64,000 bases of DNA, taken from NCBI RefSeq assembly GCF_004341885.1, contig NZ_SLVX01000014.1, positions 62,001-126,000 of the forward strand. Direction: 5' to 3'. Position numbers and translations under genes: made by a program. Numbering within the stretch: position 1 is the first letter of the stretch; each line of letters begins with the position of its first letter. Shown piece after piece: positions 1 through 64,000 of this stretch. This DNA comes from Shinella granuli. GTDB taxonomy: Bacteria; Pseudomonadota; Alphaproteobacteria; Rhizobiales; Rhizobiaceae. The notes beneath the pieces were generated by a model that was not told the DNA's origin, did not search any database, and worked only from the letters and a program-made list of their open reading frames with translations.

Positions 1-1
1 G

Positions 2-400
2 CGCAAGATCAGGACGGGCGAAATCCGCTCCTCGGGCAACTCTACCCAAGACGAGGAGACGTTCCGCAAGGCTTTCTGCGACGAGATCGCCATCCTGATG
101 CCCTGCTCGCCCAAGGAGATCAAAAAGGCGGACAAGCTGTTCCTCGACGTCAGGAGCTTCGCGAAGTTCTCCGACATCCCGAAGACCACCCCGCTTACCG
201 GCAGCGATCTCGACCCGTCTTCCTTCAAGATCGCCCCCGGCGGCAAGCGGACCATCAACATCGTGCGGGCCTACTATCGCTGGGACATCGTGACGGACCT
301 CGTCCGCCCCTATGTCTCCAACATCCGCGCGGCCGACGGTTCCCGGCAGAACTACCTGATGATCGCGACGGCCGTCGTCCAGAACGAGGACTATCCGTGA
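2..400 (+). CDS. TadE-like pilus assembly protein, 5' truncated
   Basis: The reading frame is open from the left window edge to a TGA at 398-400, so only the last 132 residues are visible and the usual N-terminal membrane segment lies outside. The visible part starts around RKIRTGEIRSSG and contains a cysteine pair region (FCDEI, MPCSP). This matches the soluble pseudopilin-like tail of TadE/TadG proteins, which sit in the inner membrane and take part in assembly of Flp/Tad type IV pili. The next gene begins with a one- or four-base overlap and has the TadE N-terminus, so the two are probably translationally coupled parts of a tad operon. The family assignment rests mainly on this neighbour. 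Confidence 0.65.
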   Translation, partial: RKIRTGEIRSSGNSTQDEETFRKAFCDEIAILMPCSPKEIKKADKLFLDVRSFAKFSDIPKTTPLTGSDLDPSSFKIAPGGKRTINIVRAYYRWDIVTDLVRPYVSNIRAADGSRQNYLMIATAVVQNEDYP

Positions 401-1011
401 TGCGCAAGGTCCTTTCCCCTCCCGACGTCCTCAAGGGCTGGCAGACCACCGGGCGCGGCATGCTGCTGCGGCTGCGCCGTTTCGTCGAGGATCGCCGCGG
501 CGTCGGCGCCATCGAATTCGCCATCGTCGCGCCGCTGCTGATGATGGCCTATGTGAGTGCCTTCGAGGTCACCGTCGCCATCACCGCCTCGCGCAAGGTC
601 AGCCGCGCTTCGGCCACCATTTCCGACCTCCTGACGCAGAGCAATACGACCAACAAGGCGACGCTCGACACGATGAAGAACGTCGTCGCCAAGATCGTGG
701 CGCCGTTCCCCGTCAACAGCGCCTATACGCTGAAGATCACCGGTGTCGCCGTTGCCGCCGACGGCAAGGCGACGGTCGCCTGGTCGCGCGACCAGGCCGG
801 GAACGCCCCCTATGCCAAGAACAGCGTGGTCACGCTGCCGAGCGACATGGGCAACATGGAGACCTTCATCGTGCGCACGGAACTGTCCGTGCCCTATTCG
901 ATCCTGCTGCTCGCCCCGAACCTTGATTCGAATCTCAACAAGATCAAGCTCGGAAGGACGAGCTATTTCCGCCTGCGCGTCGGCAAGAAGATCGACTGCT
1001 CCGACTGCTGA
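400..1011 (+). CDS. TadE/TadG family pilus assembly protein
   Basis: This protein of about 203 residues has a basic N-terminus followed by RRGVGAIEFAIVAPLLMMA, the classic TadE motif (G.GAIEFA) leading into one transmembrane helix at about residues 35-57; the rest is periplasmic and ends in a pair of cysteines (DCSDC). Such proteins are pseudopilin-like components of the Tad secretion/pilus machine. ATG at 400 overlaps the previous stop by one base; a GTG at 397 would give a four-base overlap and three more bases of coding sequence. No other tad gene is visible after it, so this is the end of that operon. Confidence 0.8.
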   Translation: MRKVLSPPDVLKGWQTTGRGMLLRLRRFVEDRRGVGAIEFAIVAPLLMMAYVSAFEVTVAITASRKVSRASATISDLLTQSNTTNKATLDTMKNVVAKIVAPFPVNSAYTLKITGVAVAADGKATVAWSRDQAGNAPYAKNSVVTLPSDMGNMETFIVRTELSVPYSILLLAPNLDSNLNKIKLGRTSYFRLRVGKKIDCSDC

Positions 1012-1123
1012 GCGCACCGCAAGGCCTGCCGATTTCGCTTGAACCGCGCACGAGCCCCGTGTCATGTCTGGCAGTTCATCCGTCCGTCCGGCAGGCCGGA
1101 TGCGGACAGACGGCAGGTGATCC

Positions 1124-2353
1124 ATGGCGCGAGCCTTTCTCTTCGTTCTCGATTCCTTCGGCATCGGCGGCGGTCCGGATGCCGCCGCCTTCGGCGATCT
1201 CGGCGCCGACACGCTCGGCCACATCGCCGAGTTCTGCGCGGCGGGCGTCGCCGACCGGCCGGGTCTTCGCCAGGGACCGCTGAAGCTTCCCAACATGTCG
1301 GCGCTCGGCCTGCTGCATGCCGCCCGCGCCGCGACCGGCCGCTTCCCGCAGGGCATGGACGTGCCGCAGCGCGTCTTCGGCTATCACGGCGCCGCCAGCG
1401 AGGTCTCCAACGGCAAGGACACGCCCTCCGGCCACTGGGAGATCGCCGGCACGCCCGTCAGCTTCGACTGGGGCTACTTTCCGGCGGAAGGCGACGCCTT
1501 CGAGCCGGAGCTGGTGGAGGCCATCACGATGGCCGGCAAGGTGCCGGGCATCCTCGGCAACTGCCATGCCTCCGGCACCGACATCATCGCCCGCCACGGC
1601 CTCGACCATATGCGCAGCGGCAAGCCGATCTGCTACACCTCCTCCGATTCCGTCTTCCAGGTCGCCGCGCACGAGCGCGCCTTCGGCCTCGACCGGCTGC
1701 TCGCCTTCTGCGAAACGGTGCGACAGATCCTCGACGAGCGGCCGGGCGGGCGCATCGGCCGGGTCATCGCCCGGCCCTTCGTCGGCGAGACGCCGGAGAC
1801 CTTCGAGCGCACCGGCAACCGCCGCGACTATTCCGTGCTGCCGCCGGAACCGACCCTGCTCGACCGGCTGACGGAGGCCGGACGAACCGTGCATGCCGTC
1901 GGCAAGATCGGCGACATCTTCGCCCACCAGGGCATCGGCCGGCTCACCAAGGCGAACGGCAACATGGCACTGTTCGACGCGACGCTCCGCGTCATGGACG
2001 AAGCAGCGGACGGCGATCTCGTCTTCACCAACTTCGTCGATTTCGACATGCTCTACGGCCACCGCCGCGATGTCGCGGGCTACGCCGCCGCGCTGGAAGC
2101 CTTCGACCGGCGCCTGCCGGAGGTGGACCGCAAGCTGAAGCAAGGCGACATCGTCATCCTCACCGCCGACCATGGCTGCGACCCGACCTGGCGCGGCACG
2201 GACCACACGCGCGAGCGCGTGCCGATCATGAGCTTCGGCCCGGGCCTGCGCTCGCGCCTGCTTCAAACCCGTACCACCTTCGCCGACATCGGCGAAAGCG
2301 TCGCACGCCATCTCGGCATTGCGCCGGGCCCGCATGGAAGGAGCTTTCTGTGA
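1124..2353 (+). CDS. deoB: phosphopentomutase
   Basis: Phosphopentomutase interconverts (deoxy)ribose 1-phosphate and 5-phosphate, linking nucleoside phosphorolysis to the pentose pathway and to DeoC. At 409 residues it matches the family (about 407). The alkaline-phosphatase-like metal sites are visible: DSFGIGG at about residue 9, DTLGHI near residue 28, and [16 protein letters not shown] near residue 349. A second N-terminal marker is SGHWE, which follows KDTP. It overlaps the start of add by four bases, and together with upp and the opposite-strand deoA-deoC-punA-cdd operon forms a nucleoside salvage cluster. Confidence 0.95.
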
Positions 2354-3318
2354 CGAAACCCATGCCCAAGGCGGAGCTGCACTGCCATATCGAAGGCGCG
2401 ACCCCGCCGGCCCTCGCCCTTTCCCAGGCGAAGCGCTACGGCATCGACACCTCCGCCTTCATCCGCGACGGCGCCTATGCCTGGCAGGATTTCACCAGCT
2501 TCGTCGCAAGCTACGATGCGACGGCGAACCTCTTCCGCACGGAGGAGGACTATGCCCTGCTCGCCGAGACCTACCTCACCGGGATCGCCGAAGCCGGTGC
2601 CGTCTACAGCGAGCTGATCGTCTCGCCCGACCAGGGGGACGCCGTCGGCATCGGCGCCGATGCCTATATAAGCGGCCTTGCCGAGGGCGCCGGGCGGGCC
2701 CGGGCGAGGACCGGCATCGAGACGCGCTTCCTCATCGTCGGCATCCGCCATTTCGGCCCGGAACGGGTGGTGAAGGCGGCGGAATATGCCGCCCGCCGGC
2801 CGCATCCGCTGATTTCGGGCTTCAACCTTGCCGGCGAGGAGCGCATGCACCGCGTCGCCGATTTCACCCGCGCCTTCGACATCGCCCGCGATGCCGGCCT
2901 CGGCATCACCATCCATGCCGGCGAGCTTTCGGGCGCCTTCAGCGTGCGCGATGCGCTCGACCATGTCCGCCCCTCGCGCATCAGCCACGGCGTGCGCGCC
3001 ATCGAGGACGGCGACCTTGTGAAGCGGCTGGCGGACGAGGGCGTGGTGCTGGAGGTCTGCCCCGGCTCGAATATCGCGCTGAAGGTCTTCCCGGACTTCG
3101 AGCATCACCCGCTGCGCGCCCTTCACGAGGCCGGCGTGCGCGTGACGCTCAATTCCGACGACCCGCCGTTCTTCCACACCTCGCTCGCCCGGGAATACGA
3201 AATCGCCTCCTCCGTCATGGGCTTCAGCGACGCGGCGCTGCTCGGCATGACGCGGACAGCGATCGAGGCCGCCTTCGTCGACGAACCGACGCGCCAGGGG
3301 TTGCTTTCCCGGCTTTGA
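2350..3318 (+). CDS. add: adenosine deaminase
   Basis: Deaminates adenosine and deoxyadenosine to inosine derivatives, which punA can then phosphorolyse. The 322-residue protein shows the amidohydrolase metal ligands HCHIEG (H11, H13), HAGE near residue 189, the SHG motif, and SDDPPFF with the paired aspartates near residue 269. The GTG at 2350 overlaps the deoB stop as GTGA, typical of translational coupling; an alternative ATG at 2362 would drop four residues. The sequence [12 protein letters not shown] at the N-terminus is characteristic of the bacterial adenosine deaminase subfamily rather than adenine deaminase. Confidence 0.92.
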
Positions 3319-3423
3319 CGGGCAAGCCGGCTGGGGATGTTGCCGGCCGGGCGCGCTCCACTCTTGCGGCCTTGCGCCGTTCCGTGGAAAAAGAGGCGTT
3401 TACTCATTTTCGGAAGGTTGGCC

Positions 3424-4053
3424 ATGGACGGCGTCACAGTCATCGATCACCCGCTCGTGCAGCACAAGCTGACCATCATGCGCAAGAAGGAGACCTCGAC
3501 GGGGAGTTTCCGCCGCCTCCTTCGCGAGATCTCCACCCTGCTCTGCTACGAGGTCACGCGCGACCTGGAGCTGACCACCGCGCGCATCGAGACGCCGCTG
3601 GAAGAGATCGACGCGCCCGTCCTCGAAGGCAAGAAGCTGGTCTTCGCCTCGATCCTGCGCGCCGGCAACGGCCTGCTCGAAGGCATGCTGGAACTGGTTC
3701 CATCCGCCCGCGTCTCCCATATCGGCGTCTACCGCGACCACGAGACGCTGGAGGCGGTCGAATATTTCTTCAAGGCGCCCGACAGCATCGACGAGCGCCT
3801 CGTCATCGTCGTCGACCCGATGCTGGCGACGGGTAATTCGGCGATTGCCGCCATCGACACGCTGAAGAGCCGCGGGGCGACGAACATCCGCTTCCTCTGC
3901 CTGCTCGCCGCGCCGGAGGGCATCCGGAGTTTCCGCGCGCACCATCCGGACGTGCCGGTCTACACCGCCTCCATCGACCGCCAGCTCAACGAGAAGGGCT
4001 ATATCGTGCCCGGTCTCGGCGATGCCGGCGACCGCATGTACGGCACGAAGTGA
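3424..4053 (+). CDS. upp: uracil phosphoribosyltransferase
   Basis: Converts uracil and PRPP to UMP, recovering the base released by DeoA. The 209-residue length is exactly that usual for Upp. The PRPP-binding loop [12 protein letters not shown] and the C-terminal uracil-binding segment [12 protein letters not shown] are visible, as is the N-terminal [20 protein letters not shown] 3424 was chosen because [11 protein letters not shown] is the conserved start; the open frame extends upstream but without family similarity. It lies 105 bases after add, so it may be in the same transcript. Confidence 0.95.
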
Positions 4054-4084
4054 GCGGCTGACCGGACAGGGCCTCTGCCCTCTC

Positions 4085-4166
4085 CTCCGTCATGGTCGGG
4101 CTTGACCCGACCATCCACGCCACACCCGCCGCATGGATCCTCGGGTCAAGCCCGAGGATGACTTGA
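4085..4166. repeat. RIME-like palindromic repeat, copy 1
   Basis: Two 23-base palindromes stand about 23 bases apart: 4091-4113 (ATGGTCGGGCTTGACCCGACC + AT) and 4137-4159 with core CTCGGGTCAAGCCCGAG. Similar units occur at 23962-24052, 35111-35182 and 60026-60118. The arrangement resembles the rhizobial intergenic mosaic elements (RIME) with two palindromes; I could not compare it with the published consensus. A run of 12 G follows at 4167-4178. Confidence 0.75.
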
Positions 4167-4320
4167 GGGGGGGGGGGGCGAGGGTGCTCGCAAAAGCATT
4201 TAACGCGCCATTTACCAAGCCGATCAAAGATCGTGGAGAGGGGCGCCGTCGAGCGCCCCTTTTGCCGTCCGTTAGCCGGATGCGTGCTATTTCGGGACAG
4301 ATCCTCCCGGAGACTGTCCC

Positions 4321-4857
4321 ATGTTCGTTCGCAGCCTTGTCTTTCTCGTCGGTTCCGTTGTCGCGGCCGCGGCCTTCGTGCCCGGCGTTGCGACCCGTTA
4401 TCTCGACGCGACCGCCAAAGCACCCGAGACGAAAGTGGAGAAGGCGGCCGTGGAGACCGGCAAGGCCGCGGCACGCTATACCGGCAACCGCAGCGCCGTC
4501 ATCAGCGCCGATCCGAACGGCCATTTCACCGGCCTCTTCGCCATCAACGGCCGCAAGGAGGAAGGCCTGGTCGATACCGGCGCCAGCATGGTCGCCATCA
4601 ACATCTCGACGGCGCAGCGCCTCGGCATCGCCAAGACGGACCTCGATTTCCGCTATGCCGTCGACACGGCGAACGGCAAGGCGCGCGCCGCCTATATCCG
4701 CCTTAACCGCGTCGAGATCGGCCCGGTGCGCATGGAGAATGTCGGTGCCATGGTGCTCGACGACAAGGCGCTGTCGGGCACGCTGATCGGCATGAGCTTC
4801 CTGAAGGGGCTGTCGTCCTACCGCGTCGAGGGCGGCAAGCTGCACCTCACCCGCTGA
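4321..4857 (+). CDS. TIGR02281-type clan AA aspartic protease
   Basis: This 178-residue protein has an N-terminal hydrophobic segment (residues 2-23, signal anchor) and a retroviral-type aspartic protease fold. The active-site motif VDTGASMVAI lies around D85, and LIGMSFLKGL near the C-terminus is the second conserved motif of this family. It is probably a membrane-anchored periplasmic protease acting as a dimer; the substrate is unknown. Its 3' end overlaps the convergent deoA gene by 11 bases. The gene stands alone, with the repeat element upstream. Confidence 0.85.
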   Translation: MFVRSLVFLVGSVVAAAAFVPGVATRYLDATAKAPETKVEKAAVETGKAAARYTGNRSAVISADPNGHFTGLFAINGRKEEGLVDTGASMVAINISTAQRLGIAKTDLDFRYAVDTANGKARAAYIRLNRVEIGPVRMENVGAMVLDDKALSGTLIGMSFLKGLSSYRVEGGKLHLTR

Positions 4858-6160
4858 TGCGCGACAGGATGTCCGGCGAGGGCAAGGGGGCCTCCGGCGC
4901 GATCCGGTAGAGCCCGGCAAGCCGCGCCGCGCCATGCGCCGCGCTCTCCGCATCCGCCGCATGCACGCGGCCGATCTCCTCGCCCTTCTCCACCGTCGTG
5001 CCGAGCGGCAGCAGCCGGTCGAAACCGACGCGATGGTCGATCCCGTCGTCCGGGCGGCTACGCCCGCCGCCGAGCGCGATGACGGCAAGGCCGAGCCCAC
5101 GCGTGTCGCAGGCGGCAAGATAGCCGGAATGCGGCGCGATGACCGGCCGGATGACGGGGGCCGGCGCAAGATAGGCGTCCGGCCGCTCCATGAGGTCGGC
5201 CGGGCCGCCGAGCGCCTGCACCATGCGCCCGAACGTCTCGGCCGCCGCGCCGCTGGAAAGGGCCGTGGCGGCACGGCCTTCGGCGGCGGCGATATCCTTG
5301 TCCAGTCCCGACAGAACCAGCATTTCCGCCGCGAAGGCGAGCACGATCCGCTCCAGGCGCGTCCCGGTCTTCCCGCCCTTCAGGAAGGCGATGCAGTTGG
5401 CGATCTCGACGGCATTGCCGGCGGCATCGGCGAGCGGCTGGTTCATGTCGGTGATGAGGGCGGCGGTCGTGACCCCGGCCCCGTTCGCGACCGCGACCAG
5501 CGAGCGGGCCAGCGTCTCCGCCTCGCTCGTCTCCGCCATGAAGGCGCCGTTGCCGACCTTCACGTCGAGCACCAGCGACCGGAGGCCGGCGGCAAGCTTC
5601 TTGGAGAGGATGGAGGCGGTGATCAGCGGCACCGAATCGACCGTCGCCGTGACGTCGCGGATGGCATAGAGGCGCTTGTCGGCCGGCGCGAGGTCCGCCG
5701 TCTGGCCGATGATGGCGCAGCCGACCTCCCGGACCGTGCGGCGGAAGCGCTCGGCGGAGGGCATGATCGTGTAGCCGGGGATCGATTCCAGCTTGTCGAG
5801 CGTGCCGCCGGTATGGCCGAGCCCGCGGCCGGAGATCATCGGCACGGCAAGCCCGCAGGCCGCCGCGATCGGCGCCAGCATGAGGGAGACATTGTCGCCC
5901 ACCCCGCCGGTCGAATGCTTGTCGGCAATCGGCCGGTCGATGTCCGACCAGTCGAGTACATCGCCCGAATCGCGCATGGCGAGCGTCAGCGCCACGGTCT
6001 CCTCGCGCGCCATGCCGTTGAACCAAACCGCCATGGCGAAGGCCGCCACCTGCCCTTCCGAGACGCTGCCATCCGTGAGGCCGGCGATGAAGCGGGCGAT
6101 CTCCTCGCGGGTGAGGAGCTCGCCGTTCCGCTTGCGGCGGATCGTCTCCTGCGGGAGCAT
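4847..6160 (-). CDS. deoA: thymidine phosphorylase
   Basis: Phosphorolyses thymidine or deoxyuridine to the base and deoxyribose 1-phosphate. The 437 residues match the E. coli enzyme (440). The glycosyl transferase family 3 phosphate site is seen as KHSTGGVGDNVS and the family signature as SGRGLGHTGGTLDKLE. MLPQETIRRKRNGELL is the conserved start, at 6160, one base after the deoC stop. Last gene of a seven-gene minus-strand operon running from the ABC ATPase; products feed DeoC via DeoB. Confidence 0.95.
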   Translation of the reverse strand: MLPQETIRRKRNGELLTREEIARFIAGLTDGSVSEGQVAAFAMAVWFNGMAREETVALTLAMRDSGDVLDWSDIDRPIADKHSTGGVGDNVSLMLAPIAAACGLAVPMISGRGLGHTGGTLDKLESIPGYTIMPSAERFRRTVREVGCAIIGQTADLAPADKRLYAIRDVTATVDSVPLITASILSKKLAAGLRSLVLDVKVGNGAFMAETSEAETLARSLVAVANGAGVTTAALITDMNQPLADAAGNAVEIANCIAFLKGGKTGTRLERIVLAFAAEMLVLSGLDKDIAAAEGRAATALSSGAAAETFGRMVQALGGPADLMERPDAYLAPAPVIRPVIAPHSGYLAACDTRGLGLAVIALGGGRSRPDDGIDHRVGFDRLLPLGTTVEKGEEIGRVHAADAESAAHGAARLAGLYRIAPEAPLPSPDILSRISG

Positions 6161-6161
6161 G

Positions 6162-6935
6162 CTAGTAGCTCGCGGGCGGTGGCGGCGCGGACTGGCCGCC
6201 GAGCACGGAGAGGATGTCGCCGAGAAGGCCGGAGGCGCCGAAGCGGAAGGTTTGCGGCGTCGCCCAGTCTTCACCGAGGATCGAGGCGGCGAGCGCCAGA
6301 TACTCGCCGGCATCGGCGACCGTGCGCACGCCGCCGGCCGGCTTGAAGCCGACCGGCTTGCCGCTGTCCCTGATCGCCGTCAGCATGATCTCGGCGGCCG
6401 GCAGGGTCGCATTGACGGACACTTTTCCGGTCGAGGTCTTGATGAAGTCGCTGCCGGCGGCAATGGCGAGGTCCGACGCCTTGCGGATGAGCGCCGCATC
6501 CTTGATCTCGCCGGTTTCCAGGATGGTCTTGAGACGCACCGGCGGCGTGCAGGCGGCCTTGACCGCCGCCACCATCTCGCTCACCGCCGCCGCGTTGCCG
6601 GCGAGGAAGGCGCGGTAGGGGATGACGAGGTCGATTTCATCGGCGCCATCGGCGATCGCCTGCTGCGTCTCCGCCAGCACCTCCTCGACCGCAAGGTCGC
6701 CTGAAGGGAAGTTGACGACGGTCGCGATCTTCACCGCGTGGCCCGCGCCGAGGATATCCCGCGCCTCAGCCACGAAGCGCGGCCAGATGCAGATGGCGGC
6801 CGTGTTTCCGAAACGCGTCTGCGCCTGGGCGCAGAGCGTGTCGATGGCGGCGGCATCGCAGGTGTCGGTGAGGTCCGTCAGGTCGAGCAGCGAGAGCGCC
6901 TTTTGCGCGGTGGCCTTGATGCTGTCCTCATGCAT
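6162..6935 (-). CDS. deoC: deoxyribose-phosphate aldolase
   Basis: Cleaves 2-deoxyribose 5-phosphate to acetaldehyde and glyceraldehyde 3-phosphate. At 257 residues it is normal for the family. The Schiff-base lysine is K166 in FIKTSTGK, the acid/base aspartate is D102 in EIDLVIPY, and the second lysine is in GFKPAGGVRT. The start overlaps the punA stop by eight bases, consistent with coupled translation. The C-terminus carries a proline-rich tail (APPPPASY), a minor oddity. Confidence 0.95.
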   Translation of the reverse strand: MHEDSIKATAQKALSLLDLTDLTDTCDAAAIDTLCAQAQTRFGNTAAICIWPRFVAEARDILGAGHAVKIATVVNFPSGDLAVEEVLAETQQAIADGADEIDLVIPYRAFLAGNAAAVSEMVAAVKAACTPPVRLKTILETGEIKDAALIRKASDLAIAAGSDFIKTSTGKVSVNATLPAAEIMLTAIRDSGKPVGFKPAGGVRTVADAGEYLALAASILGEDWATPQTFRFGASGLLGDILSVLGGQSAPPPPASY

Positions 6936-7740
6936 GGTCTTCGTCTCCGCCCGCGATCATTTCGCCGAGGATCGCGGCAAGCCGCTTCCCGCCGATCGGG
7001 GCCATGTCCTTGGTTTCGTGATGGCTGAGTTCGCCGCCCGTCATGCCGGCACCGAAATTGGTGATGACCGAGGCGGCGGCGACCTTCAGGCCGAGATGGC
7101 GGGCGATCAGCACTTCCGGCACGGTCGACATGCCGACGGCATCGGCGCCGAGGACGCGCGCCATGCGGATCTCCGCCGGCGTTTCGAAATTCGGGCCCGA
7201 GAACCACATATAGACGCCCGACGACAGCGGGATGTCCAGTTTCCCGGCCGCCCTGTCCATGCGCGCGGCAAGGCCCGCGTCATAGGCATTGGTCATGCCG
7301 ACGAAGCGGTCGTCGCTGTCGATGCCGATCAGCGGATTGGCGCCGGAAAAATTGATATGGTCGGAAATGCGCATCACCGAGCCGGGCGGCATGTCCTCGC
7401 GCAGCGAGCCTGCCGAATTGGTGAGGATCAGCGACGTGACGCCGAGCCCCTTCAGCACCTCGATGGGCGGGCGCATGGCATTGGCGTCGCCGCGCTCGTA
7501 ATAGTGCACGCGGCCGGACAGCATGATGACCGGCACGGTGCCGAGCGTGCCGATGACCATTTCGCCGGCATGGCCGGAGACGGAACTGACGGGAAAGCTC
7601 GGCAGGTCCGAATAGGGTATGCGCAGCGGGTTCTCGACGGCCTCGACAAGCGCGCCGAGGCCGGAGCCGAGCACGATGCCGTAGCGCGGCAGCACGCCGC
7701 CGAGGCGGGCGCGAAGGAGCTCTGTCGTTTCCGCGCTCAT
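6928..7740 (-). CDS. punA: purine-nucleoside phosphorylase
   Basis: Trimeric-type purine nucleoside phosphorylase, splitting inosine/guanosine (possibly xanthosine) and deoxy forms into base plus pentose 1-phosphate. The 270-residue protein shows GIVLGSGLG (phosphate site), GRVHYYERGD, TNSAGSL, SGPNFETPAEIR and TNFGAGMTGGELSHHE. The MSAETTELLRARLG start at 7740 shares four bases with the cdd stop. Substrate range between PunA-like and XapA-like enzymes cannot be told from sequence alone. Confidence 0.92.
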   Translation of the reverse strand: MSAETTELLRARLGGVLPRYGIVLGSGLGALVEAVENPLRIPYSDLPSFPVSSVSGHAGEMVIGTLGTVPVIMLSGRVHYYERGDANAMRPPIEVLKGLGVTSLILTNSAGSLREDMPPGSVMRISDHINFSGANPLIGIDSDDRFVGMTNAYDAGLAARMDRAAGKLDIPLSSGVYMWFSGPNFETPAEIRMARVLGADAVGMSTVPEVLIARHLGLKVAAASVITNFGAGMTGGELSHHETKDMAPIGGKRLAAILGEMIAGGDEDHA

Positions 7741-8129
7741 CCGATCACATCCGTCGCAAAGCCGTGCGGCAGCAATTCTTCCATGGTCATGGTCTTCTTC
7801 ACCCCGGTCTCGTCGCACAGGTAGATCGGCGTCCCGGCGGTGGCGAATTCCGCGATCTTCTGCCGGCAGCCGCCGCAGGGCGGGCAGAGCGGCAGCTTCT
7901 CGGCGATGACGGCCATTTCGACGATCTTCCTGTTGCCGGCCATGATCATGTGGCTGATCGCGGTCGGCTCGGCGCACCAGCCCTGCGGGAAGGACAGATT
8001 CTCGATATTGGCGCCGGCATAGATCTTGCCGTCCTCGGCGCGGATCGCCGCGCCGACGGGGAATTTCGAATAGGGCGCGTGCGCGAAGGCCATCGCGGCG
8101 CGCGCCGCCTCGAAGAGGTCGTGGGACAT
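7737..8129 (-). CDS. cdd: cytidine deaminase
   Basis: Small homotetrameric-type cytidine deaminase (130 residues) converting cytidine and deoxycytidine to uridine forms. The zinc site is complete: C52 and E54 in WCAEPTA, and C85/C88 in PPCGGCRQ. Start at 8129 gives MSHDLFEAARAAM; the transporter gene upstream stops two bases before it. Its product uridine needs a phosphorylase; DeoA covers deoxyuridine, and Upp recovers the uracil. Confidence 0.95.
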   Translation of the reverse strand: MSHDLFEAARAAMAFAHAPYSKFPVGAAIRAEDGKIYAGANIENLSFPQGWCAEPTAISHMIMAGNRKIVEMAVIAEKLPLCPPCGGCRQKIAEFATAGTPIYLCDETGVKKTMTMEELLPHGFATDVIG

Positions 8130-8131
8130 TT

Positions 8132-9103
8132 TCAGCGCTCCTTGACGTAGGGCACGCCGCCGGCCTTCGGCGGAATGGCCTTGCCGATGAAGCCTGCAAG
8201 CAGGATCACCGTCAGGATATAGGGCAGCGCCTGCATGAACTGTACCGGCACCCTGCCGATCAGCGGGAAGGCGTAGCCCTGGTAGCGGATGGCGAAGGCA
8301 TCGAGGAAGCCGAAGAGCAGGCAGGCGAAGAGAATGTTCTTCGGCCGCCACTTGGCGAAGATGAGGGCCGCGAGCGCGATATAGCCCTTGCCCGCCGTCA
8401 TGCCCTTGGTGAAGCCGGCATTGGCCGAAAGCGAGAGATAGGCGCCGGCAATGCCGCACAGGATGCCGCAGCAGATGACGGCGCGGTAGCGCAGCCAGAT
8501 CACCGAGATGCCGGCCGTATCGACCGCGCCGGGGTTCTCGCCGACGGCGCGAAGACGCAGGCCGAAGCGCGTGCGGTAGAGGATCCACCAGCTCGCCGGC
8601 ACCATCAGAAAGGCGAGGTAGGTCAGCGGCGAATGGCCGGACAGCAGCCCCGAATAGAGCGGGCCGAGGATCGGCACCTCGCGCACCGCATCGGCAAACG
8701 GCAGCGTGATCCGTCCGAAGCGGCCGTCCTCCGTCAGCGCCGGCGTGCGCCCGCCCTGGCGGAACCAGGCCTCGCCGAGGATGACCGTGGAGCCGGCGAC
8801 GACGAAGTTGATGGCGACGCCGGAGACGATCTGGCTGCCGCGCTGGGTGATCGAGGCATAGCCGTGCACCAGCGAGAGCAGCACCGAGACGAGCACGGCG
8901 GCGAAAAGCCCCATCATCACGGATTGGCTGATATAGGCGACGCAGCCGGCCGCGAAGGCCGCGCCCAGCATCTTGCCTTCGAGGCCGATGTCGAAGACGC
9001 CGGCCCGTTCGGTAAAGAGGCCGGCAAGCGCGGCAAGGATCAGCGGCGTCGAGAGGCGGACGGTCGACTGGGCCAGCTCGATGAAGACCTGAAAGAAATC
9101 CAT
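8132..9103 (-). CDS. BMP-type nucleoside ABC transporter permease
   Basis: Integral membrane permease of 323 residues with about eight to ten hydrophobic segments and the family signatures ERAGVFDIGLEGKM and GLRLRAVGENPGAVDTAG (EAA-like loop). This is the branched-chain/BMP permease family, which in rhizobia and other bacteria imports nucleosides with the basic membrane protein binding component. It is five bases from the second permease and two from cdd, so uptake and salvage enzymes are co-transcribed. Confidence 0.9.
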   Translation of the reverse strand: MDFFQVFIELAQSTVRLSTPLILAALAGLFTERAGVFDIGLEGKMLGAAFAAGCVAYISQSVMMGLFAAVLVSVLLSLVHGYASITQRGSQIVSGVAINFVVAGSTVILGEAWFRQGGRTPALTEDGRFGRITLPFADAVREVPILGPLYSGLLSGHSPLTYLAFLMVPASWWILYRTRFGLRLRAVGENPGAVDTAGISVIWLRYRAVICCGILCGIAGAYLSLSANAGFTKGMTAGKGYIALAALIFAKWRPKNILFACLLFGFLDAFAIRYQGYAFPLIGRVPVQFMQALPYILTVILLAGFIGKAIPPKAGGVPYVKER

Positions 9104-9108
9104 TGATA

Positions 9109-10242
9109 TCAGGCTCCCTTGGTGGCGGCGACGTCGCGGGTCTTCGGCGAGAGCCCGAGGACGAGGCGCGTGATGGCCGGGCGGAACATGTGCTCGAGCG
9201 CGCCGGCGAAGAGGATGACGAGGCCCTGGATGATGACGATCATGTCACGCGAGATGGAGGGCATCTCGAAGGAGATTTCCGCCCCGCCCTGGTAGAGCAT
9301 GCCGAAGAGCAGCGCCGCGGGAATGATGCCCGCCGGATGCGAGCGGCCCATCAGCGCCACGGCGATGCCGACGAAGCCCGCGCCCTGCACGAAGTCGAGC
9401 TGCATGCGGAACTGCTCGCCCATGATCGGGTTCAGCGCCATCATGCCGGCCAGCCCGCCCGAGATCATCATGGTGATGACGATGATCTTCGCCTCCTTGA
9501 TGCCGGCATAGCGCGCGGCGGCGGAGCTGTGGCCCATGGTGCGCATCTCGTAGCCGAGCCGCGTGCGCCAGATCAGCACCCAGACGCCGAAGGCGGCAAG
9601 AAGCGCCAGCAGGAAGGAGATGTTGAACGGCGCCGTGCCGACGGAAAGGCCGAAGATCGACATCAGCCAGTCGAGCTTGGGCAGCTGGCCGCCGGCATCG
9701 AAGGTACGGGTTTCCAGCGACATGGAGCCGAGCGGCTTGAACACCTTGTTGAGCAGGTAGTTCATCAGGCTGGCGGCGATGAAGTTGAACATGATCGTCG
9801 TGATGACGATGTGGCTGCCGCGCCTGGCCAGCAGCCAGCCGGGAATCAGCGCCCAGAGCGCGCCGAAGAAGGCGGCGCCGAGGATGGCAATCGGGAAGAC
9901 GAGATACCAGGGCAGCGTATGATCGAAGGACAGGCAGGCGAGCGCCACGCCGATGCCGCCGATATAGGCCTGCCCCTCGCCGCCGATGTTGAACAGGCCG
10001 CAATGGAAGGCGACGGCCACGGCAAGGCCGGTGAAGATGAAGGTCGTCGTATAGTAGAGCGTGAAGCCGATATATTCGCCGCGGCCGAAGGCCCCGTTGA
10101 TCATGTGGTAGGCGGCTTCCAGCGGGCTTTCGCCGACGATGAGCACGACGAGGCCGGAAATCAGGAAGGCGACGGCGAGGTTGACGAGCGGGATCAGGCC
10201 GTATTCGGCCCAGCCGGGCAGTTTCGCGTGCGGGACACTCAT
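9109..10242 (-). CDS. BMP-type nucleoside ABC transporter permease
   Basis: Second membrane subunit, 377 residues, longer than its partner as is usual for this pair. Visible markers are FNIGGEGQAYIGG, the loop YEMRTMGHSSAAARYAGI and ALMGRSHPAGIIPAALLFG. Hydrophobic segments cover most of the length. It overlaps the ATPase gene by four bases. The permease pair with a double ATPase matches the nucleoside importers of the NupNOPQ/RnsABCD type; substrate assignment is by neighbours. Confidence 0.9.
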   Translation of the reverse strand: MSVPHAKLPGWAEYGLIPLVNLAVAFLISGLVVLIVGESPLEAAYHMINGAFGRGEYIGFTLYYTTTFIFTGLAVAVAFHCGLFNIGGEGQAYIGGIGVALACLSFDHTLPWYLVFPIAILGAAFFGALWALIPGWLLARRGSHIVITTIMFNFIAASLMNYLLNKVFKPLGSMSLETRTFDAGGQLPKLDWLMSIFGLSVGTAPFNISFLLALLAAFGVWVLIWRTRLGYEMRTMGHSSAAARYAGIKEAKIIVITMMISGGLAGMMALNPIMGEQFRMQLDFVQGAGFVGIAVALMGRSHPAGIIPAALLFGMLYQGGAEISFEMPSISRDMIVIIQGLVILFAGALEHMFRPAITRLVLGLSPKTRDVAATKGA

Positions 10243-11774
10243 TCCGCGGCCTCCTTCCGGCCTTCCACCCCGGCCATCAACAGGCCGAGTTCTCCTTCGG
10301 TGGCATCGGGCGTGCGTTCGCCGACGACGCGGCCGGCGAACATGACCAGGATGCGGTCGGACAGCGCGCGGATCTCGTCGAGCTCGACCGAGACGAGCAG
10401 CACCGCCTTGCCCTGGTCGCGCATCTCGATGATGCGCCTGTGAATGAACTCGATGGCGCCGACATCGACGCCGCGCGTCGGCTGGCCGATGACCAGCACG
10501 TCCGGATCGCGCTCCATCTCGCGCGCGAGCACGATCTTCTGCTGGTTGCCGCCGGAGAAATTGGCGGTCTTCAGCCGCGGGTTCGGCGGGCGGATGTCGT
10601 AGGCGGCGATCTTCTCCTCCGCATCGGCGCGAATGGCGTCGATGTCGAGCAGCATGCCCTTGCGGTATTTCGGATCGTCGTGGTAGCCGAGGATGGCGTT
10701 CTCGCTTTCCTCGAATTTCAGCACGAGGCCGACATGGTGCCGGTCCTCCGGCACATGGGCGAGGCCGCGCTTGCGCAGCTCGGCAGGATCCGCATGGCCG
10801 GTGACGTCGATGGGGCTGCCGTTCAGCAGCACCGTGCCGGATTTCGCGCGGCGGATGCCGGAGATCGCCTCCAGCAGCTCCGACTGGCCGTTGCCGGCAA
10901 CGCCGGCAATGCCGACGATCTCGCCGGCGCGGATGTCGAAGGAGACGTCGTCGACCATGGTCACGCCGCGGCTGTCGCGCACGGTGAGGTTCTTCACCGA
11001 GAGCTTGACGTCGGCAGGCTTCGCCTCACCTTTTTCGACGCGCAGCAGAACGCGGCGGCCGACCATCAGCTCGGCCAGCTCCTCCACCGAGGTTTCCTTC
11101 GTCGTGCGCGTGGCCACCATCTCGCCGCGGCGCATGACGGAGACCTCGTCGGTGATCGCCATGATCTCGCGCAGCTTGTGGGTGATGAGCAGCACCGTCT
11201 TGCCCTCGGCCTTCAGCTGCTCGAGGATGCGGAAGAGGTGATCGGCTTCCGCCGGGGTGAGGACGCCCGTCGGCTCGTCGAGGATGAGGATATCGGCCCT
11301 GCGGTAGAGCGCCTTCAGGATCTCCACGCGCTGCTGAATGCCGACCGGCAGCTCCTCGATGACGGCGTCCGGATCGACCTCCAGCGCATATTCCTTTTCC
11401 AGCCGTTTCAGCTCGGCGCGCGCCTTGGTGATGCCGGCGTTGAGGATCTGGCTCTCTTCCGCGCCGAGCATGATGTTTTCCAGCACGGTGAAATTCTCCA
11501 CCAGCATGAAGTGCTGGTGCACCATGCCGATGCCGGCGGCGATCGCCGCGTTCGGATCGCGGATATTGGCCTTCCGGCCGTCGACGAGGATGTCGCCATG
11601 GTCGGCCTGGTAGAAGCCGTAGAGGATCGACATGAGGGTGGATTTGCCGGCACCGTTTTCGCCGATGATACCGTGAATGGTGCCCTTGCGGACCTTCAGG
11701 TTGATGTTCCGGTTGGCGTGGACGAGGCCGAAGCTCTTGTCGATGCCCTGCAGTTCGATTGCCAATTCGCTCAT
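10239..11774 (-). CDS. nucleoside ABC transporter ATP-binding protein (two nucleotide-binding domains)
   Basis: The 511-residue protein has two fused ATPase domains. The N-terminal one is complete: Walker A GENGAGKSTL, signature LPVGIQQRVE and Walker B ILILDEPTGVLTP. The C-terminal one is degenerate, with GVAGNGQSEL in place of Walker A, a normal FSGGNQQK signature, and VLVIGQPTRGVDVG where the Walker B aspartate-glutamate is replaced. This asymmetry is normal for sugar and BMP importers. It is the promoter-proximal gene of the minus-strand salvage operon; 155 bases separate it from divergent slyX. Confidence 0.92.
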   Translation of the reverse strand: MSELAIELQGIDKSFGLVHANRNINLKVRKGTIHGIIGENGAGKSTLMSILYGFYQADHGDILVDGRKANIRDPNAAIAAGIGMVHQHFMLVENFTVLENIMLGAEESQILNAGITKARAELKRLEKEYALEVDPDAVIEELPVGIQQRVEILKALYRRADILILDEPTGVLTPAEADHLFRILEQLKAEGKTVLLITHKLREIMAITDEVSVMRRGEMVATRTTKETSVEELAELMVGRRVLLRVEKGEAKPADVKLSVKNLTVRDSRGVTMVDDVSFDIRAGEIVGIAGVAGNGQSELLEAISGIRRAKSGTVLLNGSPIDVTGHADPAELRKRGLAHVPEDRHHVGLVLKFEESENAILGYHDDPKYRKGMLLDIDAIRADAEEKIAAYDIRPPNPRLKTANFSGGNQQKIVLAREMERDPDVLVIGQPTRGVDVGAIEFIHRRIIEMRDQGKAVLLVSVELDEIRALSDRILVMFAGRVVGERTPDATEGELGLLMAGVEGRKEAAE

Positions 11775-11929
11775 GACGATCCACTCTTACGGGGATTTGA
11801 GGCCGACGGGCCTTTCGGCCGACCGGTCTTAGTCTTGTTGCTTCCGCCGCCCTTGTCCAGTCCGATTGCGGACGCCGGCCCCAGCCGCTATAGCTCCTGC
11901 CGCCCGGCATTCGACCGAGGAGGAAAGCC

Positions 11930-12160
11930 ATGACCATGCCCGACCGCCCCGACGAGACCGAGGCCGACCGTCTCGCCCGGCTGGAGGAACACGTCGCCCA
12001 CCAGGCCAACACGATCGAGGAACTCTCCGACCAGCTCGCCGAGCAATGGCGCGTGGTCGAGCAGCTACGGTCGAAGCTCGACCGGCTGACGGAACGGTTC
12101 CTCGCGCTGGAAGAGGGCTCCCTCGACGCCCCGGCCATCACCCGCCCACCGCACTACTGA
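11930..12160 (+). CDS. slyX: SlyX family protein
   Basis: Small 76-residue protein, almost wholly coiled coil: heptad-like RLARLEEHVAHQANTIEELS followed by LRSKLDRLTERFLALEE. The C-terminal RPPHY is the hallmark ending of SlyX proteins, whose function is unknown. An AGGAGGAAAGCC stretch just before the ATG at 11930 gives a good ribosome site. It sits alone on the plus strand between the transporter operon and its binding protein gene, splitting an otherwise continuous import system. Confidence 0.85.
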   Translation: MTMPDRPDETEADRLARLEEHVAHQANTIEELSDQLAEQWRVVEQLRSKLDRLTERFLALEEGSLDAPAITRPPHY

Positions 12161-12219
12161 AGCACGTCCAGCAGGCGCGCATCGGTTTGCGTGCGCAAAG
12201 CAATCCCGGAAGACGGAAT

Positions 12220-12248
12220 CGGCCCGTCTGCGCGATGCAAACGGGCCG
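12220..12248. terminator. possible bidirectional terminator hairpin
   Basis: CGGCCCGT (12220-12227) pairs perfectly with ACGGGCCG (12241-12248) around a 13-base loop. It lies between the ends of the convergent slyX and BMP binding protein genes. No clear T tract, so the call is by position and stem only. Confidence 0.4.
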
Positions 12249-12258
12249 TCGCTGCCGC

Positions 12259-13251
12259 TTAGTAGGGGCAGGTCTCGTCCGACATGTAGTCGTGCACCTT
12301 CACCGTGCCGGCGATGATGTCGGCGCGGGCCTTGTCGACCGCGGCCTTCATTTCCGGGGTGATGAGCGGCGCGTTGTTCTCGTCCATGGCGACGTCGACG
12401 CCGTTCTCCTTGAGGCCGAGCACGTTGACGCCGGGCTGGAACGTGTCGTCCTTGGCGGTGATGAAGGCGTCGTAGACGGCGACGTCGACGCGCTTGACCA
12501 TCGAGGTCAGCACCTTGCCCGGATGCAGGCCGTTCTGGTTGGAATCGACGCCGATGCCGAGCTTGCCCGCATCGACCGCCGCCTGGAGGACGCCCACGCC
12601 CGTGCCGCCGGCCGCGTGATAGACCACGTCGGAGCCCTGGTCGAACTGCGACTTGGCGATCTCGCCGCCCTTGACCGGGTCGTTCCAGGCATCCGGCGTC
12701 GTGCCCGTATAGGCTTCAAGCACGTTCATGTCGGACCCGAGCGACTTGACGCCGCCGATATAACCGCAGGCGAACTTGTGGATCAGCGGGATATCCATGC
12801 CGCCGACGAACGAGACGGTCTTCGTCTTGGATGCCATGCCGGCGAGGATGCCGGCGAGCCAGCCGCCCTCCTCTTCCTTGAAGACGACCGAACGGACGTT
12901 CGGCTTGTCGACGACCATGTCGATGATGGCGAACTTGGTGTCCGGATATTCGGCCGCGACCTTCTCGAGCTGGGCCGCCCAGGAGAAGCCGGCCATCACG
13001 ATCGGGTTGTTGCCGTCGCTGGCGAAGCGCCGGAGCGCCTGTTCACGCTGGGCGTCATTGGCGATTTCGAAGTCGCGATAGTCGATGCCGGTCTCGGCCT
13101 TGAACTTCTCCGCGCCGTTATAGGCTGCCTCGTTGAACGACTTGTCGAACTTGCCGCCGAGGTCATAGATGATCGCCGGCTTGATGTCCGCGGCAAACGC
13201 GCTTGCCGACATGGCGGCCGTGGCAAGAAGGGTGAGAAGGGTTTTTTTCAT
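12259..13251 (-). CDS. BMP family nucleoside ABC transporter substrate-binding protein
   Basis: Periplasmic binding protein of 330 residues with a signal peptide, MKKTLLTLLATAAMSASAFA, cleaved before ADIKPA. Family marks include IIYDLGGKFDKSFNEAAYNG, GMDIPLIHKFACGYIGG and GVDSNQNGLHPGKVLTSM. BMP (basic membrane protein) domains bind nucleosides in characterised members. It is the likely partner of the permeases and ATPase at 8.1-11.8 kb, although slyX separates it from them and it must have its own promoter between 13251 and the msrA terminator. Confidence 0.92.
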   Translation of the reverse strand: MKKTLLTLLATAAMSASAFAADIKPAIIYDLGGKFDKSFNEAAYNGAEKFKAETGIDYRDFEIANDAQREQALRRFASDGNNPIVMAGFSWAAQLEKVAAEYPDTKFAIIDMVVDKPNVRSVVFKEEEGGWLAGILAGMASKTKTVSFVGGMDIPLIHKFACGYIGGVKSLGSDMNVLEAYTGTTPDAWNDPVKGGEIAKSQFDQGSDVVYHAAGGTGVGVLQAAVDAGKLGIGVDSNQNGLHPGKVLTSMVKRVDVAVYDAFITAKDDTFQPGVNVLGLKENGVDVAMDENNAPLITPEMKAAVDKARADIIAGTVKVHDYMSDETCPY

Positions 13252-13403
13252 TGTGCAGCCCTGTTCGCTATTGATCTTATAGGGACCTTCCGCGTGGGCG
13301 CCGAAAGGCGCGCAACGGAGCCACCGACCCGTTCCCTTGGGTCAGGCTGGCGGCATCCTTGCATGGCTCAAGGAAAAATTCACCAGAAATTTTTCAACTG
13401 GTA

Positions 13404-13441
13404 AAAAATAGAAGCCGCCGCGAAAGCCTTTTCGCGGCGGC
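13404..13441 (-). terminator. intrinsic terminator of msrA
   Basis: A 12-base-pair stem (GCCGCCGCGAAA at 13414-13425 with TTTCGCGGCGGC at 13430-13441). Read on the minus strand it is followed by TTCTATTTTTT, a good Rho-independent terminator 28 bases after the msrA stop. Confidence 0.85.
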
Positions 13442-13468
13442 GTGCATCCTTCTGAAAATCCTGCGAAA

Positions 13469-14119
13469 TCAGCCGATGGCGCAGGAAACGCCCGTGCCCC
13501 GCAGGCCGCAATAGCCGCCCGGGTTCTTGGCGAGATATTGCTGGTGCACATCCTCGGCGAAGTAGAACGGCCCGGCCTCGGCGATCTCGGTGGTGATCCT
13601 GTCGGTGCGTCCCGCCGCCGTCAGCGCGGCCTGGTAGGCGTCGCGCACGCGGCGCGCGGTCGCAAGGTCCGCCGCGTCGTCGAGATAGATCGCCGAGCGA
13701 TAGGTCGTGCCGATATCGTTGCCCTGGCGCATGCCCTGGGTCGGGTCATGCGCCTCGAAGAACGCCTTCAGCAGCGCCTCCAGGCTCACCTCGGCGGGAT
13801 CGTAGACGACGCGCACGACCTCGGCATGGCCGGTCAGGCCCGTCGTCGTCTCGTGATAGGTGGGGTTGGGCGTGAAGCCGCCGGAATAGCCGGCCGCCGT
13901 CACATGGACGCCCGGGATCTTCCAGAGCAGCCGCTCGGCGCCCCAGAAGCAGCCCATGCCGAGCAGCACGGTCTTGAAACCGTCCGGATAGGGGCCTTCC
14001 AGCGGCCGGCCGTTGACGAAGTGGGTCTTGGATGTGGGGATGGGTTCGGCGCGGCCGGGCAGGGCTGCGCCGGGCGCGGGCATGACGGTCTTCTTGTTGA
14101 ACATGTCGATCAGGAACAT
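13469..14119 (-). CDS. msrA: peptide-methionine (S)-S-oxide reductase
   Basis: Reduces the S epimer of methionine sulfoxide in proteins and free methionine sulfoxide. The 216-residue protein has the catalytic cysteine C57 in GCFWGAE, the substrate-site motif GYSGG, and cysteines near the C-terminus in [12 protein letters not shown] that serve as resolving residues. ATG 14119 is preceded by AGGAGG with suitable spacing. The C-terminus is followed by a strong terminator, so the gene is probably monocistronic. Confidence 0.95.
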
Positions 14120-14201
14120 TTCTGGCCTCCTGGCCGGTTGGGCAATTCCAGCGAAGGTGCAAAGCGCCTGGCTTGGCGGCACCTGCGCGAAAAGGCGTGT
14201 T

Positions 14202-14522
14202 TCAGGCGGTGAAGCGGCCCGCGACGGGCGGGCGACGGTAGGCGATCACCCAGAAGAACAGCGAGACGGCGAGCAGGACGACAAAGGCCGGCTGCGAGAG
14301 CACCCACATGGCCGCCGGATCCCAGGCATAGGGATGGAGGTTGCGCATGATGCCGTCGGCGACGAGCGCGATCGTGTCCGGGCTTGCCGTGCTCCAGGCG
14401 ACCGCGAGCGGCGTCAGCACCGGCTCGGAGGCTGAAACCGACTGGATCGCATCGATCGTGCCCGCCATGACGGCGACGACCAGCGCGACGAGGCTGATGG
14501 CCTTCAGGATGAACCGTATCAT
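14202..14522 (-). CDS. small conserved membrane protein, unknown function
   Basis: I do not recognise a named family. The 106 residues contain an N-terminal hydrophobic helix ([20 protein letters not shown], residues about 8-27), a central polar part, and a second helix near the C-terminus ([17 protein letters not shown]), ending in a basic tail. This suggests a two-helix inner-membrane protein. ATG 14522 was chosen so that the protein begins [11 protein letters not shown], a typical membrane-protein start; a longer form from 14573 would add a proline-free basic leader. Confidence 0.6.
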
Positions 14523-14756
14523 CGCGCACCTTCCAGATACCGCCCGCGCAAGCCCAAATCCGCTCCGCTTCATTCCTGCCTATAGATAGGGAGACTGCCG
14601 GCTTTCCGCAATCCTTCGCCCGAACCCGAACATCCTTCAAAAATCTGTCAGAAAGCGGTTGATCCCGCCGCAAACCTCGGTATATATCGCGCCGTCCCGC
14701 CGAAATGGAAACAGGAAAGCGGTCCGCGCCGGATTGACCGCCGGCAGCGAGCGGAC

Positions 14757-14846
14757 GGACAGGTGGCCGAGTGGTTGAAGGCGCACGCCTGGAACGCGTG
14801 TATAGGGGAAACTCTATCGAGGGTTCGAATCCCTCTCTGTCCGCCA
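14757..14846 (+). tRNA. tRNA-Ser(GGA)
   Basis: Class II tRNA of 90 bases including encoded CCA. The acceptor stem GGACAGG pairs with TCTGTCC; the anticodon stem CACGC/GCGTG carries loop CTGGAAC with anticodon GGA, which reads UCC and UCU. A long variable arm (TATAGGGGAAACTCTATC) and the T arm GAGGGTTCGAATCCCTC are present. The long variable arm is diagnostic of serine or leucine, and the anticodon decides for serine. Confidence 0.97.
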
Positions 14847-14962
14847 TATTCCCTTCAAGGTTCTCCCCGATCTTCCCCCGAGGAAATCCGCGCCGAGGCG
14901 CATGCCTTTGCGTTCCCTGAACGCCCGCCCGGCAAGCCCCGGCGGGCATTGCCGTCCCGCGG

Positions 14963-16645
14963 TCAGGAAAGCCAGGCGGGCAGGCGTGGGGGGACGCGGC
15001 CGGTCAGGGCGGCTTCGATGCAGTCGGAGAGATTGCCGAAGCGGACGGTGCGGCCGGAGAGGCCCGGGCCGTAATGGGCGTATTTGCCGGAATTGGTGAG
15101 GAGCGTGCGGGTCTTCGGCGGGAAGACCGGTTCGGAGATCGAGCACCAGCAGAGGTCGGGCAGGACCTGGACGCCGCCCTCCCTCAGCCGGGCAACGGTA
15201 TTCCCGGCTTCCGCCATCACGTCGCGGCCGGCGGTGACGATCACGGCGACGTCGGCGTGGCACCTGCGGCCGGCGAGGGCATCGGCGAGGGCCTCGCATT
15301 CCGAGAGCGAGGCATGCGGGCTGCCGATGGCGACGAGCTCGACCTCGGCCGGGCCTTCGTTGAACATCGTCCAGACCTCGACCATGTCGGCGCGGGTGAT
15401 CGTCACGCGGTCGGCCGCGGGCAAGGCCGCGCCGTCCGCCTCCGGCGTCACGCCCTCGATGTGCAGCATGGGCGCGGCGGAGGTGGTGCCGAAGGCGGCG
15501 CAGAGGGCCTTGAGGTCGTCCCGCGTCGGCCTTGCCGCGGCAAGGCCGCGCAGGAGCGGGATGCGGTCGGGCGCGGCACGGCCGGCGAGATAGCCGATGA
15601 GCGGCCAGAAGGCATCGTCGATCCCGTCAGGCAGATCGACGTCGATGATGCGGCGCGCCTTGCGGTGCTCGTCGAGATAGACACCGGACAGCGGCGCGCG
15701 GCCGGTGAGCGCGATGCAGAGGTCGAGGAAATCGGGATGCTTCGCCGTGCGGGCGCCGAGCACGGTGTTGGCGAAGATCACGGCATTGGATTCGGCCCAG
15801 GCGATGGCCTCGCCGGTCTTCGGCGCGCTGTCCAGCAGATAGGGCGAACAGGTGAAGGTCGGACGGCAGCCCATGCGGACATAGGCATCGGCGAGGCGGG
15901 CGGCGGGATCGCCGAAGGACGGCGGCACGCCCTGCGCCTGCCAGTTGGCACGGTCGACGGAGATGGCGTTCATCGTGGTCGGCACGCAGACCTTCGCGCC
16001 CATCTCCGCCATCGTTTCCGCGAAGGTGAGGTTGGCGGGGCTGGCATAGATGCAGCCGTCGATATGGCCCTGCACGACATCGACGAGTTCGTGGGCACCC
16101 TGCTGGGCCGCCATGGCCGTGGTGATGCGCATGGCGAGCGCAACGGCGATGCCGTCGCGGCCGTCCAGCATGGCGCGGTCGTCTTCCGTCAGATCGAGCG
16201 CGGCGATGGCGGGCGGGGCGACGGGGATCGTGAGGCCGTCAGCCTCGATGGCGGTTTCGCCGATCCGGGCGCTCCGGGCGCGACAGAGGGCATCGAAGGC
16301 CGCCTGCGACAGGCGCAGGACCGGCAGGGATTTTCCGAACATCTCGGCGGCGATCAGGGCGCCGAGGGTCAGGACGTCCTCCGCCTCGCTGAAGACGAGG
16401 GCGGCGGGGGCGCGGCCAGTGAGGGCAAGGTCGAGCAGGACGCCGGAGCCGGTGCAGGAGCCGCGGCTCGACGGCATCATCAGGATGCCGCCGGTGATCG
16501 TGACGCCATGCAGCGGGTGGTGCACGTCGATGACCCGGCCGGTGGCGGGATCGACGCCGCCCCAGAAGCTCAGCGCCTCGCCCGTCGCGATGACCGGGCC
16601 GGCGGCGGTGCCGGAAAGGATGCTGCGGGCGGAGAGGTCGGCCAT
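14963..16645 (-). CDS. aconitase X, probable cis-3-hydroxy-L-proline dehydratase
   Basis: Fused aconitase-X protein (560 residues). The N-terminal swivel (small-subunit) domain, about residues 1-130, holds [14 protein letters not shown]; the rest is the large subunit domain with [25 protein letters not shown] and [10 protein letters not shown]. Cysteines that could ligate the iron-sulfur cluster are seen in both the middle and near LPDLCWCS. Characterised members dehydrate cis-3-hydroxy-L-proline to pyrroline-2-carboxylate. Start [10 protein letters not shown] at 16645 is preceded by AGGAC. Its neighbours (FAD dehydrogenase, amino acid importer, reductase at 22873) fit hydroxyproline use. Confidence 0.85.
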
Positions 16646-16852
16646 GGGACGGGTCCTGTGCTGCTGGGGTGGTTCCATCAAGGATAGGCGGCGCGCGCTT
16701 GCCGGAAACGCGCGAAAACCAGGGTATCGGCATATCCGCGATCCCGAGGGACGCTGGCACGGCCTGGCGCAGGGCCGGTGCCATCCGGCGCGCCGGACTG
16801 TTCCAGGATAGTGTTTTCCCGCGCCGAAGCGATACCGCTCCGGCGCAGTCGC

Positions 16853-18106
16853 CTAGAAACGCTGCGGCGAGAAGGGCGCGATGTCGATCGCCGTCGGCCG
16901 GCCGGTCACGAGGTCGGCGACGAGCCGCGCCGTGCCGGCGGACTGGGTGAGGCCGAGATGGCCGTGGCCGAAGGCGTAGACGACATCGGGCGTCGCGCGG
17001 GCGCGGCCGATGGCGGGCAGGCTGTCGGGCAGCGAGGGGCGGAACCCCATCCACTGCACGCCGCCCGCCGGCTTCAGGCCGGGCAGGAAGGCTTTCGCCT
17101 TTTCCAGCATGGCCTCGGATCTGCGGAAATTCGGCGGCAGCTTCAGTCCGCCGAGTTCCACCGCGCCGCCGACGCGGATGCCGGTCGACAGCCGGGTCAC
17201 GACGAAGCCGTGGCCGCCGAAGGTGACCTGCGTCCTCAGGTCGAAGGCGTCCGACGGCAAGGTCGTGTTGTAGCCGCGCTCGGTCTCGAGCGGGATACTC
17301 TCGCCGAGCGTGCGGGCGACCTGGTGCGAGAAGGCGCCGGCCGCGAGCACGACCTTTTCCACGCGCCGCGTCCCGCCATCCGCCGTCGTGATCTCGACGC
17401 CGCCTTCGACGGGCCTGAGGCCCAAGACCTCGGCACGCTCGATCCTGCCGCCCTTCGCGCGAAAATGATCGGCGAGCGCCAGCGTGTAGAGTTTCGGGTC
17501 CGCGATGGAATACCAGCCGGGCGTGAAGGTGCCGTGCGTGAAGCGCGGGGCGAGGCCGGGCTGGATCGCGGCCATTTCGGCGGCGTCCATGTGGCGGAAT
17601 TCGATGCCGTGCGCTTCGCGGGCCTTCCAGCCCGGCAGCGCGGCGTTCAGCTCGGCCTGGCTTTCATAGACCTGGAGATTGCCCTCCTTGCGCAGCATGG
17701 CAAGCGTGCCGGTCGCGCCGAGGAAGGGCTCCAGCTCGGCCCTGGAAAGGTCCATCAGCGCGGTCTGCGCGGCGGTGGAATGGGCGACGCGGCGTGCCGA
17801 GCAGGCGCGCCAGAAGCGGAACATCCAGGGCGCGATCTGCAGCGCGTAGGACGGCGGCACGGAAAGCGGCCCGAGCGGGTCGAGCAGCCATTTCGGCGCC
17901 TTCCTGAGGATGCCGGGCGAGGCGAGCGGCAGGATGTCGGTGAAGGCGAAGGCGCCGGCATTGCCGGCGGAAGCGCCGGCGGCGGGGGCTTCGCGTTCGA
18001 GCACCGTGACGGCGAGGCCGCGGGCCTGGGCGGCAATGGCCGCGGAAAGGCCGACCACGCCGGCGCCGATGACGACGACGCCGGGTTCGATTCCAGTCTT
18101 CATCAT
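16853..18106 (-). CDS. FAD-dependent D-amino acid dehydrogenase-like oxidoreductase (probable D-hydroxyproline dehydrogenase)
   Basis: A DadA-like flavoprotein of 417 residues. The dinucleotide-binding motif is VVVIGAGVVGLSAA at the N-terminus with the following ASAGNAGAFAFTDILPLASPG, and the C-terminus has the second FAD segment GHGHLGLTQSAGTARLVADL. In Sinorhizobium such an enzyme oxidises cis-4-hydroxy-D-proline to pyrroline-4-hydroxy-2-carboxylate; that role is inferred here from the locus. It starts four bases after the importer ATPase gene stop. A general D-amino acid dehydrogenase is the alternative. Confidence 0.82.
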   Translation of the reverse strand: MMKTGIEPGVVVIGAGVVGLSAAIAAQARGLAVTVLEREAPAAGASAGNAGAFAFTDILPLASPGILRKAPKWLLDPLGPLSVPPSYALQIAPWMFRFWRACSARRVAHSTAAQTALMDLSRAELEPFLGATGTLAMLRKEGNLQVYESQAELNAALPGWKAREAHGIEFRHMDAAEMAAIQPGLAPRFTHGTFTPGWYSIADPKLYTLALADHFRAKGGRIERAEVLGLRPVEGGVEITTADGGTRRVEKVVLAAGAFSHQVARTLGESIPLETERGYNTTLPSDAFDLRTQVTFGGHGFVVTRLSTGIRVGGAVELGGLKLPPNFRRSEAMLEKAKAFLPGLKPAGGVQWMGFRPSLPDSLPAIGRARATPDVVYAFGHGHLGLTQSAGTARLVADLVTGRPTAIDIAPFSPQRF

Positions 18107-18110
18107 CGCC

Positions 18111-18833
18111 TCAGTGCGTCGCAGCGAGGAAGGTTTTCAGGTCGGCATCCTTCGGCGCGCCGAACAGCGCTTCCGGCGGGGCGATCTCGGCCATAACGCC
18201 CTTGTGGAAGAAGGCGACGCGGTCGGAGACCTCGCGGGCGAACTTCATTTCGTGCGTGACGCAGATCATCGTCATGCCCTCGGAGGCGAGCATGCGTAGC
18301 GTGTCGAGCACTTCGCCGACGAGCTGCGGATCGAGCGCCGAGGTCACCTCGTCGAACAGCATGTAGGCCGGCGACATGGCAAGCGCCCGGGCGATCGCCA
18401 TGCGCTGCTGCTGGCCGCCGGACATGCGGCTCGGATAGACCTTCAGCTTGTCGCCGAGGCCGACATGGGTGAGCTGCTTGACGGCCATCGCCTCGGCCTC
18501 GGCCTTCGACTGGCCCAGAACCTTGACGGGCGCCAGCATGACGTTTTCGAGCACGGTCAGGTGCGGGAAGGCGTTGAACTGCTGGAAGACGATGCCGAGC
18601 TTGCGGCGCAGCTTGTTGAGGTCCGTGCCCTTGGCATGCACGTCGGTGCCGTCGACGACGATGCGGCCGCTGTCGATGGTCTCCAGCCCGTTGATGCAGG
18701 TGAGCAGCGTCGACTTGCCCGAGCCCGAGCCGCCGATGATGGTCAGCACCTCGCCCTTCTCCACGGTGAGGTTGATTCCCTTCAGGACTTCGAGCTGGCC
18801 GAAGGATTTGCGGACGTTTTCGATCTCAATCAT
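18111..18833 (-). CDS. polar amino acid ABC transporter ATP-binding protein
   Basis: ATPase of 240 residues in the GlnQ/HisP class: Walker A GGSGSGKSTLLTC, Q-loop VFQQFNAFPHL, signature MSGGQQQRMAIARAL, Walker B YMLFDEVTSALD and switch histidine CVTHEM. It overlaps the preceding permease by eight bases and belongs to the importer operon 21028-18111, with the catabolic genes downstream. Likely imports hydroxyproline. Confidence 0.92.
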   Translation of the reverse strand: MIEIENVRKSFGQLEVLKGINLTVEKGEVLTIIGGSGSGKSTLLTCINGLETIDSGRIVVDGTDVHAKGTDLNKLRRKLGIVFQQFNAFPHLTVLENVMLAPVKVLGQSKAEAEAMAVKQLTHVGLGDKLKVYPSRMSGGQQQRMAIARALAMSPAYMLFDEVTSALDPQLVGEVLDTLRMLASEGMTMICVTHEMKFAREVSDRVAFFHKGVMAEIAPPEALFGAPKDADLKTFLAATH

Positions 18834-19476
18834 TGGACCACCGTCTTTCGAGATAACCGCCGAGCCGGGCGATGGGGAAGCTGATGATGAAGTAGATGGC
18901 GCCGCAGATGAGCAGGATGAACAGCGGCTCCTGCAGGCGCGTCACGAGGATCTGCGAGGCGCGCAAGAGCTCGATGAGGCCGAGCCAGAGCACGAGGGCC
19001 GAATCCTTCATGACGCCGAGCGTCAGGCCGATCCAGGCGGGCAGCGAGACACGGGTGGCGAGCGGGGCCACGATGTAGCGCATGTCCTGCCACCAGGTCA
19101 TGCCCAGCGAGCGGGCCGCGCGGCGCGTGGTGGCCGGCACGGAGGAGATGCCGCCGCGCACGATCTCGGTGCAATAGGCCGCCGTATAGAGCGACAGCAC
19201 CACGCAGGAGGTGGTGAACGGCGCCCAGCCGAGCTTCATGATCGACTGCATCGCATTGCCGAGCACGAGCTGGATGAGCAGCGGCACGGAGCGGAAGATG
19301 TCGAGCAGGAAGGTGAGCGGCATCGACCAGTAGGGGCCGACCTGGTTGCGGATGACGCCGAAGAGGACGCCGAGCACGGTGCCCGCGAGGACGGAGACGG
19401 CGGTGACGGCGAGCGTCATGGCCGCGCCCTTGGCGAGGAAGCCGAGATCGGCAAGGGTGAGAGCGGTATCGAACAT
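18826..19476 (-). CDS. polar amino acid ABC transporter permease
   Basis: Membrane subunit of 216 residues in the HisM/GlnP family, with about five helices. The EAA loop appears as AARSLGMTWWQDMRYIVAP, and the N-terminal GAAMTLAVTAVSVLAG helix is typical. It pairs with the next permease to form the membrane heterodimer. Short spacing on both sides shows co-transcription. Confidence 0.92.
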   Translation of the reverse strand: MFDTALTLADLGFLAKGAAMTLAVTAVSVLAGTVLGVLFGVIRNQVGPYWSMPLTFLLDIFRSVPLLIQLVLGNAMQSIMKLGWAPFTTSCVVLSLYTAAYCTEIVRGGISSVPATTRRAARSLGMTWWQDMRYIVAPLATRVSLPAWIGLTLGVMKDSALVLWLGLIELLRASQILVTRLQEPLFILLICGAIYFIISFPIARLGGYLERRWSND

Positions 19477-19487
19477 GGCTTACCCCC

Positions 19488-20153
19488 TCAGTAGCGGAAC
19501 ATGCGCGCGGCGGCGAGGCGCGCCGCCAGCGTCACGGCCTTGGCGATCAGGTAGTAGATGACCGCCGCGATCGCGAAGAATTCGAAGGTGCGGAACGAGC
19601 GGGCGTTCAGCTCCTGGGTGATGCCGGCAAGGTCGGTGTTCATGCCGACGGTGACGCCGAGCGACGTCATCAGGATCGCCCAGACCATCTGGTTGGTGGC
19701 GGGCAGGAAGGCGACGCGCAGCATCTGCGGCATGACGATGTAACGGAAGGCCTGCAGCGAGGTCATGCCGAGGGAGCGGCCGGCGCGGGTCTGCGTCTCG
19801 GGGATCGCCTTCAGCGCGCCGCGGAAGTTCTCCGCGAGATAGCCGGCATTGTTGAAGGCGATGCCGACGAGCAGCGCCGCATAGGGGCTGAGATGGATGC
19901 CGAAACTGCCGAGGCCGAAATGGGCCATGTAGATCTGGAAGAGGGCCGGCGTGTTGCGCGCGATCTCGACCCAGGCGGTGGCGAAGCCGCCGAGGATGCG
20001 GTTGCCGGACAGCCGGAAGAGCGTCAGCGCCAGGGCGACGGCAAGGCCGATGGCCATGGAGAGCAGCGCGATTTGCAGCGTGACCAGCGCGCCGTCCAGC
20101 ATCTGGGGCAACGCCTTCAGCGCCTGGTTCCAATGGAAAGTGTAACTGAACAT
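19488..20153 (-). CDS. polar amino acid ABC transporter permease
   Basis: Second HisM-type membrane subunit, 221 residues from MFSYTFHWNQALKALP. The EAA loop is RAGRSLGMTSLQAFRYIVMP. ATG 20153 lies a few bases after GGGTGAGACGGCA; a longer open frame upstream codes for an arginine-rich, unlikely leader and runs through the stem-loop at 20182-20203. First gene after the binding protein. Confidence 0.92.
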   Translation of the reverse strand: MFSYTFHWNQALKALPQMLDGALVTLQIALLSMAIGLAVALALTLFRLSGNRILGGFATAWVEIARNTPALFQIYMAHFGLGSFGIHLSPYAALLVGIAFNNAGYLAENFRGALKAIPETQTRAGRSLGMTSLQAFRYIVMPQMLRVAFLPATNQMVWAILMTSLGVTVGMNTDLAGITQELNARSFRTFEFFAIAAVIYYLIAKAVTLAARLAAARMFRY

Positions 20154-20181
20154 TGCCGTCTCACCCTTCGGAAACGATGGA

Positions 20182-20203
20182 CGGCGCGGGACATCCCGCG
20201 CCG
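20182..20203 (-). promoter_or_regulatory. stem-loop between binding protein and permease genes
   Basis: CGGCGCGGGA pairs with TCCCGCGCCG around a two-base loop. It lies 15 bases after the binding-protein stop and ahead of the permease start. Such hairpins often shield the upstream mRNA and lower expression of the membrane genes relative to the periplasmic protein. There is no T tract, so full termination is unlikely. Confidence 0.55.
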
Positions 20204-20218
20204 CCTTGGAAACGGCTC

Positions 20219-21028
20219 TTAGCGGTAGACGCCGCCGACCGAGAGGTCCGGCACGTCGCCGCCGACCCACTTCTCGTAGAGTTCCTTGTAGCGGCCGGTG
20301 CGAACCTGCTGGTTGACGAAGAGGTTCAGGTAGTTGATCAGGCCGTATTCTTCGCGGTTGGTGAAAAGCGCGACATAGTCGATGTCATAGGGCGCCTTGC
20401 CGACGACGGAGATGCCGGCGAACTTGCCGCTCTTGACGTTGGACTGGGCAACCGTCGAGGTGGAGACCGTCGCGTCGATCTGGCCCTGGCTCAGCGCGAG
20501 GAAGACGTCGGCCTGGGTCTGGTACGGACGGAACTCGCCAGTGCCCCATTCCTTGACCGAGTTTTCGAGCGCGATGGCCTCGAACGTGCCGGCGGTGGCG
20601 CCGACCGTCTTGCCCTTCATGTCCTCGAAGGACTTGATGCCCGACTTGTCGTTGGCCGTGACAGCCATCTCGAAGGCGAAGTAGGGGATCGACATGCCGA
20701 CGGTCTTGGCACGCTCCAGCGTGTCGGAGGTCGAGGCGACGCCGACATCGACGCGGCCGGACATCAGCGCCGGGATGCGCTCCGGGAAAGGCGTTTCGAC
20801 GATCTCGGCGGTGACGCCGAGGGCCTTGGCTAGATCGTTGCAGTAGTCGACGTCGAAACCGATCGGGTTGTTGTTCTCGTCGCGCGCACCCATCGGGGGG
20901 AAGTCGAGAACGACGGCGCAGCGCAGCGTGCCGGACGAGATGATGTCGTCCAGCTTGTCGGCCTTGGCCGGGCTGGTCAGAGCGGTGGCGGCCACGAGGC
21001 CGAAGGCGAGGACCGAGGTCTTCTTCAT
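20219..21028 (-). CDS. polar amino acid ABC transporter substrate-binding protein
   Basis: Periplasmic SBP family 3 protein, 269 residues, signal peptide MKKTSVLAFGLVAATALTSPAKA cleaved near ADK. The ligand-domain marks RVDVGVASTSDT, GFDVDYCNDLAKALG and the lobe-2 start KGKTVGATAGT are present. It is first in the importer operon, with an operator-like palindrome about 90 bases upstream. Binding of hydroxyproline is inferred from the adjacent enzymes, not visible in the protein. Confidence 0.9.
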   Translation of the reverse strand: MKKTSVLAFGLVAATALTSPAKADKLDDIISSGTLRCAVVLDFPPMGARDENNNPIGFDVDYCNDLAKALGVTAEIVETPFPERIPALMSGRVDVGVASTSDTLERAKTVGMSIPYFAFEMAVTANDKSGIKSFEDMKGKTVGATAGTFEAIALENSVKEWGTGEFRPYQTQADVFLALSQGQIDATVSTSTVAQSNVKSGKFAGISVVGKAPYDIDYVALFTNREEYGLINYLNLFVNQQVRTGRYKELYEKWVGGDVPDLSVGGVYR

Positions 21029-21103
21029 AAACTCTCTCCCTGGATTGGTCTGTCGATTCACGCGGCGGAGGTCCGTCCTGCGCCGAAACTGTAAACCGCC
21101 TCT

Positions 21104-21134
21104 AAAATACAACTAATATACAAAAAGTATATAC
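21104..21134 (-). promoter_or_regulatory. operator candidate upstream of the importer operon
   Basis: ATATAC-AAAAA-GTATAT (21116-21132) is a perfect inverted repeat, and AAAATACAA (21104-21112) next to it is identical to an arm of the palindrome at 25227-25258. Both lie in the AT-rich promoter region of the binding-protein gene. Probable binding site of the GntR regulator at 25265-25969. Confidence 0.5.
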
Positions 21135-21154
21135 CCAGAAGGAGAAAATGTGTA

Positions 21155-21183
21155 GGCCGGGCCTCCTTACGGGAAGCCCGGCC
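21155..21183 (-). terminator. terminator of the semialdehyde dehydrogenase gene
   Basis: GGCCGGGC (21155-21162) pairs with GCCCGGCC (21176-21183). On the minus strand it lies 24 bases after the dehydrogenase stop and is followed by an ACATTTTC stretch. It separates that gene from the importer operon downstream. Confidence 0.7.
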
Positions 21184-21206
21184 GACAGGAGCGCTAGAAC
21201 ATTGAA

Positions 21207-22724
21207 TCAGTTCAGGAAATCTTCGGGCAGCAGACCTTCCGGCATGTTCTGGTAGGAGACCGGGCGCAGGAAGCGGCGGATCGACATGGTGCCGACACTG
21301 GTGGCGCCGAAGTTCGTGGAGGCCGGATAGGGGCCGCCATGCACCATGGAATCCACCACCTCGACGCCCGTCGGGAAGCCATTGACGAGCACGCGGCCGG
21401 CCTTGCGCTCGAGGACCGGGCGCAGGCGCCTGGCATCGGCAAGGTCGCCTTCATCCATGTGGATGGTCGCCGTCAACTGGCCTTCGAAATTGCGGGCGAG
21501 CCTCTCCATCTCGTCGACCGAAGAGACACGCACGACAAGGCCGAGCGGGCCGAAGACCTCTTCCGAAAGCGCGTGGTCGGCGAGGAACTGTTCGCCGGAG
21601 ATCTCGAAGAGGTTCGGCAGAGCGTTGCGGCCGGTGGACTCCGTCGTCAGCAGCGGCTTGACGGTGTTGCGGCTTTCAAAGCGCGCCTGGCCGTCCTGGT
21701 AGGCCTTGGCAATGCCGTCGGTCAGCATGGTCTGCGGGCCGACCTTGCCGAGCGCTTCCACGGCGGCGGCGGTGAAACGGTCGGCATCCGCGCCGTCCTC
21801 AACGATGGCGATGCCCGGATTGGTGCAGAACTGGCCGGCGCCCATGGTGAGCGAGCCCGCCCAGCCCTGGCCGAGGCCTTCCGCGCGGGCCTTCATGGCC
21901 TGCGGCAGCAGGAACATCGGGTTGACCGAGCCGAGCTCGCCGAAGAACGGGATCGGCTCCGGACGGGCGGCGCACAGGTTGAAGAGGGCGCGGCCGCCGG
22001 CGAGCGAGCCGGTGAAGCCGACGGCCTTGATCAGCGGATGCTGCACCAGCGCCTCGCCGACCTGGCGGTTGCCGCCCTGGATGAGCGAGAAGACGCCCGG
22101 ATGGACGCCGGCCTTCCTGATGGCGGCCTCGATGGCCTCGGCGATGATCTCGCCCGTGCCCGGATGGGCCGAGTGCCCCTTGACGACGACGGGGCAACCG
22201 GCGGCAAGCGCGGCCGCCGTGTCGCCGCCGGCCGTGGAGAAGGCGAGCGGGAAGTTGGAGGCGCCGAAGACGGCGACCGGGCCGAGCGGCCGCTGGATCA
22301 GGCGGATTTCCGGGCGCGGCAGCGGCTGGCGCTCCGGCAGGGCGGCGTCGAAGCGGCGGTCGAGATAGTCGCCCTTCTCGATATGATCGGCGAAGAGGCG
22401 GAGCTGGCCGGTGGTGCGGCCGCGCTCGCCCTGAAGGCGCGCGACCGGCAGGCCGGTCTCCTGCGTGCCGATCTCGGTGATCGCTTCTGCCCGGGCCTCG
22501 ATCTCGTCGGCGATGGCGCGCAGGAACGCGGCGCGTGTCGCGCGGGAGGAATAGCCGTAGCTGAGGAAGGCGTCTTCGGCGGCTTGCGCGGCCTTGTTCA
22601 CCAGCTCCACCGTGCCGACGGCAAAGCCGTGCGCCGGGCCATGGGCGGGCGAGGAGGTGAAGGTGCCGTTTCCGTCAAGCCATTCGCCTGCGACGAGATG
22701 TTTACCGTTGGGAGTGAAAGCCAT
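21207..22724 (-). CDS. 2,5-dioxovalerate (alpha-ketoglutarate semialdehyde) dehydrogenase
   Basis: Aldehyde dehydrogenase superfamily enzyme of 505 residues. The oxyanion asparagine is in GASNFPLAFS, the general base glutamate in FFGELGSVNP and the catalytic cysteine in GAGQFCTNPG. The combination GELGSVNP plus GQFCTNPG is typical of ketoglutarate semialdehyde dehydrogenases, which finish trans-4-hydroxyproline, arabinose or glucarate breakdown to 2-oxoglutarate. Here the DapA-family deaminase and hydroxyproline enzymes point to the first. Start MAFTPNGKHLV at 22724; 148 bases divide it from the divergent reductase gene. Confidence 0.9.
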   Translation of the reverse strand: MAFTPNGKHLVAGEWLDGNGTFTSSPAHGPAHGFAVGTVELVNKAAQAAEDAFLSYGYSSRATRAAFLRAIADEIEARAEAITEIGTQETGLPVARLQGERGRTTGQLRLFADHIEKGDYLDRRFDAALPERQPLPRPEIRLIQRPLGPVAVFGASNFPLAFSTAGGDTAAALAAGCPVVVKGHSAHPGTGEIIAEAIEAAIRKAGVHPGVFSLIQGGNRQVGEALVQHPLIKAVGFTGSLAGGRALFNLCAARPEPIPFFGELGSVNPMFLLPQAMKARAEGLGQGWAGSLTMGAGQFCTNPGIAIVEDGADADRFTAAAVEALGKVGPQTMLTDGIAKAYQDGQARFESRNTVKPLLTTESTGRNALPNLFEISGEQFLADHALSEEVFGPLGLVVRVSSVDEMERLARNFEGQLTATIHMDEGDLADARRLRPVLERKAGRVLVNGFPTGVEVVDSMVHGGPYPASTNFGATSVGTMSIRRFLRPVSYQNMPEGLLPEDFLN

Positions 22725-22802
22725 TAGACGTACCTTTCTCACGGGAAGAGGGATTCGCCCCTGACATAGACTCTTGCAGGGCGAATTGCACTTGTCGAAA
22801 TC

Positions 22803-22823
22803 TTGTATACTCTATGTATGCAA
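22803..22823. promoter_or_regulatory. operator candidate in the divergent promoter region
   Basis: TTGTATAC-TCTAT-GTATGCAA is an inverted repeat with eight-base arms and one mismatch, with the same five-base spacer as the site at 21116-21132. It lies about 80 bases from the dehydrogenase start and 50 from the reductase start, so it could control both genes. Confidence 0.5.
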
Positions 22824-22872
22824 ATGTTCAATCGCCAACCTGCCCCGGTCGGCAAAAGCGGAAGAGACCAAG

Positions 22873-23910
22873 ATGACGCAGACCTCCACCCTGACGATTG
22901 CCGCCCTTCATGAACGGGTGGAAGCGATCTTCCGCAAGGCCGGGCTCAATGCCGTGCAGGCCAGCGCGCTTGCCCGCGTCATCGTCGCCGGGGAGCGCGA
23001 CGCCTGCAAGTCGCACGGCATCTACCGGATCGAGGGTGCGCTGCGCACAGTAAAGGCCGGAAAGGTCAAGCCGGACGCCGTGCCGGTGCTGGATGCCAAC
23101 GAGGGCTCGGCCATCGTCAAGGTCAATGCCGGCGGCGGCTTTGCCAACCCGGCCTTCGAACTCGGCGTGCCGGTTCTTGCCGCGCGCGCCCGCTCGCTCG
23201 GCCTTGCCGCGCTCGTCATCAACGACTGCACGCATTTCTCCGCCCTCTGGCCGGAGGTGGAGGCCGTGACAAATGAAGGCCTTGCCGGCCTCGTCATGTG
23301 CCCGAGCTACGCCACCGTCGCGCCCACCGGCGGCAACAGGCCGCTGCTCGGCACCAATCCCTTCGCCTTCGGCTGGCCGCGCAAGGGCGATGCGCCCTAT
23401 GTCTTCGACTTCGCCACCTCGGTCGCCGCCCGCGGCGAGATCGAACTGCACCGCCGCGCCGGCAAACAACTGCCCGAGGGCTGGGCGATCGACGCCGAGG
23501 GCAACCCGACCACCGATCCGGAAGCCGCGCTCGCCGGCGCCATGCTGCCCTTCGGCGGCCACAAGGGCTCGGCCATCGGCACGATGATCGAACTGCTCGC
23601 CGGCATCATGATCGGCGACCTGACGAGCCCGGAAGTGCTGGACTATCTCGGCACCACGACGCTTGCGCCCTTCCATGGCGAGCTGATCATCGCCATGTCG
23701 CCGGAGGCCTTCTCCGCCGGTCGGCCCGGCGATCCCTTCGCCCGCGCCGAAGTGCTGTTCGAGGCCATCGTCGGCCAGGGCGCCCGCCTGCCCTCGCAGC
23801 GCCGCTTCGTGGCACGCAGGAAATCCGAGGCGGACGGTGTCACGCTCACCGCCGCCGAGATCGAGCAGCTCGACCGCCTGCTGGAAAAGGGGCTGGATGC
23901 GATCGGCTGA
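22873..23910 (+). CDS. Ldh/AllD-family oxidoreductase, probable delta1-pyrroline-2-carboxylate reductase
   Basis: A malate/L-lactate dehydrogenase-like (not Rossmann) NAD(P)H enzyme of 345 residues. Family features include INDCTHFSALWPEVE, GTNPFAFGWPR, FDFATSVAARGEIE and LPFGGHKGSAIG. LhpD-type members of this family reduce pyrroline-2-carboxylate to proline, the step after the cis-3-hydroxyproline dehydratase encoded at 14963-16645; this pairing is the basis for the call. ATG 22873 (MTQTSTLTI) is preceded by AAGAGACCAAG. Ureidoglycolate or lactate dehydrogenase activity is the alternative. Confidence 0.8.
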   Translation: MTQTSTLTIAALHERVEAIFRKAGLNAVQASALARVIVAGERDACKSHGIYRIEGALRTVKAGKVKPDAVPVLDANEGSAIVKVNAGGGFANPAFELGVPVLAARARSLGLAALVINDCTHFSALWPEVEAVTNEGLAGLVMCPSYATVAPTGGNRPLLGTNPFAFGWPRKGDAPYVFDFATSVAARGEIELHRRAGKQLPEGWAIDAEGNPTTDPEAALAGAMLPFGGHKGSAIGTMIELLAGIMIGDLTSPEVLDYLGTTTLAPFHGELIIAMSPEAFSAGRPGDPFARAEVLFEAIVGQGARLPSQRRFVARRKSEADGVTLTAAEIEQLDRLLEKGLDAIG

Positions 23911-23961
23911 TCGCGTCGCTCTTTTCATTAGCCGGCGAATGAGTCGCGAGCATCCCCACGA

Positions 23962-24052
23962 GCGTCATCCTCGGGCTTGACCCGAGGATCCAACCCTCGG
24001 TACGCCTCGCTTGTCGCATGGATGCTCGGGTCAAGCCCGAGCATGACGGAGG
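23962..24052. repeat. RIME-like palindromic repeat, copy 2
   Basis: Two 23-base perfect palindromes, 23967-23989 (core CTCGGGCTTGACCCGAG) and 24022-24044 (core CTCGGGTCAAGCCCGAG), lie in the convergent space between the reductase and the DapA-family gene. Same family as 4085-4166. Confidence 0.8.
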
Positions 24053-24122
24053 AGGGAGGGCCCTTGGCATGAAATGCCGCAGGGGCGTATCGCTCGCCGC
24101 AGCCAGACACACACGATCGCCG

Positions 24123-24156
24123 CCAAAACAAAAGGCCCTCCTTGCGGAGGGCCTTT
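24123..24156 (-). terminator. intrinsic terminator of the DapA-family gene
   Basis: AAAGGCCCTCC (24131-24141) pairs perfectly with GGAGGGCCTTT (24146-24156), loop TTGC. On the minus strand the stem is followed by TGTTTTGG. It begins 24 bases after the gene's stop. Confidence 0.85.
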
Positions 24157-24180
24157 CCTGTTGCCAGAAGGCGTCAAACC

Positions 24181-25143
24181 CTATGCCTTGTAGGTCTGCA
24201 CGGCGCCCGGCAGCTTGCTCCATTCGGCATACCAGGTGTCGAACAGCTTCAGCTGGGTCTCGACATAGCCGCGCTGGCTGTCGGAGAGCGCGTCGGTCTC
24301 GTTGAAGTGCAGCGTGTATTCCTTGTCGCCCTTCAGCACCATCATGTGCTTGAAGTAGAGGACGAGATCCGGGCCTTCGTCGAAGGAGGAGAGCACGGCG
24401 AGCGCCGATTCCAGCTCCAGCGCGCGGGCGCGGGCGTCCGGGTCGCCCTTGGCAGCGGCCTGGGCGAGGTTGCACATGTGGAGGACTTCCTTGGGCAGCA
24501 CGCAGCCGATGCCGGTGATCGCGCCGACGGCGCCGCAATCGACGAAGCCGGTGAAGACGCAGGTATCGACGCCGATCATCAGCGAGACGTCATCGTCGCG
24601 GCTGGTGATGTTCTCGGCCGCATAGCGCATGTCGGCCGCGCCGCCGAACTCCTTGAAGCCGACGAGGTTCTTGTGGTCCTCGCGCAGCGCGAAGAACAGG
24701 TCGGCCCGGGTGGCGAAGCCGTAATAGGGGCTGTTGTAGATGACGGCCGGCAGGTCCGGAGCGGCCGAGAGGATCGCCTTGAAATGGTTCTTCTGGGCGG
24801 CGACGACGGAGCCGCGGGAGAGCACGCGCGGGATGACCATGAGGCCCTGCGCGCCGACCTTCTGGGCATGCGCGGCATGGGCGACGGCCGAGGCGGTGTT
24901 GACGGCGCCGGTGCCGACGATGACCGGGATGCCCGCCTTGACGAGGCGCTCGACGCCTTCCATGCGCTGTTCGTCGGTCAAGAGCGGCCAGTCACCCATC
25001 GAGCCGCAATAGACGACGGCCGACATGCCCTTTTCGATGAGTTCCCTGCCCTTGCGCACCAGCTGGTCGAAATCCGGCGTGCGGTCGTCCTTGCAGGGGG
25101 TCATCAGGGCGGGAATGACACCGGAAAAAATCTTGGCCTTCAT
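24181..25143 (-). CDS. DapA-family lyase, probable pyrroline-4-hydroxy-2-carboxylate deaminase
   Basis: Dihydrodipicolinate synthase/N-acetylneuraminate lyase family TIM barrel, 320 residues. The Schiff-base lysine is in LVGFKEFGG, the catalytic tyrosine in AVIYNSPYYG, and the N-terminal VYCGSMGDWPLLTDEQ replaces the usual GTTGE loop of true DapA, arguing against lysine synthesis. Related Sinorhizobium HypD and Pseudomonas LhpC deaminate pyrroline-4-hydroxy-2-carboxylate to ketoglutarate semialdehyde. The semialdehyde dehydrogenase nearby supports this. Flanked upstream by a 32-base operator palindrome and the GntR gene. Confidence 0.85.
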   Translation of the reverse strand: MKAKIFSGVIPALMTPCKDDRTPDFDQLVRKGRELIEKGMSAVVYCGSMGDWPLLTDEQRMEGVERLVKAGIPVIVGTGAVNTASAVAHAAHAQKVGAQGLMVIPRVLSRGSVVAAQKNHFKAILSAAPDLPAVIYNSPYYGFATRADLFFALREDHKNLVGFKEFGGAADMRYAAENITSRDDDVSLMIGVDTCVFTGFVDCGAVGAITGIGCVLPKEVLHMCNLAQAAAKGDPDARARALELESALAVLSSFDEGPDLVLYFKHMMVLKGDKEYTLHFNETDALSDSQRGYVETQLKLFDTWYAEWSKLPGAVQTYKA

Positions 25144-25226
25144 GTCGGTCTCCTTTGGCGGTTCGGCGGATGGGCGGCCGGCACGATGCACGAGGCCTCC
25201 CCCTCTCTGATGATGGGTATAGCACC

Positions 25227-25258
25227 TTGTATTTTATTTGTCGACAAGAAAAATACAA
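25227..25258 (-). promoter_or_regulatory. 32-base operator palindrome in front of the DapA-family gene
   Basis: TTGTATTTT (25227-25235) and AAAATACAA (25250-25258) are perfect reverse complements flanking the self-complementary core TTGTCGACAA (25238-25247). Only two base pairs of 32 positions fail to match. The core recurs at 25981-25990 in front of the regulator gene. Expected to be the main GntR binding site. Confidence 0.7.
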
Positions 25259-25264
25259 ACTCCG

Positions 25265-25969
25265 TCAGAGCGTGATGTCGAGCCTGTCGTTGCGGCTGAA
25301 CAGCTTCTGTACCTGGGCGACGATCGCCTCGGCATGGGCCTTGCCGAGCCGGTCCGCCTCCTCGATGTCGCGCGCTGCGATGGCGGCGATGATCGCGGCA
25401 TGCTCGTCCACGAAGCGCTGGGGGAACTGTTCGTCGTAGGACTGGTAGTAGAGCTGCAGGATGCGCCGTCCCTCGTCGAGCAGCCGGCGGAACAGGCTGG
25501 TGAAATAGGGATTGCGCCCGGCCTCGGCGATGGCGGCATGGAAGGCGGCATTGGTGGCGATCATCTTCAGGGGGTCGCGCGCCGCAAGTGCCGCCGCATA
25601 GTCCTCGTGGAAGCCTCTGATGACGGCGAGGTCCTCCGGGCGGTGCGCCTGCGCCGCAAGCCGCGTCGTCACGCGGTACATCAGCACCAGCGCGTCGAAG
25701 AAGGTGTGCAGGTTGAGGAAGTCGATGTTCGAGACCATGGTCGAGCGGTTCGGCAGGGTCTCGATCAGCCCCTCGCCGGCCAGCCGCACAAGGGCCTCGC
25801 GGATCGGCGTGCGCGACATCTTGAACCGCTCGGCAAGCTGCACCTCGTCGATCGGGCTGCCGGGGGCGAGCTTCAGGTCGAGGATCTCGTCGCGCAGCAG
25901 GTCATAGACCATCTTCACGCCGGAGCCACGCTTGCGTTCGGGCAGGGAACTGGAATCGGTATCGGTCAT
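25265..25969 (-). CDS. GntR family transcriptional regulator (FCD domain)
   Basis: Regulator of 234 residues. The winged helix-turn-helix covers about residues 20-85 (VYDLLRDEILDLKLAPGSPI, then SRTPIREALVRLAGEGLIE), followed by an all-helical FCD ligand domain with NAAFHAAIAEAGRNPYFTSL and histidines suited to metal binding. It lies between the DapA-family gene and an operator-like site of its own, so it probably controls the hydroxyproline genes and itself. Whether it represses or activates, and the effector, cannot be read from sequence. Confidence 0.88.
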   Translation of the reverse strand: MTDTDSSSLPERKRGSGVKMVYDLLRDEILDLKLAPGSPIDEVQLAERFKMSRTPIREALVRLAGEGLIETLPNRSTMVSNIDFLNLHTFFDALVLMYRVTTRLAAQAHRPEDLAVIRGFHEDYAAALAARDPLKMIATNAAFHAAIAEAGRNPYFTSLFRRLLDEGRRILQLYYQSYDEQFPQRFVDEHAAIIAAIAARDIEEADRLGKAHAEAIVAQVQKLFSRNDRLDITL

Positions 25970-25980
25970 CGAAAATCCTC

Positions 25981-26001
25981 TTGTCGACAAAAGAAATACA
26001 A
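25981..26001 (-). promoter_or_regulatory. operator candidate upstream of the GntR gene
   Basis: TTGTCGACAA (25981-25990), identical to the core at 25238-25247, is followed by AAGAAATACAA, which resembles the right arm of that palindrome. The site is 12 bases upstream of the regulator start, consistent with autoregulation. Confidence 0.55.
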
Positions 26002-26217
26002 TTGTCCGGCAGCGCTATCAATCGTTTAAAGTGGGCATTTTGACGAAACTGTCGTCAAGTCTCCGGGGGCCGGGATTTCGGGAAATCCGGCACCTGCCGC
26101 GCACAAAGATGAAAAAACGCGTATGAAAGCCCCGCCCGGCGAGACGCCGTGGCGCCGGCAGGCCCCTCTTTTGTCCTGAAGGGCGGTTCCGTTCCGCGCT
26201 GGTCGTTCGCGCCGGCG

Positions 26218-27279
26218 CTACGCCTCGTCCTGCCGCGGCGGATAGAGATGCGTTTCCCCGCGGAAATCGAGAAGGCGGAAACAGCCGTCGTCCGCCTCTT
26301 CGACCGCCGCCGAATCCGCCCGCACCTTGCCGTGCCCGCCGGGGATGTCGAGGATATAGGCCGGCTGGCACAGGCCGGAGACGCGGCCGCGCAGGCTTTC
26401 GACCAGCGCCCTGCCCTCGGCGAGCGTCAGGCGGAAATGCGCGGTGCCGGGCGCCAGGTCGGGATGGTGCAGGTAATAGGGCTTGACCCGGTTCTCGACG
26501 AAGGTGCGCATCAGGTCGGCCAGCACCGCCGCATCGTCGTTGACGCCCTTCAGGAGCACCGTCTGGCTGATCATCACCAGGCCGGCATCGACGATGCGGG
26601 CGATGGCGGCGCGGGCCTCGGCCGTGAATTCGCGCGGATGGTTGGCATGCAGCGCCACATAGGTCGTCTTGCCGGAGGCCTTCAGCGCCGCGATCAGCGC
26701 GGCATCCACCCGCGCCGGATCGACGACGGGCACCCGGCTGTGGAACCGCACGATCTTCACGTGAGGAATGGCAGCAAGCCGTTCCAGAATGGCCTGCAGC
26801 CGGCGCGGCGAGAGCACGAGCGGATCGCCGCCCGTCAGGATCACCTCCCAGATCGCCGGCCGGGCCGCGATATAGGCGATCGCCGCATCGAGCGCCTGGG
26901 CGGACAGGGTGCCGAGCCCTTCCGGCCCGACCATCTCGCGGCGGAAGCAGAAGCGGCAATAGACCGGGCAGACATGCACGGCCTTCAGGAGGACGCGATC
27001 GGGATACCGGTGCACGATGCCCTCGACGGGGCTGTGCGCGAGGTCGCCGATCGGGTCGGCGCGCTCCTCCGGCAGGGTCACGAGTTCTGCGGCATCGGGC
27101 ACGAACTGGCGGGCGACCGGATCGTTCGGATCGGCCGGATCGATCAGCGCGACGAGCGACGGCGTGACGGCGACGGCATAGCGCGCGGCGACCGCCGCCG
27201 CGCCCGCCCGCCGCGCCTCGGGAACGAGGCCGGCCTCGACCAGCTCCGCCACCGTCGTCAGGCTGCGCGCCGCCGTCAT
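26218..27279 (-). CDS. epmB: EF-P beta-lysylation protein EpmB (lysine 2,3-aminomutase family)
   Basis: Radical SAM enzyme of 353 residues. The cluster motif is CPVYCRFC (C104, C108, C111), followed by FRREMVG, and the PLP lysine segment lies near the C-terminus in a GHGKV context. It is shorter than clostridial lysine 2,3-aminomutase and stands beside epmA and efp, which identifies it as the enzyme making (R)-beta-lysine for attachment to EF-P. The start overlaps the epmA stop by four bases. Confidence 0.9.
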   Translation of the reverse strand: MTAARSLTTVAELVEAGLVPEARRAGAAAVAARYAVAVTPSLVALIDPADPNDPVARQFVPDAAELVTLPEERADPIGDLAHSPVEGIVHRYPDRVLLKAVHVCPVYCRFCFRREMVGPEGLGTLSAQALDAAIAYIAARPAIWEVILTGGDPLVLSPRRLQAILERLAAIPHVKIVRFHSRVPVVDPARVDAALIAALKASGKTTYVALHANHPREFTAEARAAIARIVDAGLVMISQTVLLKGVNDDAAVLADLMRTFVENRVKPYYLHHPDLAPGTAHFRLTLAEGRALVESLRGRVSGLCQPAYILDIPGGHGKVRADSAAVEEADDGCFRLLDFRGETHLYPPRQDEA

Positions 27280-28331
27280 GGCGCGGTCTCCGCCACCGGC
27301 GCCCAGATCACCTGGTCGATGCGCGCGGCGCCCGTCGCCAGCATGACCAGCCGGTCGAAGCCGAGCGCGATGCCGCTGGCCTCGGGCATATGGGCGAGCG
27401 CGGCGAGGAAATCCTCGTCGAGCGGATAGGTCTCGTCGTAGACGCGGGCCTTTTCCGCCATTTCCAGCTCGAAGCGCCGGCGCTGCTCGCCCGCATCGGT
27501 CAATTCGCCGAAGGCATTGGCCAGCTCCACCCCGCAGGCATAGAGCTCGAAGCGCTCGGCGACGCGCCCGTCATGCGCGGCGGGCCGCGCGAGCGCTGCC
27601 TCCGCCGTGGGGTATTCGCAAAGGATGGTGGCGCGGCCGAAACCGAGCTGCGGCTCCACCTTTTCCACCAGCACGCGGCTGAAGAGGTCGGTCCAGGTGT
27701 CGTCTTCCGCCACGCGCAGGCCGGCTGCCTGCAGGAAAGCGGCCAGGCGCGCGCGGTCCGTCGCGCCGTCGGGATCGATCGAGGCGAGGAGGTCGATGCC
27801 GGCATGGCGCCGGAAGGCTTCCGCCACCGTCAGCCGCTCGGGCGGCAAGGCCGGATCGCAGGTCGCGCCGCGATAGGTAAGCATCGCGGCCCCCGCCACC
27901 CTGGCGGCCAGCGCGAGGATTTCGGCGCAATCCTCCATCAGCACGTCATAGGCCTCGCCCGCGCGATACCATTCCAGCATGGTGAACTCGGGATGGTGCA
28001 GCGGCCCGCGCTCGCGGTTGCGGTAGACATGGGCGAAGCAGGCGATGCGCCTTTCCCCCGCCGTCAGCAGCTTCTTGCAGGCGAATTCCGGCGAGGTGTG
28101 CAGGTAGAGCGGCGTCCTTGCGCCGGAATGGCCGATCGCGGCGGTCTCGAAGGCGTGCAGATGCGCCTCGTTGCCGGGCGAGACCTGCAGCGTCGCCGTG
28201 TCGACCTCGATGAAATCGCGCGCCGCGAACCAGCCGCGCAGCGCCGCCTGGATACGGTTTCGCGCAAGAAGGAACGGCCGGCGATCGGCATGGACATCGG
28301 GCGTCCACCAGGGCGAGGGCTTCAGGCTCAT
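27276..28331 (-). CDS. epmA: EF-P lysine lysyltransferase EpmA
   Basis: A truncated class II lysyl-tRNA synthetase (351 residues) without the anticodon-binding domain. Class II motif 2 is visible as YRNRERGPLHHPEFTMLEWY and motif 3 as GIALGFDRLVML. This protein ligates beta-lysine to lysine 34 of EF-P. Start MSLKPSPWWTPDVHADRR at 28331 corresponds to the family N-terminus. It is divergent from efp across a 161-base promoter region containing a small hairpin (28410-28427). Confidence 0.93.
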   Translation of the reverse strand: MSLKPSPWWTPDVHADRRPFLLARNRIQAALRGWFAARDFIEVDTATLQVSPGNEAHLHAFETAAIGHSGARTPLYLHTSPEFACKKLLTAGERRIACFAHVYRNRERGPLHHPEFTMLEWYRAGEAYDVLMEDCAEILALAARVAGAAMLTYRGATCDPALPPERLTVAEAFRRHAGIDLLASIDPDGATDRARLAAFLQAAGLRVAEDDTWTDLFSRVLVEKVEPQLGFGRATILCEYPTAEAALARPAAHDGRVAERFELYACGVELANAFGELTDAGEQRRRFELEMAEKARVYDETYPLDEDFLAALAHMPEASGIALGFDRLVMLATGAARIDQVIWAPVAETAP

Positions 28332-28492
28332 GGCGTTCCTGTGACAGGTTTCTTCGCGCTTGCCGGCGGACAGACTGGTCTTTTGCCGGAATATAGGGTA
28401 GTTGCGGCCCCGAAAACACATTTTCGGCACCCGGGGAAGGCGTCTCAAGGCGGTCCTCTACGCCGTGATCCATCCAGTTACAAGGAAGACTT

Positions 28493-29062
28493 ATGGTAAA
28501 GATCATCGCCTCTTCCGTCCGCAAGGGCAATGTCCTCGAGGTCGAAGGCAAGCTCTATGTCGTGCTGACGGCGCAGAACTTCCACCCGGGCAAGGGCACG
28601 CCGGTCACCCAGATCGACATGCGCCGCATCTCCGACGGCGTGAAGGTTTCCGAACGCTACCGCACGACCGAACAGGTCGAGCGCGCCTTCGTCGAGGACC
28701 GCGAGCACAACTTCCTCTACGAGGATGGTGACGGCTACCACTTCATGAACCCGGAGACCTACGACCAGCTGACCATGTCCCACGAGGACATCGGCGACCT
28801 GAAGGCCTACCTCCAGGAAGGCATGACGGTCATCCTGTCGGTGCATGAAGGCGTCGCCATCGCCATCGACCTGCCGCGCCACGTCACGCTGGAGATCGTC
28901 GAGACCGAACCGGTCGTCAAGGGCCAGACGGCCTCGTCCTCCTACAAGCCGGCGATCCTGTCGAACGGCGTGCGCACGCTGGTGCCGCCGCACATCACCG
29001 CCGGCACGCGCGTCGTGATCGCGACGGAAGACGGTTCCTACGTGGAACGCGCCAAGGACTGA
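28493..29062 (+). CDS. efp: elongation factor P
   Basis: Translation factor of 189 residues that relieves ribosome stalling at polyproline. KOW-like domain I carries the modification site [10 protein letters not shown] with lysine at position 34, the target of EpmA; OB domains follow, ending in [17 protein letters not shown]. The presence of K34 with EpmA and EpmB nearby means the beta-lysylation pathway is used, not rhamnosylation. EpmC (hydroxylase) is not in the window. AGGAAGACTT precedes the ATG. Confidence 0.97.
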
Positions 29063-29073
29063 GCCTTTTGATT

Positions 29074-29123
29074 GGCGCATAATTCCTTTCTCTCGATCAT
29101 GCCGATCGAAAGGGTTATGCGCC
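29074..29123. other. long imperfect hairpin after efp
   Basis: GGCGCATAA (29074-29082) pairs with TTATGCGCC (29115-29123), and inside TCGATC (29093-29098) pairs with GATCGA (29104-29109), with CCTTT/AAGGG pairing between. About 20 base pairs in all. It precedes the true terminator and may be a processed 3' end or a small repeat. Confidence 0.5.
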
Positions 29124-29133
29124 GCATCATAGG

Positions 29134-29171
29134 AAGCCGCCCGCCGGAAACGGCCGGGCGGCTTTTTTTCT
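29134..29171 (+). terminator. intrinsic terminator of efp
   Basis: AAGCCGCCCG (29134-29143) pairs with CGGGCGGCTT (29155-29164), with an inner CCG-GAAA-CGG hairpin, followed by a run of seven T. Textbook Rho-independent terminator. Confidence 0.92.
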
Positions 29172-29237
29172 TCCAACTTGCGGAAAATCCGTTAAGACCA
29201 ACCTCCGGCTCTTACCCAACCGAGACGGGAACCCCGC

Positions 29238-30230
29238 ATGACCAAATTCGACGTGCTGACGGTCGGCAACGCCATCGTCGACATCATCGCGCGCTGCGAC
29301 GAGAACTTCATCACGGACAACGGCATCATCAAGGGCGCGATGAACCTCATCGATGCCGAGCGGGCGGAACTGCTCTATTCCCGCATGGGCCCCGCGCTCG
29401 AAGCCTCCGGCGGCAGCGCCGGCAACACCGCCTCGGGCGTCGCCAGCTTCGGCGGCAGGGCCGCCTATTTCGGCAAGGTGGCGAACGACCAGCTCGGCGA
29501 GATCTTCATCCACGACATCCGCGCCCAGGGCGTGCATTTCGAGACGATGCCGCTGGCCGGCCCGCCGCCGACCGCCCGCTCGATGATCTTCGTCACGCCC
29601 GATGGCGAGCGCTCGATGAACACCTATCTCGGCGCCTGCGTGGAGCTCGGGCCGGAAGACGTGGAGGAAAGCGTCGTCGCCGAGGCCAAGGTCACCTATT
29701 TCGAAGGCTATCTCTGGGATCCGCCGCGCGCCAAGGACGCGATCCGCGACTGCGCCCGCATCGCCCATGCGAACGGCCGGGAAATGTCGATGACGCTGTC
29801 GGACAGCTTCTGCGTGCACCGCTACCGCGACGAGTTCCTCGACCTCATGCGCTCCGGCACGATCGACATCGTCTTCGCCAACAAGGCGGAAGCCCTGGCG
29901 CTCTACGAGACAGAGGATTTCGAGGAGGCGCTGACGCGCATCGCTAAGGATTGCCGGCTGGCGGTGGTGACGATGAGCGAGGAAGGCTCGGTCATCCTGA
30001 CCGGCGGCGAACGCACCAGGGTGGAGGCGATCAGCATTCCGAGCGTCGTCGACACGACGGGCGCGGGCGATCTCTATGCCGCCGGCTTCCTCTACGGTTA
30101 TACGACCGGGCGGTCGCTGGCCGATTGCGGCCGGCTCGGCAGCCTTGCCGCCGGCCTCGTCATCCAGCACGTCGGCCCCCGTCCGCTGCTCTCGCTGGCG
30201 GAAGAGGCCAGGAAGGCCGGCCTTACTTGA
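29238..30230 (+). CDS. PfkB family carbohydrate kinase, probable adenosine kinase
   Basis: Ribokinase-fold kinase of 330 residues. The N-terminal PfkB signature GGSAGNTASGVASFGG and the C-terminal DTTGAGDLYAAGFLYG with catalytic aspartate are visible. The sequence between (VGNAIVDIIARCDENF, GAMNLIDAERAELLYS) is like rhizobial proteins annotated as adenosine kinase. The nearby add gene shows adenosine is metabolised, but the two are 26 kb apart, so this is weak support. A different sugar or nucleoside substrate is possible. Confidence 0.8.
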   Translation: MTKFDVLTVGNAIVDIIARCDENFITDNGIIKGAMNLIDAERAELLYSRMGPALEASGGSAGNTASGVASFGGRAAYFGKVANDQLGEIFIHDIRAQGVHFETMPLAGPPPTARSMIFVTPDGERSMNTYLGACVELGPEDVEESVVAEAKVTYFEGYLWDPPRAKDAIRDCARIAHANGREMSMTLSDSFCVHRYRDEFLDLMRSGTIDIVFANKAEALALYETEDFEEALTRIAKDCRLAVVTMSEEGSVILTGGERTRVEAISIPSVVDTTGAGDLYAAGFLYGYTTGRSLADCGRLGSLAAGLVIQHVGPRPLLSLAEEARKAGLT

Positions 30231-30762
30231 AGGCCTCGCCCGGATAGGCGCCCCAGATCTCGTTCTGCGAGACCCATCCGGCCGTGCCGTCCGCTTCGGC
30301 GCGGCACCAGTCGCCGTTGCATTCGCCGACCTTGATGACGACGCCGGGCTGGATCTTCGCGATGACCGTCGAGTTCGGCATCGCCTCGCGGCGCATGTTG
30401 ACGAAGATGCCCTCGCCCTTGCCGCGCATCCACGGCGCGGTGACGGCGGTGCGCTCGCCGGAGAGCAGCGCCTGGTTGACCCAGCCCTCCGTGCCATCCG
30501 CATCGCGGATGCGGCGCCAGTTATCGTATTCCTGGATGATTTCCACCGGCACGCCGGATTTGAGATAGCGCCAGGCGACGGCATAATCGACGCTGGGGCC
30601 GACGCGCAGGTTGACGCTTTTCGCCTTGAGGCTGACGAAGCGGGGCAGCGGCAGGCCGCTCGGCCCCTTGGCCGCCTGGGCATGGGCGAACTGGACGCCG
30701 GCAACGGAGACGAGGAGGCCCACAAGGGCGGCAAGGCTGAGACGCAGGACAAGGTGACGCAT
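30223..30762 (-). CDS. exported protein with tandem SH3 domains
   Basis: This 179-residue protein has a signal peptide (residues about 1-29, cleaved after AHAQA) and two bacterial SH3 repeats: SVNLRVGPSVDYAVAWRYLK to EGWVNQALL, and GIFVNMRREAMPNSTVIAKI to AGWVSQNEIW. Such domains bind peptidoglycan or cell-wall peptides. It overlaps the convergent kinase gene by eight bases. Function beyond the envelope location is unknown. Confidence 0.85.
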   Translation of the reverse strand: MRHLVLRLSLAALVGLLVSVAGVQFAHAQAAKGPSGLPLPRFVSLKAKSVNLRVGPSVDYAVAWRYLKSGVPVEIIQEYDNWRRIRDADGTEGWVNQALLSGERTAVTAPWMRGKGEGIFVNMRREAMPNSTVIAKIQPGVVIKVGECNGDWCRAEADGTAGWVSQNEIWGAYPGEAFK

Positions 30763-30942
30763 GGACGATCCGCACAAACTGGAGGAGGCATTACGCTGCC
30801 GAACCGGCGCAAAGTGGCAAATCGCAGGAACGCCGAAGAGGGCGGATTGTCTTCGCGACCGGGTCTGGTAGAAAATGCCCCTGATGAAGCAATCCTTGCC
30901 CAACTTGGTTAAGGACCCGTCAACAGGACGCCGGAACAGCCC

Positions 30943-31947
30943 ATGACCCAGAAGAAAAAACCGAAGGTCTACATCACCCGCCGCCTGCCCGAGGTCGTGG
31001 AGACCCGGATGCGCGAGCTGTTCGACGCGGAACTCAACATCGACGACACGCCGCGCAGCCAGCCCGAACTCGTCGCCGCCGTCAAATCGGCCGACGTGCT
31101 CGTGCCGACGCTGACGGACCGGATCGACGCCGCGCTCATCGAGCAGGCCGGCCCGCAACTCAAGTTGATCGCCTGCTTCTCCAACGGCGTCGACAATGTC
31201 GACGTGGAGGCGGCGGCACGGCGCGGCATCACCGTCACCAACACGCCGAACGTTCTCACCGAAGACACGGCCGACATGACGATGGCGCTGATCCTCGCCG
31301 CCCCCCGCCGGCTGGCGGAAGGGGCGCGCATCCTGACGGACCGCAAGGGCGAATGGGCCGGTTGGTCGCCGACCTGGATGCTCGGCCGGCGCATCTGGGG
31401 CAAGCGCCTCGGCATCGTCGGCATGGGCCGCATCGGCACCGCCGTCGCTCGCCGCGCCAAGGCCTTCGGCCTCTCCATCCACTACCACAACCGCCACCGC
31501 GTGCGCCCGGACACGGAGGACGCGCTGGAGGCGACCTATTGGGACAGCCTCGACCAGATGCTGGCGCGCGTCGACATCGTCTCGGTCAACTGCCCCTCGA
31601 CACCGGCGACCTATCACCTACTGTCGGCCCGCCGGCTCGAGCTGATGCAGCCGACGAGCTATATCGTCAACACGGCGCGCGGCGGCATCATCGACGAGAC
31701 GGCGCTGATCAAGTGCCTGCGCGAAGGCAAGATCGCCGGCGCCGGCCTCGACGTCTTCGAGAACGAGCCTTCGGTCAATCCCAAGCTCCTGAAGCTGGCT
31801 AGCGAGGGCAAGGTCGTGCTCCTGCCGCATATGAGCTCGGCGACGCTCGAAAGCCGTGTCGACATGGGCGAGAAGGTCGTCATCAACATCCGCACCTTCT
31901 TCGACGGCCACCGCCCGCCGGACCGCGTGCTGCCGAGCCGGGTCTAG
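30943..31947 (+). CDS. D-isomer specific 2-hydroxyacid dehydrogenase
   Basis: NAD(P)-dependent dehydrogenase of 334 residues in the D-2-hydroxyacid family. The cofactor loop is GIVGMGRIGTAVARR; catalytic arginine, glutamate and histidine are in NTARGGIIDE, VFENEPSV and LLPHMSSAT. The spacing is like glyoxylate/hydroxypyruvate reductases. It is monocistronic. Substrate cannot be settled; the glyoxylate genes at the right edge are far away. Confidence 0.85.
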   Translation: MTQKKKPKVYITRRLPEVVETRMRELFDAELNIDDTPRSQPELVAAVKSADVLVPTLTDRIDAALIEQAGPQLKLIACFSNGVDNVDVEAAARRGITVTNTPNVLTEDTADMTMALILAAPRRLAEGARILTDRKGEWAGWSPTWMLGRRIWGKRLGIVGMGRIGTAVARRAKAFGLSIHYHNRHRVRPDTEDALEATYWDSLDQMLARVDIVSVNCPSTPATYHLLSARRLELMQPTSYIVNTARGGIIDETALIKCLREGKIAGAGLDVFENEPSVNPKLLKLASEGKVVLLPHMSSATLESRVDMGEKVVINIRTFFDGHRPPDRVLPSRV

Positions 31948-32049
31948 AGCAATTCCAGCAAAAGTGCGTAGCGGTTTTGCGTCCGGAATTGCGTAAAAAC
32001 AAACAGATAGAGCATTTCCGCGTTTCGCATTCCGGACGCAAGACCGCTT
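31946..32049. repeat. intergenic repeat family B, copy 1, with 20-base inverted arms
   Basis: It begins at the stop codon with TAGAGCAATTCCAGCAAAAG. Arms 31970-31989 (AGCGGTTTTGCGTCCGGAAT) and 32029-32048 are reverse complements with one mismatch. A second GATAGAGCATTTCC is inside. The TAGAGCA(T/A)TT start recurs at 34013, 51948 and 57889. Confidence 0.7.
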
Positions 32050-32061
32050 CGTCGCTGCTGC

Positions 32062-32088
32062 CCCCTTCTCCCCCGCGGGGAGAAGGGG
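32062..32088. terminator. perfect hairpin between convergent genes
   Basis: CCCCTTCTCCCC (32062-32073) and GGGGAGAAGGGG (32077-32088) form a 12-base-pair stem with a three-base loop. It is between the ends of the 2-hydroxyacid dehydrogenase and moeB, so may end both transcripts. A relative lies at 55261-55288. Confidence 0.55.
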
Positions 32089-32121
32089 CAAGTGGAGGGC
32101 TATTTCTCCTACACGGAGGGT

Positions 32122-32880
32122 TTACGCCTTCCGCCGCTTGTACTTCAGCGTCTCGAACCGCGCCGCCAACCCGTCGTAAAGCAGCAGCCGCCCGACCAGC
32201 GGGTCGCCGGCGCCCGTGACGAGCTTGATCACCTCCATCGCCATCAGCGTGCCGACGACGCCCGTCAGCGCGCCGACGATGCCGGCTTCGGCGCAAGCCG
32301 GCACGACGCCGGGGGGCGGTGCCGTGGGGAAGAGGTCGCGGTAGCCGGGATGAAGCGTGCCGTCCGGCCCGGCCTCATAGGGTTTCAGCACGGTCAGCGA
32401 ACCGTCGAAGCGGCCGACGGCGCCGGTGACGAGCGGAATGCGCGCGGCCTCCGCCGCATCGGCGGAGGCATAGCGCGTATCGAAATTGTCCGAACCGTCG
32501 ACGAGGAGATCGTAGCCGGCAAGGAGGCGCGCGGCGGTGCCGGCCGTCAGCCGTTCGGCGATGCCGGTGAAGGCGACATGCGGGTTGAGGCGGGCGACGG
32601 CGGCCTCGGCGCTCGCGATCTTCGGCGTGCCGAGGCCGGCCGTATCGTGGATCACCTGGCGCTGGAGATTGGAGAGGGAAACCGTGTCATCGTCGAGGAC
32701 GCCGATATGGCCGATGCCGGCGGCGGCGAGATACTGGATGACCGGCGCGCCGAGGCCGCCGGCGCCGACGACCAGCACATGCGCCTGCTTCAGCTTCTGC
32801 TGGCCCGCGCCGCCGATCTCGGCGAGCACGATATGCCGGCGGTAGCGGTCGATCTCTTCGGGGCTGAGCGGATCGGTCAT
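32122..32880 (-). CDS. moeB: MoeB/ThiF family adenylyltransferase
   Basis: E1-like enzyme of 252 residues that adenylates the C-terminal glycine of a ubiquitin-like sulfur carrier (MoaD or ThiS). The nucleotide loop is VVGAGGLGAPV, followed by the LSNLQRQVIH and DGSDNFDTRY motifs. The conserved PACAEAG cysteine is present. The usual zinc CxxC pair is not: where E. coli MoeB has cysteines this has GYRDLFP, and the C-terminus also lacks them. It overlaps recF by four bases, an arrangement not related by pathway. Confidence 0.85.
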   Translation of the reverse strand: MTDPLSPEEIDRYRRHIVLAEIGGAGQQKLKQAHVLVVGAGGLGAPVIQYLAAAGIGHIGVLDDDTVSLSNLQRQVIHDTAGLGTPKIASAEAAVARLNPHVAFTGIAERLTAGTAARLLAGYDLLVDGSDNFDTRYASADAAEAARIPLVTGAVGRFDGSLTVLKPYEAGPDGTLHPGYRDLFPTAPPPGVVPACAEAGIVGALTGVVGTLMAMEVIKLVTGAGDPLVGRLLLYDGLAARFETLKYKRRKA

Positions 32881-34001
32881 GGCACGATGCCTCCATGCGA
32901 GACGGTGAGGAACTGCGCGCGATCGCCGAGCGCATCGAACATCGACCGGTCGGTGCCGGTCATGAAGGCCTGGCCGCCGAGCGCATCGACCCGGTCGAAC
33001 AGCGCGGCCCGGCGGCCTGCGTCGAGATGGGCGGCGATCTCGTCGAGCAGCAGCACCGGCGCATGGCCGGTCATGCCCCCGACGAGGCCGGCATGGGCGA
33101 GGATGAGGCCGACGAGCAGCGCCTTCTGCTCGCCCGTCGAGCAGCGCTCGGCCTCCATGTCCTTCTCGCGGTGGCGGATCAAGAGGTCGGCGCGGTGCGG
33201 GCCGTCCAGCGTGCGGCCGGCGGCGGCGTCCCGGTAGCGGCCGTCCTGCAGCATGCCGAGATAGATATCCTCGATCTCGTAGGCCGGGCGCTGCCATTCC
33301 CCGTCGAGGAAGCCGGAAAGGCGCATGGTGGCCGAAGGGAACGGGCCGTCGTCGCGCGCCGCCTCCACGAGGCCGGAGAGGAGGCCGACGAGCTCGTGGC
33401 GGGCATGCGCCATGGCGATGCCGAGTTCCGCCATCTGCCGCTCCAGCGCCGTCAGCCAGGCGGGATCGGGCCGCGGCTCGGACAGCAGCCGGTTGCGGCC
33501 GCGCATCGCCTTCTCGAAATCCGCCGCCCGGCGGCCGTGCTCGGGATCGAGCGACAGCACCAGCCGGTCGAGGAAACGGCGGCGATCGGCGGAGGGGCCG
33601 GTGAAGAGGCCGTCCATGGACGGCGTCAGCCAGACGACGCGCAGATGGTCGAGCAGTTCGTCGACGGTGCGGGCGGGCGTGCCGTTCAGCCGGAGTTTCC
33701 GCGCCTGGCCCTCGTCGCCGCCCTCCGTGCCCGTGCCGATGTCGACCTCGCCCATCATGCCGTCGAGCGTGGCGAAGATGGAAAAGCCGCCGCTCGCGCC
33801 GGCGCGCACGACATCGCCATAGGGCGCGCGGCGCAGGCCCCGGCCCGGCGAAAGCAGGGAGACGGCCTCCATCAGGTTGGTCTTGCCCGCACCGTTCTGC
33901 CCCGTCAACACGACATGCCGGCCGTCGAGCGGCAGCGACAGGCCCGCATAGTTGCGGAAATCCGTGAGCTTGAGGCGGGAGAGGGAAACCTTGTGCGGCA
34001 T
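32877..34001 (-). CDS. recF: DNA replication and repair protein RecF
   Basis: SMC-like ATPase of 374 residues that loads RecA at gaps with RecO and RecR. Walker A is GQNGAGKTN, the signature is RCSTGEQKALLVGL, and Walker B is VLLLDEIAAHLD. The N-terminal LTDFRNYAGL is typical. MPHKVSLSRLKL at 34001 is taken as the start because it places the FRNY motif at the usual distance. It is not next to dnaA-dnaN here, as is common in rhizobia. Confidence 0.95.
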   Translation of the reverse strand: MPHKVSLSRLKLTDFRNYAGLSLPLDGRHVVLTGQNGAGKTNLMEAVSLLSPGRGLRRAPYGDVVRAGASGGFSIFATLDGMMGEVDIGTGTEGGDEGQARKLRLNGTPARTVDELLDHLRVVWLTPSMDGLFTGPSADRRRFLDRLVLSLDPEHGRRAADFEKAMRGRNRLLSEPRPDPAWLTALERQMAELGIAMAHARHELVGLLSGLVEAARDDGPFPSATMRLSGFLDGEWQRPAYEIEDIYLGMLQDGRYRDAAAGRTLDGPHRADLLIRHREKDMEAERCSTGEQKALLVGLILAHAGLVGGMTGHAPVLLLDEIAAHLDAGRRAALFDRVDALGGQAFMTGTDRSMFDALGDRAQFLTVSHGGIVP

Positions 34002-34010
34002 GGGGTGAGA

Positions 34011-34050
34011 GCTAGAGCATTTTGCCGCCAAGGGGAATCACCCCGCGGCG
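34011..34050. repeat. intergenic repeat family B, copy 2
   Basis: CTAGAGCATTTTGCCGCCAA followed by GGGGAATCACCCC. Nearly identical to 51946-51985. It begins the 346-base gap between recF and the HAD gene. Confidence 0.65.
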
Positions 34051-34134
34051 CATAAATCGGGCAACAACAGAAAGATGGGCAGGCGCCGGGCGCCATGCAA
34101 GTCGTCCCGGCCCGCAGCCGGCAGCCCTGTCGTC

Positions 34135-34230
34135 ACACCGCAGGGCAATCGCGTTTGGTGCAAACCCCTCCTCCTTGTGGGGAGATGCCGGTAGGCAGAG
34201 GGGTCTTCGCAACCGATTGCCCTGCGTTGT
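34135..34230. repeat. nested palindromic element in the recF-HAD gap
   Basis: CGCAGGGCAATCG (34139-34151) and CGATTGCCCTGCG (34214-34226) are perfect 13-base inverted arms. Inside, ACCCCTC (34164-34170) and GAGGGGT (34198-34204) form a second pair around CTTGTGGGGAGATGCC. I see no coding potential in the gap 34002-34347 apart from these elements. Likely a palindromic repeat or mini-element. Confidence 0.6.
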
Positions 34231-34347
34231 GTCGGGACTGAAAATCCGGCGGCATTGAGCCGGTTGCCTGCCCGGCCGCGAGCAGGTAAGCCAGGACATC
34301 CCGCCGTGCCTTGCATCCTCCCCCCTCCCAGCCCGCAGGTCCTTGCC

Positions 34348-35022
34348 TTGTCCTCTTTCCTTCCCGTCTTCGACCGTTCGTTCTCCGCCTTCCTCTTCGA
34401 CATGGACGGCACGATCATCAACTCCATTCCGGCCACCGAGCGCGTCTGGACGCGCTGGGCGCTGAAGCACGGGCTGGACGTGGCGACCTTCCTGCCGACC
34501 ATGCATGGCGTGCGCGGCATCGACACGATCACGCGGCTCGGCCTGCCGGGCGTCGATCCCGTCGCCGAGGCCAAGGAGGTCGAGCGCGAGGAAATGGAGG
34601 ATGTCGAGGGCGTGCTGCCGATCCCGGGCGCGATCGCCTTCCTGTCCGCCCTGCCGGCCGGCCGCTGGGGCATCGTCACCTCGGCGCCGGTGGCGCTCGC
34701 CCATCGCCGCCTCGCCGCCGCCGGCATTCCGCTGCCCGCGGTCATCGTGACGGCCGACGACGTGACGCGCGGCAAGCCAGCACCGGACGGCTACCGGCTG
34801 GGTGCCGAGCGGCTCGGCTTCGACCCGGCCGATTGCCTCGTCTTCGAGGACGTGCCGGCGGGCATTCTTGCCGGCGAGGGCGCCGGCGCCCATGTCGTGG
34901 TGATGACGGCGACGCACCATCACCCCATCGAGACCGGCCATCCGACGCTGCAGAGCTACGAGGGCGTCACCACGCAAGCCGATGCGGACGGCCGGTTGAC
35001 GCTGCTGCGGGCGGCGGGCTGA
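34348..35022 (+). CDS. HAD family phosphatase (sugar-phosphatase-like)
   Basis: Subfamily IA haloacid dehalogenase-like hydrolase, 224 residues from a TTG start. Motif I is FLFDMDGTIINS with the nucleophile and acid aspartates, motif II VTSAP, motif III lysine in RGKPAPDGY, and motif IV FEDVPAG. This is the pattern of small sugar-phosphate phosphatases (YfbT/YniC type). The start is uncertain: a GTG at 34306 with AGGA upstream would add 14 residues of low similarity; the ATG inside motif I is too late. Confidence 0.8.
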   Translation: MSSFLPVFDRSFSAFLFDMDGTIINSIPATERVWTRWALKHGLDVATFLPTMHGVRGIDTITRLGLPGVDPVAEAKEVEREEMEDVEGVLPIPGAIAFLSALPAGRWGIVTSAPVALAHRRLAAAGIPLPAVIVTADDVTRGKPAPDGYRLGAERLGFDPADCLVFEDVPAGILAGEGAGAHVVVMTATHHHPIETGHPTLQSYEGVTTQADADGRLTLLRAAG

Positions 35023-35051
35023 CGCGTGGGCTCCCGTTTCACGAAACAGGA

Positions 35052-35077
35052 AAGCCGGGATGTCTCCATCCCGGCTT
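35052..35077 (+). terminator. hairpin after the HAD phosphatase
   Basis: AAGCCGGGATG (35052-35062) pairs perfectly with CATCCCGGCTT (35067-35077), loop TCTC. It is 30 bases past the stop. No long T run follows, so termination efficiency is uncertain. Confidence 0.6.
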
Positions 35078-35110
35078 CCGGCTGCTGACAAAATCCGCCA
35101 AACGCTCCTC

Positions 35111-35182
35111 TGTCATGGTCGTCCACAACCCATTGAAAAATGGATCCTCGGGACAAGCCCGAGGATGACGGAGTGCTTGGGG
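35111..35182. repeat. RIME-like palindromic repeat, copy 3
   Basis: One intact 23-base palindrome at 35144-35166 (core CTCGGGACAAGCCCGAG); the first palindrome of the pair is degenerate. The right flank GACGGAGTGCTTGGGG is shared with the copy at 60026-60118, so the repeat unit extends beyond the palindromes. Confidence 0.75.
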
Positions 35183-35204
35183 TGACGTTTGTTCACGAGA
35201 GCGG

Positions 35205-36335
35205 TCAGCCCTCGAAGAACTCCTTCATCCGCGCGAAGAAGCCTGACGATTCCGGGTTGTTGTCCTTCGAGGAGATCTCCTCGAATTCCTTGAGCAGCTC
35301 GCGCTGGCGCTTCGTCAGCTTCTGCGGCGTCTCGATCTGGATCTGGATATAGAGATCGCCGACCTGCGTGGAGCGCAGTACCGGCATGCCCTTGCCCTTG
35401 AGGCGGAACTGGCGGCCGGCCTGGGTGCCCTCCGGTACCGAGACGCGCGACTTGGTGCCGTCGAGCGTCGCCACGTCGAAGGTTCCGCCGAGCGCTGCCG
35501 TCGTCATCGAGATCGGCACGGTGCAGTAGAGATCCGCCCCGTCGCGCTGGTAGAACTCGTGCGGCTTCACCGACAGGAAGATGTAGAGATCGCCCGCAGG
35601 GCCTCCGCGCACGCCCGCCTCGCCCTCGCCCGAGAGCCGGATGCGCGTGCCGTCCTCGATGCCCGAGGGGATGTTGACCGACAGCGAGCGCTCTTCCGTG
35701 ACGCGGCCATGGCCGTGGCACTTGGTGCAGGGATCGCTGATCGTCTGGCCGCGGCCATGGCAGGTCGGGCAGGTGCGCTCGATCGAGAAGAAGCCCTGTG
35801 CGGCGCGCACGCGGCCGGAGCCCTGGCAGGTGGCGCAGGTCTTCGGGCTGGTGCCGGGCTTGGCGCCCGAACCGGTGCAGACGTCGCAGGTGATCGACGT
35901 CGGCACGCGGATCTGCGCGGTCTTGCCGGCATAGGCCTCTTCCAGCGAGATCTCCATGTTGTAGCGCAGGTCGCCGCCGCGCTCGCGGCCGCCGGACGAG
36001 CGCCGCTGGCGCCCGCCGCCCATCATCTCGCCGAAAATGTCCTCGAAGATGTCGGAGAAGCCGCCGCCCTGGAAACCACCGCCGCCGAAGCCGCCGCCCA
36101 TGCCGCCCTGCTCGAAGGCCGCATGGCCGTAACGGTCGTAGGCCGCGCGCTTCTGCGGGTCCTTGAGCGTGTCATACGCCTCGTTGACATCCTTGAACTT
36201 CTGCTCGGCGGAGGCATCGCCCGGATTCTTGTCCGGGTGGTACTTCATCGCCATCTTGCGGAAGGCGCTCTTCAGCTCCTTCTCGTCGGCGCTCTTGGAA
36301 ACACCCAGCGTCTCGTAAAAATCAGCTTTTGCCAT
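35205..36335 (-). CDS. dnaJ: molecular chaperone DnaJ
   Basis: Type I J-protein, 376 residues. The J domain has YHPDKNPGD with the HPD motif; a glycine/phenylalanine stretch ([13 protein letters not shown]) follows; then four zinc motifs [24 protein letters not shown] and CTKCHGHG; and the substrate-binding C-terminal domains with [10 protein letters not shown]. It stimulates DnaK ATPase. It follows dnaK on the same strand after a 241-base gap holding a long stem-loop. Confidence 0.97.
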
Positions 36336-36423
36336 TCGGGTTCACGTCCGTTTCTCGGGAACGGTCTTCTTGTTATGGACCTGGAAGCTTGCCTTAGCCT
36401 GCATGCCTGAAAAGCGCGCATGC

Positions 36424-36525
36424 AAAAGGCGGAAGCCGGAGCGAAGGAAAAGCCAAGACATCGTCGCCGCGGTAAACGGGAGTGATCATCTTGTCTTTTT
36501 CCCTTCGCGCTGACTTCCGCCTTCT
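36424..36525 (-). other. long stem-loop between dnaK and dnaJ
   Basis: The segment around 36424-36462 (GGCGGAAGCCGGAGCGAAGG core) and 36488-36525 (CCTTCGCGCTGACTTCCGCC core) are imperfect reverse complements over about 35 bases, with a 25-base loop. In the dnaK-dnaJ transcript this makes a structure of about 30 base pairs. It may limit read-through into dnaJ or protect the dnaK message. Confidence 0.6.
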
Positions 36526-36576
36526 CGCTATCCGTTGCACCGGCCGCGAGAGAGCGCGGCCGGCAGTTCAGGAGGC

Positions 36577-38493
<1,917 letters not shown>

Positions 38494-38600
38494 GTCATTC
38501 TCTCCTTGAAGCGAACTGCCGGAACCCATTCAGGCATTCGATTGGCAGCCCCTAATGGTATGGTCTTCACGAAAGCATGGGCCGCAGCCCTGCCTTGCGG

Positions 38601-38632
38601 CGTATATAAGGAGCCCTCCAGACGACTGCAAG
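38601..38632 (-). promoter_or_regulatory. RpoH (sigma-32) heat-shock promoter of dnaK
   Basis: On the minus strand, CTTG (38632-38629), 18 bases, then CTTATATACG (38610-38601). This fits the alphaproteobacterial heat-shock consensus CTTG-N17/18-CYTATNTNNG at every defined position. The transcript would have a leader of about 100 bases. The rest of the 467-base gap 38494-38960 shows no gene I can support. Confidence 0.8.
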
Positions 38633-38960
38633 ACATTGCCGGGCCGCAAAGCTCGCAAAATCAGCGCGTCCGATGGATTTGGTGTACCCCCCTCGCAACC
38701 CGCAATCAACCACAATCCTCTCCGGTGTTTCAAGCAACGGATCGAGGTCTTGGCGGCTCCCAGAGAGATGGGATCTTAAGGCCCGGAAATGTAGAGCATC
38801 CGGCATGGACGGAGGTGTCGGATAGAGAGCGACGGAAGGAAACATATAATATTTTCCTTTACTTGTACGCAGTGTAAAATTTTTCTTGAGGTAAATTTAT
38901 CCCCGTCGCCGCCAACGCGCGCACACTTTTCCGACTGAATTGCGAGCGGATTGTGTGGCA

Positions 38961-39659
38961 ATGATCTCGACGGAGCCTACCGAACCAAGCTTTTTACAAT
39001 CAAGCTACCGATATGCGGCGACAACAGTCGAAATCCGCGCGCTGGCCTTCTCTCTTCGACTAAAGGTCGGCTTCCGCGCCGACCAACCGCGTGTCCCCGC
39101 AGGCAATCCCGACGGCGGGCAATGGGTCGACGAAGGTTCCGGCGTCCGGCCAATCCTCGTCAGCCGTCGAGGACCTCGCGGCGGAGGACAGATCCGTATC
39201 CTCGGGAGATGGCAGGCCGTGACGCCCTCGCAGGAGGCGCGCTTGGCGGTCAGCGTCGGCCGAATGCAGGAGGCACTGCGGGCCGTTCACAGGCGCGAAC
39301 CGAACTGGAAACCGACGCCGCACGTATACGAAACGGTTGAGGGACTGATACGGGCCAACGACGCAACGGCACAGGAGGCGATGCTCCGAGCGCTCCAGTT
39401 AAAATTACCTCGGACCGGTATCGGGCCGTTTGCAAAGGAGTGGATTGCCGCACCAGCAACCAATAAGCGGCTTACCAGAGCGGAGCAGGCGGATATTGAT
39501 CGCATAGGCCGGGCGTACGGATGTCATTGGTGTGGTACAAAGACGTCGGGAACGCCACAGGGCCATTTTGCCGGCGACCATCAGGTGCCAAAATCGTTGG
39601 CAAACCTAGCAGGATTTATCCACACTGCTGGTGGTGCAGCAAATCACAAGGCGGCTTGA
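38961..39659 (+). CDS. toxin-like protein with HNH/treble-clef C-terminus, frameshifted near the end
   Basis: The 232-residue reading frame has an N-terminal part with RADQPRVPAGNPDGGQW, a motif I associate with rhizobial toxin- or phage-like proteins, and a C-terminal YGCHWCGTKTSGTPQGHFAGD followed by HQVPKSLANLAG. The first CxxC and DHQ look like an HNH nuclease. The expected second CxxC is absent in this frame but is present one base back: from 39611 the other frame reads IYPHCWWCSKSQGG and stops at 39679, four bases before the next ATG. A one-base deletion near 39608-39611 explains this. Base use is less GC-rich than the neighbours. Function as a nuclease toxin is inferred. Confidence 0.6.
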   Translation: MISTEPTEPSFLQSSYRYAATTVEIRALAFSLRLKVGFRADQPRVPAGNPDGGQWVDEGSGVRPILVSRRGPRGGGQIRILGRWQAVTPSQEARLAVSVGRMQEALRAVHRREPNWKPTPHVYETVEGLIRANDATAQEAMLRALQLKLPRTGIGPFAKEWIAAPATNKRLTRAEQADIDRIGRAYGCHWCGTKTSGTPQGHFAGDHQVPKSLANLAGFIHTAGGAANHKAA

Positions 39660-39683
39660 TATCAAAGGGAAGTTATTGAGGTC

Positions 39684-40052
39684 ATGTCTGTTGAAACGCT
39701 TACAATCGCTCCAGAATATCTTAGCATCTATATCGCCGGCCGCACCGGTGTCGATATTCCAATGCACATGGATCGACAGGGAATCTTTGCATCGCCTCAG
39801 TGTATAAACGTTCCTGCCTATGACTGGAACCATGGAGACACGAATGTCACTTTCGGCCCGTTCGATGACCTGAATGAAACAGCCGAACCGGCATTTGATG
39901 GATTTCTCAAAACTTCACACAGGCGGCTTATTGTTTTTGGCGCAACAGTATCTGAGTACGTCAGCACAACAGTTCCATCAACAAAAACGCGAATCCGCAT
40001 TTGGCTCGATCATCCAATTGAGCCTTCAAATGTCGTTATTGCTTGGGGATAA
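39684..40052 (+). CDS. hypothetical protein, possible immunity protein of the toxin-like gene
   Basis: A 122-residue acidic, soluble-looking protein with no signal peptide or membrane helix; I do not recognise a family. TGAGGTC precedes the ATG at a proper distance. It begins four bases after the restored toxin frame would end, so the two look like an operon, the usual order for toxin and immunity genes. The C-terminus TRIRIWLDHPIEPSNVVIAWG recurs in the decayed copy at 40228-40599. Lower GC than the flanking genes suggests transfer. Confidence 0.6.
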   Translation: MSVETLTIAPEYLSIYIAGRTGVDIPMHMDRQGIFASPQCINVPAYDWNHGDTNVTFGPFDDLNETAEPAFDGFLKTSHRRLIVFGATVSEYVSTTVPSTKTRIRIWLDHPIEPSNVVIAWG

Positions 40053-40227
40053 GAAATACAGTAATGTCCTACGGCATTATTATTGCAAATTACATTTAAT
40101 ATATAGAATACTTTTATAAATGGCACGACGTTATGACTGTTTCGAACCATAACATGTTTATTATCTCCTGGAGACAGAAAGGTACGCTTGGCGAGAAGAT
40201 GCTGCTCAAAGGAGGTGGAAAACCCTA

Positions 40228-40599
40228 GGATAGCTACTTTTCGCTTCAGCATCACTGCCTTAATACAGCAGAATTTATCTGGCAAACCGGGATATACGCA
40301 ACATTCCTTACAATCTCAGGGAAAAATTCATTCCATCTACTCCCGATTGCATCAGTATTCCATGCACATATTGGAATGATGGCGACACCAGCTTTTCCGT
40401 TGGAGAAGCTTCGGAAATAACCATGTCGACGCCCCCGACATTCGACGGGTTTCTCGACACGCCCGACAAGATGCTTGTCTTCTTCGATGCCAACGAGCCG
40501 GAGTTTGCCAGCGTATCGGTGCCCACCGTCAAAACGCGCATTCGGATCTGGATCGATCATCCGAGGGAGCCGGAAAATGTCGTCATCGCCTTCGGATAA
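40228..40599 (+). pseudogene. decayed duplicate of the putative immunity gene
   Basis: A frame of 124 codons aligns along its whole length with the gene at 39684-40052 (123 codons): IYLANRDIRNIP against IYIAGRTGVDIP, CISIPCTYWNDGDT against CINVPAYDWNHGDT, FDGFLDTP against FDGFLKTS, and TRIRIWIDHPREPENVVIAFG. It lacks a start: the aligned first codon is ATA at 40228, after AAAGGAGGTG at 40206-40215, and an in-frame TAA sits at 40261. The rest is open to a TAA at 40597. The 175 bases before it are AT-rich with no other gene seen. Confidence 0.75.
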
Positions 40600-40608
40600 A
40601 CGCGGCCG

Positions 40609-42825
40609 TCAGCCCCCCAGCAGCACATCGAGAAGCGTCGTCCGGCGCGTGCCGGTCTGTCCCTGCTGGCCGACGTCTGCGGGCGGCGTAAGGCCGTCGT
40701 CGAGCGGAACGGCGCCCGTCTCGCCGTTCGCCACCGCCTGCCCGTCGCGGGCGGGCTCGTTGCCCAGCGTGCGGGAGATGATGTCGAAGAGCTGGTCGCC
40801 TTCCGGGGCCGGTTCCGTCCCGTCCACGACAGGCTCGCCGCCGGCCGTGCCGAAGAGCGGCGAAGGCGCTAGGCCCTCATGGGCGGCGGTCATGAACTGG
40901 CTCCAGGCCTTTGCCGGAAGCCCGCCGCCCGTCACCTTCTTCATCGACTTGCCGTCGTCGTTGCCGAACCAGACGCCGGTCGTCAGGTTGCTGGTGTAGC
41001 CGACGAAGAGCGCGTCGCGGAAGGACTGCGTCGTGCCCGACTTGCCGGCCGCCGGCCAGCCGGGAATGCGGGCGTTCTTACCGGTGCCCTCGGTGATGAC
41101 GCGCATCATCATGCCGTTCATCTGGGAGACGATGCCAGGCTCCAGCACGCGCGGCGGGTTGTCGTAGGTGTTCTCGTAGAGCACCCGGCCGTCGGCCGTC
41201 GAAATGCGGCGGATGATGTGCGGCGTCGCCTTGTAGCCGCCGTTCATGAAGGGGGCGTAGGCGGCGGTCAGCTCGACCAGCGTCACCTCCGACGTGCCGA
41301 GCGCGATCGAGGCGTTCGACTGAAGCTCCGATTCGATGCCGAGCCGGCGGGCGAGTTTTATGACGTCGTCCGGGCCGACCTCCATGACGAGCTGCGCGGC
41401 AATCGTGTTCAGCGACTGGGCGAGCGCGGAGGAGAGCGTCACCTCGCCGCGATACTTCTGGTCGTAGTTCTCCGGTGTCCACTTGCCGATCCTGACCGGC
41501 GCGTCGTTGCGCACGGAAAGCGGCGAGCGGCCGGCTTCCAGCGCCGCCGCATAGACGAAGGGCTTGAAGGCCGAGCCCGGCTGGCGCTTGGCCTTGGAGG
41601 CGCGGTCGAACTGGCTTTCCGCATAGTCCCGCCCGCCGACGAGGGCCCGGATGGCGCCGGTGCCGTCGATCGAGACGAGGGCGGCCTGCGAGGCGTTCGA
41701 CTTTTCGCCCTCCTTGTCTAGGAGCGCGGTGATCGCCGCGTCGGCCTTCTTCTCGAGGTCGAGGTCGATCGTCGTGTCGATGACGAGGTCCTCGGTGATG
41801 TCGCCGATCATGCCCGGCAGCTGGGCCATGACCATGTCGGCGGCATAATGCTGGGCGCCGGACCAGTAGCTCTTCGCCCGCGCCGGCGTCTGCGACATCG
41901 CGGTCTTGATCTCGGTGTCGGTGACGAACCCTTCTTCGCGCATCGCGCCGAGCACGATTTGCGCACGCGCCTCCGCCGCTTCCGGATCGCGCGCCGGCGA
42001 GAGGCGCGAGGGCGCTTTCAGGAGACCCGCGAGGAGGGCGGCTTCGCCGAGGTTCACGTCACGCGCCGACTTGTTGAAGTAGCGCCGCGCGGCGGCCTCG
42101 ACGCCGTAGGAATTGGAGCCGAAGAAGACGCGGTTCAGATACATCGCAAGGATCTGGTCCTTGGAATATTTGTGCTCCAGCCAGAAGGCGAGCAAGACTT
42201 CCTGAACCTTGCGCTCCAGCGTGCGTTCCGGCGAGAGGAACATGTTCTTGGCGAGCTGCTGGGTCAGCGTCGAGCCGCCCTGCACCATGCGGCCGGTGGT
42301 GATGTTGGTGAGCATGGCGCGGGCAAGGCCGAGCGGATCGATGCCGAAATGCGAATAGAAGCGCCGGTCCTCGATGGCGATGACGGCCTGGGGGATATAG
42401 GGCGACATGTTCTCCAGCGACAGCGCCTCGCCGCCGGTCGCGCCACGATTGGCGATGGCCTCGCCGCTGACCGCGAGGATCTTGATGTTCGGCGGCCGAT
42501 CGGGGATCGACCAGCTCGTGGCGCTCGGCATGCGCGCGCCGTAGTAGAGGACGAGGCCGCCGACGCCGATGGCGCCCCAGATGCCGAGCACGACGCACCA
42601 GTAGAAGAGCCGGCGGAAGAGGCCGAAGAAACCGCCGCCGCCCGCCTGCCGGCGCCCGCCGGAACCGCGCCTCGGCCGCTCGGCCCTCTGCGGCTTGCCG
42701 CGCCCCTTGCGGCCGCCGCCTGCCACGCGATCTCCCGCGCCGACGTGGAAATCATCCTCGTCGTCGTGCCCTCCCGATCCCCGGAAGGACGGTTCGATGC
42801 GCTGGGATTTGCGATTGGCTGCCAT
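40609..42825 (-). CDS. penicillin-binding protein 1A family (transglycosylase/transpeptidase)
   Basis: Class A PBP of 738 residues that polymerises and cross-links peptidoglycan. A basic, glycine-rich cytoplasmic leader (about 65 residues) precedes one transmembrane helix (about 70-95). The transglycosylase domain has EDRRFYSHFGID with the catalytic glutamate and STLTQQLAKNMFLS; the transpeptidase has the serine in QPGSAFKPF, SLN and KSGTTQ. The extended C-terminal tail is low in complexity. Convergent with the toxin island, whose last frame stops ten bases from its end. Confidence 0.93.
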   Translation of the reverse strand: MAANRKSQRIEPSFRGSGGHDDEDDFHVGAGDRVAGGGRKGRGKPQRAERPRRGSGGRRQAGGGGFFGLFRRLFYWCVVLGIWGAIGVGGLVLYYGARMPSATSWSIPDRPPNIKILAVSGEAIANRGATGGEALSLENMSPYIPQAVIAIEDRRFYSHFGIDPLGLARAMLTNITTGRMVQGGSTLTQQLAKNMFLSPERTLERKVQEVLLAFWLEHKYSKDQILAMYLNRVFFGSNSYGVEAAARRYFNKSARDVNLGEAALLAGLLKAPSRLSPARDPEAAEARAQIVLGAMREEGFVTDTEIKTAMSQTPARAKSYWSGAQHYAADMVMAQLPGMIGDITEDLVIDTTIDLDLEKKADAAITALLDKEGEKSNASQAALVSIDGTGAIRALVGGRDYAESQFDRASKAKRQPGSAFKPFVYAAALEAGRSPLSVRNDAPVRIGKWTPENYDQKYRGEVTLSSALAQSLNTIAAQLVMEVGPDDVIKLARRLGIESELQSNASIALGTSEVTLVELTAAYAPFMNGGYKATPHIIRRISTADGRVLYENTYDNPPRVLEPGIVSQMNGMMMRVITEGTGKNARIPGWPAAGKSGTTQSFRDALFVGYTSNLTTGVWFGNDDGKSMKKVTGGGLPAKAWSQFMTAAHEGLAPSPLFGTAGGEPVVDGTEPAPEGDQLFDIISRTLGNEPARDGQAVANGETGAVPLDDGLTPPADVGQQGQTGTRRTTLLDVLLGG

Positions 42826-42948
42826 AAGCGGTCGGATACACCCTCGAAAAGATCACCGTCCGGTGGACCTTAAATGCGGCGATTTAAGGGGTCGTTAAGA
42901 ACCGGTGAACGGGCGGGCGACAGTTTGAGGGGGATTTGAGAGAAAGAT

Positions 42949-42971
42949 CGGGCGGCCTTGCGGGCCGCCCG
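42949..42971 (-). terminator. terminator of the BA14K gene
   Basis: CGGGCGGCC (42949-42957) pairs with GGCCGCCCG (42963-42971) around a five-base loop, ten bases after the BA14K stop on the minus strand, followed by ATCTTTCTCTC. Confidence 0.7.
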
Positions 42972-42981
42972 TAAAATCACC

Positions 42982-43413
42982 TCAATAGTAAGGCGAGAGG
43001 CACTGGCGGCGGGCGCCATAGTTGGGCTGGAACGTGTTGTCATAGGCCCGGTACGAGCGATAGCGCGCATAGCACCATTCGGTGTGGCGCGGATTGATGC
43101 CTTCGTAGCGCGGCTGGGCGTAGCCGTCATTGGCGATCGCGCCGCCGATGATCGCGCCCGCACCGAAGGCGGCCAGCGGATACCACCAGCCGTCCGAGTG
43201 CCGGCGATAGCCGCGACGCTCGTAGCGATAGCCGCGATGGCCATTGTGCCAGCCACGACGCTCGCGACGCCACTGCACCTCCTGCACATCGCTCGCCTGA
43301 GAAGCGCCGACCTTCGGCATCGGCATGGCGAAGGCCGGTGCGGATACGAATGTCGTGGCGAACATGGCGACGGCCATGGCGGCGGCAATACCGCCCTTGA
43401 TCGTTGTCTTCAT
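42982..43413 (-). CDS. BA14K family exported protein
   Basis: A 143-residue exported protein with a signal peptide (about residues 1-29, ending SAPAFA), a basic arginine/tyrosine/glycine-rich centre (RRERRGWHNGHRGYRYERRG), one hydrophobic glycine-rich helix (FGAGAIIGGAIA) and the BA14K signature WCYARYRSYRAYDNTFQP near the C-terminus with two cysteines. The family, named for a Brucella immunoreactive 14 kDa antigen, is common in Rhizobiales; its role is not settled. Confidence 0.85.
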   Translation of the reverse strand: MKTTIKGGIAAAMAVAMFATTFVSAPAFAMPMPKVGASQASDVQEVQWRRERRGWHNGHRGYRYERRGYRRHSDGWWYPLAAFGAGAIIGGAIANDGYAQPRYEGINPRHTEWCYARYRSYRAYDNTFQPNYGARRQCLSPYY

Positions 43414-43513
43414 GTCGATCTCCCTTGGATAGTCACTGTTTTACAGTGATCAAGACGGATGACAGCATGAAACAATTCGACTGAATGCAAGATGAACCGA
43501 ACTTCTCCACGTC

Positions 43514-44461
43514 TCAATCCTCGCCATTGCCCAGCCGGCTGAGGAAACGCTGCCGTTCGAAGACGAGAATGACCACCAGCGCCATGATGAACGGGATGAT
43601 CAGGTAGAACAGCCGGAAGACGGCGAGCGCGGCCAGCACCGCCGCCGGATCCATGTCCGGCAGGCCGGCGATGAAGACGAGTTCCAGGACGCCGATGCCG
43701 CCCGGCGCGTGGGAGAGCAGCGCCACCGAGAAGGAGGCGAGGAAGATGCCGAGCACGACGAAGAAGCCCGGATTGCCCTCCACCGGCAGCACGAAATAGA
43801 TGATCGCCGCCGCGCCGATCAGCTCGATGGGCGCGATGATGAGCTGGCGGAAGACGAGCGAGGGTTTGGGATATTCCAGCCTCAGCCAGCGCGTGTTGAT
43901 CGGCCGGAAGCCGACGAGGCTGCCGACCACGTAGAGCGCGACCAGCGCCAGGATGAAGACACCGGTCGAGAACGCCGCCTCGATCGGCAGGAACTCGGCG
44001 AACCGCCCGACGATCTCCGGCTCCAGCACCAGCACCAGGCCGAACAGCACGACCGTGCCGAGCGCGAAGGTGAAGGAGCAGAAGGCGACGAGGACGCCCA
44101 CCTCCGATCCGGTCAGTCCCTTCGACGTATAGGCGCGGTAGCGCACCAGCGCGCCGGAGAACACCGAGGCGCCGATATTGTGCGACAGCGCATAGGTGGT
44201 GAAGGAGGTGATGGTGATGAACCACAGCGAGATGCGATGGCCGAGATGTTCGAGCGCCAGGTGGTCGTAGGCGGCGAGCGCCGCATAGGCGACGAGCGTG
44301 GCGCCGCATGCCAGCAGCCAGCCGGAGACCGGAATGGCATGCAGGCTCGCCATGAACTCGTCGAGCGACAGGCCGCGAAGGTCCTTGTAGAGGATATAGA
44401 CCGACAGGATGATCGCGGCGGTGCTGACGAGCGGCCAGAAGAACTTTTTCAGCCGCTTCAT
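43514..44461 (-). CDS. YbhN/UPF0104 membrane protein (lysylphosphatidylglycerol synthase TM-region family)
   Basis: Integral membrane protein of 315 residues with about eight helices, starting MKRLKKFFWPLVSTAAIIL. Family marks are HNIGASVFSGALVRYRAY and LLSHAPGGIGVLELVF. It resembles the flippase domain of MprF without the synthase domain, so it may move a lipid across the membrane, but the substrate is unknown. GGAAGGCAGG precedes ATG 44461; an upstream extension to 44608 is not membrane-like. Confidence 0.85.
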   Translation of the reverse strand: MKRLKKFFWPLVSTAAIILSVYILYKDLRGLSLDEFMASLHAIPVSGWLLACGATLVAYAALAAYDHLALEHLGHRISLWFITITSFTTYALSHNIGASVFSGALVRYRAYTSKGLTGSEVGVLVAFCSFTFALGTVVLFGLVLVLEPEIVGRFAEFLPIEAAFSTGVFILALVALYVVGSLVGFRPINTRWLRLEYPKPSLVFRQLIIAPIELIGAAAIIYFVLPVEGNPGFFVVLGIFLASFSVALLSHAPGGIGVLELVFIAGLPDMDPAAVLAALAVFRLFYLIIPFIMALVVILVFERQRFLSRLGNGED

Positions 44462-44656
44462 CCTGCCTTCCCCCCTGCTCCCGGCGCCCCATAGCCCGAG
44501 CAGCGAGGTGTTCTCGCAATCTTTCCTGATGCCATTCTCACCCTTTCCCCGTGTCCGGACCGTCGTCGCCTGTCCGCGCGCGGTCCTTGTTTTTGAGGAA
44601 ACCAGCATTTCCGTTCCGTCCGGTTAATGCTGGCCTCCCATCTCATCACATCTGCG

Positions 44657-46048
44657 TCAGCGCGCCGCGAGCGCCGAAAGAATGCGAACCCACGAGCGGA
44701 TGCCCTTTTCGAAGGAGCGCAGCTCGTATTTCTCGTTCGGCGAATGGATGCGGTCGTCCGACAGCGCAAAGCCGACGAGCAAGGATTCCATGCCCAGCAT
44801 CTTCTGGAAATCGCCAACGATCGGGATGGAGCCGCCCATGCCGATGACGACGGCGGGCTTCGGCCATTCGTCGGACAGCGCGTTCTTCGCCTTGCCGAGC
44901 AGGGCGGAATCGTAGGGAAGCTGGATGGCCGGCGAGCCGCCATGGGCATGGAACGTCACCGAGCAGTCCGCCGGGATTTTTCCACGCACATAGGTACGGA
45001 ACGCATCGCGGATCTTCGCCGGGTCCTGCTTGCCGACGAGGCGGAAGGAGACCTTTGCCGAGGCTTCGGCGGCGATCACCGTCTTGAAGCCCTCGCCCGT
45101 ATAGCCGCCGGTGATGCCGTTGACCTCGGCGGTCGGGCGCGCCCAGGTGAGCTCCAGCACGGACCGGCCCTTTTCGCCCGAGGGGATCGACAGGCCGATC
45201 TCGCCCAGAAAACTCTCGGCCGAACTGCCGAGCTTGTCCCAGGCCGCCTTGATCTGGGTCGGGGTTTCCTCGACGCCGTCATAGAAGCCGTCGAGCGTCA
45301 CGCGGCCGGTCTCGTCGTGCAGGCCGGCGAGGATGTCCGACAGAATATGGATCGGGTTTGCCGCAGCCCCGCCGAAATAGCCTGAATGCAGATCCCGGTC
45401 GGCCGCCTTGATGACGATCTCCTCGCCGACGAGGCCGCGCAGGCCTGCGGAGATGGCCGGCGTGTCGGCATCCCACATGCTGGTATCGCAGACGAGGGCG
45501 AAGTCGGCCGTCAATTCCGCGGCATTGGCCTCCAGGAACGGCTTGAGCGAAGGCGAACCGGATTCCTCCTCGCCCTCGAAGAGGATGGTGACGCGGCAGG
45601 GCAGGCTGCCCGCCGTTTCCTTGTAGGCGCGGCAGGCTTCCACGAAGGTCAGGAGCTGGCCCTTGTCGTCTGACGTGCCGCGGCCCGTGATGATGCGCCG
45701 GCCCTCGCCGGCATCGCGCACCGCCGGCTCGAAGGGATCGTGGTCCCAGAGATTCAGGGGGTCGACCGGCTGGACGTCGTAATGGCCGTAGAAGAGCACA
45801 TGCGGCGCATCGGGCCTGGCGCCGTCGTGATGGGCGACCACCATCGGATGGCCGGGCGTATCGCGCACCGTCGCGTCGAAGCCGAGCGAGCGCAGTTCCG
45901 TGACCAGCCACTCGGCCGCCCGGCGGCACTCGGCCTTGAAGGCCGGATCGGTGGAGATGGACTTGATGCGCACGAGCTCGAACAGGCGTTCGAGGCTGGC
46001 CGGAATGCCGGCGCTGGCGCGATCGAGGACGGGCAGGATGTTGGTCAT
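44657..46048 (-). CDS. M20 family metallopeptidase (dipeptidase)
   Basis: Zinc hydrolase of 463 residues. Metal ligands appear in FYGHYDVQPV, GRGTSDDKGQ and FEGEEESGSPS, plus HSPNEKYE near the C-terminus; the dimerisation domain holds DLHSGYFGGAAANP. This pattern is like cytosolic non-specific dipeptidases rather than ArgE or DapE, although substrate is not certain. Start MTNILPVLDRAS at 46048 follows CCAGGGGGTTC. Monocistronic. Confidence 0.9.
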   Translation of the reverse strand: MTNILPVLDRASAGIPASLERLFELVRIKSISTDPAFKAECRRAAEWLVTELRSLGFDATVRDTPGHPMVVAHHDGARPDAPHVLFYGHYDVQPVDPLNLWDHDPFEPAVRDAGEGRRIITGRGTSDDKGQLLTFVEACRAYKETAGSLPCRVTILFEGEEESGSPSLKPFLEANAAELTADFALVCDTSMWDADTPAISAGLRGLVGEEIVIKAADRDLHSGYFGGAAANPIHILSDILAGLHDETGRVTLDGFYDGVEETPTQIKAAWDKLGSSAESFLGEIGLSIPSGEKGRSVLELTWARPTAEVNGITGGYTGEGFKTVIAAEASAKVSFRLVGKQDPAKIRDAFRTYVRGKIPADCSVTFHAHGGSPAIQLPYDSALLGKAKNALSDEWPKPAVVIGMGGSIPIVGDFQKMLGMESLLVGFALSDDRIHSPNEKYELRSFEKGIRSWVRILSALAAR

Positions 46049-46165
46049 GGATGAACCCCCAGGACATGGTGCGGGCGCGCTCTTGCGGTGCAACATGCAG
46101 CAAATCAAATGAATTTCGGCGCGACATTAGACCGATCGGCTCGGTCAGGGCAAATCGTATGACGA

Positions 46166-46606
46166 TCAGAGGCGTGGATCGCGGCCGAGATTGGCAAGCA
46201 CCATGCGCATATATTCCAGAAGCAGCTCCCGCTCGAAGCGCCGGAAGCCCCGGAAGAGCGTGTCCTCGGTGGCCGAGGCGGCCGCCATCGCGGTCTCGCG
46301 CAGCGCCTTGCCGCGGCTCGTCAGGAAGACGAGCTGGGCCCGCTTGTCCTTCGGGTGGCGCCGGCGGGAGATGAGCCCGTCGCGCTGCATGCGGGCAAGC
46401 GTGTTGGCCATGGTTGCCTGCTCGATGTCGAGCCGGTCGAGAAGCTCGCGCTGGGTGAGGCCGTCGCCGCTCCACAGTTCCAGGAGGACCGGGAACTGGC
46501 CGGGCGCGAAACCGGCCCCGTCCGCCCGTGCCTGAAGGGCGCGGGACGCCGCCTTCGCCAGGAGATTGGCGAGGTACGCTGCCGACTCCTTCCGGTCAAA
46601 TTCCAT
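46166..46606 (-). CDS. MarR family transcriptional regulator
   Basis: Winged-helix regulator of 146 residues beginning MEFDRKESAAYLANLLAKAA. The DNA-binding part has LTQRELLDRLDIEQATMANTL and the wing RDGLISRRRHPKDKRAQLVF; the ends form the dimer helices. Targets and ligand are unknown; no obvious regulated partner lies beside it apart from the dipeptidase downstream. It faces polA across a 428-base intergenic region with two hairpins. Confidence 0.88.
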   Translation of the reverse strand: MEFDRKESAAYLANLLAKAASRALQARADGAGFAPGQFPVLLELWSGDGLTQRELLDRLDIEQATMANTLARMQRDGLISRRRHPKDKRAQLVFLTSRGKALRETAMAAASATEDTLFRGFRRFERELLLEYMRMVLANLGRDPRL

Positions 46607-46725
46607 GGAGCGAAAGCTAAGCCGGTTTTCGGCGGAAGACAATGGATCGCAGGCGATGCTTTGGCGACCGGGAGAGGCCATGTCTTCCTGCGCTCCCCCA
46701 TTCATCAGCGCGGCCCCAGAAACGA

Positions 46726-46810
46726 GAAGCCGCCGACGACAGGAGGCTTGTCGCGGCGGCTTCTTCGAATGATGGACAAAGGCCCGGAGAGGGGGATGAG
46801 GCCTTTGTCC
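46726..46810. other. two strong stem-loops in the marR-polA intergenic region
   Basis: Stem 1: GAAGCCGCCG (46726-46735) with CGGCGGCTTC (46754-46763), extended by CGACA/TGTCG after one bulged A, 15 base pairs in all. Stem 2: GGACAAAGGCC (46774-46784) with GGCCTTTGTCC (46800-46810), loop 15. The 428-base gap 46607-47034 holds no gene I can support. Terminator-like stems between divergent genes could belong to a small RNA. Confidence 0.5.
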
Positions 46811-47034
46811 TTTGTCTGGCGCGGCGGGGGACAGGCCGGGTGCCAGACAACGGCTTTGATCAGGTGCCGATGATCAATATCTGTGGGTTCGAATGTGGCT
46901 TTTCAAGGGTTTCAGGCGCCCGGGAAAATTACAAATCGGTAACGTTCGTGTGAGGCTTTCCGGCCCCTGGAAAGGCCTGTTTGCCCGCAATGAAAGATGG
47001 ACGCGGAAAGCCGCCCGCGCTATCCATTCACCCC

Positions 47035-50022
47035 ATGAAAAAAGGTGATCATCTCTTCCTCGTCGACGGCTCGGGCTTCATCTTCCGCGCCTTCCACGCC
47101 ATCCCGCCGCTCAACCGCAAGTCGGACGGGCTGCCGGTCAATGCCGTCTCGGGTTTCTGCAACATGCTGTGGAAGCTCCTGAAGGATGCGCGCAACACCG
47201 ATGTGGGCGTGACGCCGACCCATTTCGCGGTCATCTTCGACTATTCCTCGAAGACTTTCCGCAACGACCTCTACGACCAGTACAAGGCGAACCGCACGGC
47301 ACCGCCCGAGGACCTGATCCCGCAGTTCGGCCTGATCCGCCACGCGACGCGCGCCTTCAACCTGCCCTGCATCGAGAAGGAAGGCTTTGAGGCCGACGAC
47401 CTGATCGCCACCTATGCCCGCCTTGCGGAGGCGGACGGCGCGGATGTCACCATCGTCTCCTCCGACAAGGACCTCATGCAGCTCGTGACCCAGAACGTCT
47501 CGATGTATGACGGCATGAAGGACAAGCAGATCTCCATTCCCGAAGTCGTCGAGAAATGGGGCGTGCCGCCGGCAAAGATGATCGACCTCCAGTCGCTGAC
47601 CGGCGATTCGACCGACAATATCCCGGGCGTTCCCGGCATCGGCCCGAAGACCGCGGCGCAGCTCCTCGAAGAATATGGCGACCTCGACACGCTGCTTGCC
47701 CGCGCCGAGGAGATCAAGCAGGTCAAGCGCCGCGAGAACATCATCGCCAACCGCGCGCTCGTACTGCTCTCCCGCCAGCTCGTCACGCTGAAGACGGACA
47801 CGCCGCTCGACACGCCGCTCGACGACCTGATCCTGCATCCGCAGGACGGGCCGCGGCTGATCGCCTTCCTGAAGGCGATGGAATTCACCACGCTGACGCG
47901 CCGCGTCGCCGAAGCCTGCGAGTGCGACGCGGGCGCCATCGCGCCGGCGGACGTGCCGGTCGAATGGGGCGCCGAGGCGCATGGCCCGGACCTCGACAAG
48001 GGCGACGTCGCCGGCCCCGCCCTCGTGCTCGACGGCAAGGAAACGGCGGCCGAGGCCGCTGCCACGCTGCTGCCCACCGCCGGCGCGGATGGCGACACGC
48101 CCTCGGCGCTCGCCAGGGCCCGCGCCGAACGCTTTTCGGCCGCCCCCATCGACCATGCCAGCTACGAAACCGTGCGGGACATCGAAACGCTGGACCGCTG
48201 GATCTCCGCCGCGCGCGAGACCGGCCTCGTCGGCTTCGACACCGAGACGACCTCGCTCGACGCCATGCAGGCGGAGCTTTGCGGCTTCTCCCTTGCGATC
48301 GCCGACAATGCCAAGGACCCGACGGGCACCGTCATCCGCGCCTGCTACGTGCCGCTCAACCACAAGACCGGCGTCGGCGATTTGCTCGGCGGCGGGCTCG
48401 CCGAGGGGCAGATCCCGATCCGGCCGGCGCTGGAACGGCTGAAAAGCCTGCTGGAGGATCCTTCCGTCCTGAAGGTCGCGCAGAACCTCAAATACGATTA
48501 CCTCGTCATGCGCCGCCACGGCATCACCGTGAAGGGTTTCGACGATACGATGCTGATGTCCTATGCGCTCGACGCGGGCGCGGGCACGCACGGCATGGAC
48601 ACGCTCTCCGAACGCTGGCTCGGCCACAAGCCGATTTCCTACAAGGACGTCGCCGGTTCCGGCAAGGGCGCGCAGACCTTCGACATGGTGGATATTTCCC
48701 GCGCCACGGCCTATGCGGCGGAAGACGCCGACGTGACGCTGCGCCTCTGGCACGTCTTGAAGCCGCGCCTTGCAAGCGAGCGCATGACCACCGTCTACGA
48801 GCGGCTGGAGCGCCCGCTGGTGCCGGTGCTCGCCCGCATGGAGGAGCGCGGCATCACCATCGACCGCCAGGTGCTGTCCCGCCTTTCCGGGGAACTCGCA
48901 CAGGGCGCCGCCGGCCTTGAGGAGGAGATCTACGACCTTGCCGGCGAACGCTTCAACATCGGCTCGCCGAAACAGCTCGGCGACATCCTGTTCGGCAAGA
49001 TGGGCCTGCCCGGCGCCTCCAAGACGAAGACCGGCCAGTGGTCGACCTCCGCACAGGTGCTGGAGGATCTTGCCGCCCAGGGCATTCCGCTGCCGCGCAA
49101 GATCGTCGACTGGCGCCAGCTCACCAAGCTGAAATCCACCTATACGGACGCCCTGCCGGGCTTCGTGCATCCCGACACGAAACGCGTGCACACGTCCTAC
49201 GCGCTCGCCGCCACGACGACCGGCCGCCTCTCCTCCTCCGATCCGAACCTGCAGAACATCCCGGTGCGCACGGCGGAAGGCCGCAAGATTCGCACGGCCT
49301 TCATCTCGACGCCCGGCCACAAGCTGGTCTCGGCCGACTACAGCCAGATCGAACTGCGCGTGCTCGCCCATGTCGCCGATATCCCGCAACTGAAACAGGC
49401 CTTTGCCGACGGCATCGACATCCACGCGATGACGGCGTCCGAAATGTTCGGCGTCCCGGTGGACGGCATGCCCCCGGAGGTCCGCCGCCGCGCCAAGGCG
49501 ATCAATTTCGGCATCATCTACGGCATCTCGGCCTTCGGCCTTGCCAACCAGCTCTCCATCGAGCGCTCCGAGGCCGGCGACTACATCAAGAAATATTTCG
49601 AGCGCTTCCCGGGCATCAAGGACTACATGGACCAGACCAAGGCCTTCGCCCGCGAGAATGGCTATGTCGAAACCATCTTCGGCCGCCGCGCACACTACCC
49701 GGAGATCAAGTCGTCCAATCCCTCGGTGCGCGCCTTCAACGAACGCGCCGCGATCAACGCCCCGATCCAGGGCTCGGCCGCCGACATCATCCGCCGCGCC
49801 ATGGTCAAGATGGAGCCGGCGCTCGCCGCCGCCGGCCTTTCTGCCCGCATGCTGCTGCAGGTGCATGACGAACTGATCTTCGAGGTCGAGGACGGCGAGG
49901 TGGAAAAGGCGGTCCCCGTCATCATCGGCGTGATGGAAAACGCCTCCCTGCCGGCGCTTTCGATGAAGGTGCCGTTGAAGGTGGATGCGCGCGCCGCGCA
50001 CAATTGGGACGAGGCGCACTGA
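47035..50022 (+). CDS. polA: DNA polymerase I
   Basis: Family A polymerase of 995 residues with all three domains. The 5' nuclease domain (to about residue 310) shows DDLIATYA and GDSTDNIPGVPGIGPKTA. The 3'-5' exonuclease domain keeps FDTETTSLD with its metal acids. The polymerase has motif A VSADYSQIELRVLAH, motif B RRRAKAINFGIIYG and motif C QVHDELIFEVED. ATG 47035 gives MKKGDHLFLVDGSGFIFRAF; a TTG at 46981 would add 18 residues without similarity. Processes Okazaki fragments and fills repair gaps. Confidence 0.97.
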   Translation: MKKGDHLFLVDGSGFIFRAFHAIPPLNRKSDGLPVNAVSGFCNMLWKLLKDARNTDVGVTPTHFAVIFDYSSKTFRNDLYDQYKANRTAPPEDLIPQFGLIRHATRAFNLPCIEKEGFEADDLIATYARLAEADGADVTIVSSDKDLMQLVTQNVSMYDGMKDKQISIPEVVEKWGVPPAKMIDLQSLTGDSTDNIPGVPGIGPKTAAQLLEEYGDLDTLLARAEEIKQVKRRENIIANRALVLLSRQLVTLKTDTPLDTPLDDLILHPQDGPRLIAFLKAMEFTTLTRRVAEACECDAGAIAPADVPVEWGAEAHGPDLDKGDVAGPALVLDGKETAAEAAATLLPTAGADGDTPSALARARAERFSAAPIDHASYETVRDIETLDRWISAARETGLVGFDTETTSLDAMQAELCGFSLAIADNAKDPTGTVIRACYVPLNHKTGVGDLLGGGLAEGQIPIRPALERLKSLLEDPSVLKVAQNLKYDYLVMRRHGITVKGFDDTMLMSYALDAGAGTHGMDTLSERWLGHKPISYKDVAGSGKGAQTFDMVDISRATAYAAEDADVTLRLWHVLKPRLASERMTTVYERLERPLVPVLARMEERGITIDRQVLSRLSGELAQGAAGLEEEIYDLAGERFNIGSPKQLGDILFGKMGLPGASKTKTGQWSTSAQVLEDLAAQGIPLPRKIVDWRQLTKLKSTYTDALPGFVHPDTKRVHTSYALAATTTGRLSSSDPNLQNIPVRTAEGRKIRTAFISTPGHKLVSADYSQIELRVLAHVADIPQLKQAFADGIDIHAMTASEMFGVPVDGMPPEVRRRAKAINFGIIYGISAFGLANQLSIERSEAGDYIKKYFERFPGIKDYMDQTKAFARENGYVETIFGRRAHYPEIKSSNPSVRAFNERAAINAPIQGSAADIIRRAMVKMEPALAAAGLSARMLLQVHDELIFEVEDGEVEKAVPVIIGVMENASLPALSMKVPLKVDARAAHNWDEAH

Positions 50023-50052
50023 GCGTCCCCTCATCCTGCATAGCTACCGCAA

Positions 50053-50079
50053 GAGGGGGTGCCGCAACACGCCCCCCTC
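50053..50079. terminator. hairpin between convergent polA and ABC exporter
   Basis: GAGGGGG (50053-50059) pairs with CCCCCTC (50073-50079) across a 13-base loop, midway in the 67-base convergent gap. Confidence 0.5.
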
Positions 50080-50089
50080 AGCAGGGCCG

Positions 50090-51895
<1,806 letters not shown>

Positions 51896-51945
51896 GGAAG
51901 GAACCTGTTGTCGGAGCCGGCCGGTCGATCGACGGCATCCTCGCC

Positions 51946-51985
51946 TCTAGAGCATTTTGCGGCCAAGTGGAATCACCGGGCGCCC
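51946..51985. repeat. intergenic repeat family B, copy 3
   Basis: CTAGAGCATTTTGCGGCCAA followed by GTGGAATCACC, nearly the same as 34011-34050. It is in the 260-base divergent gap before the GH5 gene. Confidence 0.65.
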
Positions 51986-52155
51986 GCATTCGGCAGATGA
52001 CGGGCAGCGGGACGGTCGCATTCTCTTAATCCATTTCGCGAAAAGGCGGGCCGCCTTAACACCGCCTTAAGATCGTGTGCGTCTTGATCGGCTCCCATGG
52101 ACGGGGTGCGATACCCCACGGAACCAACCGGCGCCCGGCCGGAACGGAGGCAGGC

Positions 52156-53205
52156 GTGCAATCCCTATGCGGCGCGGCGGCGCGCTTTCGACTGGTGGCG
52201 GCCATTGCGGCTTTGATTCTTCCCGTTCAGGCAAGCGCGGCATGCCTCAGCGGCGTGAACCTCGCCGGCGCCGAATTCGGCGAGGGGCGCGGCACCTTCG
52301 GCAAGGACTATACCTATCCGTCCGCCGAAACGATCGCCTATTTCGCCGGCAAGGGCTTCAATGCCGTGCGCCTTCCCTTCAAATGGGAACGGCTGCAGCC
52401 GCGGCTGAACCGCGGCTTCGACAAGGCGGAGCGCAAGCGGCTCACCGAGACCGTCAAGGCGCTGCGCGGCGCCGGCATGACCGTCATCCTCGACCCGCAC
52501 AACTACGCCTATTACGGCGACAAGCAGGTCGGCTCGGCCGAGGTGCCCGACAGCGCCTTCGCCGATTTCTGGCGCCGGCTTGCCGAGGACTACAAGGACG
52601 ACGGCGGCGTGCAATTCGGCCTGATGAACGAGCCGCACGACGTATCCGCCCCTCAGTGGCTCGCCTCCGCCAATGCGGCGATCGCCGCGATCCGCGAGGC
52701 GGGCGCGAAGAACCTCGTGCTCGTGCCCGGCACGATCTGGACAGGGGCGCACAGCTGGGAAGAGGAGCGGGAGGGCGGCGCAAACGGCACCGTCATGCTC
52801 GGTATCGAGGACCCCGCCGACAACCACGCCTACGAGGTGCACCAGTATCTCGACGCCGATTTTTCCGGCAAGGCGGACACCTGCACGCGGACGGACGACG
52901 CCGTGGCCGCGCTGGAGCGCTTCACCGACTGGCTGAAGCGCAATAACAGGCGCGGCTTCCTCGGCGAGTTCGGCGGCGCGGCGGACGAGGCCTGCCTCGA
53001 CGGGCTCGCCCGCATGACCGCGCTGGTCGGCAAGGAAAGCGCGGTCTGGACCGGCTGGGCCTATTGGGCGGGCGGCGACTGGTGGCCGGCGACGGAGCCG
53101 CTCAACATCCAGCCGACCGCCGACGGCGCCCGGCCCCAGCTTGCCGCGCTCATCGCCGGCGGCGGGCTGCCGGCCAGGGCCGGCACCTGTGCGGCGCTTC
53201 CCTGA
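52156..53205 (+). CDS. secreted glycoside hydrolase family 5 (endoglucanase-like)
   Basis: An exported glycosidase of 349 residues. The signal peptide runs from the GTG start through LVAAIAALILPVQASA, cleaved before ACLSGVN. GH5 marks include GVNLAGAEFG, FNAVRLPFKWERLQP, the acid/base glutamate in LMNEPHD and the nucleophile in FLGEFGG. Such enzymes cut beta-1,4-glucans; rhizobial versions may trim their own cellulose or plant walls. GTG 52156 follows GGAGGCAGGC, a strong ribosome site; upstream open frame is not coding-like. Confidence 0.88.
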   Translation: MQSLCGAAARFRLVAAIAALILPVQASAACLSGVNLAGAEFGEGRGTFGKDYTYPSAETIAYFAGKGFNAVRLPFKWERLQPRLNRGFDKAERKRLTETVKALRGAGMTVILDPHNYAYYGDKQVGSAEVPDSAFADFWRRLAEDYKDDGGVQFGLMNEPHDVSAPQWLASANAAIAAIREAGAKNLVLVPGTIWTGAHSWEEEREGGANGTVMLGIEDPADNHAYEVHQYLDADFSGKADTCTRTDDAVAALERFTDWLKRNNRRGFLGEFGGAADEACLDGLARMTALVGKESAVWTGWAYWAGGDWWPATEPLNIQPTADGARPQLAALIAGGGLPARAGTCAALP

Positions 53206-53261
53206 GGCGCGGGCTCCGGCGCGATGTCGGAGCGGTCATTTCCCTCTGCATTTGCCCGACT

Positions 53262-53287
53262 ACAGGAAATCATCGATGATTTCCTGT
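53262..53287. repeat. perfect 26-base palindrome
   Basis: Left half ACAGGAAATCATC, right half GATGATTTCCTGT, with no spacer. It lies 57 bases after the GH5 stop. It could be a terminator stem, a protein binding site, or the remnant of an element. The gap 53206-53650 otherwise holds only the small frame listed next. Confidence 0.7.
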
Positions 53288-53308
53288 GGGAAGGGAGACT
53301 GTGCTGCC

Positions 53309-53497
53309 TTAGAAGAAGACGTGCAGCGGCCACTGGACCGGGCGGCGGGAGGAGGAGAGCCGGCTGCCCTCGAGCGGCAGCCTGTCTTCCGTCGCGCGGC
53401 CGGGCGTGTCGTCGCTTGCGGATTGCTCGTCCTTCGGCTGGAAGCCGACGGGGTAGAGGTTGAAGTAACCAAGCGTCACGCCGCCGAGATAGATCAT
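53309..53497 (-). CDS. small hypothetical protein
   Basis: A 62-residue frame starting MIYLGGVTLGYFNLYPVGFQ with a polar, serine/arginine-rich remainder. GGGAGCCTACCGC before ATG 53497 is an acceptable ribosome site. A longer start at 53539 would add 14 residues. I do not recognise the sequence and base composition alone does not prove coding; it is listed because it fills a gap with a plausible start. Confidence 0.3.
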   Translation of the reverse strand: MIYLGGVTLGYFNLYPVGFQPKDEQSASDDTPGRATEDRLPLEGSRLSSSRRPVQWPLHVFF

Positions 53498-53650
53498 GCG
53501 GTAGGCTCCCGTTCCGTTTAACGTCCCGGTCAACATCATGGCGGAATCGTGGCGGCTGTCAATAGTCTATAAAATTAGTGCTCTATTCCGCCCTTGATAC
53601 GCACCAAGCCGAGGGAGTACGAGGCAGCCTGACACCACCGGGAAGACGCC

Positions 53651-54232
53651 TTGTACACGCTGGACCAGACAGAGCTGTTCGAAGAGGAGATCCGCAAGAG
53701 CCGGTTCCGCGCGATCGCCTGTCCCGTCGAGAGCCAGGCCGAGGCGAAAGCCCGGCTGGCCGAGGTCTCGGACCCCGCGGCCAACCACAATTGCTGGGCC
53801 TGGCGCATCGGCCAGACCTACCGCTTCAGCGACGACGGCGAGCCGAGCGGCACGGCCGGAAAGCCGATCCTGCAAGCGATCGACGGCCAGGCGCTCGACC
53901 GCACGCTCGTCGTCGTCACCCGCTGGTTCGGCGGCATCCTGCTCGGCAGCGGCGGGCTCATCCGCGCCTATGGCGGCACGGCGGCCGCCTGCCTGCGCGC
54001 CGCTGCCAAGACCGAATATGTCGAGCGCGTCGCACTGTCCGTCTCGCTCGGCTTTTCCGATCTCGCGCTGGTCAAGGCGCGGCTTTCCGCCCTTGCCGGC
54101 CTCGTGATGGACGAGGAGACCTTTCACGCGCGTGGCGCGCGCCTTGCCTTCCGCGTGCCGGCGGAAAAGGCGGAGGAGATCGGCCGGATGATCGCGGACC
54201 TGACGAGCGGGCGCGCCGGGATCGGCAAGTAG
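53651..54232 (+). CDS. YigZ/IMPACT family protein
   Basis: UPF0029 protein of 193 residues. The conserved core SDDGEPSGTAGKPIL is followed by VVVTRWFGGILLGSGGLIRAYG, the IMPACT family signature, and a ferredoxin-like C-terminal domain. The family is linked to translation control in eukaryotes, but the bacterial role is not known. The start is a TTG at 53651, six bases after GGAAGA; no ATG is suitably placed. Confidence 0.88.
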   Translation: MYTLDQTELFEEEIRKSRFRAIACPVESQAEAKARLAEVSDPAANHNCWAWRIGQTYRFSDDGEPSGTAGKPILQAIDGQALDRTLVVVTRWFGGILLGSGGLIRAYGGTAAACLRAAAKTEYVERVALSVSLGFSDLALVKARLSALAGLVMDEETFHARGARLAFRVPAEKAEEIGRMIADLTSGRAGIGK

Positions 54233-54539
54233 AAGGTTCGGGCGCAAACCGCGGCGCTCCCTTGCCGGAATGGCGCCGGGCCTGGAAATTTGCCCTTCCG
54301 GCCAAAAGAAATCCCCTTCCATTTCCCGCCGGCTTCGCGGAACGGTTTGGCGCGTCATCCGCAAGCCGCCGAAAGCCTTCATCCCGCCGGCGCAAAGGGC
54401 GCAAAGATGCGCTCCCGCGCGGGCGGCAGGCGACGGCGGGCCGCTATAGGCAAGGCGTTTTTTTCGTTCTATCTACCCCTCGGACATATTTTTCGCGGGG
54501 GCTATCCTGCGATCCCCGCATGAAAGAGAGGACCATCCC
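54233..54539. other. 307-base intergenic region, no gene seen
   Basis: Between yigZ and the peroxiredoxin gene. I find no credible frame. An AT-rich stretch near 54459-54495 (GGCGTTTTTTTCGTTC, then ACATATTTTTCG) probably holds the peroxiredoxin promoter, and AGAGAGGA precedes its ATG. No OxyR-type site could be identified with confidence. Confidence 0.5.
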
Positions 54540-55199
54540 ATGAGCCTGCGCATCAACGACATCGCTCCGGACTTCACCGCCGAGACCACCATCGGCCCGG
54601 TCAGCTTCCACGACTGGATCGGCGACGGCTGGGCGGTGCTCTTCTCGCACCCGAAGAACTTCACCCCGGTCTGCACCACCGAGCTCGGCGCCATGGCCGG
54701 CGTCGAGGGCGAGTTCCGCAAGCGCGGCGTGAAGATCATCGGCATCTCGGTCGATCCGGTCGACAGCCACGCCAAGTGGAAGGCCGATATCCGCACCGCC
54801 ACGGGCTTCGACGTCGAATACCCGCTGATCGGCGACAAGGACCTGAAGGTGGCAAAGCTCTATGACATGCTGCCGGCCGCCGCCGGCGACACGTCGGAAG
54901 GCCGCACGCCCGCCGACAACGCCACCGTGCGCTCCGTCTTCGTCATCGGCCCGGACAAGAAGATCAAGCTGATCCTCACCTACCCGATGACGACGGGCCG
55001 CAACTTCGCGGAGATCCTGCGCGCGATCGATTCGATCCAGCTCACCAGCAAGCACCAGGTGGCGACGCCCGCCAACTGGCAGCAGGGCGAAGACGTGATC
55101 ATCACCGCCGCCGTTTCCAACGAGGACGCCATCACCCGCTTCGGCGCCTTCGACACCGTCCTGCCCTACCTGCGCAAGACGAAGCAGCCGGCCGCCTGA
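54540..55199 (+). CDS. 1-Cys peroxiredoxin (Prx6 type)
   Basis: Peroxidase of 219 residues reducing hydrogen peroxide and alkyl peroxides. The peroxidatic cysteine is C45 in NFTPVCTTELG, with the threonine and proline of the PxxxTxxC motif. No second cysteine exists anywhere in the protein, so it is a 1-Cys enzyme needing an outside reductant. The long C-terminal arm (TPANWQQGEDVII) is characteristic of the Prx6 group. Confidence 0.93.
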   Translation: MSLRINDIAPDFTAETTIGPVSFHDWIGDGWAVLFSHPKNFTPVCTTELGAMAGVEGEFRKRGVKIIGISVDPVDSHAKWKADIRTATGFDVEYPLIGDKDLKVAKLYDMLPAAAGDTSEGRTPADNATVRSVFVIGPDKKIKLILTYPMTTGRNFAEILRAIDSIQLTSKHQVATPANWQQGEDVIITAAVSNEDAITRFGAFDTVLPYLRKTKQPAA

Positions 55200-55260
55200 T
55201 CCGGCATTTCGCCTCCGCCCTTCAGGCAACGGAGGCGCATGTGAAATGAGGTGTTGCCTC

Positions 55261-55288
55261 TTGCCTTCTCCCCGGCGGGAGAAGGCAA
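55261..55288. terminator. perfect hairpin between convergent genes
   Basis: TTGCCTTCTCCC (55261-55272) and GGGAGAAGGCAA (55277-55288) pair over 12 bases, loop CGGC. It lies between the peroxiredoxin and the Gfo/Idh gene ends and resembles 32062-32088. Confidence 0.6.
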
Positions 55289-55347
55289 AAGCGGCTGCGC
55301 CGTGCCGCATGCCACCACTCTCGGGGGCGGAGGAGGATGCCTTCGCC

Positions 55348-56334
55348 TCAGACCGGCTCCCAGCCATCCTTCTCGCTGGCGCGGTAGATGGCGTCGATGA
55401 GCCTCTGGTTGAGGCGCGAGTTTTCCAGCGACACGACCTCCTCGCCCCCCCCGAGCGCCGCCCGGGTGAAGGCCTCGGCCTCGCGCCTGTACTGGCGGGC
55501 ATCCTGGAAGCGGAAGAGCTGGCTTTCGCTGTGGCTCTGGTTGGTGAGCTCGATCTCCTCCGCCCCGTAGCGATCGGCATTGAAGGGCGACTTCACCTCG
55601 ATGAAGCCCTTGTCGCCGTGGAAGACCATGACCTGGCGCTGGGCGAGCTGGGTGGAGACGTAGAAGGAAAGCTCGAAGTCGCCGAAATCGGCACGCACGC
55701 TCGAATAGATGTCCGTGCCGAATTCCGGGTCGCGCTCCGTGCTCGCCTGCACGCGGACCGGCTCCTTGCCGGTGGAAAAGCGCGTGGTGATGGTCGGGTA
55801 GACGCCGATGTCGGGCAAGCCGCCGCCGCCGAGCGCCGGCACGTTGCGCATGTTGCCGGGGTCGCGGTTGAAATAGGTGAAGGCGCCCTGCACATGGCGC
55901 AGCCGGCCGATCGCGCCTTCGGCAAGCAGCGCGCGGACCTTGCGCCAGACGGGGCTGTAGGTGACCATGAAGGCCTCCGAGATCAGCACCTTGTTGCGGT
56001 CGCGCGCGGCGATCAGCGCGTCGATCTCCCCGGCCTTGAGCGCGATCGGCTTTTCGCACAGCACATGCTTTCCCGCATCCGCCGCCTTGATCGACCATTC
56101 CACATGCTGGGACGTCGGCAGCGGGATATAGACGGCGTCGATCGCGTCCGAGGCCAGCATCTCCTCGTAGGAGCCGAAGGCATGCGGCACCGAGAAGCGG
56201 TCGGCCATGGCGCGGGCCTTGGCGAGGTCACGGCTGGCAATGGCGGTGATGACGCAGTTTTCCGCGTCCTGGATGGCCGGCACGACGAGTTCGCGGCCGA
56301 TCTTGGCCGTCGACAGGATTCCGAAACGCAGCAT
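55348..56334 (-). CDS. Gfo/Idh/MocA family oxidoreductase
   Basis: NAD(P)-dependent sugar/inositol-type dehydrogenase, 328 residues. The Rossmann start is [16 protein letters not shown], and the catalytic lysine is in [12 protein letters not shown]. The C-terminal domain is a beta-sheet dimer face. MLRFGIL at 56334 follows AGGGAGAT. Neighbours are a divergent aldo/keto reductase, which suggests sugar metabolism, but no substrate can be named. Confidence 0.88.
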
Positions 56335-56492
56335 GGTGATCTCTCCCTGATTGCGACAGGAGACTAGTCGCGAGGTACGTTCCTCGCAAGCGCGGCGGCC
56401 GGCAAAAAGTCGGATCCATGGCGTGCAAAGGCGCCGGCGGCGCCCTATGTTGCAGGAAGCCTTTTTCAGCACGAACCCTTTGGAGGAACCCC

Positions 56493-57443
56493 ATGCAGTT
56501 TCGCGCCCTCGGCAAGACCGGCCTTTCGATCGCCCCCCTCGTCTTCGGCGGCAATGTCTTCGGCTGGACGGCCGACGAGAAGACCTCCTTCGACCTGCTC
56601 GACGCCTTCACCGGCGCCGGCTTCAACGCCATCGACACGGCCGACGTCTATTCCCGCTGGGCGCCGGGCAACCAGGGCGGCGAATCCGAGACAATCATCG
56701 GCAAATGGCTGAAGCGCTCCGGTATCGCCCGCGACAGGGTGGTGGTCATCACCAAGGTCGGCTCCGACATGGGCCAGGGGCGCCGGGACCTGCGCAGGCG
56801 CTGGATCGTCGAGGCGGTCGAGAATTCGCTGAAGCGGCTCCAGACCGATCATATCGACCTCTATCTCTCGCACTGGCCGGATCCGCAGACGCCCTACGAG
56901 GAGACGCTGGAGGCCCATGCAAGCCTCGTCAAGGCCGGCAAGGTGCGCGCCTTCGGCGCCTCGAACCTCGATGCAGGCCAGTTGCAGGCCTCGTTCGAGG
57001 CCGCCGACAAGGCCGGCCTGCCGCGCTACGGCGCGCTGCAGCCGGAATACAATCTCTATGACCGCGCCGGTTTCGAGGGCGCGCTGGCCGATCTGTGCCG
57101 GAAGGAGGATCTCGGCGTCATCACCTATTACAGCCTCGCCTCCGGCTTCCTGACCGGCAAGTACCGCACGAAGGCGGACACCGAGGGCAAGGCCCGCGGC
57201 GAGGGCGTCGTGCACTATCTCGACGACAAGGGCCTGCGCATCCTCGCCGCCCTCGACAAGGTGGCCGCCGAGACCGGCGCGACGCCGGCCGAAATCGCGC
57301 TCGCCTGGCTGATGGCCAAGCCTGCCGTCACCGCGCCGATCGCCAGCGCGACCAGCCTCGGCCAGCTCGCAAGCCTGATGAAGGCGGCAGCCCTCACGCT
57401 GAGCGCGGAGCAGATGGCCGCGCTCGACACGGCGGGGGCGTGA
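56493..57443 (+). CDS. aldo/keto reductase
   Basis: TIM-barrel NADPH reductase of 316 residues. The catalytic tetrad is seen as aspartate and tyrosine in [11 protein letters not shown], lysine in VVITKVGSD, and histidine in [15 protein letters not shown] lies eight bases before the ATG at 56493. The following acetyltransferase gene begins three bases after its stop, so the two are likely co-transcribed. Confidence 0.92.
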
Positions 57444-57446
57444 CCC

Positions 57447-57890
57447 ATGGCCATCACCATCCGCGATGCGCTGGAGGGTGACGAGGCCGCCTGGAGAAAG
57501 CTCTGGGCCGGCTACCTCGCCTTCTACGAGACCGACGTGCCGGAGGAGGTGACCGCCTTCACCTGGGCACGCATCCTGGATCCCGGCTCGCGCGTCTCGA
57601 TGCGGCTTGCCGAGGAGGACGGGACGGTGCTGGGCTTTGCCATTCACCACTACCACGATTCCACCTGGGGCATCGCGCCGGAAGGCTATCTCGAGGACAT
57701 GTTCGTCGACGAGGGCACGCGCGGCAGGGGCATCGGCCGGGCGCTGATCGACGATCTCGTCACCATTTCCAGGCGCAACGGCTGGCGCGGCATCTACTGG
57801 CACACCCGCCAGGACAATGCGCGCGCCCGCAAGCTCTACGACAGCTATGTCGAGGCCGACGGGCATATCCGCTACCGGCTGAAAACCTAG
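57447..57890 (+). CDS. GNAT family N-acetyltransferase
   Basis: Acetyl-CoA dependent transferase, 147 residues. The acetyl-CoA motif A is VDEGTRGRGIGRALI, preceded by the strand GYLEDMF and followed by YWHTRQDNARARKLYDSY, the motif B helix. The substrate (small amine, peptide or antibiotic) is unknown. It is the second gene of the aldo/keto reductase operon. Confidence 0.9.
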   Translation: MAITIRDALEGDEAAWRKLWAGYLAFYETDVPEEVTAFTWARILDPGSRVSMRLAEEDGTVLGFAIHHYHDSTWGIAPEGYLEDMFVDEGTRGRGIGRALIDDLVTISRRNGWRGIYWHTRQDNARARKLYDSYVEADGHIRYRLKT

Positions 57891-57950
57891 AGCATTTCCA
57901 GCCGAAGTGACGTCGTTTCGGCATCGGATAATGCAATCTAGCGCAATTCC
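57889..57950. repeat. intergenic repeat family B, copy 4
   Basis: TAGAGCATTTCCAGCCGAAG begins at the acetyltransferase stop; GCAATCTAGCGCAATTCCG ends the unit. Like copy 1, it starts right at a stop codon. Confidence 0.6.
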
Positions 57951-57962
57951 GTTGAGCCCGGG

Positions 57963-58853
57963 TCAGCCGCGGAAGCGGAAGAAATCGACGAAGGCGCGCA
58001 GCGCCGGGCGCATCTGCCGGCGCGAGGGATAGTAGATCGAAAAGCCGTCGAAGGCCGGGCACCAGTCTTCCAGCACCGCGACGAGCCGGCCGGCCTCGAT
58101 ATCCTCGGCGACGCGCTGGTCGAAGACATAGGCAAGGCCCGCGCCGTCCATCGCGGCCGCGCGCATCAGCCGCTGGTCGGAGACGATCAGCGGGCCGGCG
58201 ACGTCGACCGTCACCAGCCGCCCGTCCTTTTCCAGCTCCCAGCGATAGATCCGCCCACTGGAAAAGCGCCGCCGGATGCAGCGGTGCTGCATGAGGTCGC
58301 GCGGCTGGACGGGTTTCGGATGGCTCTCGAAATAGGCCGGCGCGCCGACGATGAGGCCGCGCCAGGGGCCGCTCGCCCGGACCGCGATCATGTCCGCCTC
58401 CAGATGTTCGCCAAGCCGCAGCCCGGCATCGAACCCCTTCTCGACGATGTCCTCGAAGCGGTCGTCGGTCCGAAGGTCCAGCTCGATCTCCGGATAGGCG
58501 GCGAGGAAGGCGCCGAGCCGCGGCATGACGATCTCCTCGGCGGCGATCAGCGGCATGGTGACGCGCAGCGGACCGGCGGGGCGGCCCTGCCGGTCCGCAA
58601 GCGCCTCCATGGCCGAACCAATGTCGGAAAGCGCCGGCGCCAGCGTGTCGAGCAGCAGGCGCCCCTCCTCGGTCGGCGCCACGGAGCGGGCGGTGCGCGC
58701 GATGAGGCGCACGCCGAGGCTCGCCTCCAGCGCCGAGACCGCATGGCTGACGGCGGAGGGCGCGATGCCGAGTTCGCCTGCGGCCTTGCGAAAGCTGCGC
58801 GTCTCCGCGACGATGGCGAGCACGGCGAGCTGGGAAAGCTGGGTCCGGTTCAT
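57963..58853 (-). CDS. LysR family transcriptional regulator
   Basis: Regulator of 296 residues. The N-terminal helix-turn-helix is TRSFRKAAGELGIAPSAVSH, with a substrate-binding domain after residue 90. The motif set (LLDTLAPALSDIGSAMEAL, LRVTMPLIAAEEIV) is the CrgA/AaeR-like branch. It is divergent from the aldo/keto reductase at 59006, which in this arrangement is the probable target. The 152-base gap has TTGTTCCAACAGATAGAACAAG at 58854-58874, an inverted repeat that may be its site. Confidence 0.9.
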   Translation of the reverse strand: MNRTQLSQLAVLAIVAETRSFRKAAGELGIAPSAVSHAVSALEASLGVRLIARTARSVAPTEEGRLLLDTLAPALSDIGSAMEALADRQGRPAGPLRVTMPLIAAEEIVMPRLGAFLAAYPEIELDLRTDDRFEDIVEKGFDAGLRLGEHLEADMIAVRASGPWRGLIVGAPAYFESHPKPVQPRDLMQHRCIRRRFSSGRIYRWELEKDGRLVTVDVAGPLIVSDQRLMRAAAMDGAGLAYVFDQRVAEDIEAGRLVAVLEDWCPAFDGFSIYYPSRRQMRPALRAFVDFFRFRG

Positions 58854-58874
58854 TGTTCCAACAGATAGAACAAG
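58854..58874. promoter_or_regulatory. possible LysR binding site
   Basis: TTGTTC (58854-58859) and GAACAA (58868-58873) are perfect inverted halves separated by eight bases, directly upstream of the lysR start. LysR sites often have the T-N11-A form, which fits here. Confidence 0.5.
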
Positions 58875-59005
58875 CCGTTGGCTTTTGCAGCAATTTTCCG
58901 ATGAGGCGCCGCGTCCTAGATTGGCCTTGCCCGGATGACGGCGGATCGTTCGCCGCCCGGCCGCGCGGACCTGCCTCCCGGGGTCCACAGAAGAAGGATT
59001 TCGCC

Positions 59006-60004
59006 ATGAAACACAGACAGCTCGGTACCCTCGACGTTTCCGCCCTCGGCCTCGGCTGCATGGGCATGAGCCACGCCTACGGCCCCTCCAGCGACGAGAC
59101 GGCGGCCATCGACACGCTGCACCGCGCCGTCGATCTCGGCATCACCCTGTTCGACACGGCCGAGGTCTACGGCCCCTACAGGAACGAGATCCTCCTCGGC
59201 AAGGCGCTGAAGCCGGTGCGCGACAAGGTGGTGATCGCCACCAAGTTCGGCTTCCGCATCGATCCCGCCAAACCCTCGGCCGAGATGATCACGGGTACGG
59301 ACAGCCGGCCGGAAAACGTCAGGGCCGTCGCCGAGGCCTCGCTGAAGCGGCTCGGCATCGAGGTCATCGACCTCTACTACCAGCACCGCGTCGACCCGGA
59401 CGTACCGATCGAGGAGACGGTGGGCGCCATGGCGGAGCTGGTGCGCGCGGGCAAGGTGAAGGCGCTCGGCCTTTCGGAAGCCGGCAGCGAGACAATCCGC
59501 AGGGCCCATGCCGTGCACCCGATCGCCGCCGTGCAGAGCGAATATTCGCTGTGGACCCGTGACGTCGAGGAAAACGGCGTGCTGGAGACCTGCCGCACGC
59601 TCGGCATCGGCTTCGTGCCCTTCAGCCCGCTCGGCCGCGGCGTGCTCACCGGCGCGCTGAAGAAGCTGGACGGCCTTGCCGACGACGATTTCCGCCGCTC
59701 GCTGCCGCGCTTTGCCGCGGAGAATTTCGACGCCAACCTCGCGCTGGTCGCCCTCCTGGAGGAGATGGCGGCGGAAAAGGGCGTCGCCCCGGCGCAGCTT
59801 GCGCTTGCCTGGGTGCTGGCGCAGGGCGATTTCATCGTGCCGATCCCCGGCGCCAGCAAGGTGCCCCATCTGGAGCAGAACGCCGCCGCCGCCGAGATCG
59901 TCCTGACGCCCGAGGAAGCCGCCCGCCTCGGCGACCTCCTGTCGCCGGCGAAGGTGGCCGGCGGACGCTACTCGCAGCGCATGGCCTCGATGGCCAACCG
60001 GTAA
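59006..60004 (+). CDS. aldo/keto reductase
   Basis: TIM-barrel reductase of 332 residues, with the start MKHRQLGTLDVSALGLGCMG. Catalytic residues appear in LFDTAEVYGPYRNE, VVIATKFGF and LYYQHRVDPD, and the cofactor site in VPIPGASKVPHLEQN. It resembles the YajO/AKR13-like reductases often regulated by LysR neighbours. Not closely related to the other one at 56493. Confidence 0.92.
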   Translation: MKHRQLGTLDVSALGLGCMGMSHAYGPSSDETAAIDTLHRAVDLGITLFDTAEVYGPYRNEILLGKALKPVRDKVVIATKFGFRIDPAKPSAEMITGTDSRPENVRAVAEASLKRLGIEVIDLYYQHRVDPDVPIEETVGAMAELVRAGKVKALGLSEAGSETIRRAHAVHPIAAVQSEYSLWTRDVEENGVLETCRTLGIGFVPFSPLGRGVLTGALKKLDGLADDDFRRSLPRFAAENFDANLALVALLEEMAAEKGVAPAQLALAWVLAQGDFIVPIPGASKVPHLEQNAAAAEIVLTPEEAARLGDLLSPAKVAGGRYSQRMASMANR

Positions 60005-60025
60005 GGAAAGGCCACCCTGCCTCTC

Positions 60026-60118
60026 CTCCGTCATGGTCGGGCTCGACCCGGCCATCCACAAGCTGCTGAAAGACTGGACCTCGGGTCAGGCCCGAGGATG
60101 ACGGAGTGCTTGGGGCGA
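60026..60118. repeat. RIME-like palindromic repeat, copy 4
   Basis: Palindromes at 60033-60055 (GGTCGGGCTCGACCCGGCC core) and about 60078-60099 (CCTCGGGTCAGGCCCGAGG core), each with one or two mismatches. The right flank GACGGAGTGCTTGGGG is shared with copy 3. Confidence 0.75.
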
Positions 60119-60135
60119 TGTTTGCCACCAAACAG

Positions 60136-60163
60136 AAAGGCCGCGGACAGTTCCGCGACCTTC
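60136..60163 (-). terminator. terminator of the glycerate kinase gene
   Basis: On the minus strand GAAGGTCGCGGAA pairs with TCCGCGGCCTTTC (one mismatch), followed by TGTTTGG. It lies 28 bases after the gene's stop. Confidence 0.65.
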
Positions 60164-60190
60164 TTCATATTTAGCCGGATTCTCCCAATC

Positions 60191-61459
60191 CTACTGGATG
60201 AGGATGGCCCGGAAATCGTTGACATTGGTGCCGGTCGGGCCGGGCACGAAGAGATCGCCGAGCGCGTCGAAGGCGGTCCAGCTGTCGTTGCGGCCGAGGA
60301 ATTCGGCGGCATCCTTGCCCTTGTCGGCGAGGCGCGCGACGGTGGTCCCGTCGGCGAAGGCGCCGGCGTTGTCCTCCGAACCGTCGATCCCGTCCGTGTC
60401 GGCGGCAAGCGCAAAGAGACCCGGCAGGCCATCGATGCCGCAGGCGAGGGACAGGAGGAACTCGCCGTTGCGGCCGCCCTTGCCCTTGCCCCTGATCGTC
60501 ACGGTCGTCTCGCCGCCCGACAGCACGACGACGGGCTTGCGGAACGGCCGGTCGCGGCGCACCACCTCGGCGGCGATCGCCGCATGCACGCGGCCGACCT
60601 CGGCCGCCTCGCCCTCGATGGCGTCGGAAAGGATGACGGCCTCGACACCCGCCTTGCGCGCCGCTTCGGCGGCGGCCTCCAGCGAGACGGCGGCGGAGGC
60701 GACGAGCTTCACCGCGTTGCGGGCGAAGGCGGCATCGGACGGCAGCGGCGGCTCGTCCTTGCCCTCGCGGATGTGGCGCATCACGGCTTCGGGCAGGTCG
60801 AGGCGGTAGCGCTCGATGAGGCGCAGGGCATCCGCGCGGGTGGTCTCGTCCGCGATGGTCGGGCCGGAGGCGACGAGGGCGGGATTGTCGCCGGGAATGT
60901 CGGAGACGACGAGCGAGACGACGCGGGCCGGATGGGCAAGCGCGGCGAGCCGGCCGCCCTTGATGCGCGAGACCTGCTTGCGCACGGCGTTCATGGCGCT
61001 GATCGGCGCGCCGGAGGCCAGCAGCGCCTTGTTGACGGCGATCTCGTCGGCAAGCGTCAGGTCGCCGGCCGGCGCCGGCAGCAGGGCCGAGCCGCCGCCG
61101 CAGACGAGGGCGACGACGAGGTCGTCCTCGGTAAGGCCCCGCACGGCGGCCATCAGCCGGCCGGAGGCGAGGAGCCCGCTGTCATCGGGCACCGGATGGG
61201 CGGCCTCCAGGATCTCGATGCGCTCGCAGGCGACGGCATAGCCGTAGCGCGTGACGACGACGCCGGTGAGCGGGCCGTCCCAGAGCCGCTCGAAGGCGCG
61301 CGCCATCTGCGCCGCACCTTTGCCGGCACCGATTACCACCGTGCGGCCCTTCGGCTTTTCCGGCAGGTTGGCGGCCAGCACCTTGTCCGGATCGGCGGCG
61401 GAGACCGCGACGGAAAAGAGATGCTCGAGAAAGGCGCGCGGATCGGCGATGGGCGGCAT
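60191..61459 (-). CDS. ttuD: glycerate 2-kinase / hydroxypyruvate reductase family (MOFRL)
   Basis: A protein of 422 residues with the DUF4147 N-terminal domain (GAGKGAAQMARAFE, VCGGGSALL) and the C-terminal MOFRL domain (LSGGETTVTIRGKGKGGRNG). Members annotated TtuD or GckA phosphorylate glycerate to 2-phosphoglycerate, the last step after GlxR. Gene order gcl-hyi-glxR-this gene supports that, although a 247-base gap with an inverted repeat separates it from glxR. The hydroxypyruvate reductase name is historical. Confidence 0.88.
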   Translation of the reverse strand: MPPIADPRAFLEHLFSVAVSAADPDKVLAANLPEKPKGRTVVIGAGKGAAQMARAFERLWDGPLTGVVVTRYGYAVACERIEILEAAHPVPDDSGLLASGRLMAAVRGLTEDDLVVALVCGGGSALLPAPAGDLTLADEIAVNKALLASGAPISAMNAVRKQVSRIKGGRLAALAHPARVVSLVVSDIPGDNPALVASGPTIADETTRADALRLIERYRLDLPEAVMRHIREGKDEPPLPSDAAFARNAVKLVASAAVSLEAAAEAARKAGVEAVILSDAIEGEAAEVGRVHAAIAAEVVRRDRPFRKPVVVLSGGETTVTIRGKGKGGRNGEFLLSLACGIDGLPGLFALAADTDGIDGSEDNAGAFADGTTVARLADKGKDAAEFLGRNDSWTAFDALGDLFVPGPTGTNVNDFRAILIQ

Positions 61460-61582
61460 GGGTTCCTCCGGGTCACGCTGCGCCGGGCCTCGGGACGAGG
61501 GATTCCGGCAGCAGATTCAAAATTCTACAGCGGCCGTCGCCGTGCGCGGGGCGCGCGGCGCTTCGGGCGGGGCAATTAAGCA

Positions 61583-61647
61583 CAGCCCCTCACCCGCCCG
61601 CCAGCACCTCCCGATGAAAAAGAGCCGCGGCGGGGGATGAGGGGCTG
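61583..61647. repeat. inverted repeat in the ttuD-glxR gap
   Basis: CAGCCCCTCA (61583-61592) and TGAGGGGCTG (61638-61647) are perfect inverted arms 45 bases apart. The rest of the gap has no credible gene. Confidence 0.5.
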
Positions 61648-61706
61648 CGCCGCCTCCTCCAGAAGGGGTGGCCGGGCGGGGCTCCCCTCCCCGCCCGGCC
61701 AGGCCG

Positions 61707-62591
61707 TCATGCGACGGCGTGGTTCGCCATGCGCTCCAGCGCCTTGACGAGACCTGAGTGATCGAGACCGGCCTCGCCATGGGCGGCGCACTGGTTGAAG
61801 AGCTCCTGCGTGGACGCGGTGTTGGGCAGGGCGACGCCGAGCGCCTTGGCGCCCTGCAGCGCCAGGTTCAGGTCCTTCTGGTGCAGCGAGATGCGGAAGC
61901 CCGGATCGAAGGTGCGCTTGACCATGCGCTCGCCGTGCACTTCGAGAATGCGCGAGGAGGCAAAGCCGCCCATCAGTGCGGCGCGCACGCGCGCGGGATC
62001 GGCACCGGCCTTCGAGGCGAAGACGAGGGCTTCGGACACCGCCTCGATGGTCAGCGCGACAATGATCTGGTTGGCAACCTTCGTCACCTGGCCGTCTCCG
62101 CAATCGCCGACGAGGGTGATGTTCTTGCCCATCAGCTGGAAGAGCGGCAGCGCCCGGTCGAAGCTTTCCTGCGAGCCGCCGGCCATGATGGAGAGCGAGG
62201 CGTTCTTGGCGCCGACCTCGCCGCCCGAGACCGGACCATCGACATATTCGGCACCGGTCGCGCGGATCTTCCTGGCAAATTCCTTGGTGGCGATCGGCGA
62301 GATCGAGCTCATATCGATGACGAGCTTGCCGGCCGCAAGGCCGTAGGAGACGCCGTTCTCGCTGAAGAGCACGTCTTCGACCTCGGGCGTATCGGGCAGC
62401 ATGAGGATGATCGTGTCGACGGTCTCGGCCAGCACCTTCGGGCTGTCGACGATCTTGAGGCCGTTGTCGATGAGTTCCTGGCGCGGCGAAACGGAGAATT
62501 TCGAGGTGATGACGGTGTGGCCGGCGTCCTGGAGATGGCGCGCCATGGGCGTGCCCATGATGCCGAGGCCGATGAAACCGATATTTGCCAT
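61707..62591 (-). CDS. glxR: 2-hydroxy-3-oxopropionate (tartronate semialdehyde) reductase
   Basis: Beta-hydroxyacid dehydrogenase of 294 residues that reduces tartronate semialdehyde to D-glycerate. The NAD loop is IGFIGLGIMGTPMARHL, the substrate motif DGPVSGGEVGAKN, and the catalytic lysine is in GQVTKVANQII. Position after hyi and gcl fixes the role in the glyoxylate pathway. Start MANIGFIGL at 62591; a few upstream codons are open. Confidence 0.95.
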   Translation of the reverse strand: MANIGFIGLGIMGTPMARHLQDAGHTVITSKFSVSPRQELIDNGLKIVDSPKVLAETVDTIILMLPDTPEVEDVLFSENGVSYGLAAGKLVIDMSSISPIATKEFARKIRATGAEYVDGPVSGGEVGAKNASLSIMAGGSQESFDRALPLFQLMGKNITLVGDCGDGQVTKVANQIIVALTIEAVSEALVFASKAGADPARVRAALMGGFASSRILEVHGERMVKRTFDPGFRISLHQKDLNLALQGAKALGVALPNTASTQELFNQCAAHGEAGLDHSGLVKALERMANHAVA

Positions 62592-62624
62592 GATGCTAAC
62601 TCCCAATCTGAAAATCTGTCTGGC

Positions 62625-63404
<780 letters not shown>

Positions 63405-63424
63405 CGTGTTTTCCTCTCTTCGTC

Positions 63425-64000
63425 TCAGTCCAGGAGGGCCAGCGTCGCGGTCGGGGCGTCTTCGCCGCGTTCGGCCAGGTCCTCGAATTCGACGACGGCA
63501 TTGATGTCGGCGCCCATGGCGATGTTGGTGACGCGCTCGAGGATGAACTCGATGACGACGGGGACCTGGTGCTCCTTCATCAGCGCCTGCGCGGTGTTGA
63601 AGGCTTCCTGGAACTCGTTCGGGCTGCGCACGCGGATCGCCTTGCAGCCGAGGCCTTCGGCGACGGCGACGTGGTCGACACCATAGCCGGCTTCCGAATC
63701 GCCCGACGCATTGATGTTATCGAAGGCGAGCGAGACCTCGAAGTCCATGTTGAAGCCGCGCTGGGCCTGGCGGATGAGACCGAGATAGGAATTGTTCACG
63801 ACCACATGCAGGTAGGGCAGCTTGTGCTGGGCGCCGACCGCCAGCTCCTCGATGAGGAACTGGAAGTCGTAGTCGCCGGACAGGGCGACGATCGGGCGAT
63901 CGGGATCGGCGGCGCGCACGCCGAGCGCGGCGGGCAGCGTCCAGCCGAGCGGGCCGGCCTGGCCACAGTTGATCCAGTTGCGCGGCTTGTAGACATGCAG
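63425..64000 (-). CDS. gcl: glyoxylate carboligase, C-terminal part
   Basis: Only the last 191 residues are in the window; the frame runs off the right edge. The thiamine diphosphate/magnesium motif is [16 protein letters not shown] followed by [17 protein letters not shown], as in glyoxylate carboligase (tartronate-semialdehyde synthase), which joins two glyoxylates with loss of carbon dioxide. [18 protein letters not shown] precedes it. First gene of the gcl-hyi-glxR operon. Confidence 0.95.

Follow-up and report, generated by a model that had tools for sequence, protein, structure and literature searches.

The near-perfect palindrome at 25227-25258 of a 64,000-nucleotide stretch of Shinella granuli DNA (the whole stretch that we analyzed, referred to here as the window; the palindrome has no strand of its own) very probably serves as the main operator for HypR, a repressor that responds to hydroxyproline and is encoded beside it, with outer arms that would bind further dimers and with the hyp promoters occluded as a result. 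The preliminary description of this DNA had put it forward as the operator of the adjacent GntR regulator, and at the level of comparison that assignment is strongly supported by the co-occurrence of the site with HypR, by its position at promoters, and by targets that are detached from hypR.

Anatomy of the palindrome

The palindrome, which reads TTGTATTTTATTTGTCGACAAGAAAAATACAA, is situated between the 3' end of hypR and the start of a hypD-like gene, downstream of the former and upstream of the latter, and is the putative HypR operator of the hypD promoter. As originally described, 28 of its 32 bases are symmetric, that is, equal to the reverse complement. The four half-sites that make up the operator, TTGTAT-N5-TTGTCGACAA-N5-ATACAA, comprise a perfect 10-bp core palindrome that is conserved downstream of hypR (25238-25247, likewise strandless), the better-conserved arm on the hypD side (25227-25232, ATACAA on the minus strand), and the weaker arm on the hypR side (25253-25258, TTGTAT on the minus strand). 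The core, TT-GTC-GAC-AA, fits the FadR-subfamily operator consensus NyGTM-N0-1-KACNy. We also found, in agreement with the earlier account, an exact copy of the core before the regulator gene at 25981-25990; beyond what that account mentions, an arm is repeated there as well (ATACAA at 25996-26001), again with a 5-base gap to the core. This second putative operator upstream of hypR (25981-26001, minus strand) has one arm plus the core, TTGTATTTCTTTTGTCGACAA, and a Shine-Dalgarno-like GAGGA (25980-25976) comes immediately after it in place of a second arm. Judged from its letters, the 32-base palindrome consists of two back-to-back units, each a core plus an arm, with the core in common.

Symmetry by itself is only mildly unusual, with two palindromes of at least 14 of 16 pairs in the window compared with ten in 60 simulated 64-kb sequences from an order-1 Markov model. 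Another near-perfect 32-base palindrome in the window (14 of 16 pairs) is at 53259-53290, about 50 bases past a reading frame ending at 53205. Chance symmetry alone was rejected as an explanation of the HypR site: symmetry is weak evidence, but the site is conserved across most of the 80 loci described below. The idea that the end of hypR carries a terminator or a hairpin in its mRNA was rejected as well, because the fold has a z score of -0.91 relative to shuffles (37 of 200 shuffles were as good) and a terminator scan revealed no terminator-like site with a G+C-rich stem and a T run. Such an element would suit a palindrome that lies 6 bases past the hypR stop codon and is able to form a stem, but the core-plus-arm unit is also present upstream of hypR and, elsewhere, of hypO-like, hypD-like and peptidase genes, and one side is often degenerate where the other is kept; we regard an RNA element as highly improbable.

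The regulator and the hydroxyproline gene cluster

The adjacent gene, hypR (25265-25969, minus strand), encodes a GntR regulator of 234 aa with wHTH and FCD domains, both of which score above the curated cut-offs (PF00392, 61.0 bits with a cut-off of 27; PF07729, 75.7 bits with a cut-off of 24.3). The ATG at 25969 was taken as its start; the TTG at 25990, the start listed by the ORF finder, falls within the operator. A predicted model of HypR shows the wHTH and FCD folds (mean pLDDT 81.8, pTM 0.62), with 7u5q as the nearest solved chain (Z 21.5, rmsd 3.2, 214 aligned). Residues S52, R53, T54 and P55, together with R57 and E58, are invariant across 37 aligned orthologs and presumably lie in the recognition helix.

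The neighboring genes were assigned by family and synteny. On the minus strand these are a hypD-like gene for a DapA/DHDPS-family protein of the hydroxyproline pathway (24181-25143), a gene for a hypH-like aldehyde dehydrogenase (21207-22724), one for a hypM-like solute-binding protein (20219-21034, the stretch searched), and one for a hypO-like FAD-dependent DAO-family oxidoreductase (16853-18106); on the plus strand there is a gene for a hypS-like Ldh_2 family dehydrogenase (22861-23910 as searched, with an ATG at 22873). ABC permeases and an ATPase of an amino-acid type transporter follow hypM (18111-20150). Downstream of hypO an aconitase X family protein is encoded (14963-16681, minus strand, assigned by family), which we take to be a possible hypX or cis-3-hydroxyproline dehydratase. 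Directly upstream of hypR there is a lysine-2,3-aminomutase-like gene (26218-27279, NCBIfam TIGR03822 above the cut-off), and by eye 27276-28448 resembles the EpmA lysyl-tRNA synthetase homologue and 28493-29062 resembles elongation factor P.

The order hypR-hypD-hypS-hypH-hypM-hypO is identical in Sinorhizobium meliloti GR4, with protein identities of 81-89% for the six compared genes and of 81% for the HypR ortholog. No match to the aconitase X and Bmp-family proteins was found in the 18.7-kb GR4 stretch, which ends just past hypO. We named the regulator HypR because this gene order is shared and PMC5343134 describes the hyp genes and HypR; the GR4 stretch carries no annotated features, and the name comes from the neighborhood and that paper. 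In its accessible part, PMC5343134 gives S. meliloti HypR as the repressor of the hyp genes and hydroxyproline as the inducer, citing White 2012. The single enzyme names (hypD, hypS, hypH, hypM, hypO) were taken over from the same text and are written here as "-like". The core regulon published there for S. meliloti and other Proteobacteria consists of hypR, hypE, hypO, hypD and hypH, with autoregulation predicted in 32 of 46 genomes; it includes hypE, whereas the genes examined here do not include an epimerase (hypE/hypRE).

Conservation of the core and the arms

The locus set came from one scan and consists of the best 80 of 219 relatives (regulator identity 75-99%), drawn from Rhizobiaceae, Mesorhizobium, Aminobacter, Brucella-group genera, and one Tistrella plasmid; because the loci are related, counts of loci are not independent. 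In 74 of the 80 loci the 140 bases after hypR contain the exact core, and in 46 of the 78 loci with enough sequence it is found around the 80 bases that precede hypR, being absent there in 32. Elsewhere in the 813,586 bases of those loci, the exact core is present at only two more places.

At the hypD-side arm, the profile over 78 loci is A 78, T 75, A 56 (G 18), C 78, A 76, A 70, with two of the 80 loci (L024 and L030) omitted that have no core there at one mismatch or fewer. The hypR-side arm of the palindrome has the profile T 42, T 59, G 64, T 58, A 48, T 46 in the same 78 loci and, when at least five of six letters are required, is TTGTAT in 38, TTGTCG in 14, and neither in 26. By the same measure of five letters in six, both arms are TTGTAT-like in 33 loci, the hypD-side arm has a TTGTCG-like partner in 14, and a single arm is present in the rest, on the hypD side in 26 and on the hypR side in 5. 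For the hypR promoter the profile omits 17 of the 80 loci (16 with more than one mismatch, including L067, which is cut at a contig end, and L039, which is cut short). There, GTA is found at the arm register beside the core in 63 of 63 loci and GTAT in 61; the arm letters are AAGTAT in 44, TTGTAT in 9 and other in 10, with the full TGTAT in 11. The core profiles are biased upward, since loci with more than one core mismatch were left out.

When the sites were thinned to less than 70% identity, TGT occupied the arm register in 12 of 23 hypD sites (each of 16 other offsets had it in 3 or fewer) and ACA in 16 of 23, and the hypR sites had GTAT at the arm register in 13 of 14 and TGTAT in 2 of 14. 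Because the arm register survives this thinning, the conserved module, as read from the aligned letters, is arm-N5-core, and it is at its strongest towards hypD. As in FadR-subfamily operators with extra boxes, the arms are weaker half-site boxes beside the palindrome; on the hypD side they sit at a fixed register in most loci, and the hypR promoter has mostly GTAT only.

The GTAT at equal register beside the hypR core, in the opposite orientation and at a different promoter position, argues against a HypR site that consists of the core only, with one dimer bound and with the arms as A/T-rich promoter or spacer sequence kept for -10 function, bending, and the like. So do the hypD arms, which retain the TGT/ACA letters read by GntR helices and which change to the TTGTCG form in 14 of 78 loci, and the 11-bp half-site pairs that are kept at promoters without a core (see below). 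A core-only site is favored by the habit of GntR proteins, mostly one dimer per palindrome, by the 26 of 78 loci in which the hypR-side arm is absent, by the location of the hypD-side arm within the presumed -35/-10 spacer, and by the AAGTAT of 44 of 63 hypR promoters, which suits a -10 box and a half-site alike; since GTAT is kept but the leading TT is mostly lost, the arm at the hypR promoter could be a -10 element instead. Overall, we consider a core-only site unlikely, if still to be reckoned with, and prefer arms that are bound by HypR.

Genome-wide specificity and detached targets

Searching the window's own 6.59-Mb genome for core-N5-ATACAA with up to two mismatches gave six matches, compared with none for the reversed control. 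Three of them are exact and correspond to both palindrome halves and the site before hypR; the remaining three have two mismatches each and lie elsewhere. The recurrence of core-N5-ATACAA is not chance. For the exact core by itself we found five places, compared with two for the reversed control, of which two are the operators and three lie within listed reading frames, one resembling ribosomal protein S5 by eye. The widespread occurrence at unrelated genes that the preliminary description had named as evidence against its proposal was not seen in this genome search.

Among 101 genomes, TTGTCGACAA-N5-ATACAA at one mismatch or fewer was present in 28 of the 33 with a close HypR ortholog and in none of the 68 others, where closeness was defined by a best HypR match with E <=2.1e-75 (the next is 6.3e-57), a boundary set after seeing the scores. 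The window's genome and its genus mates account for 21 of the 28, and outside the genus the count is 7 of 12 versus 0 of 68. The reversed control of the core-plus-arm module gave one match, in one genome. At this threshold the module is missing in five of the 33 close-ortholog genomes, some of which retain TGTCGACA variants.

Sixty-three of the 66 places of the core-plus-arm module flank hypR, and the other three are detached from it. One precedes a hypO-like gene (58% identity) on a contig other than that of hypR. Another, in the Shinella pollutisoli genome G016, precedes a hypD-like start (by eye) at a contig end (L154:3234-3414); the hypR locus of that genome, L024, is the sole locus of the 80 without a hypD match. 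The third (L155:2653-2673, genome G004), again on a contig other than that of hypR, precedes the gene at 2748-3896 for an M24 prolidase-type peptidase, which has a creatinase/prolidase N-terminal domain and for which the best NCBIfam model is Xaa-Pro dipeptidase, below the cut-off. It is possible that this peptidase is an extra HypR target, perhaps freeing proline or hydroxyproline from peptides. Because the detached modules precede hypO-like, hypD-like and peptidase genes, the site tracks hyp-type genes and not the position of the regulator.

Half-site arrays with 11-bp spacing at hypM and hypH/hypS

In the window, no core was found upstream of hypM or between hypH and hypS. Both regions contain putative HypR arrays: TTGTCG, TTGTAT and ATGTAT at 11-bp steps between hypH and hypS (22792-22823, plus strand), and TTGTATATTAGTTGTAT, with two half-sites 11 bp apart, upstream of hypM (21107-21123, minus strand). 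Direct TGT(A/C) pairs at 11 bp were counted in 38 of 48 distinct regions for hypM, 53 of 58 for hypS, 48 of 80 for hypD, and 11 of 78 for hypR, and a third TGT(A/C) at 22 bp was observed in 32 of the 58 hypS regions; after identity and start filters, the loci behind these spacing counts are 49 of the 50 in which hypM was matched and 58 of the 65 in which hypS was. Along the complete loci, the regulator's strand has 121 TGT(A/C) pairs at 11 bp, compared with 5-38 at the remaining spacings between 4 and 25, and with the hyp promoters masked there are 13, compared with 3-33. Because masking the hyp promoters abolishes the excess at 11 bp, we assign it to those promoters.

The exact pair TTGTATN5TTGTAT occurs once in the window's own genome, at hypM. 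At one mismatch or fewer it gave five matches, two of them in the cluster, and since its reversed control gave seven, a half-site pair on its own lacks specificity. With the longer pattern TTGTATN5TTGTATTTT (one mismatch or fewer) we observed one match each in 19 of 21 genus genomes, always on the hypR contig and, in 18 of those 19, no more than 5.4 kb from hypR; it is the place and not the number that counts here, because the reversed control has one match in 14 of the 21. In genome G015, about 33 kb separate hypR from a hypM-type half-site pair on its contig (C12:173293), and the hyp cluster may be split there. The link of the hypM and hypH/hypS arrays to HypR is putative and is made through place and conserved spacing.

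The arm-type half-sites that hypM has alone, and the two central bases at which core and arm differ (CG versus AT), would also fit arms that are sites of a second regulator, at promoters common to it and HypR. We consider a second regulator very unlikely, as the TTGT half-site and the 11-bp step are common to core and arm, 14 of 78 loci have an arm with the core-type sequence TTGTCG, and the core-plus-arm module co-occurs with HypR.

Discussion

Our proposed mechanism for the HypR operator is that one HypR dimer would sit on the 10-bp core and that one or two more dimers would bind beside it, each held by an arm half-site. With the half-sites TTGTAT/TTGTCG 11 bp apart, about one helical turn, the dimers would come to lie on the same face of the DNA. 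At hypD, the complex would cover the presumed -35 and the spacer, where a -35-like TCGACA within the core (25244-25239) is separated by 17 bp from the putative -10, TATACC (25216-25221, minus strand). At hypR, it would cover the presumed -10 and the start point, the arm there overlapping a -10-like GTATTT. We infer this promoter overlap, since a consensus promoter scan found no promoter. Repression by occlusion would follow from the overlap and from the published role of HypR, with bound HypR blocking RNA polymerase until hydroxyproline or an intermediate of the pathway releases it. The arrays at hypM and hypH/hypS, which have no perfect core, would likewise be HypR sites. Conservation of the core only as a -35 box is insufficient as an explanation, because the core copy before hypR is not at a -35 position. 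Two dimers on the 32-base site are possible, and three may fit the anatomy equally. A more tentative idea, which we place on the doubtful side, is that rhizobial HypR reads not a single palindrome but a row of half-sites phased at 11 bp, with neighboring dimers aligned on one side of the helix, nucleated by the core at hypR and hypD and formed by repeats alone at hypM and hypH/hypS, and does so without a NanR-like extension; if true, this phased-row reading would give FCD regulators a cooperative mode of a distinct kind, with graded repression within one regulon.

NanR of E. coli is an FCD-type GntR regulator. Three NanR dimers are described on one operator, (GGTATA)3, in the accessible text of PMC8012715, and HypR resembles NanR in being a GntR repressor with repeated half-sites. 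NanR cooperativity, according to the same text, needs an N-terminal extension of 32 residues, whereas in the predicted model the first helix of HypR starts at residue 16, leaving about 15 residues ahead of it and no NanR-type extension. NanR with DNA (6wfq) ranks low in the HypR model search, by which alone the two were compared (rmsd 13.8).

The operator is also like those of the FadR subfamily in PMC4494728, the accessible part of which describes FadR-type dimers that read GT...AC on a short palindrome (consensus GTM-KAC) and weaker boxes beside it in 13 groups, with 170 regulators and 450 sites, and leaves the function of the boxes open. In common with these operators, the HypR site has a GTM-KAC palindrome and weaker boxes on one or both sides. 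The boxes in that study are 7-12 nt from the centre (the reference point being unstated), and here the near edge of the arm is at 10.5 nt and its centre at 13 nt; the hyp cluster is unlike the operators given there in having arrays without a perfect core as well. The view of the preliminary description, in which a core flanked by outer arms is something unusual for FCD-type GntR proteins, is not supported, because the extra boxes (PMC4494728) and the multi-dimer NanR operator (PMC8012715), as far as the accessible parts of these papers go, were already known.

Atu1419 (VanR) of Agrobacterium fabrum, like HypR, is an FCD GntR protein with a 10-bp palindrome, and it is a structural neighbor of the HypR model (Z 20.2, rmsd 3.5, 214 aligned, by model search only). 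Its recognition-helix arginine contacts a G of the palindrome ATGTATACAT, and in the accessible text of PMC7797058 it binds as a tetramer to separate palindromes with looping, not to adjacent half-sites as would be the case here. Streptomyces coelicolor HypR is another FCD GntR repressor of hydroxyproline genes, but its site as given in the accessible part of PMC6608401, TACAATGTCAC, differs and has no clear symmetry. Our literature search, which had White 2012 and the RegPrecise motif outside its reach, found no description of 11-bp-phased half-sites for rhizobial HypR in the text accessible to it, and in a text search for the core letters none of the matches listed concerns hydroxyproline by title.

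On the comparisons made here, the 32-base site is most likely a conserved, specific operator of HypR and, in a well-supported reading, a fairly ordinary control element, extra half-sites being already known for the protein family. It provides a candidate operator for the control of hydroxyproline catabolism in rhizobia and their relatives and, in one genome, points to the prolidase-type peptidase as a possible additional member of the regulon. The series of hyp promoters, with varied arm number and with or without the core, would be a compact test bed for the role of the extra boxes of the FadR subfamily.
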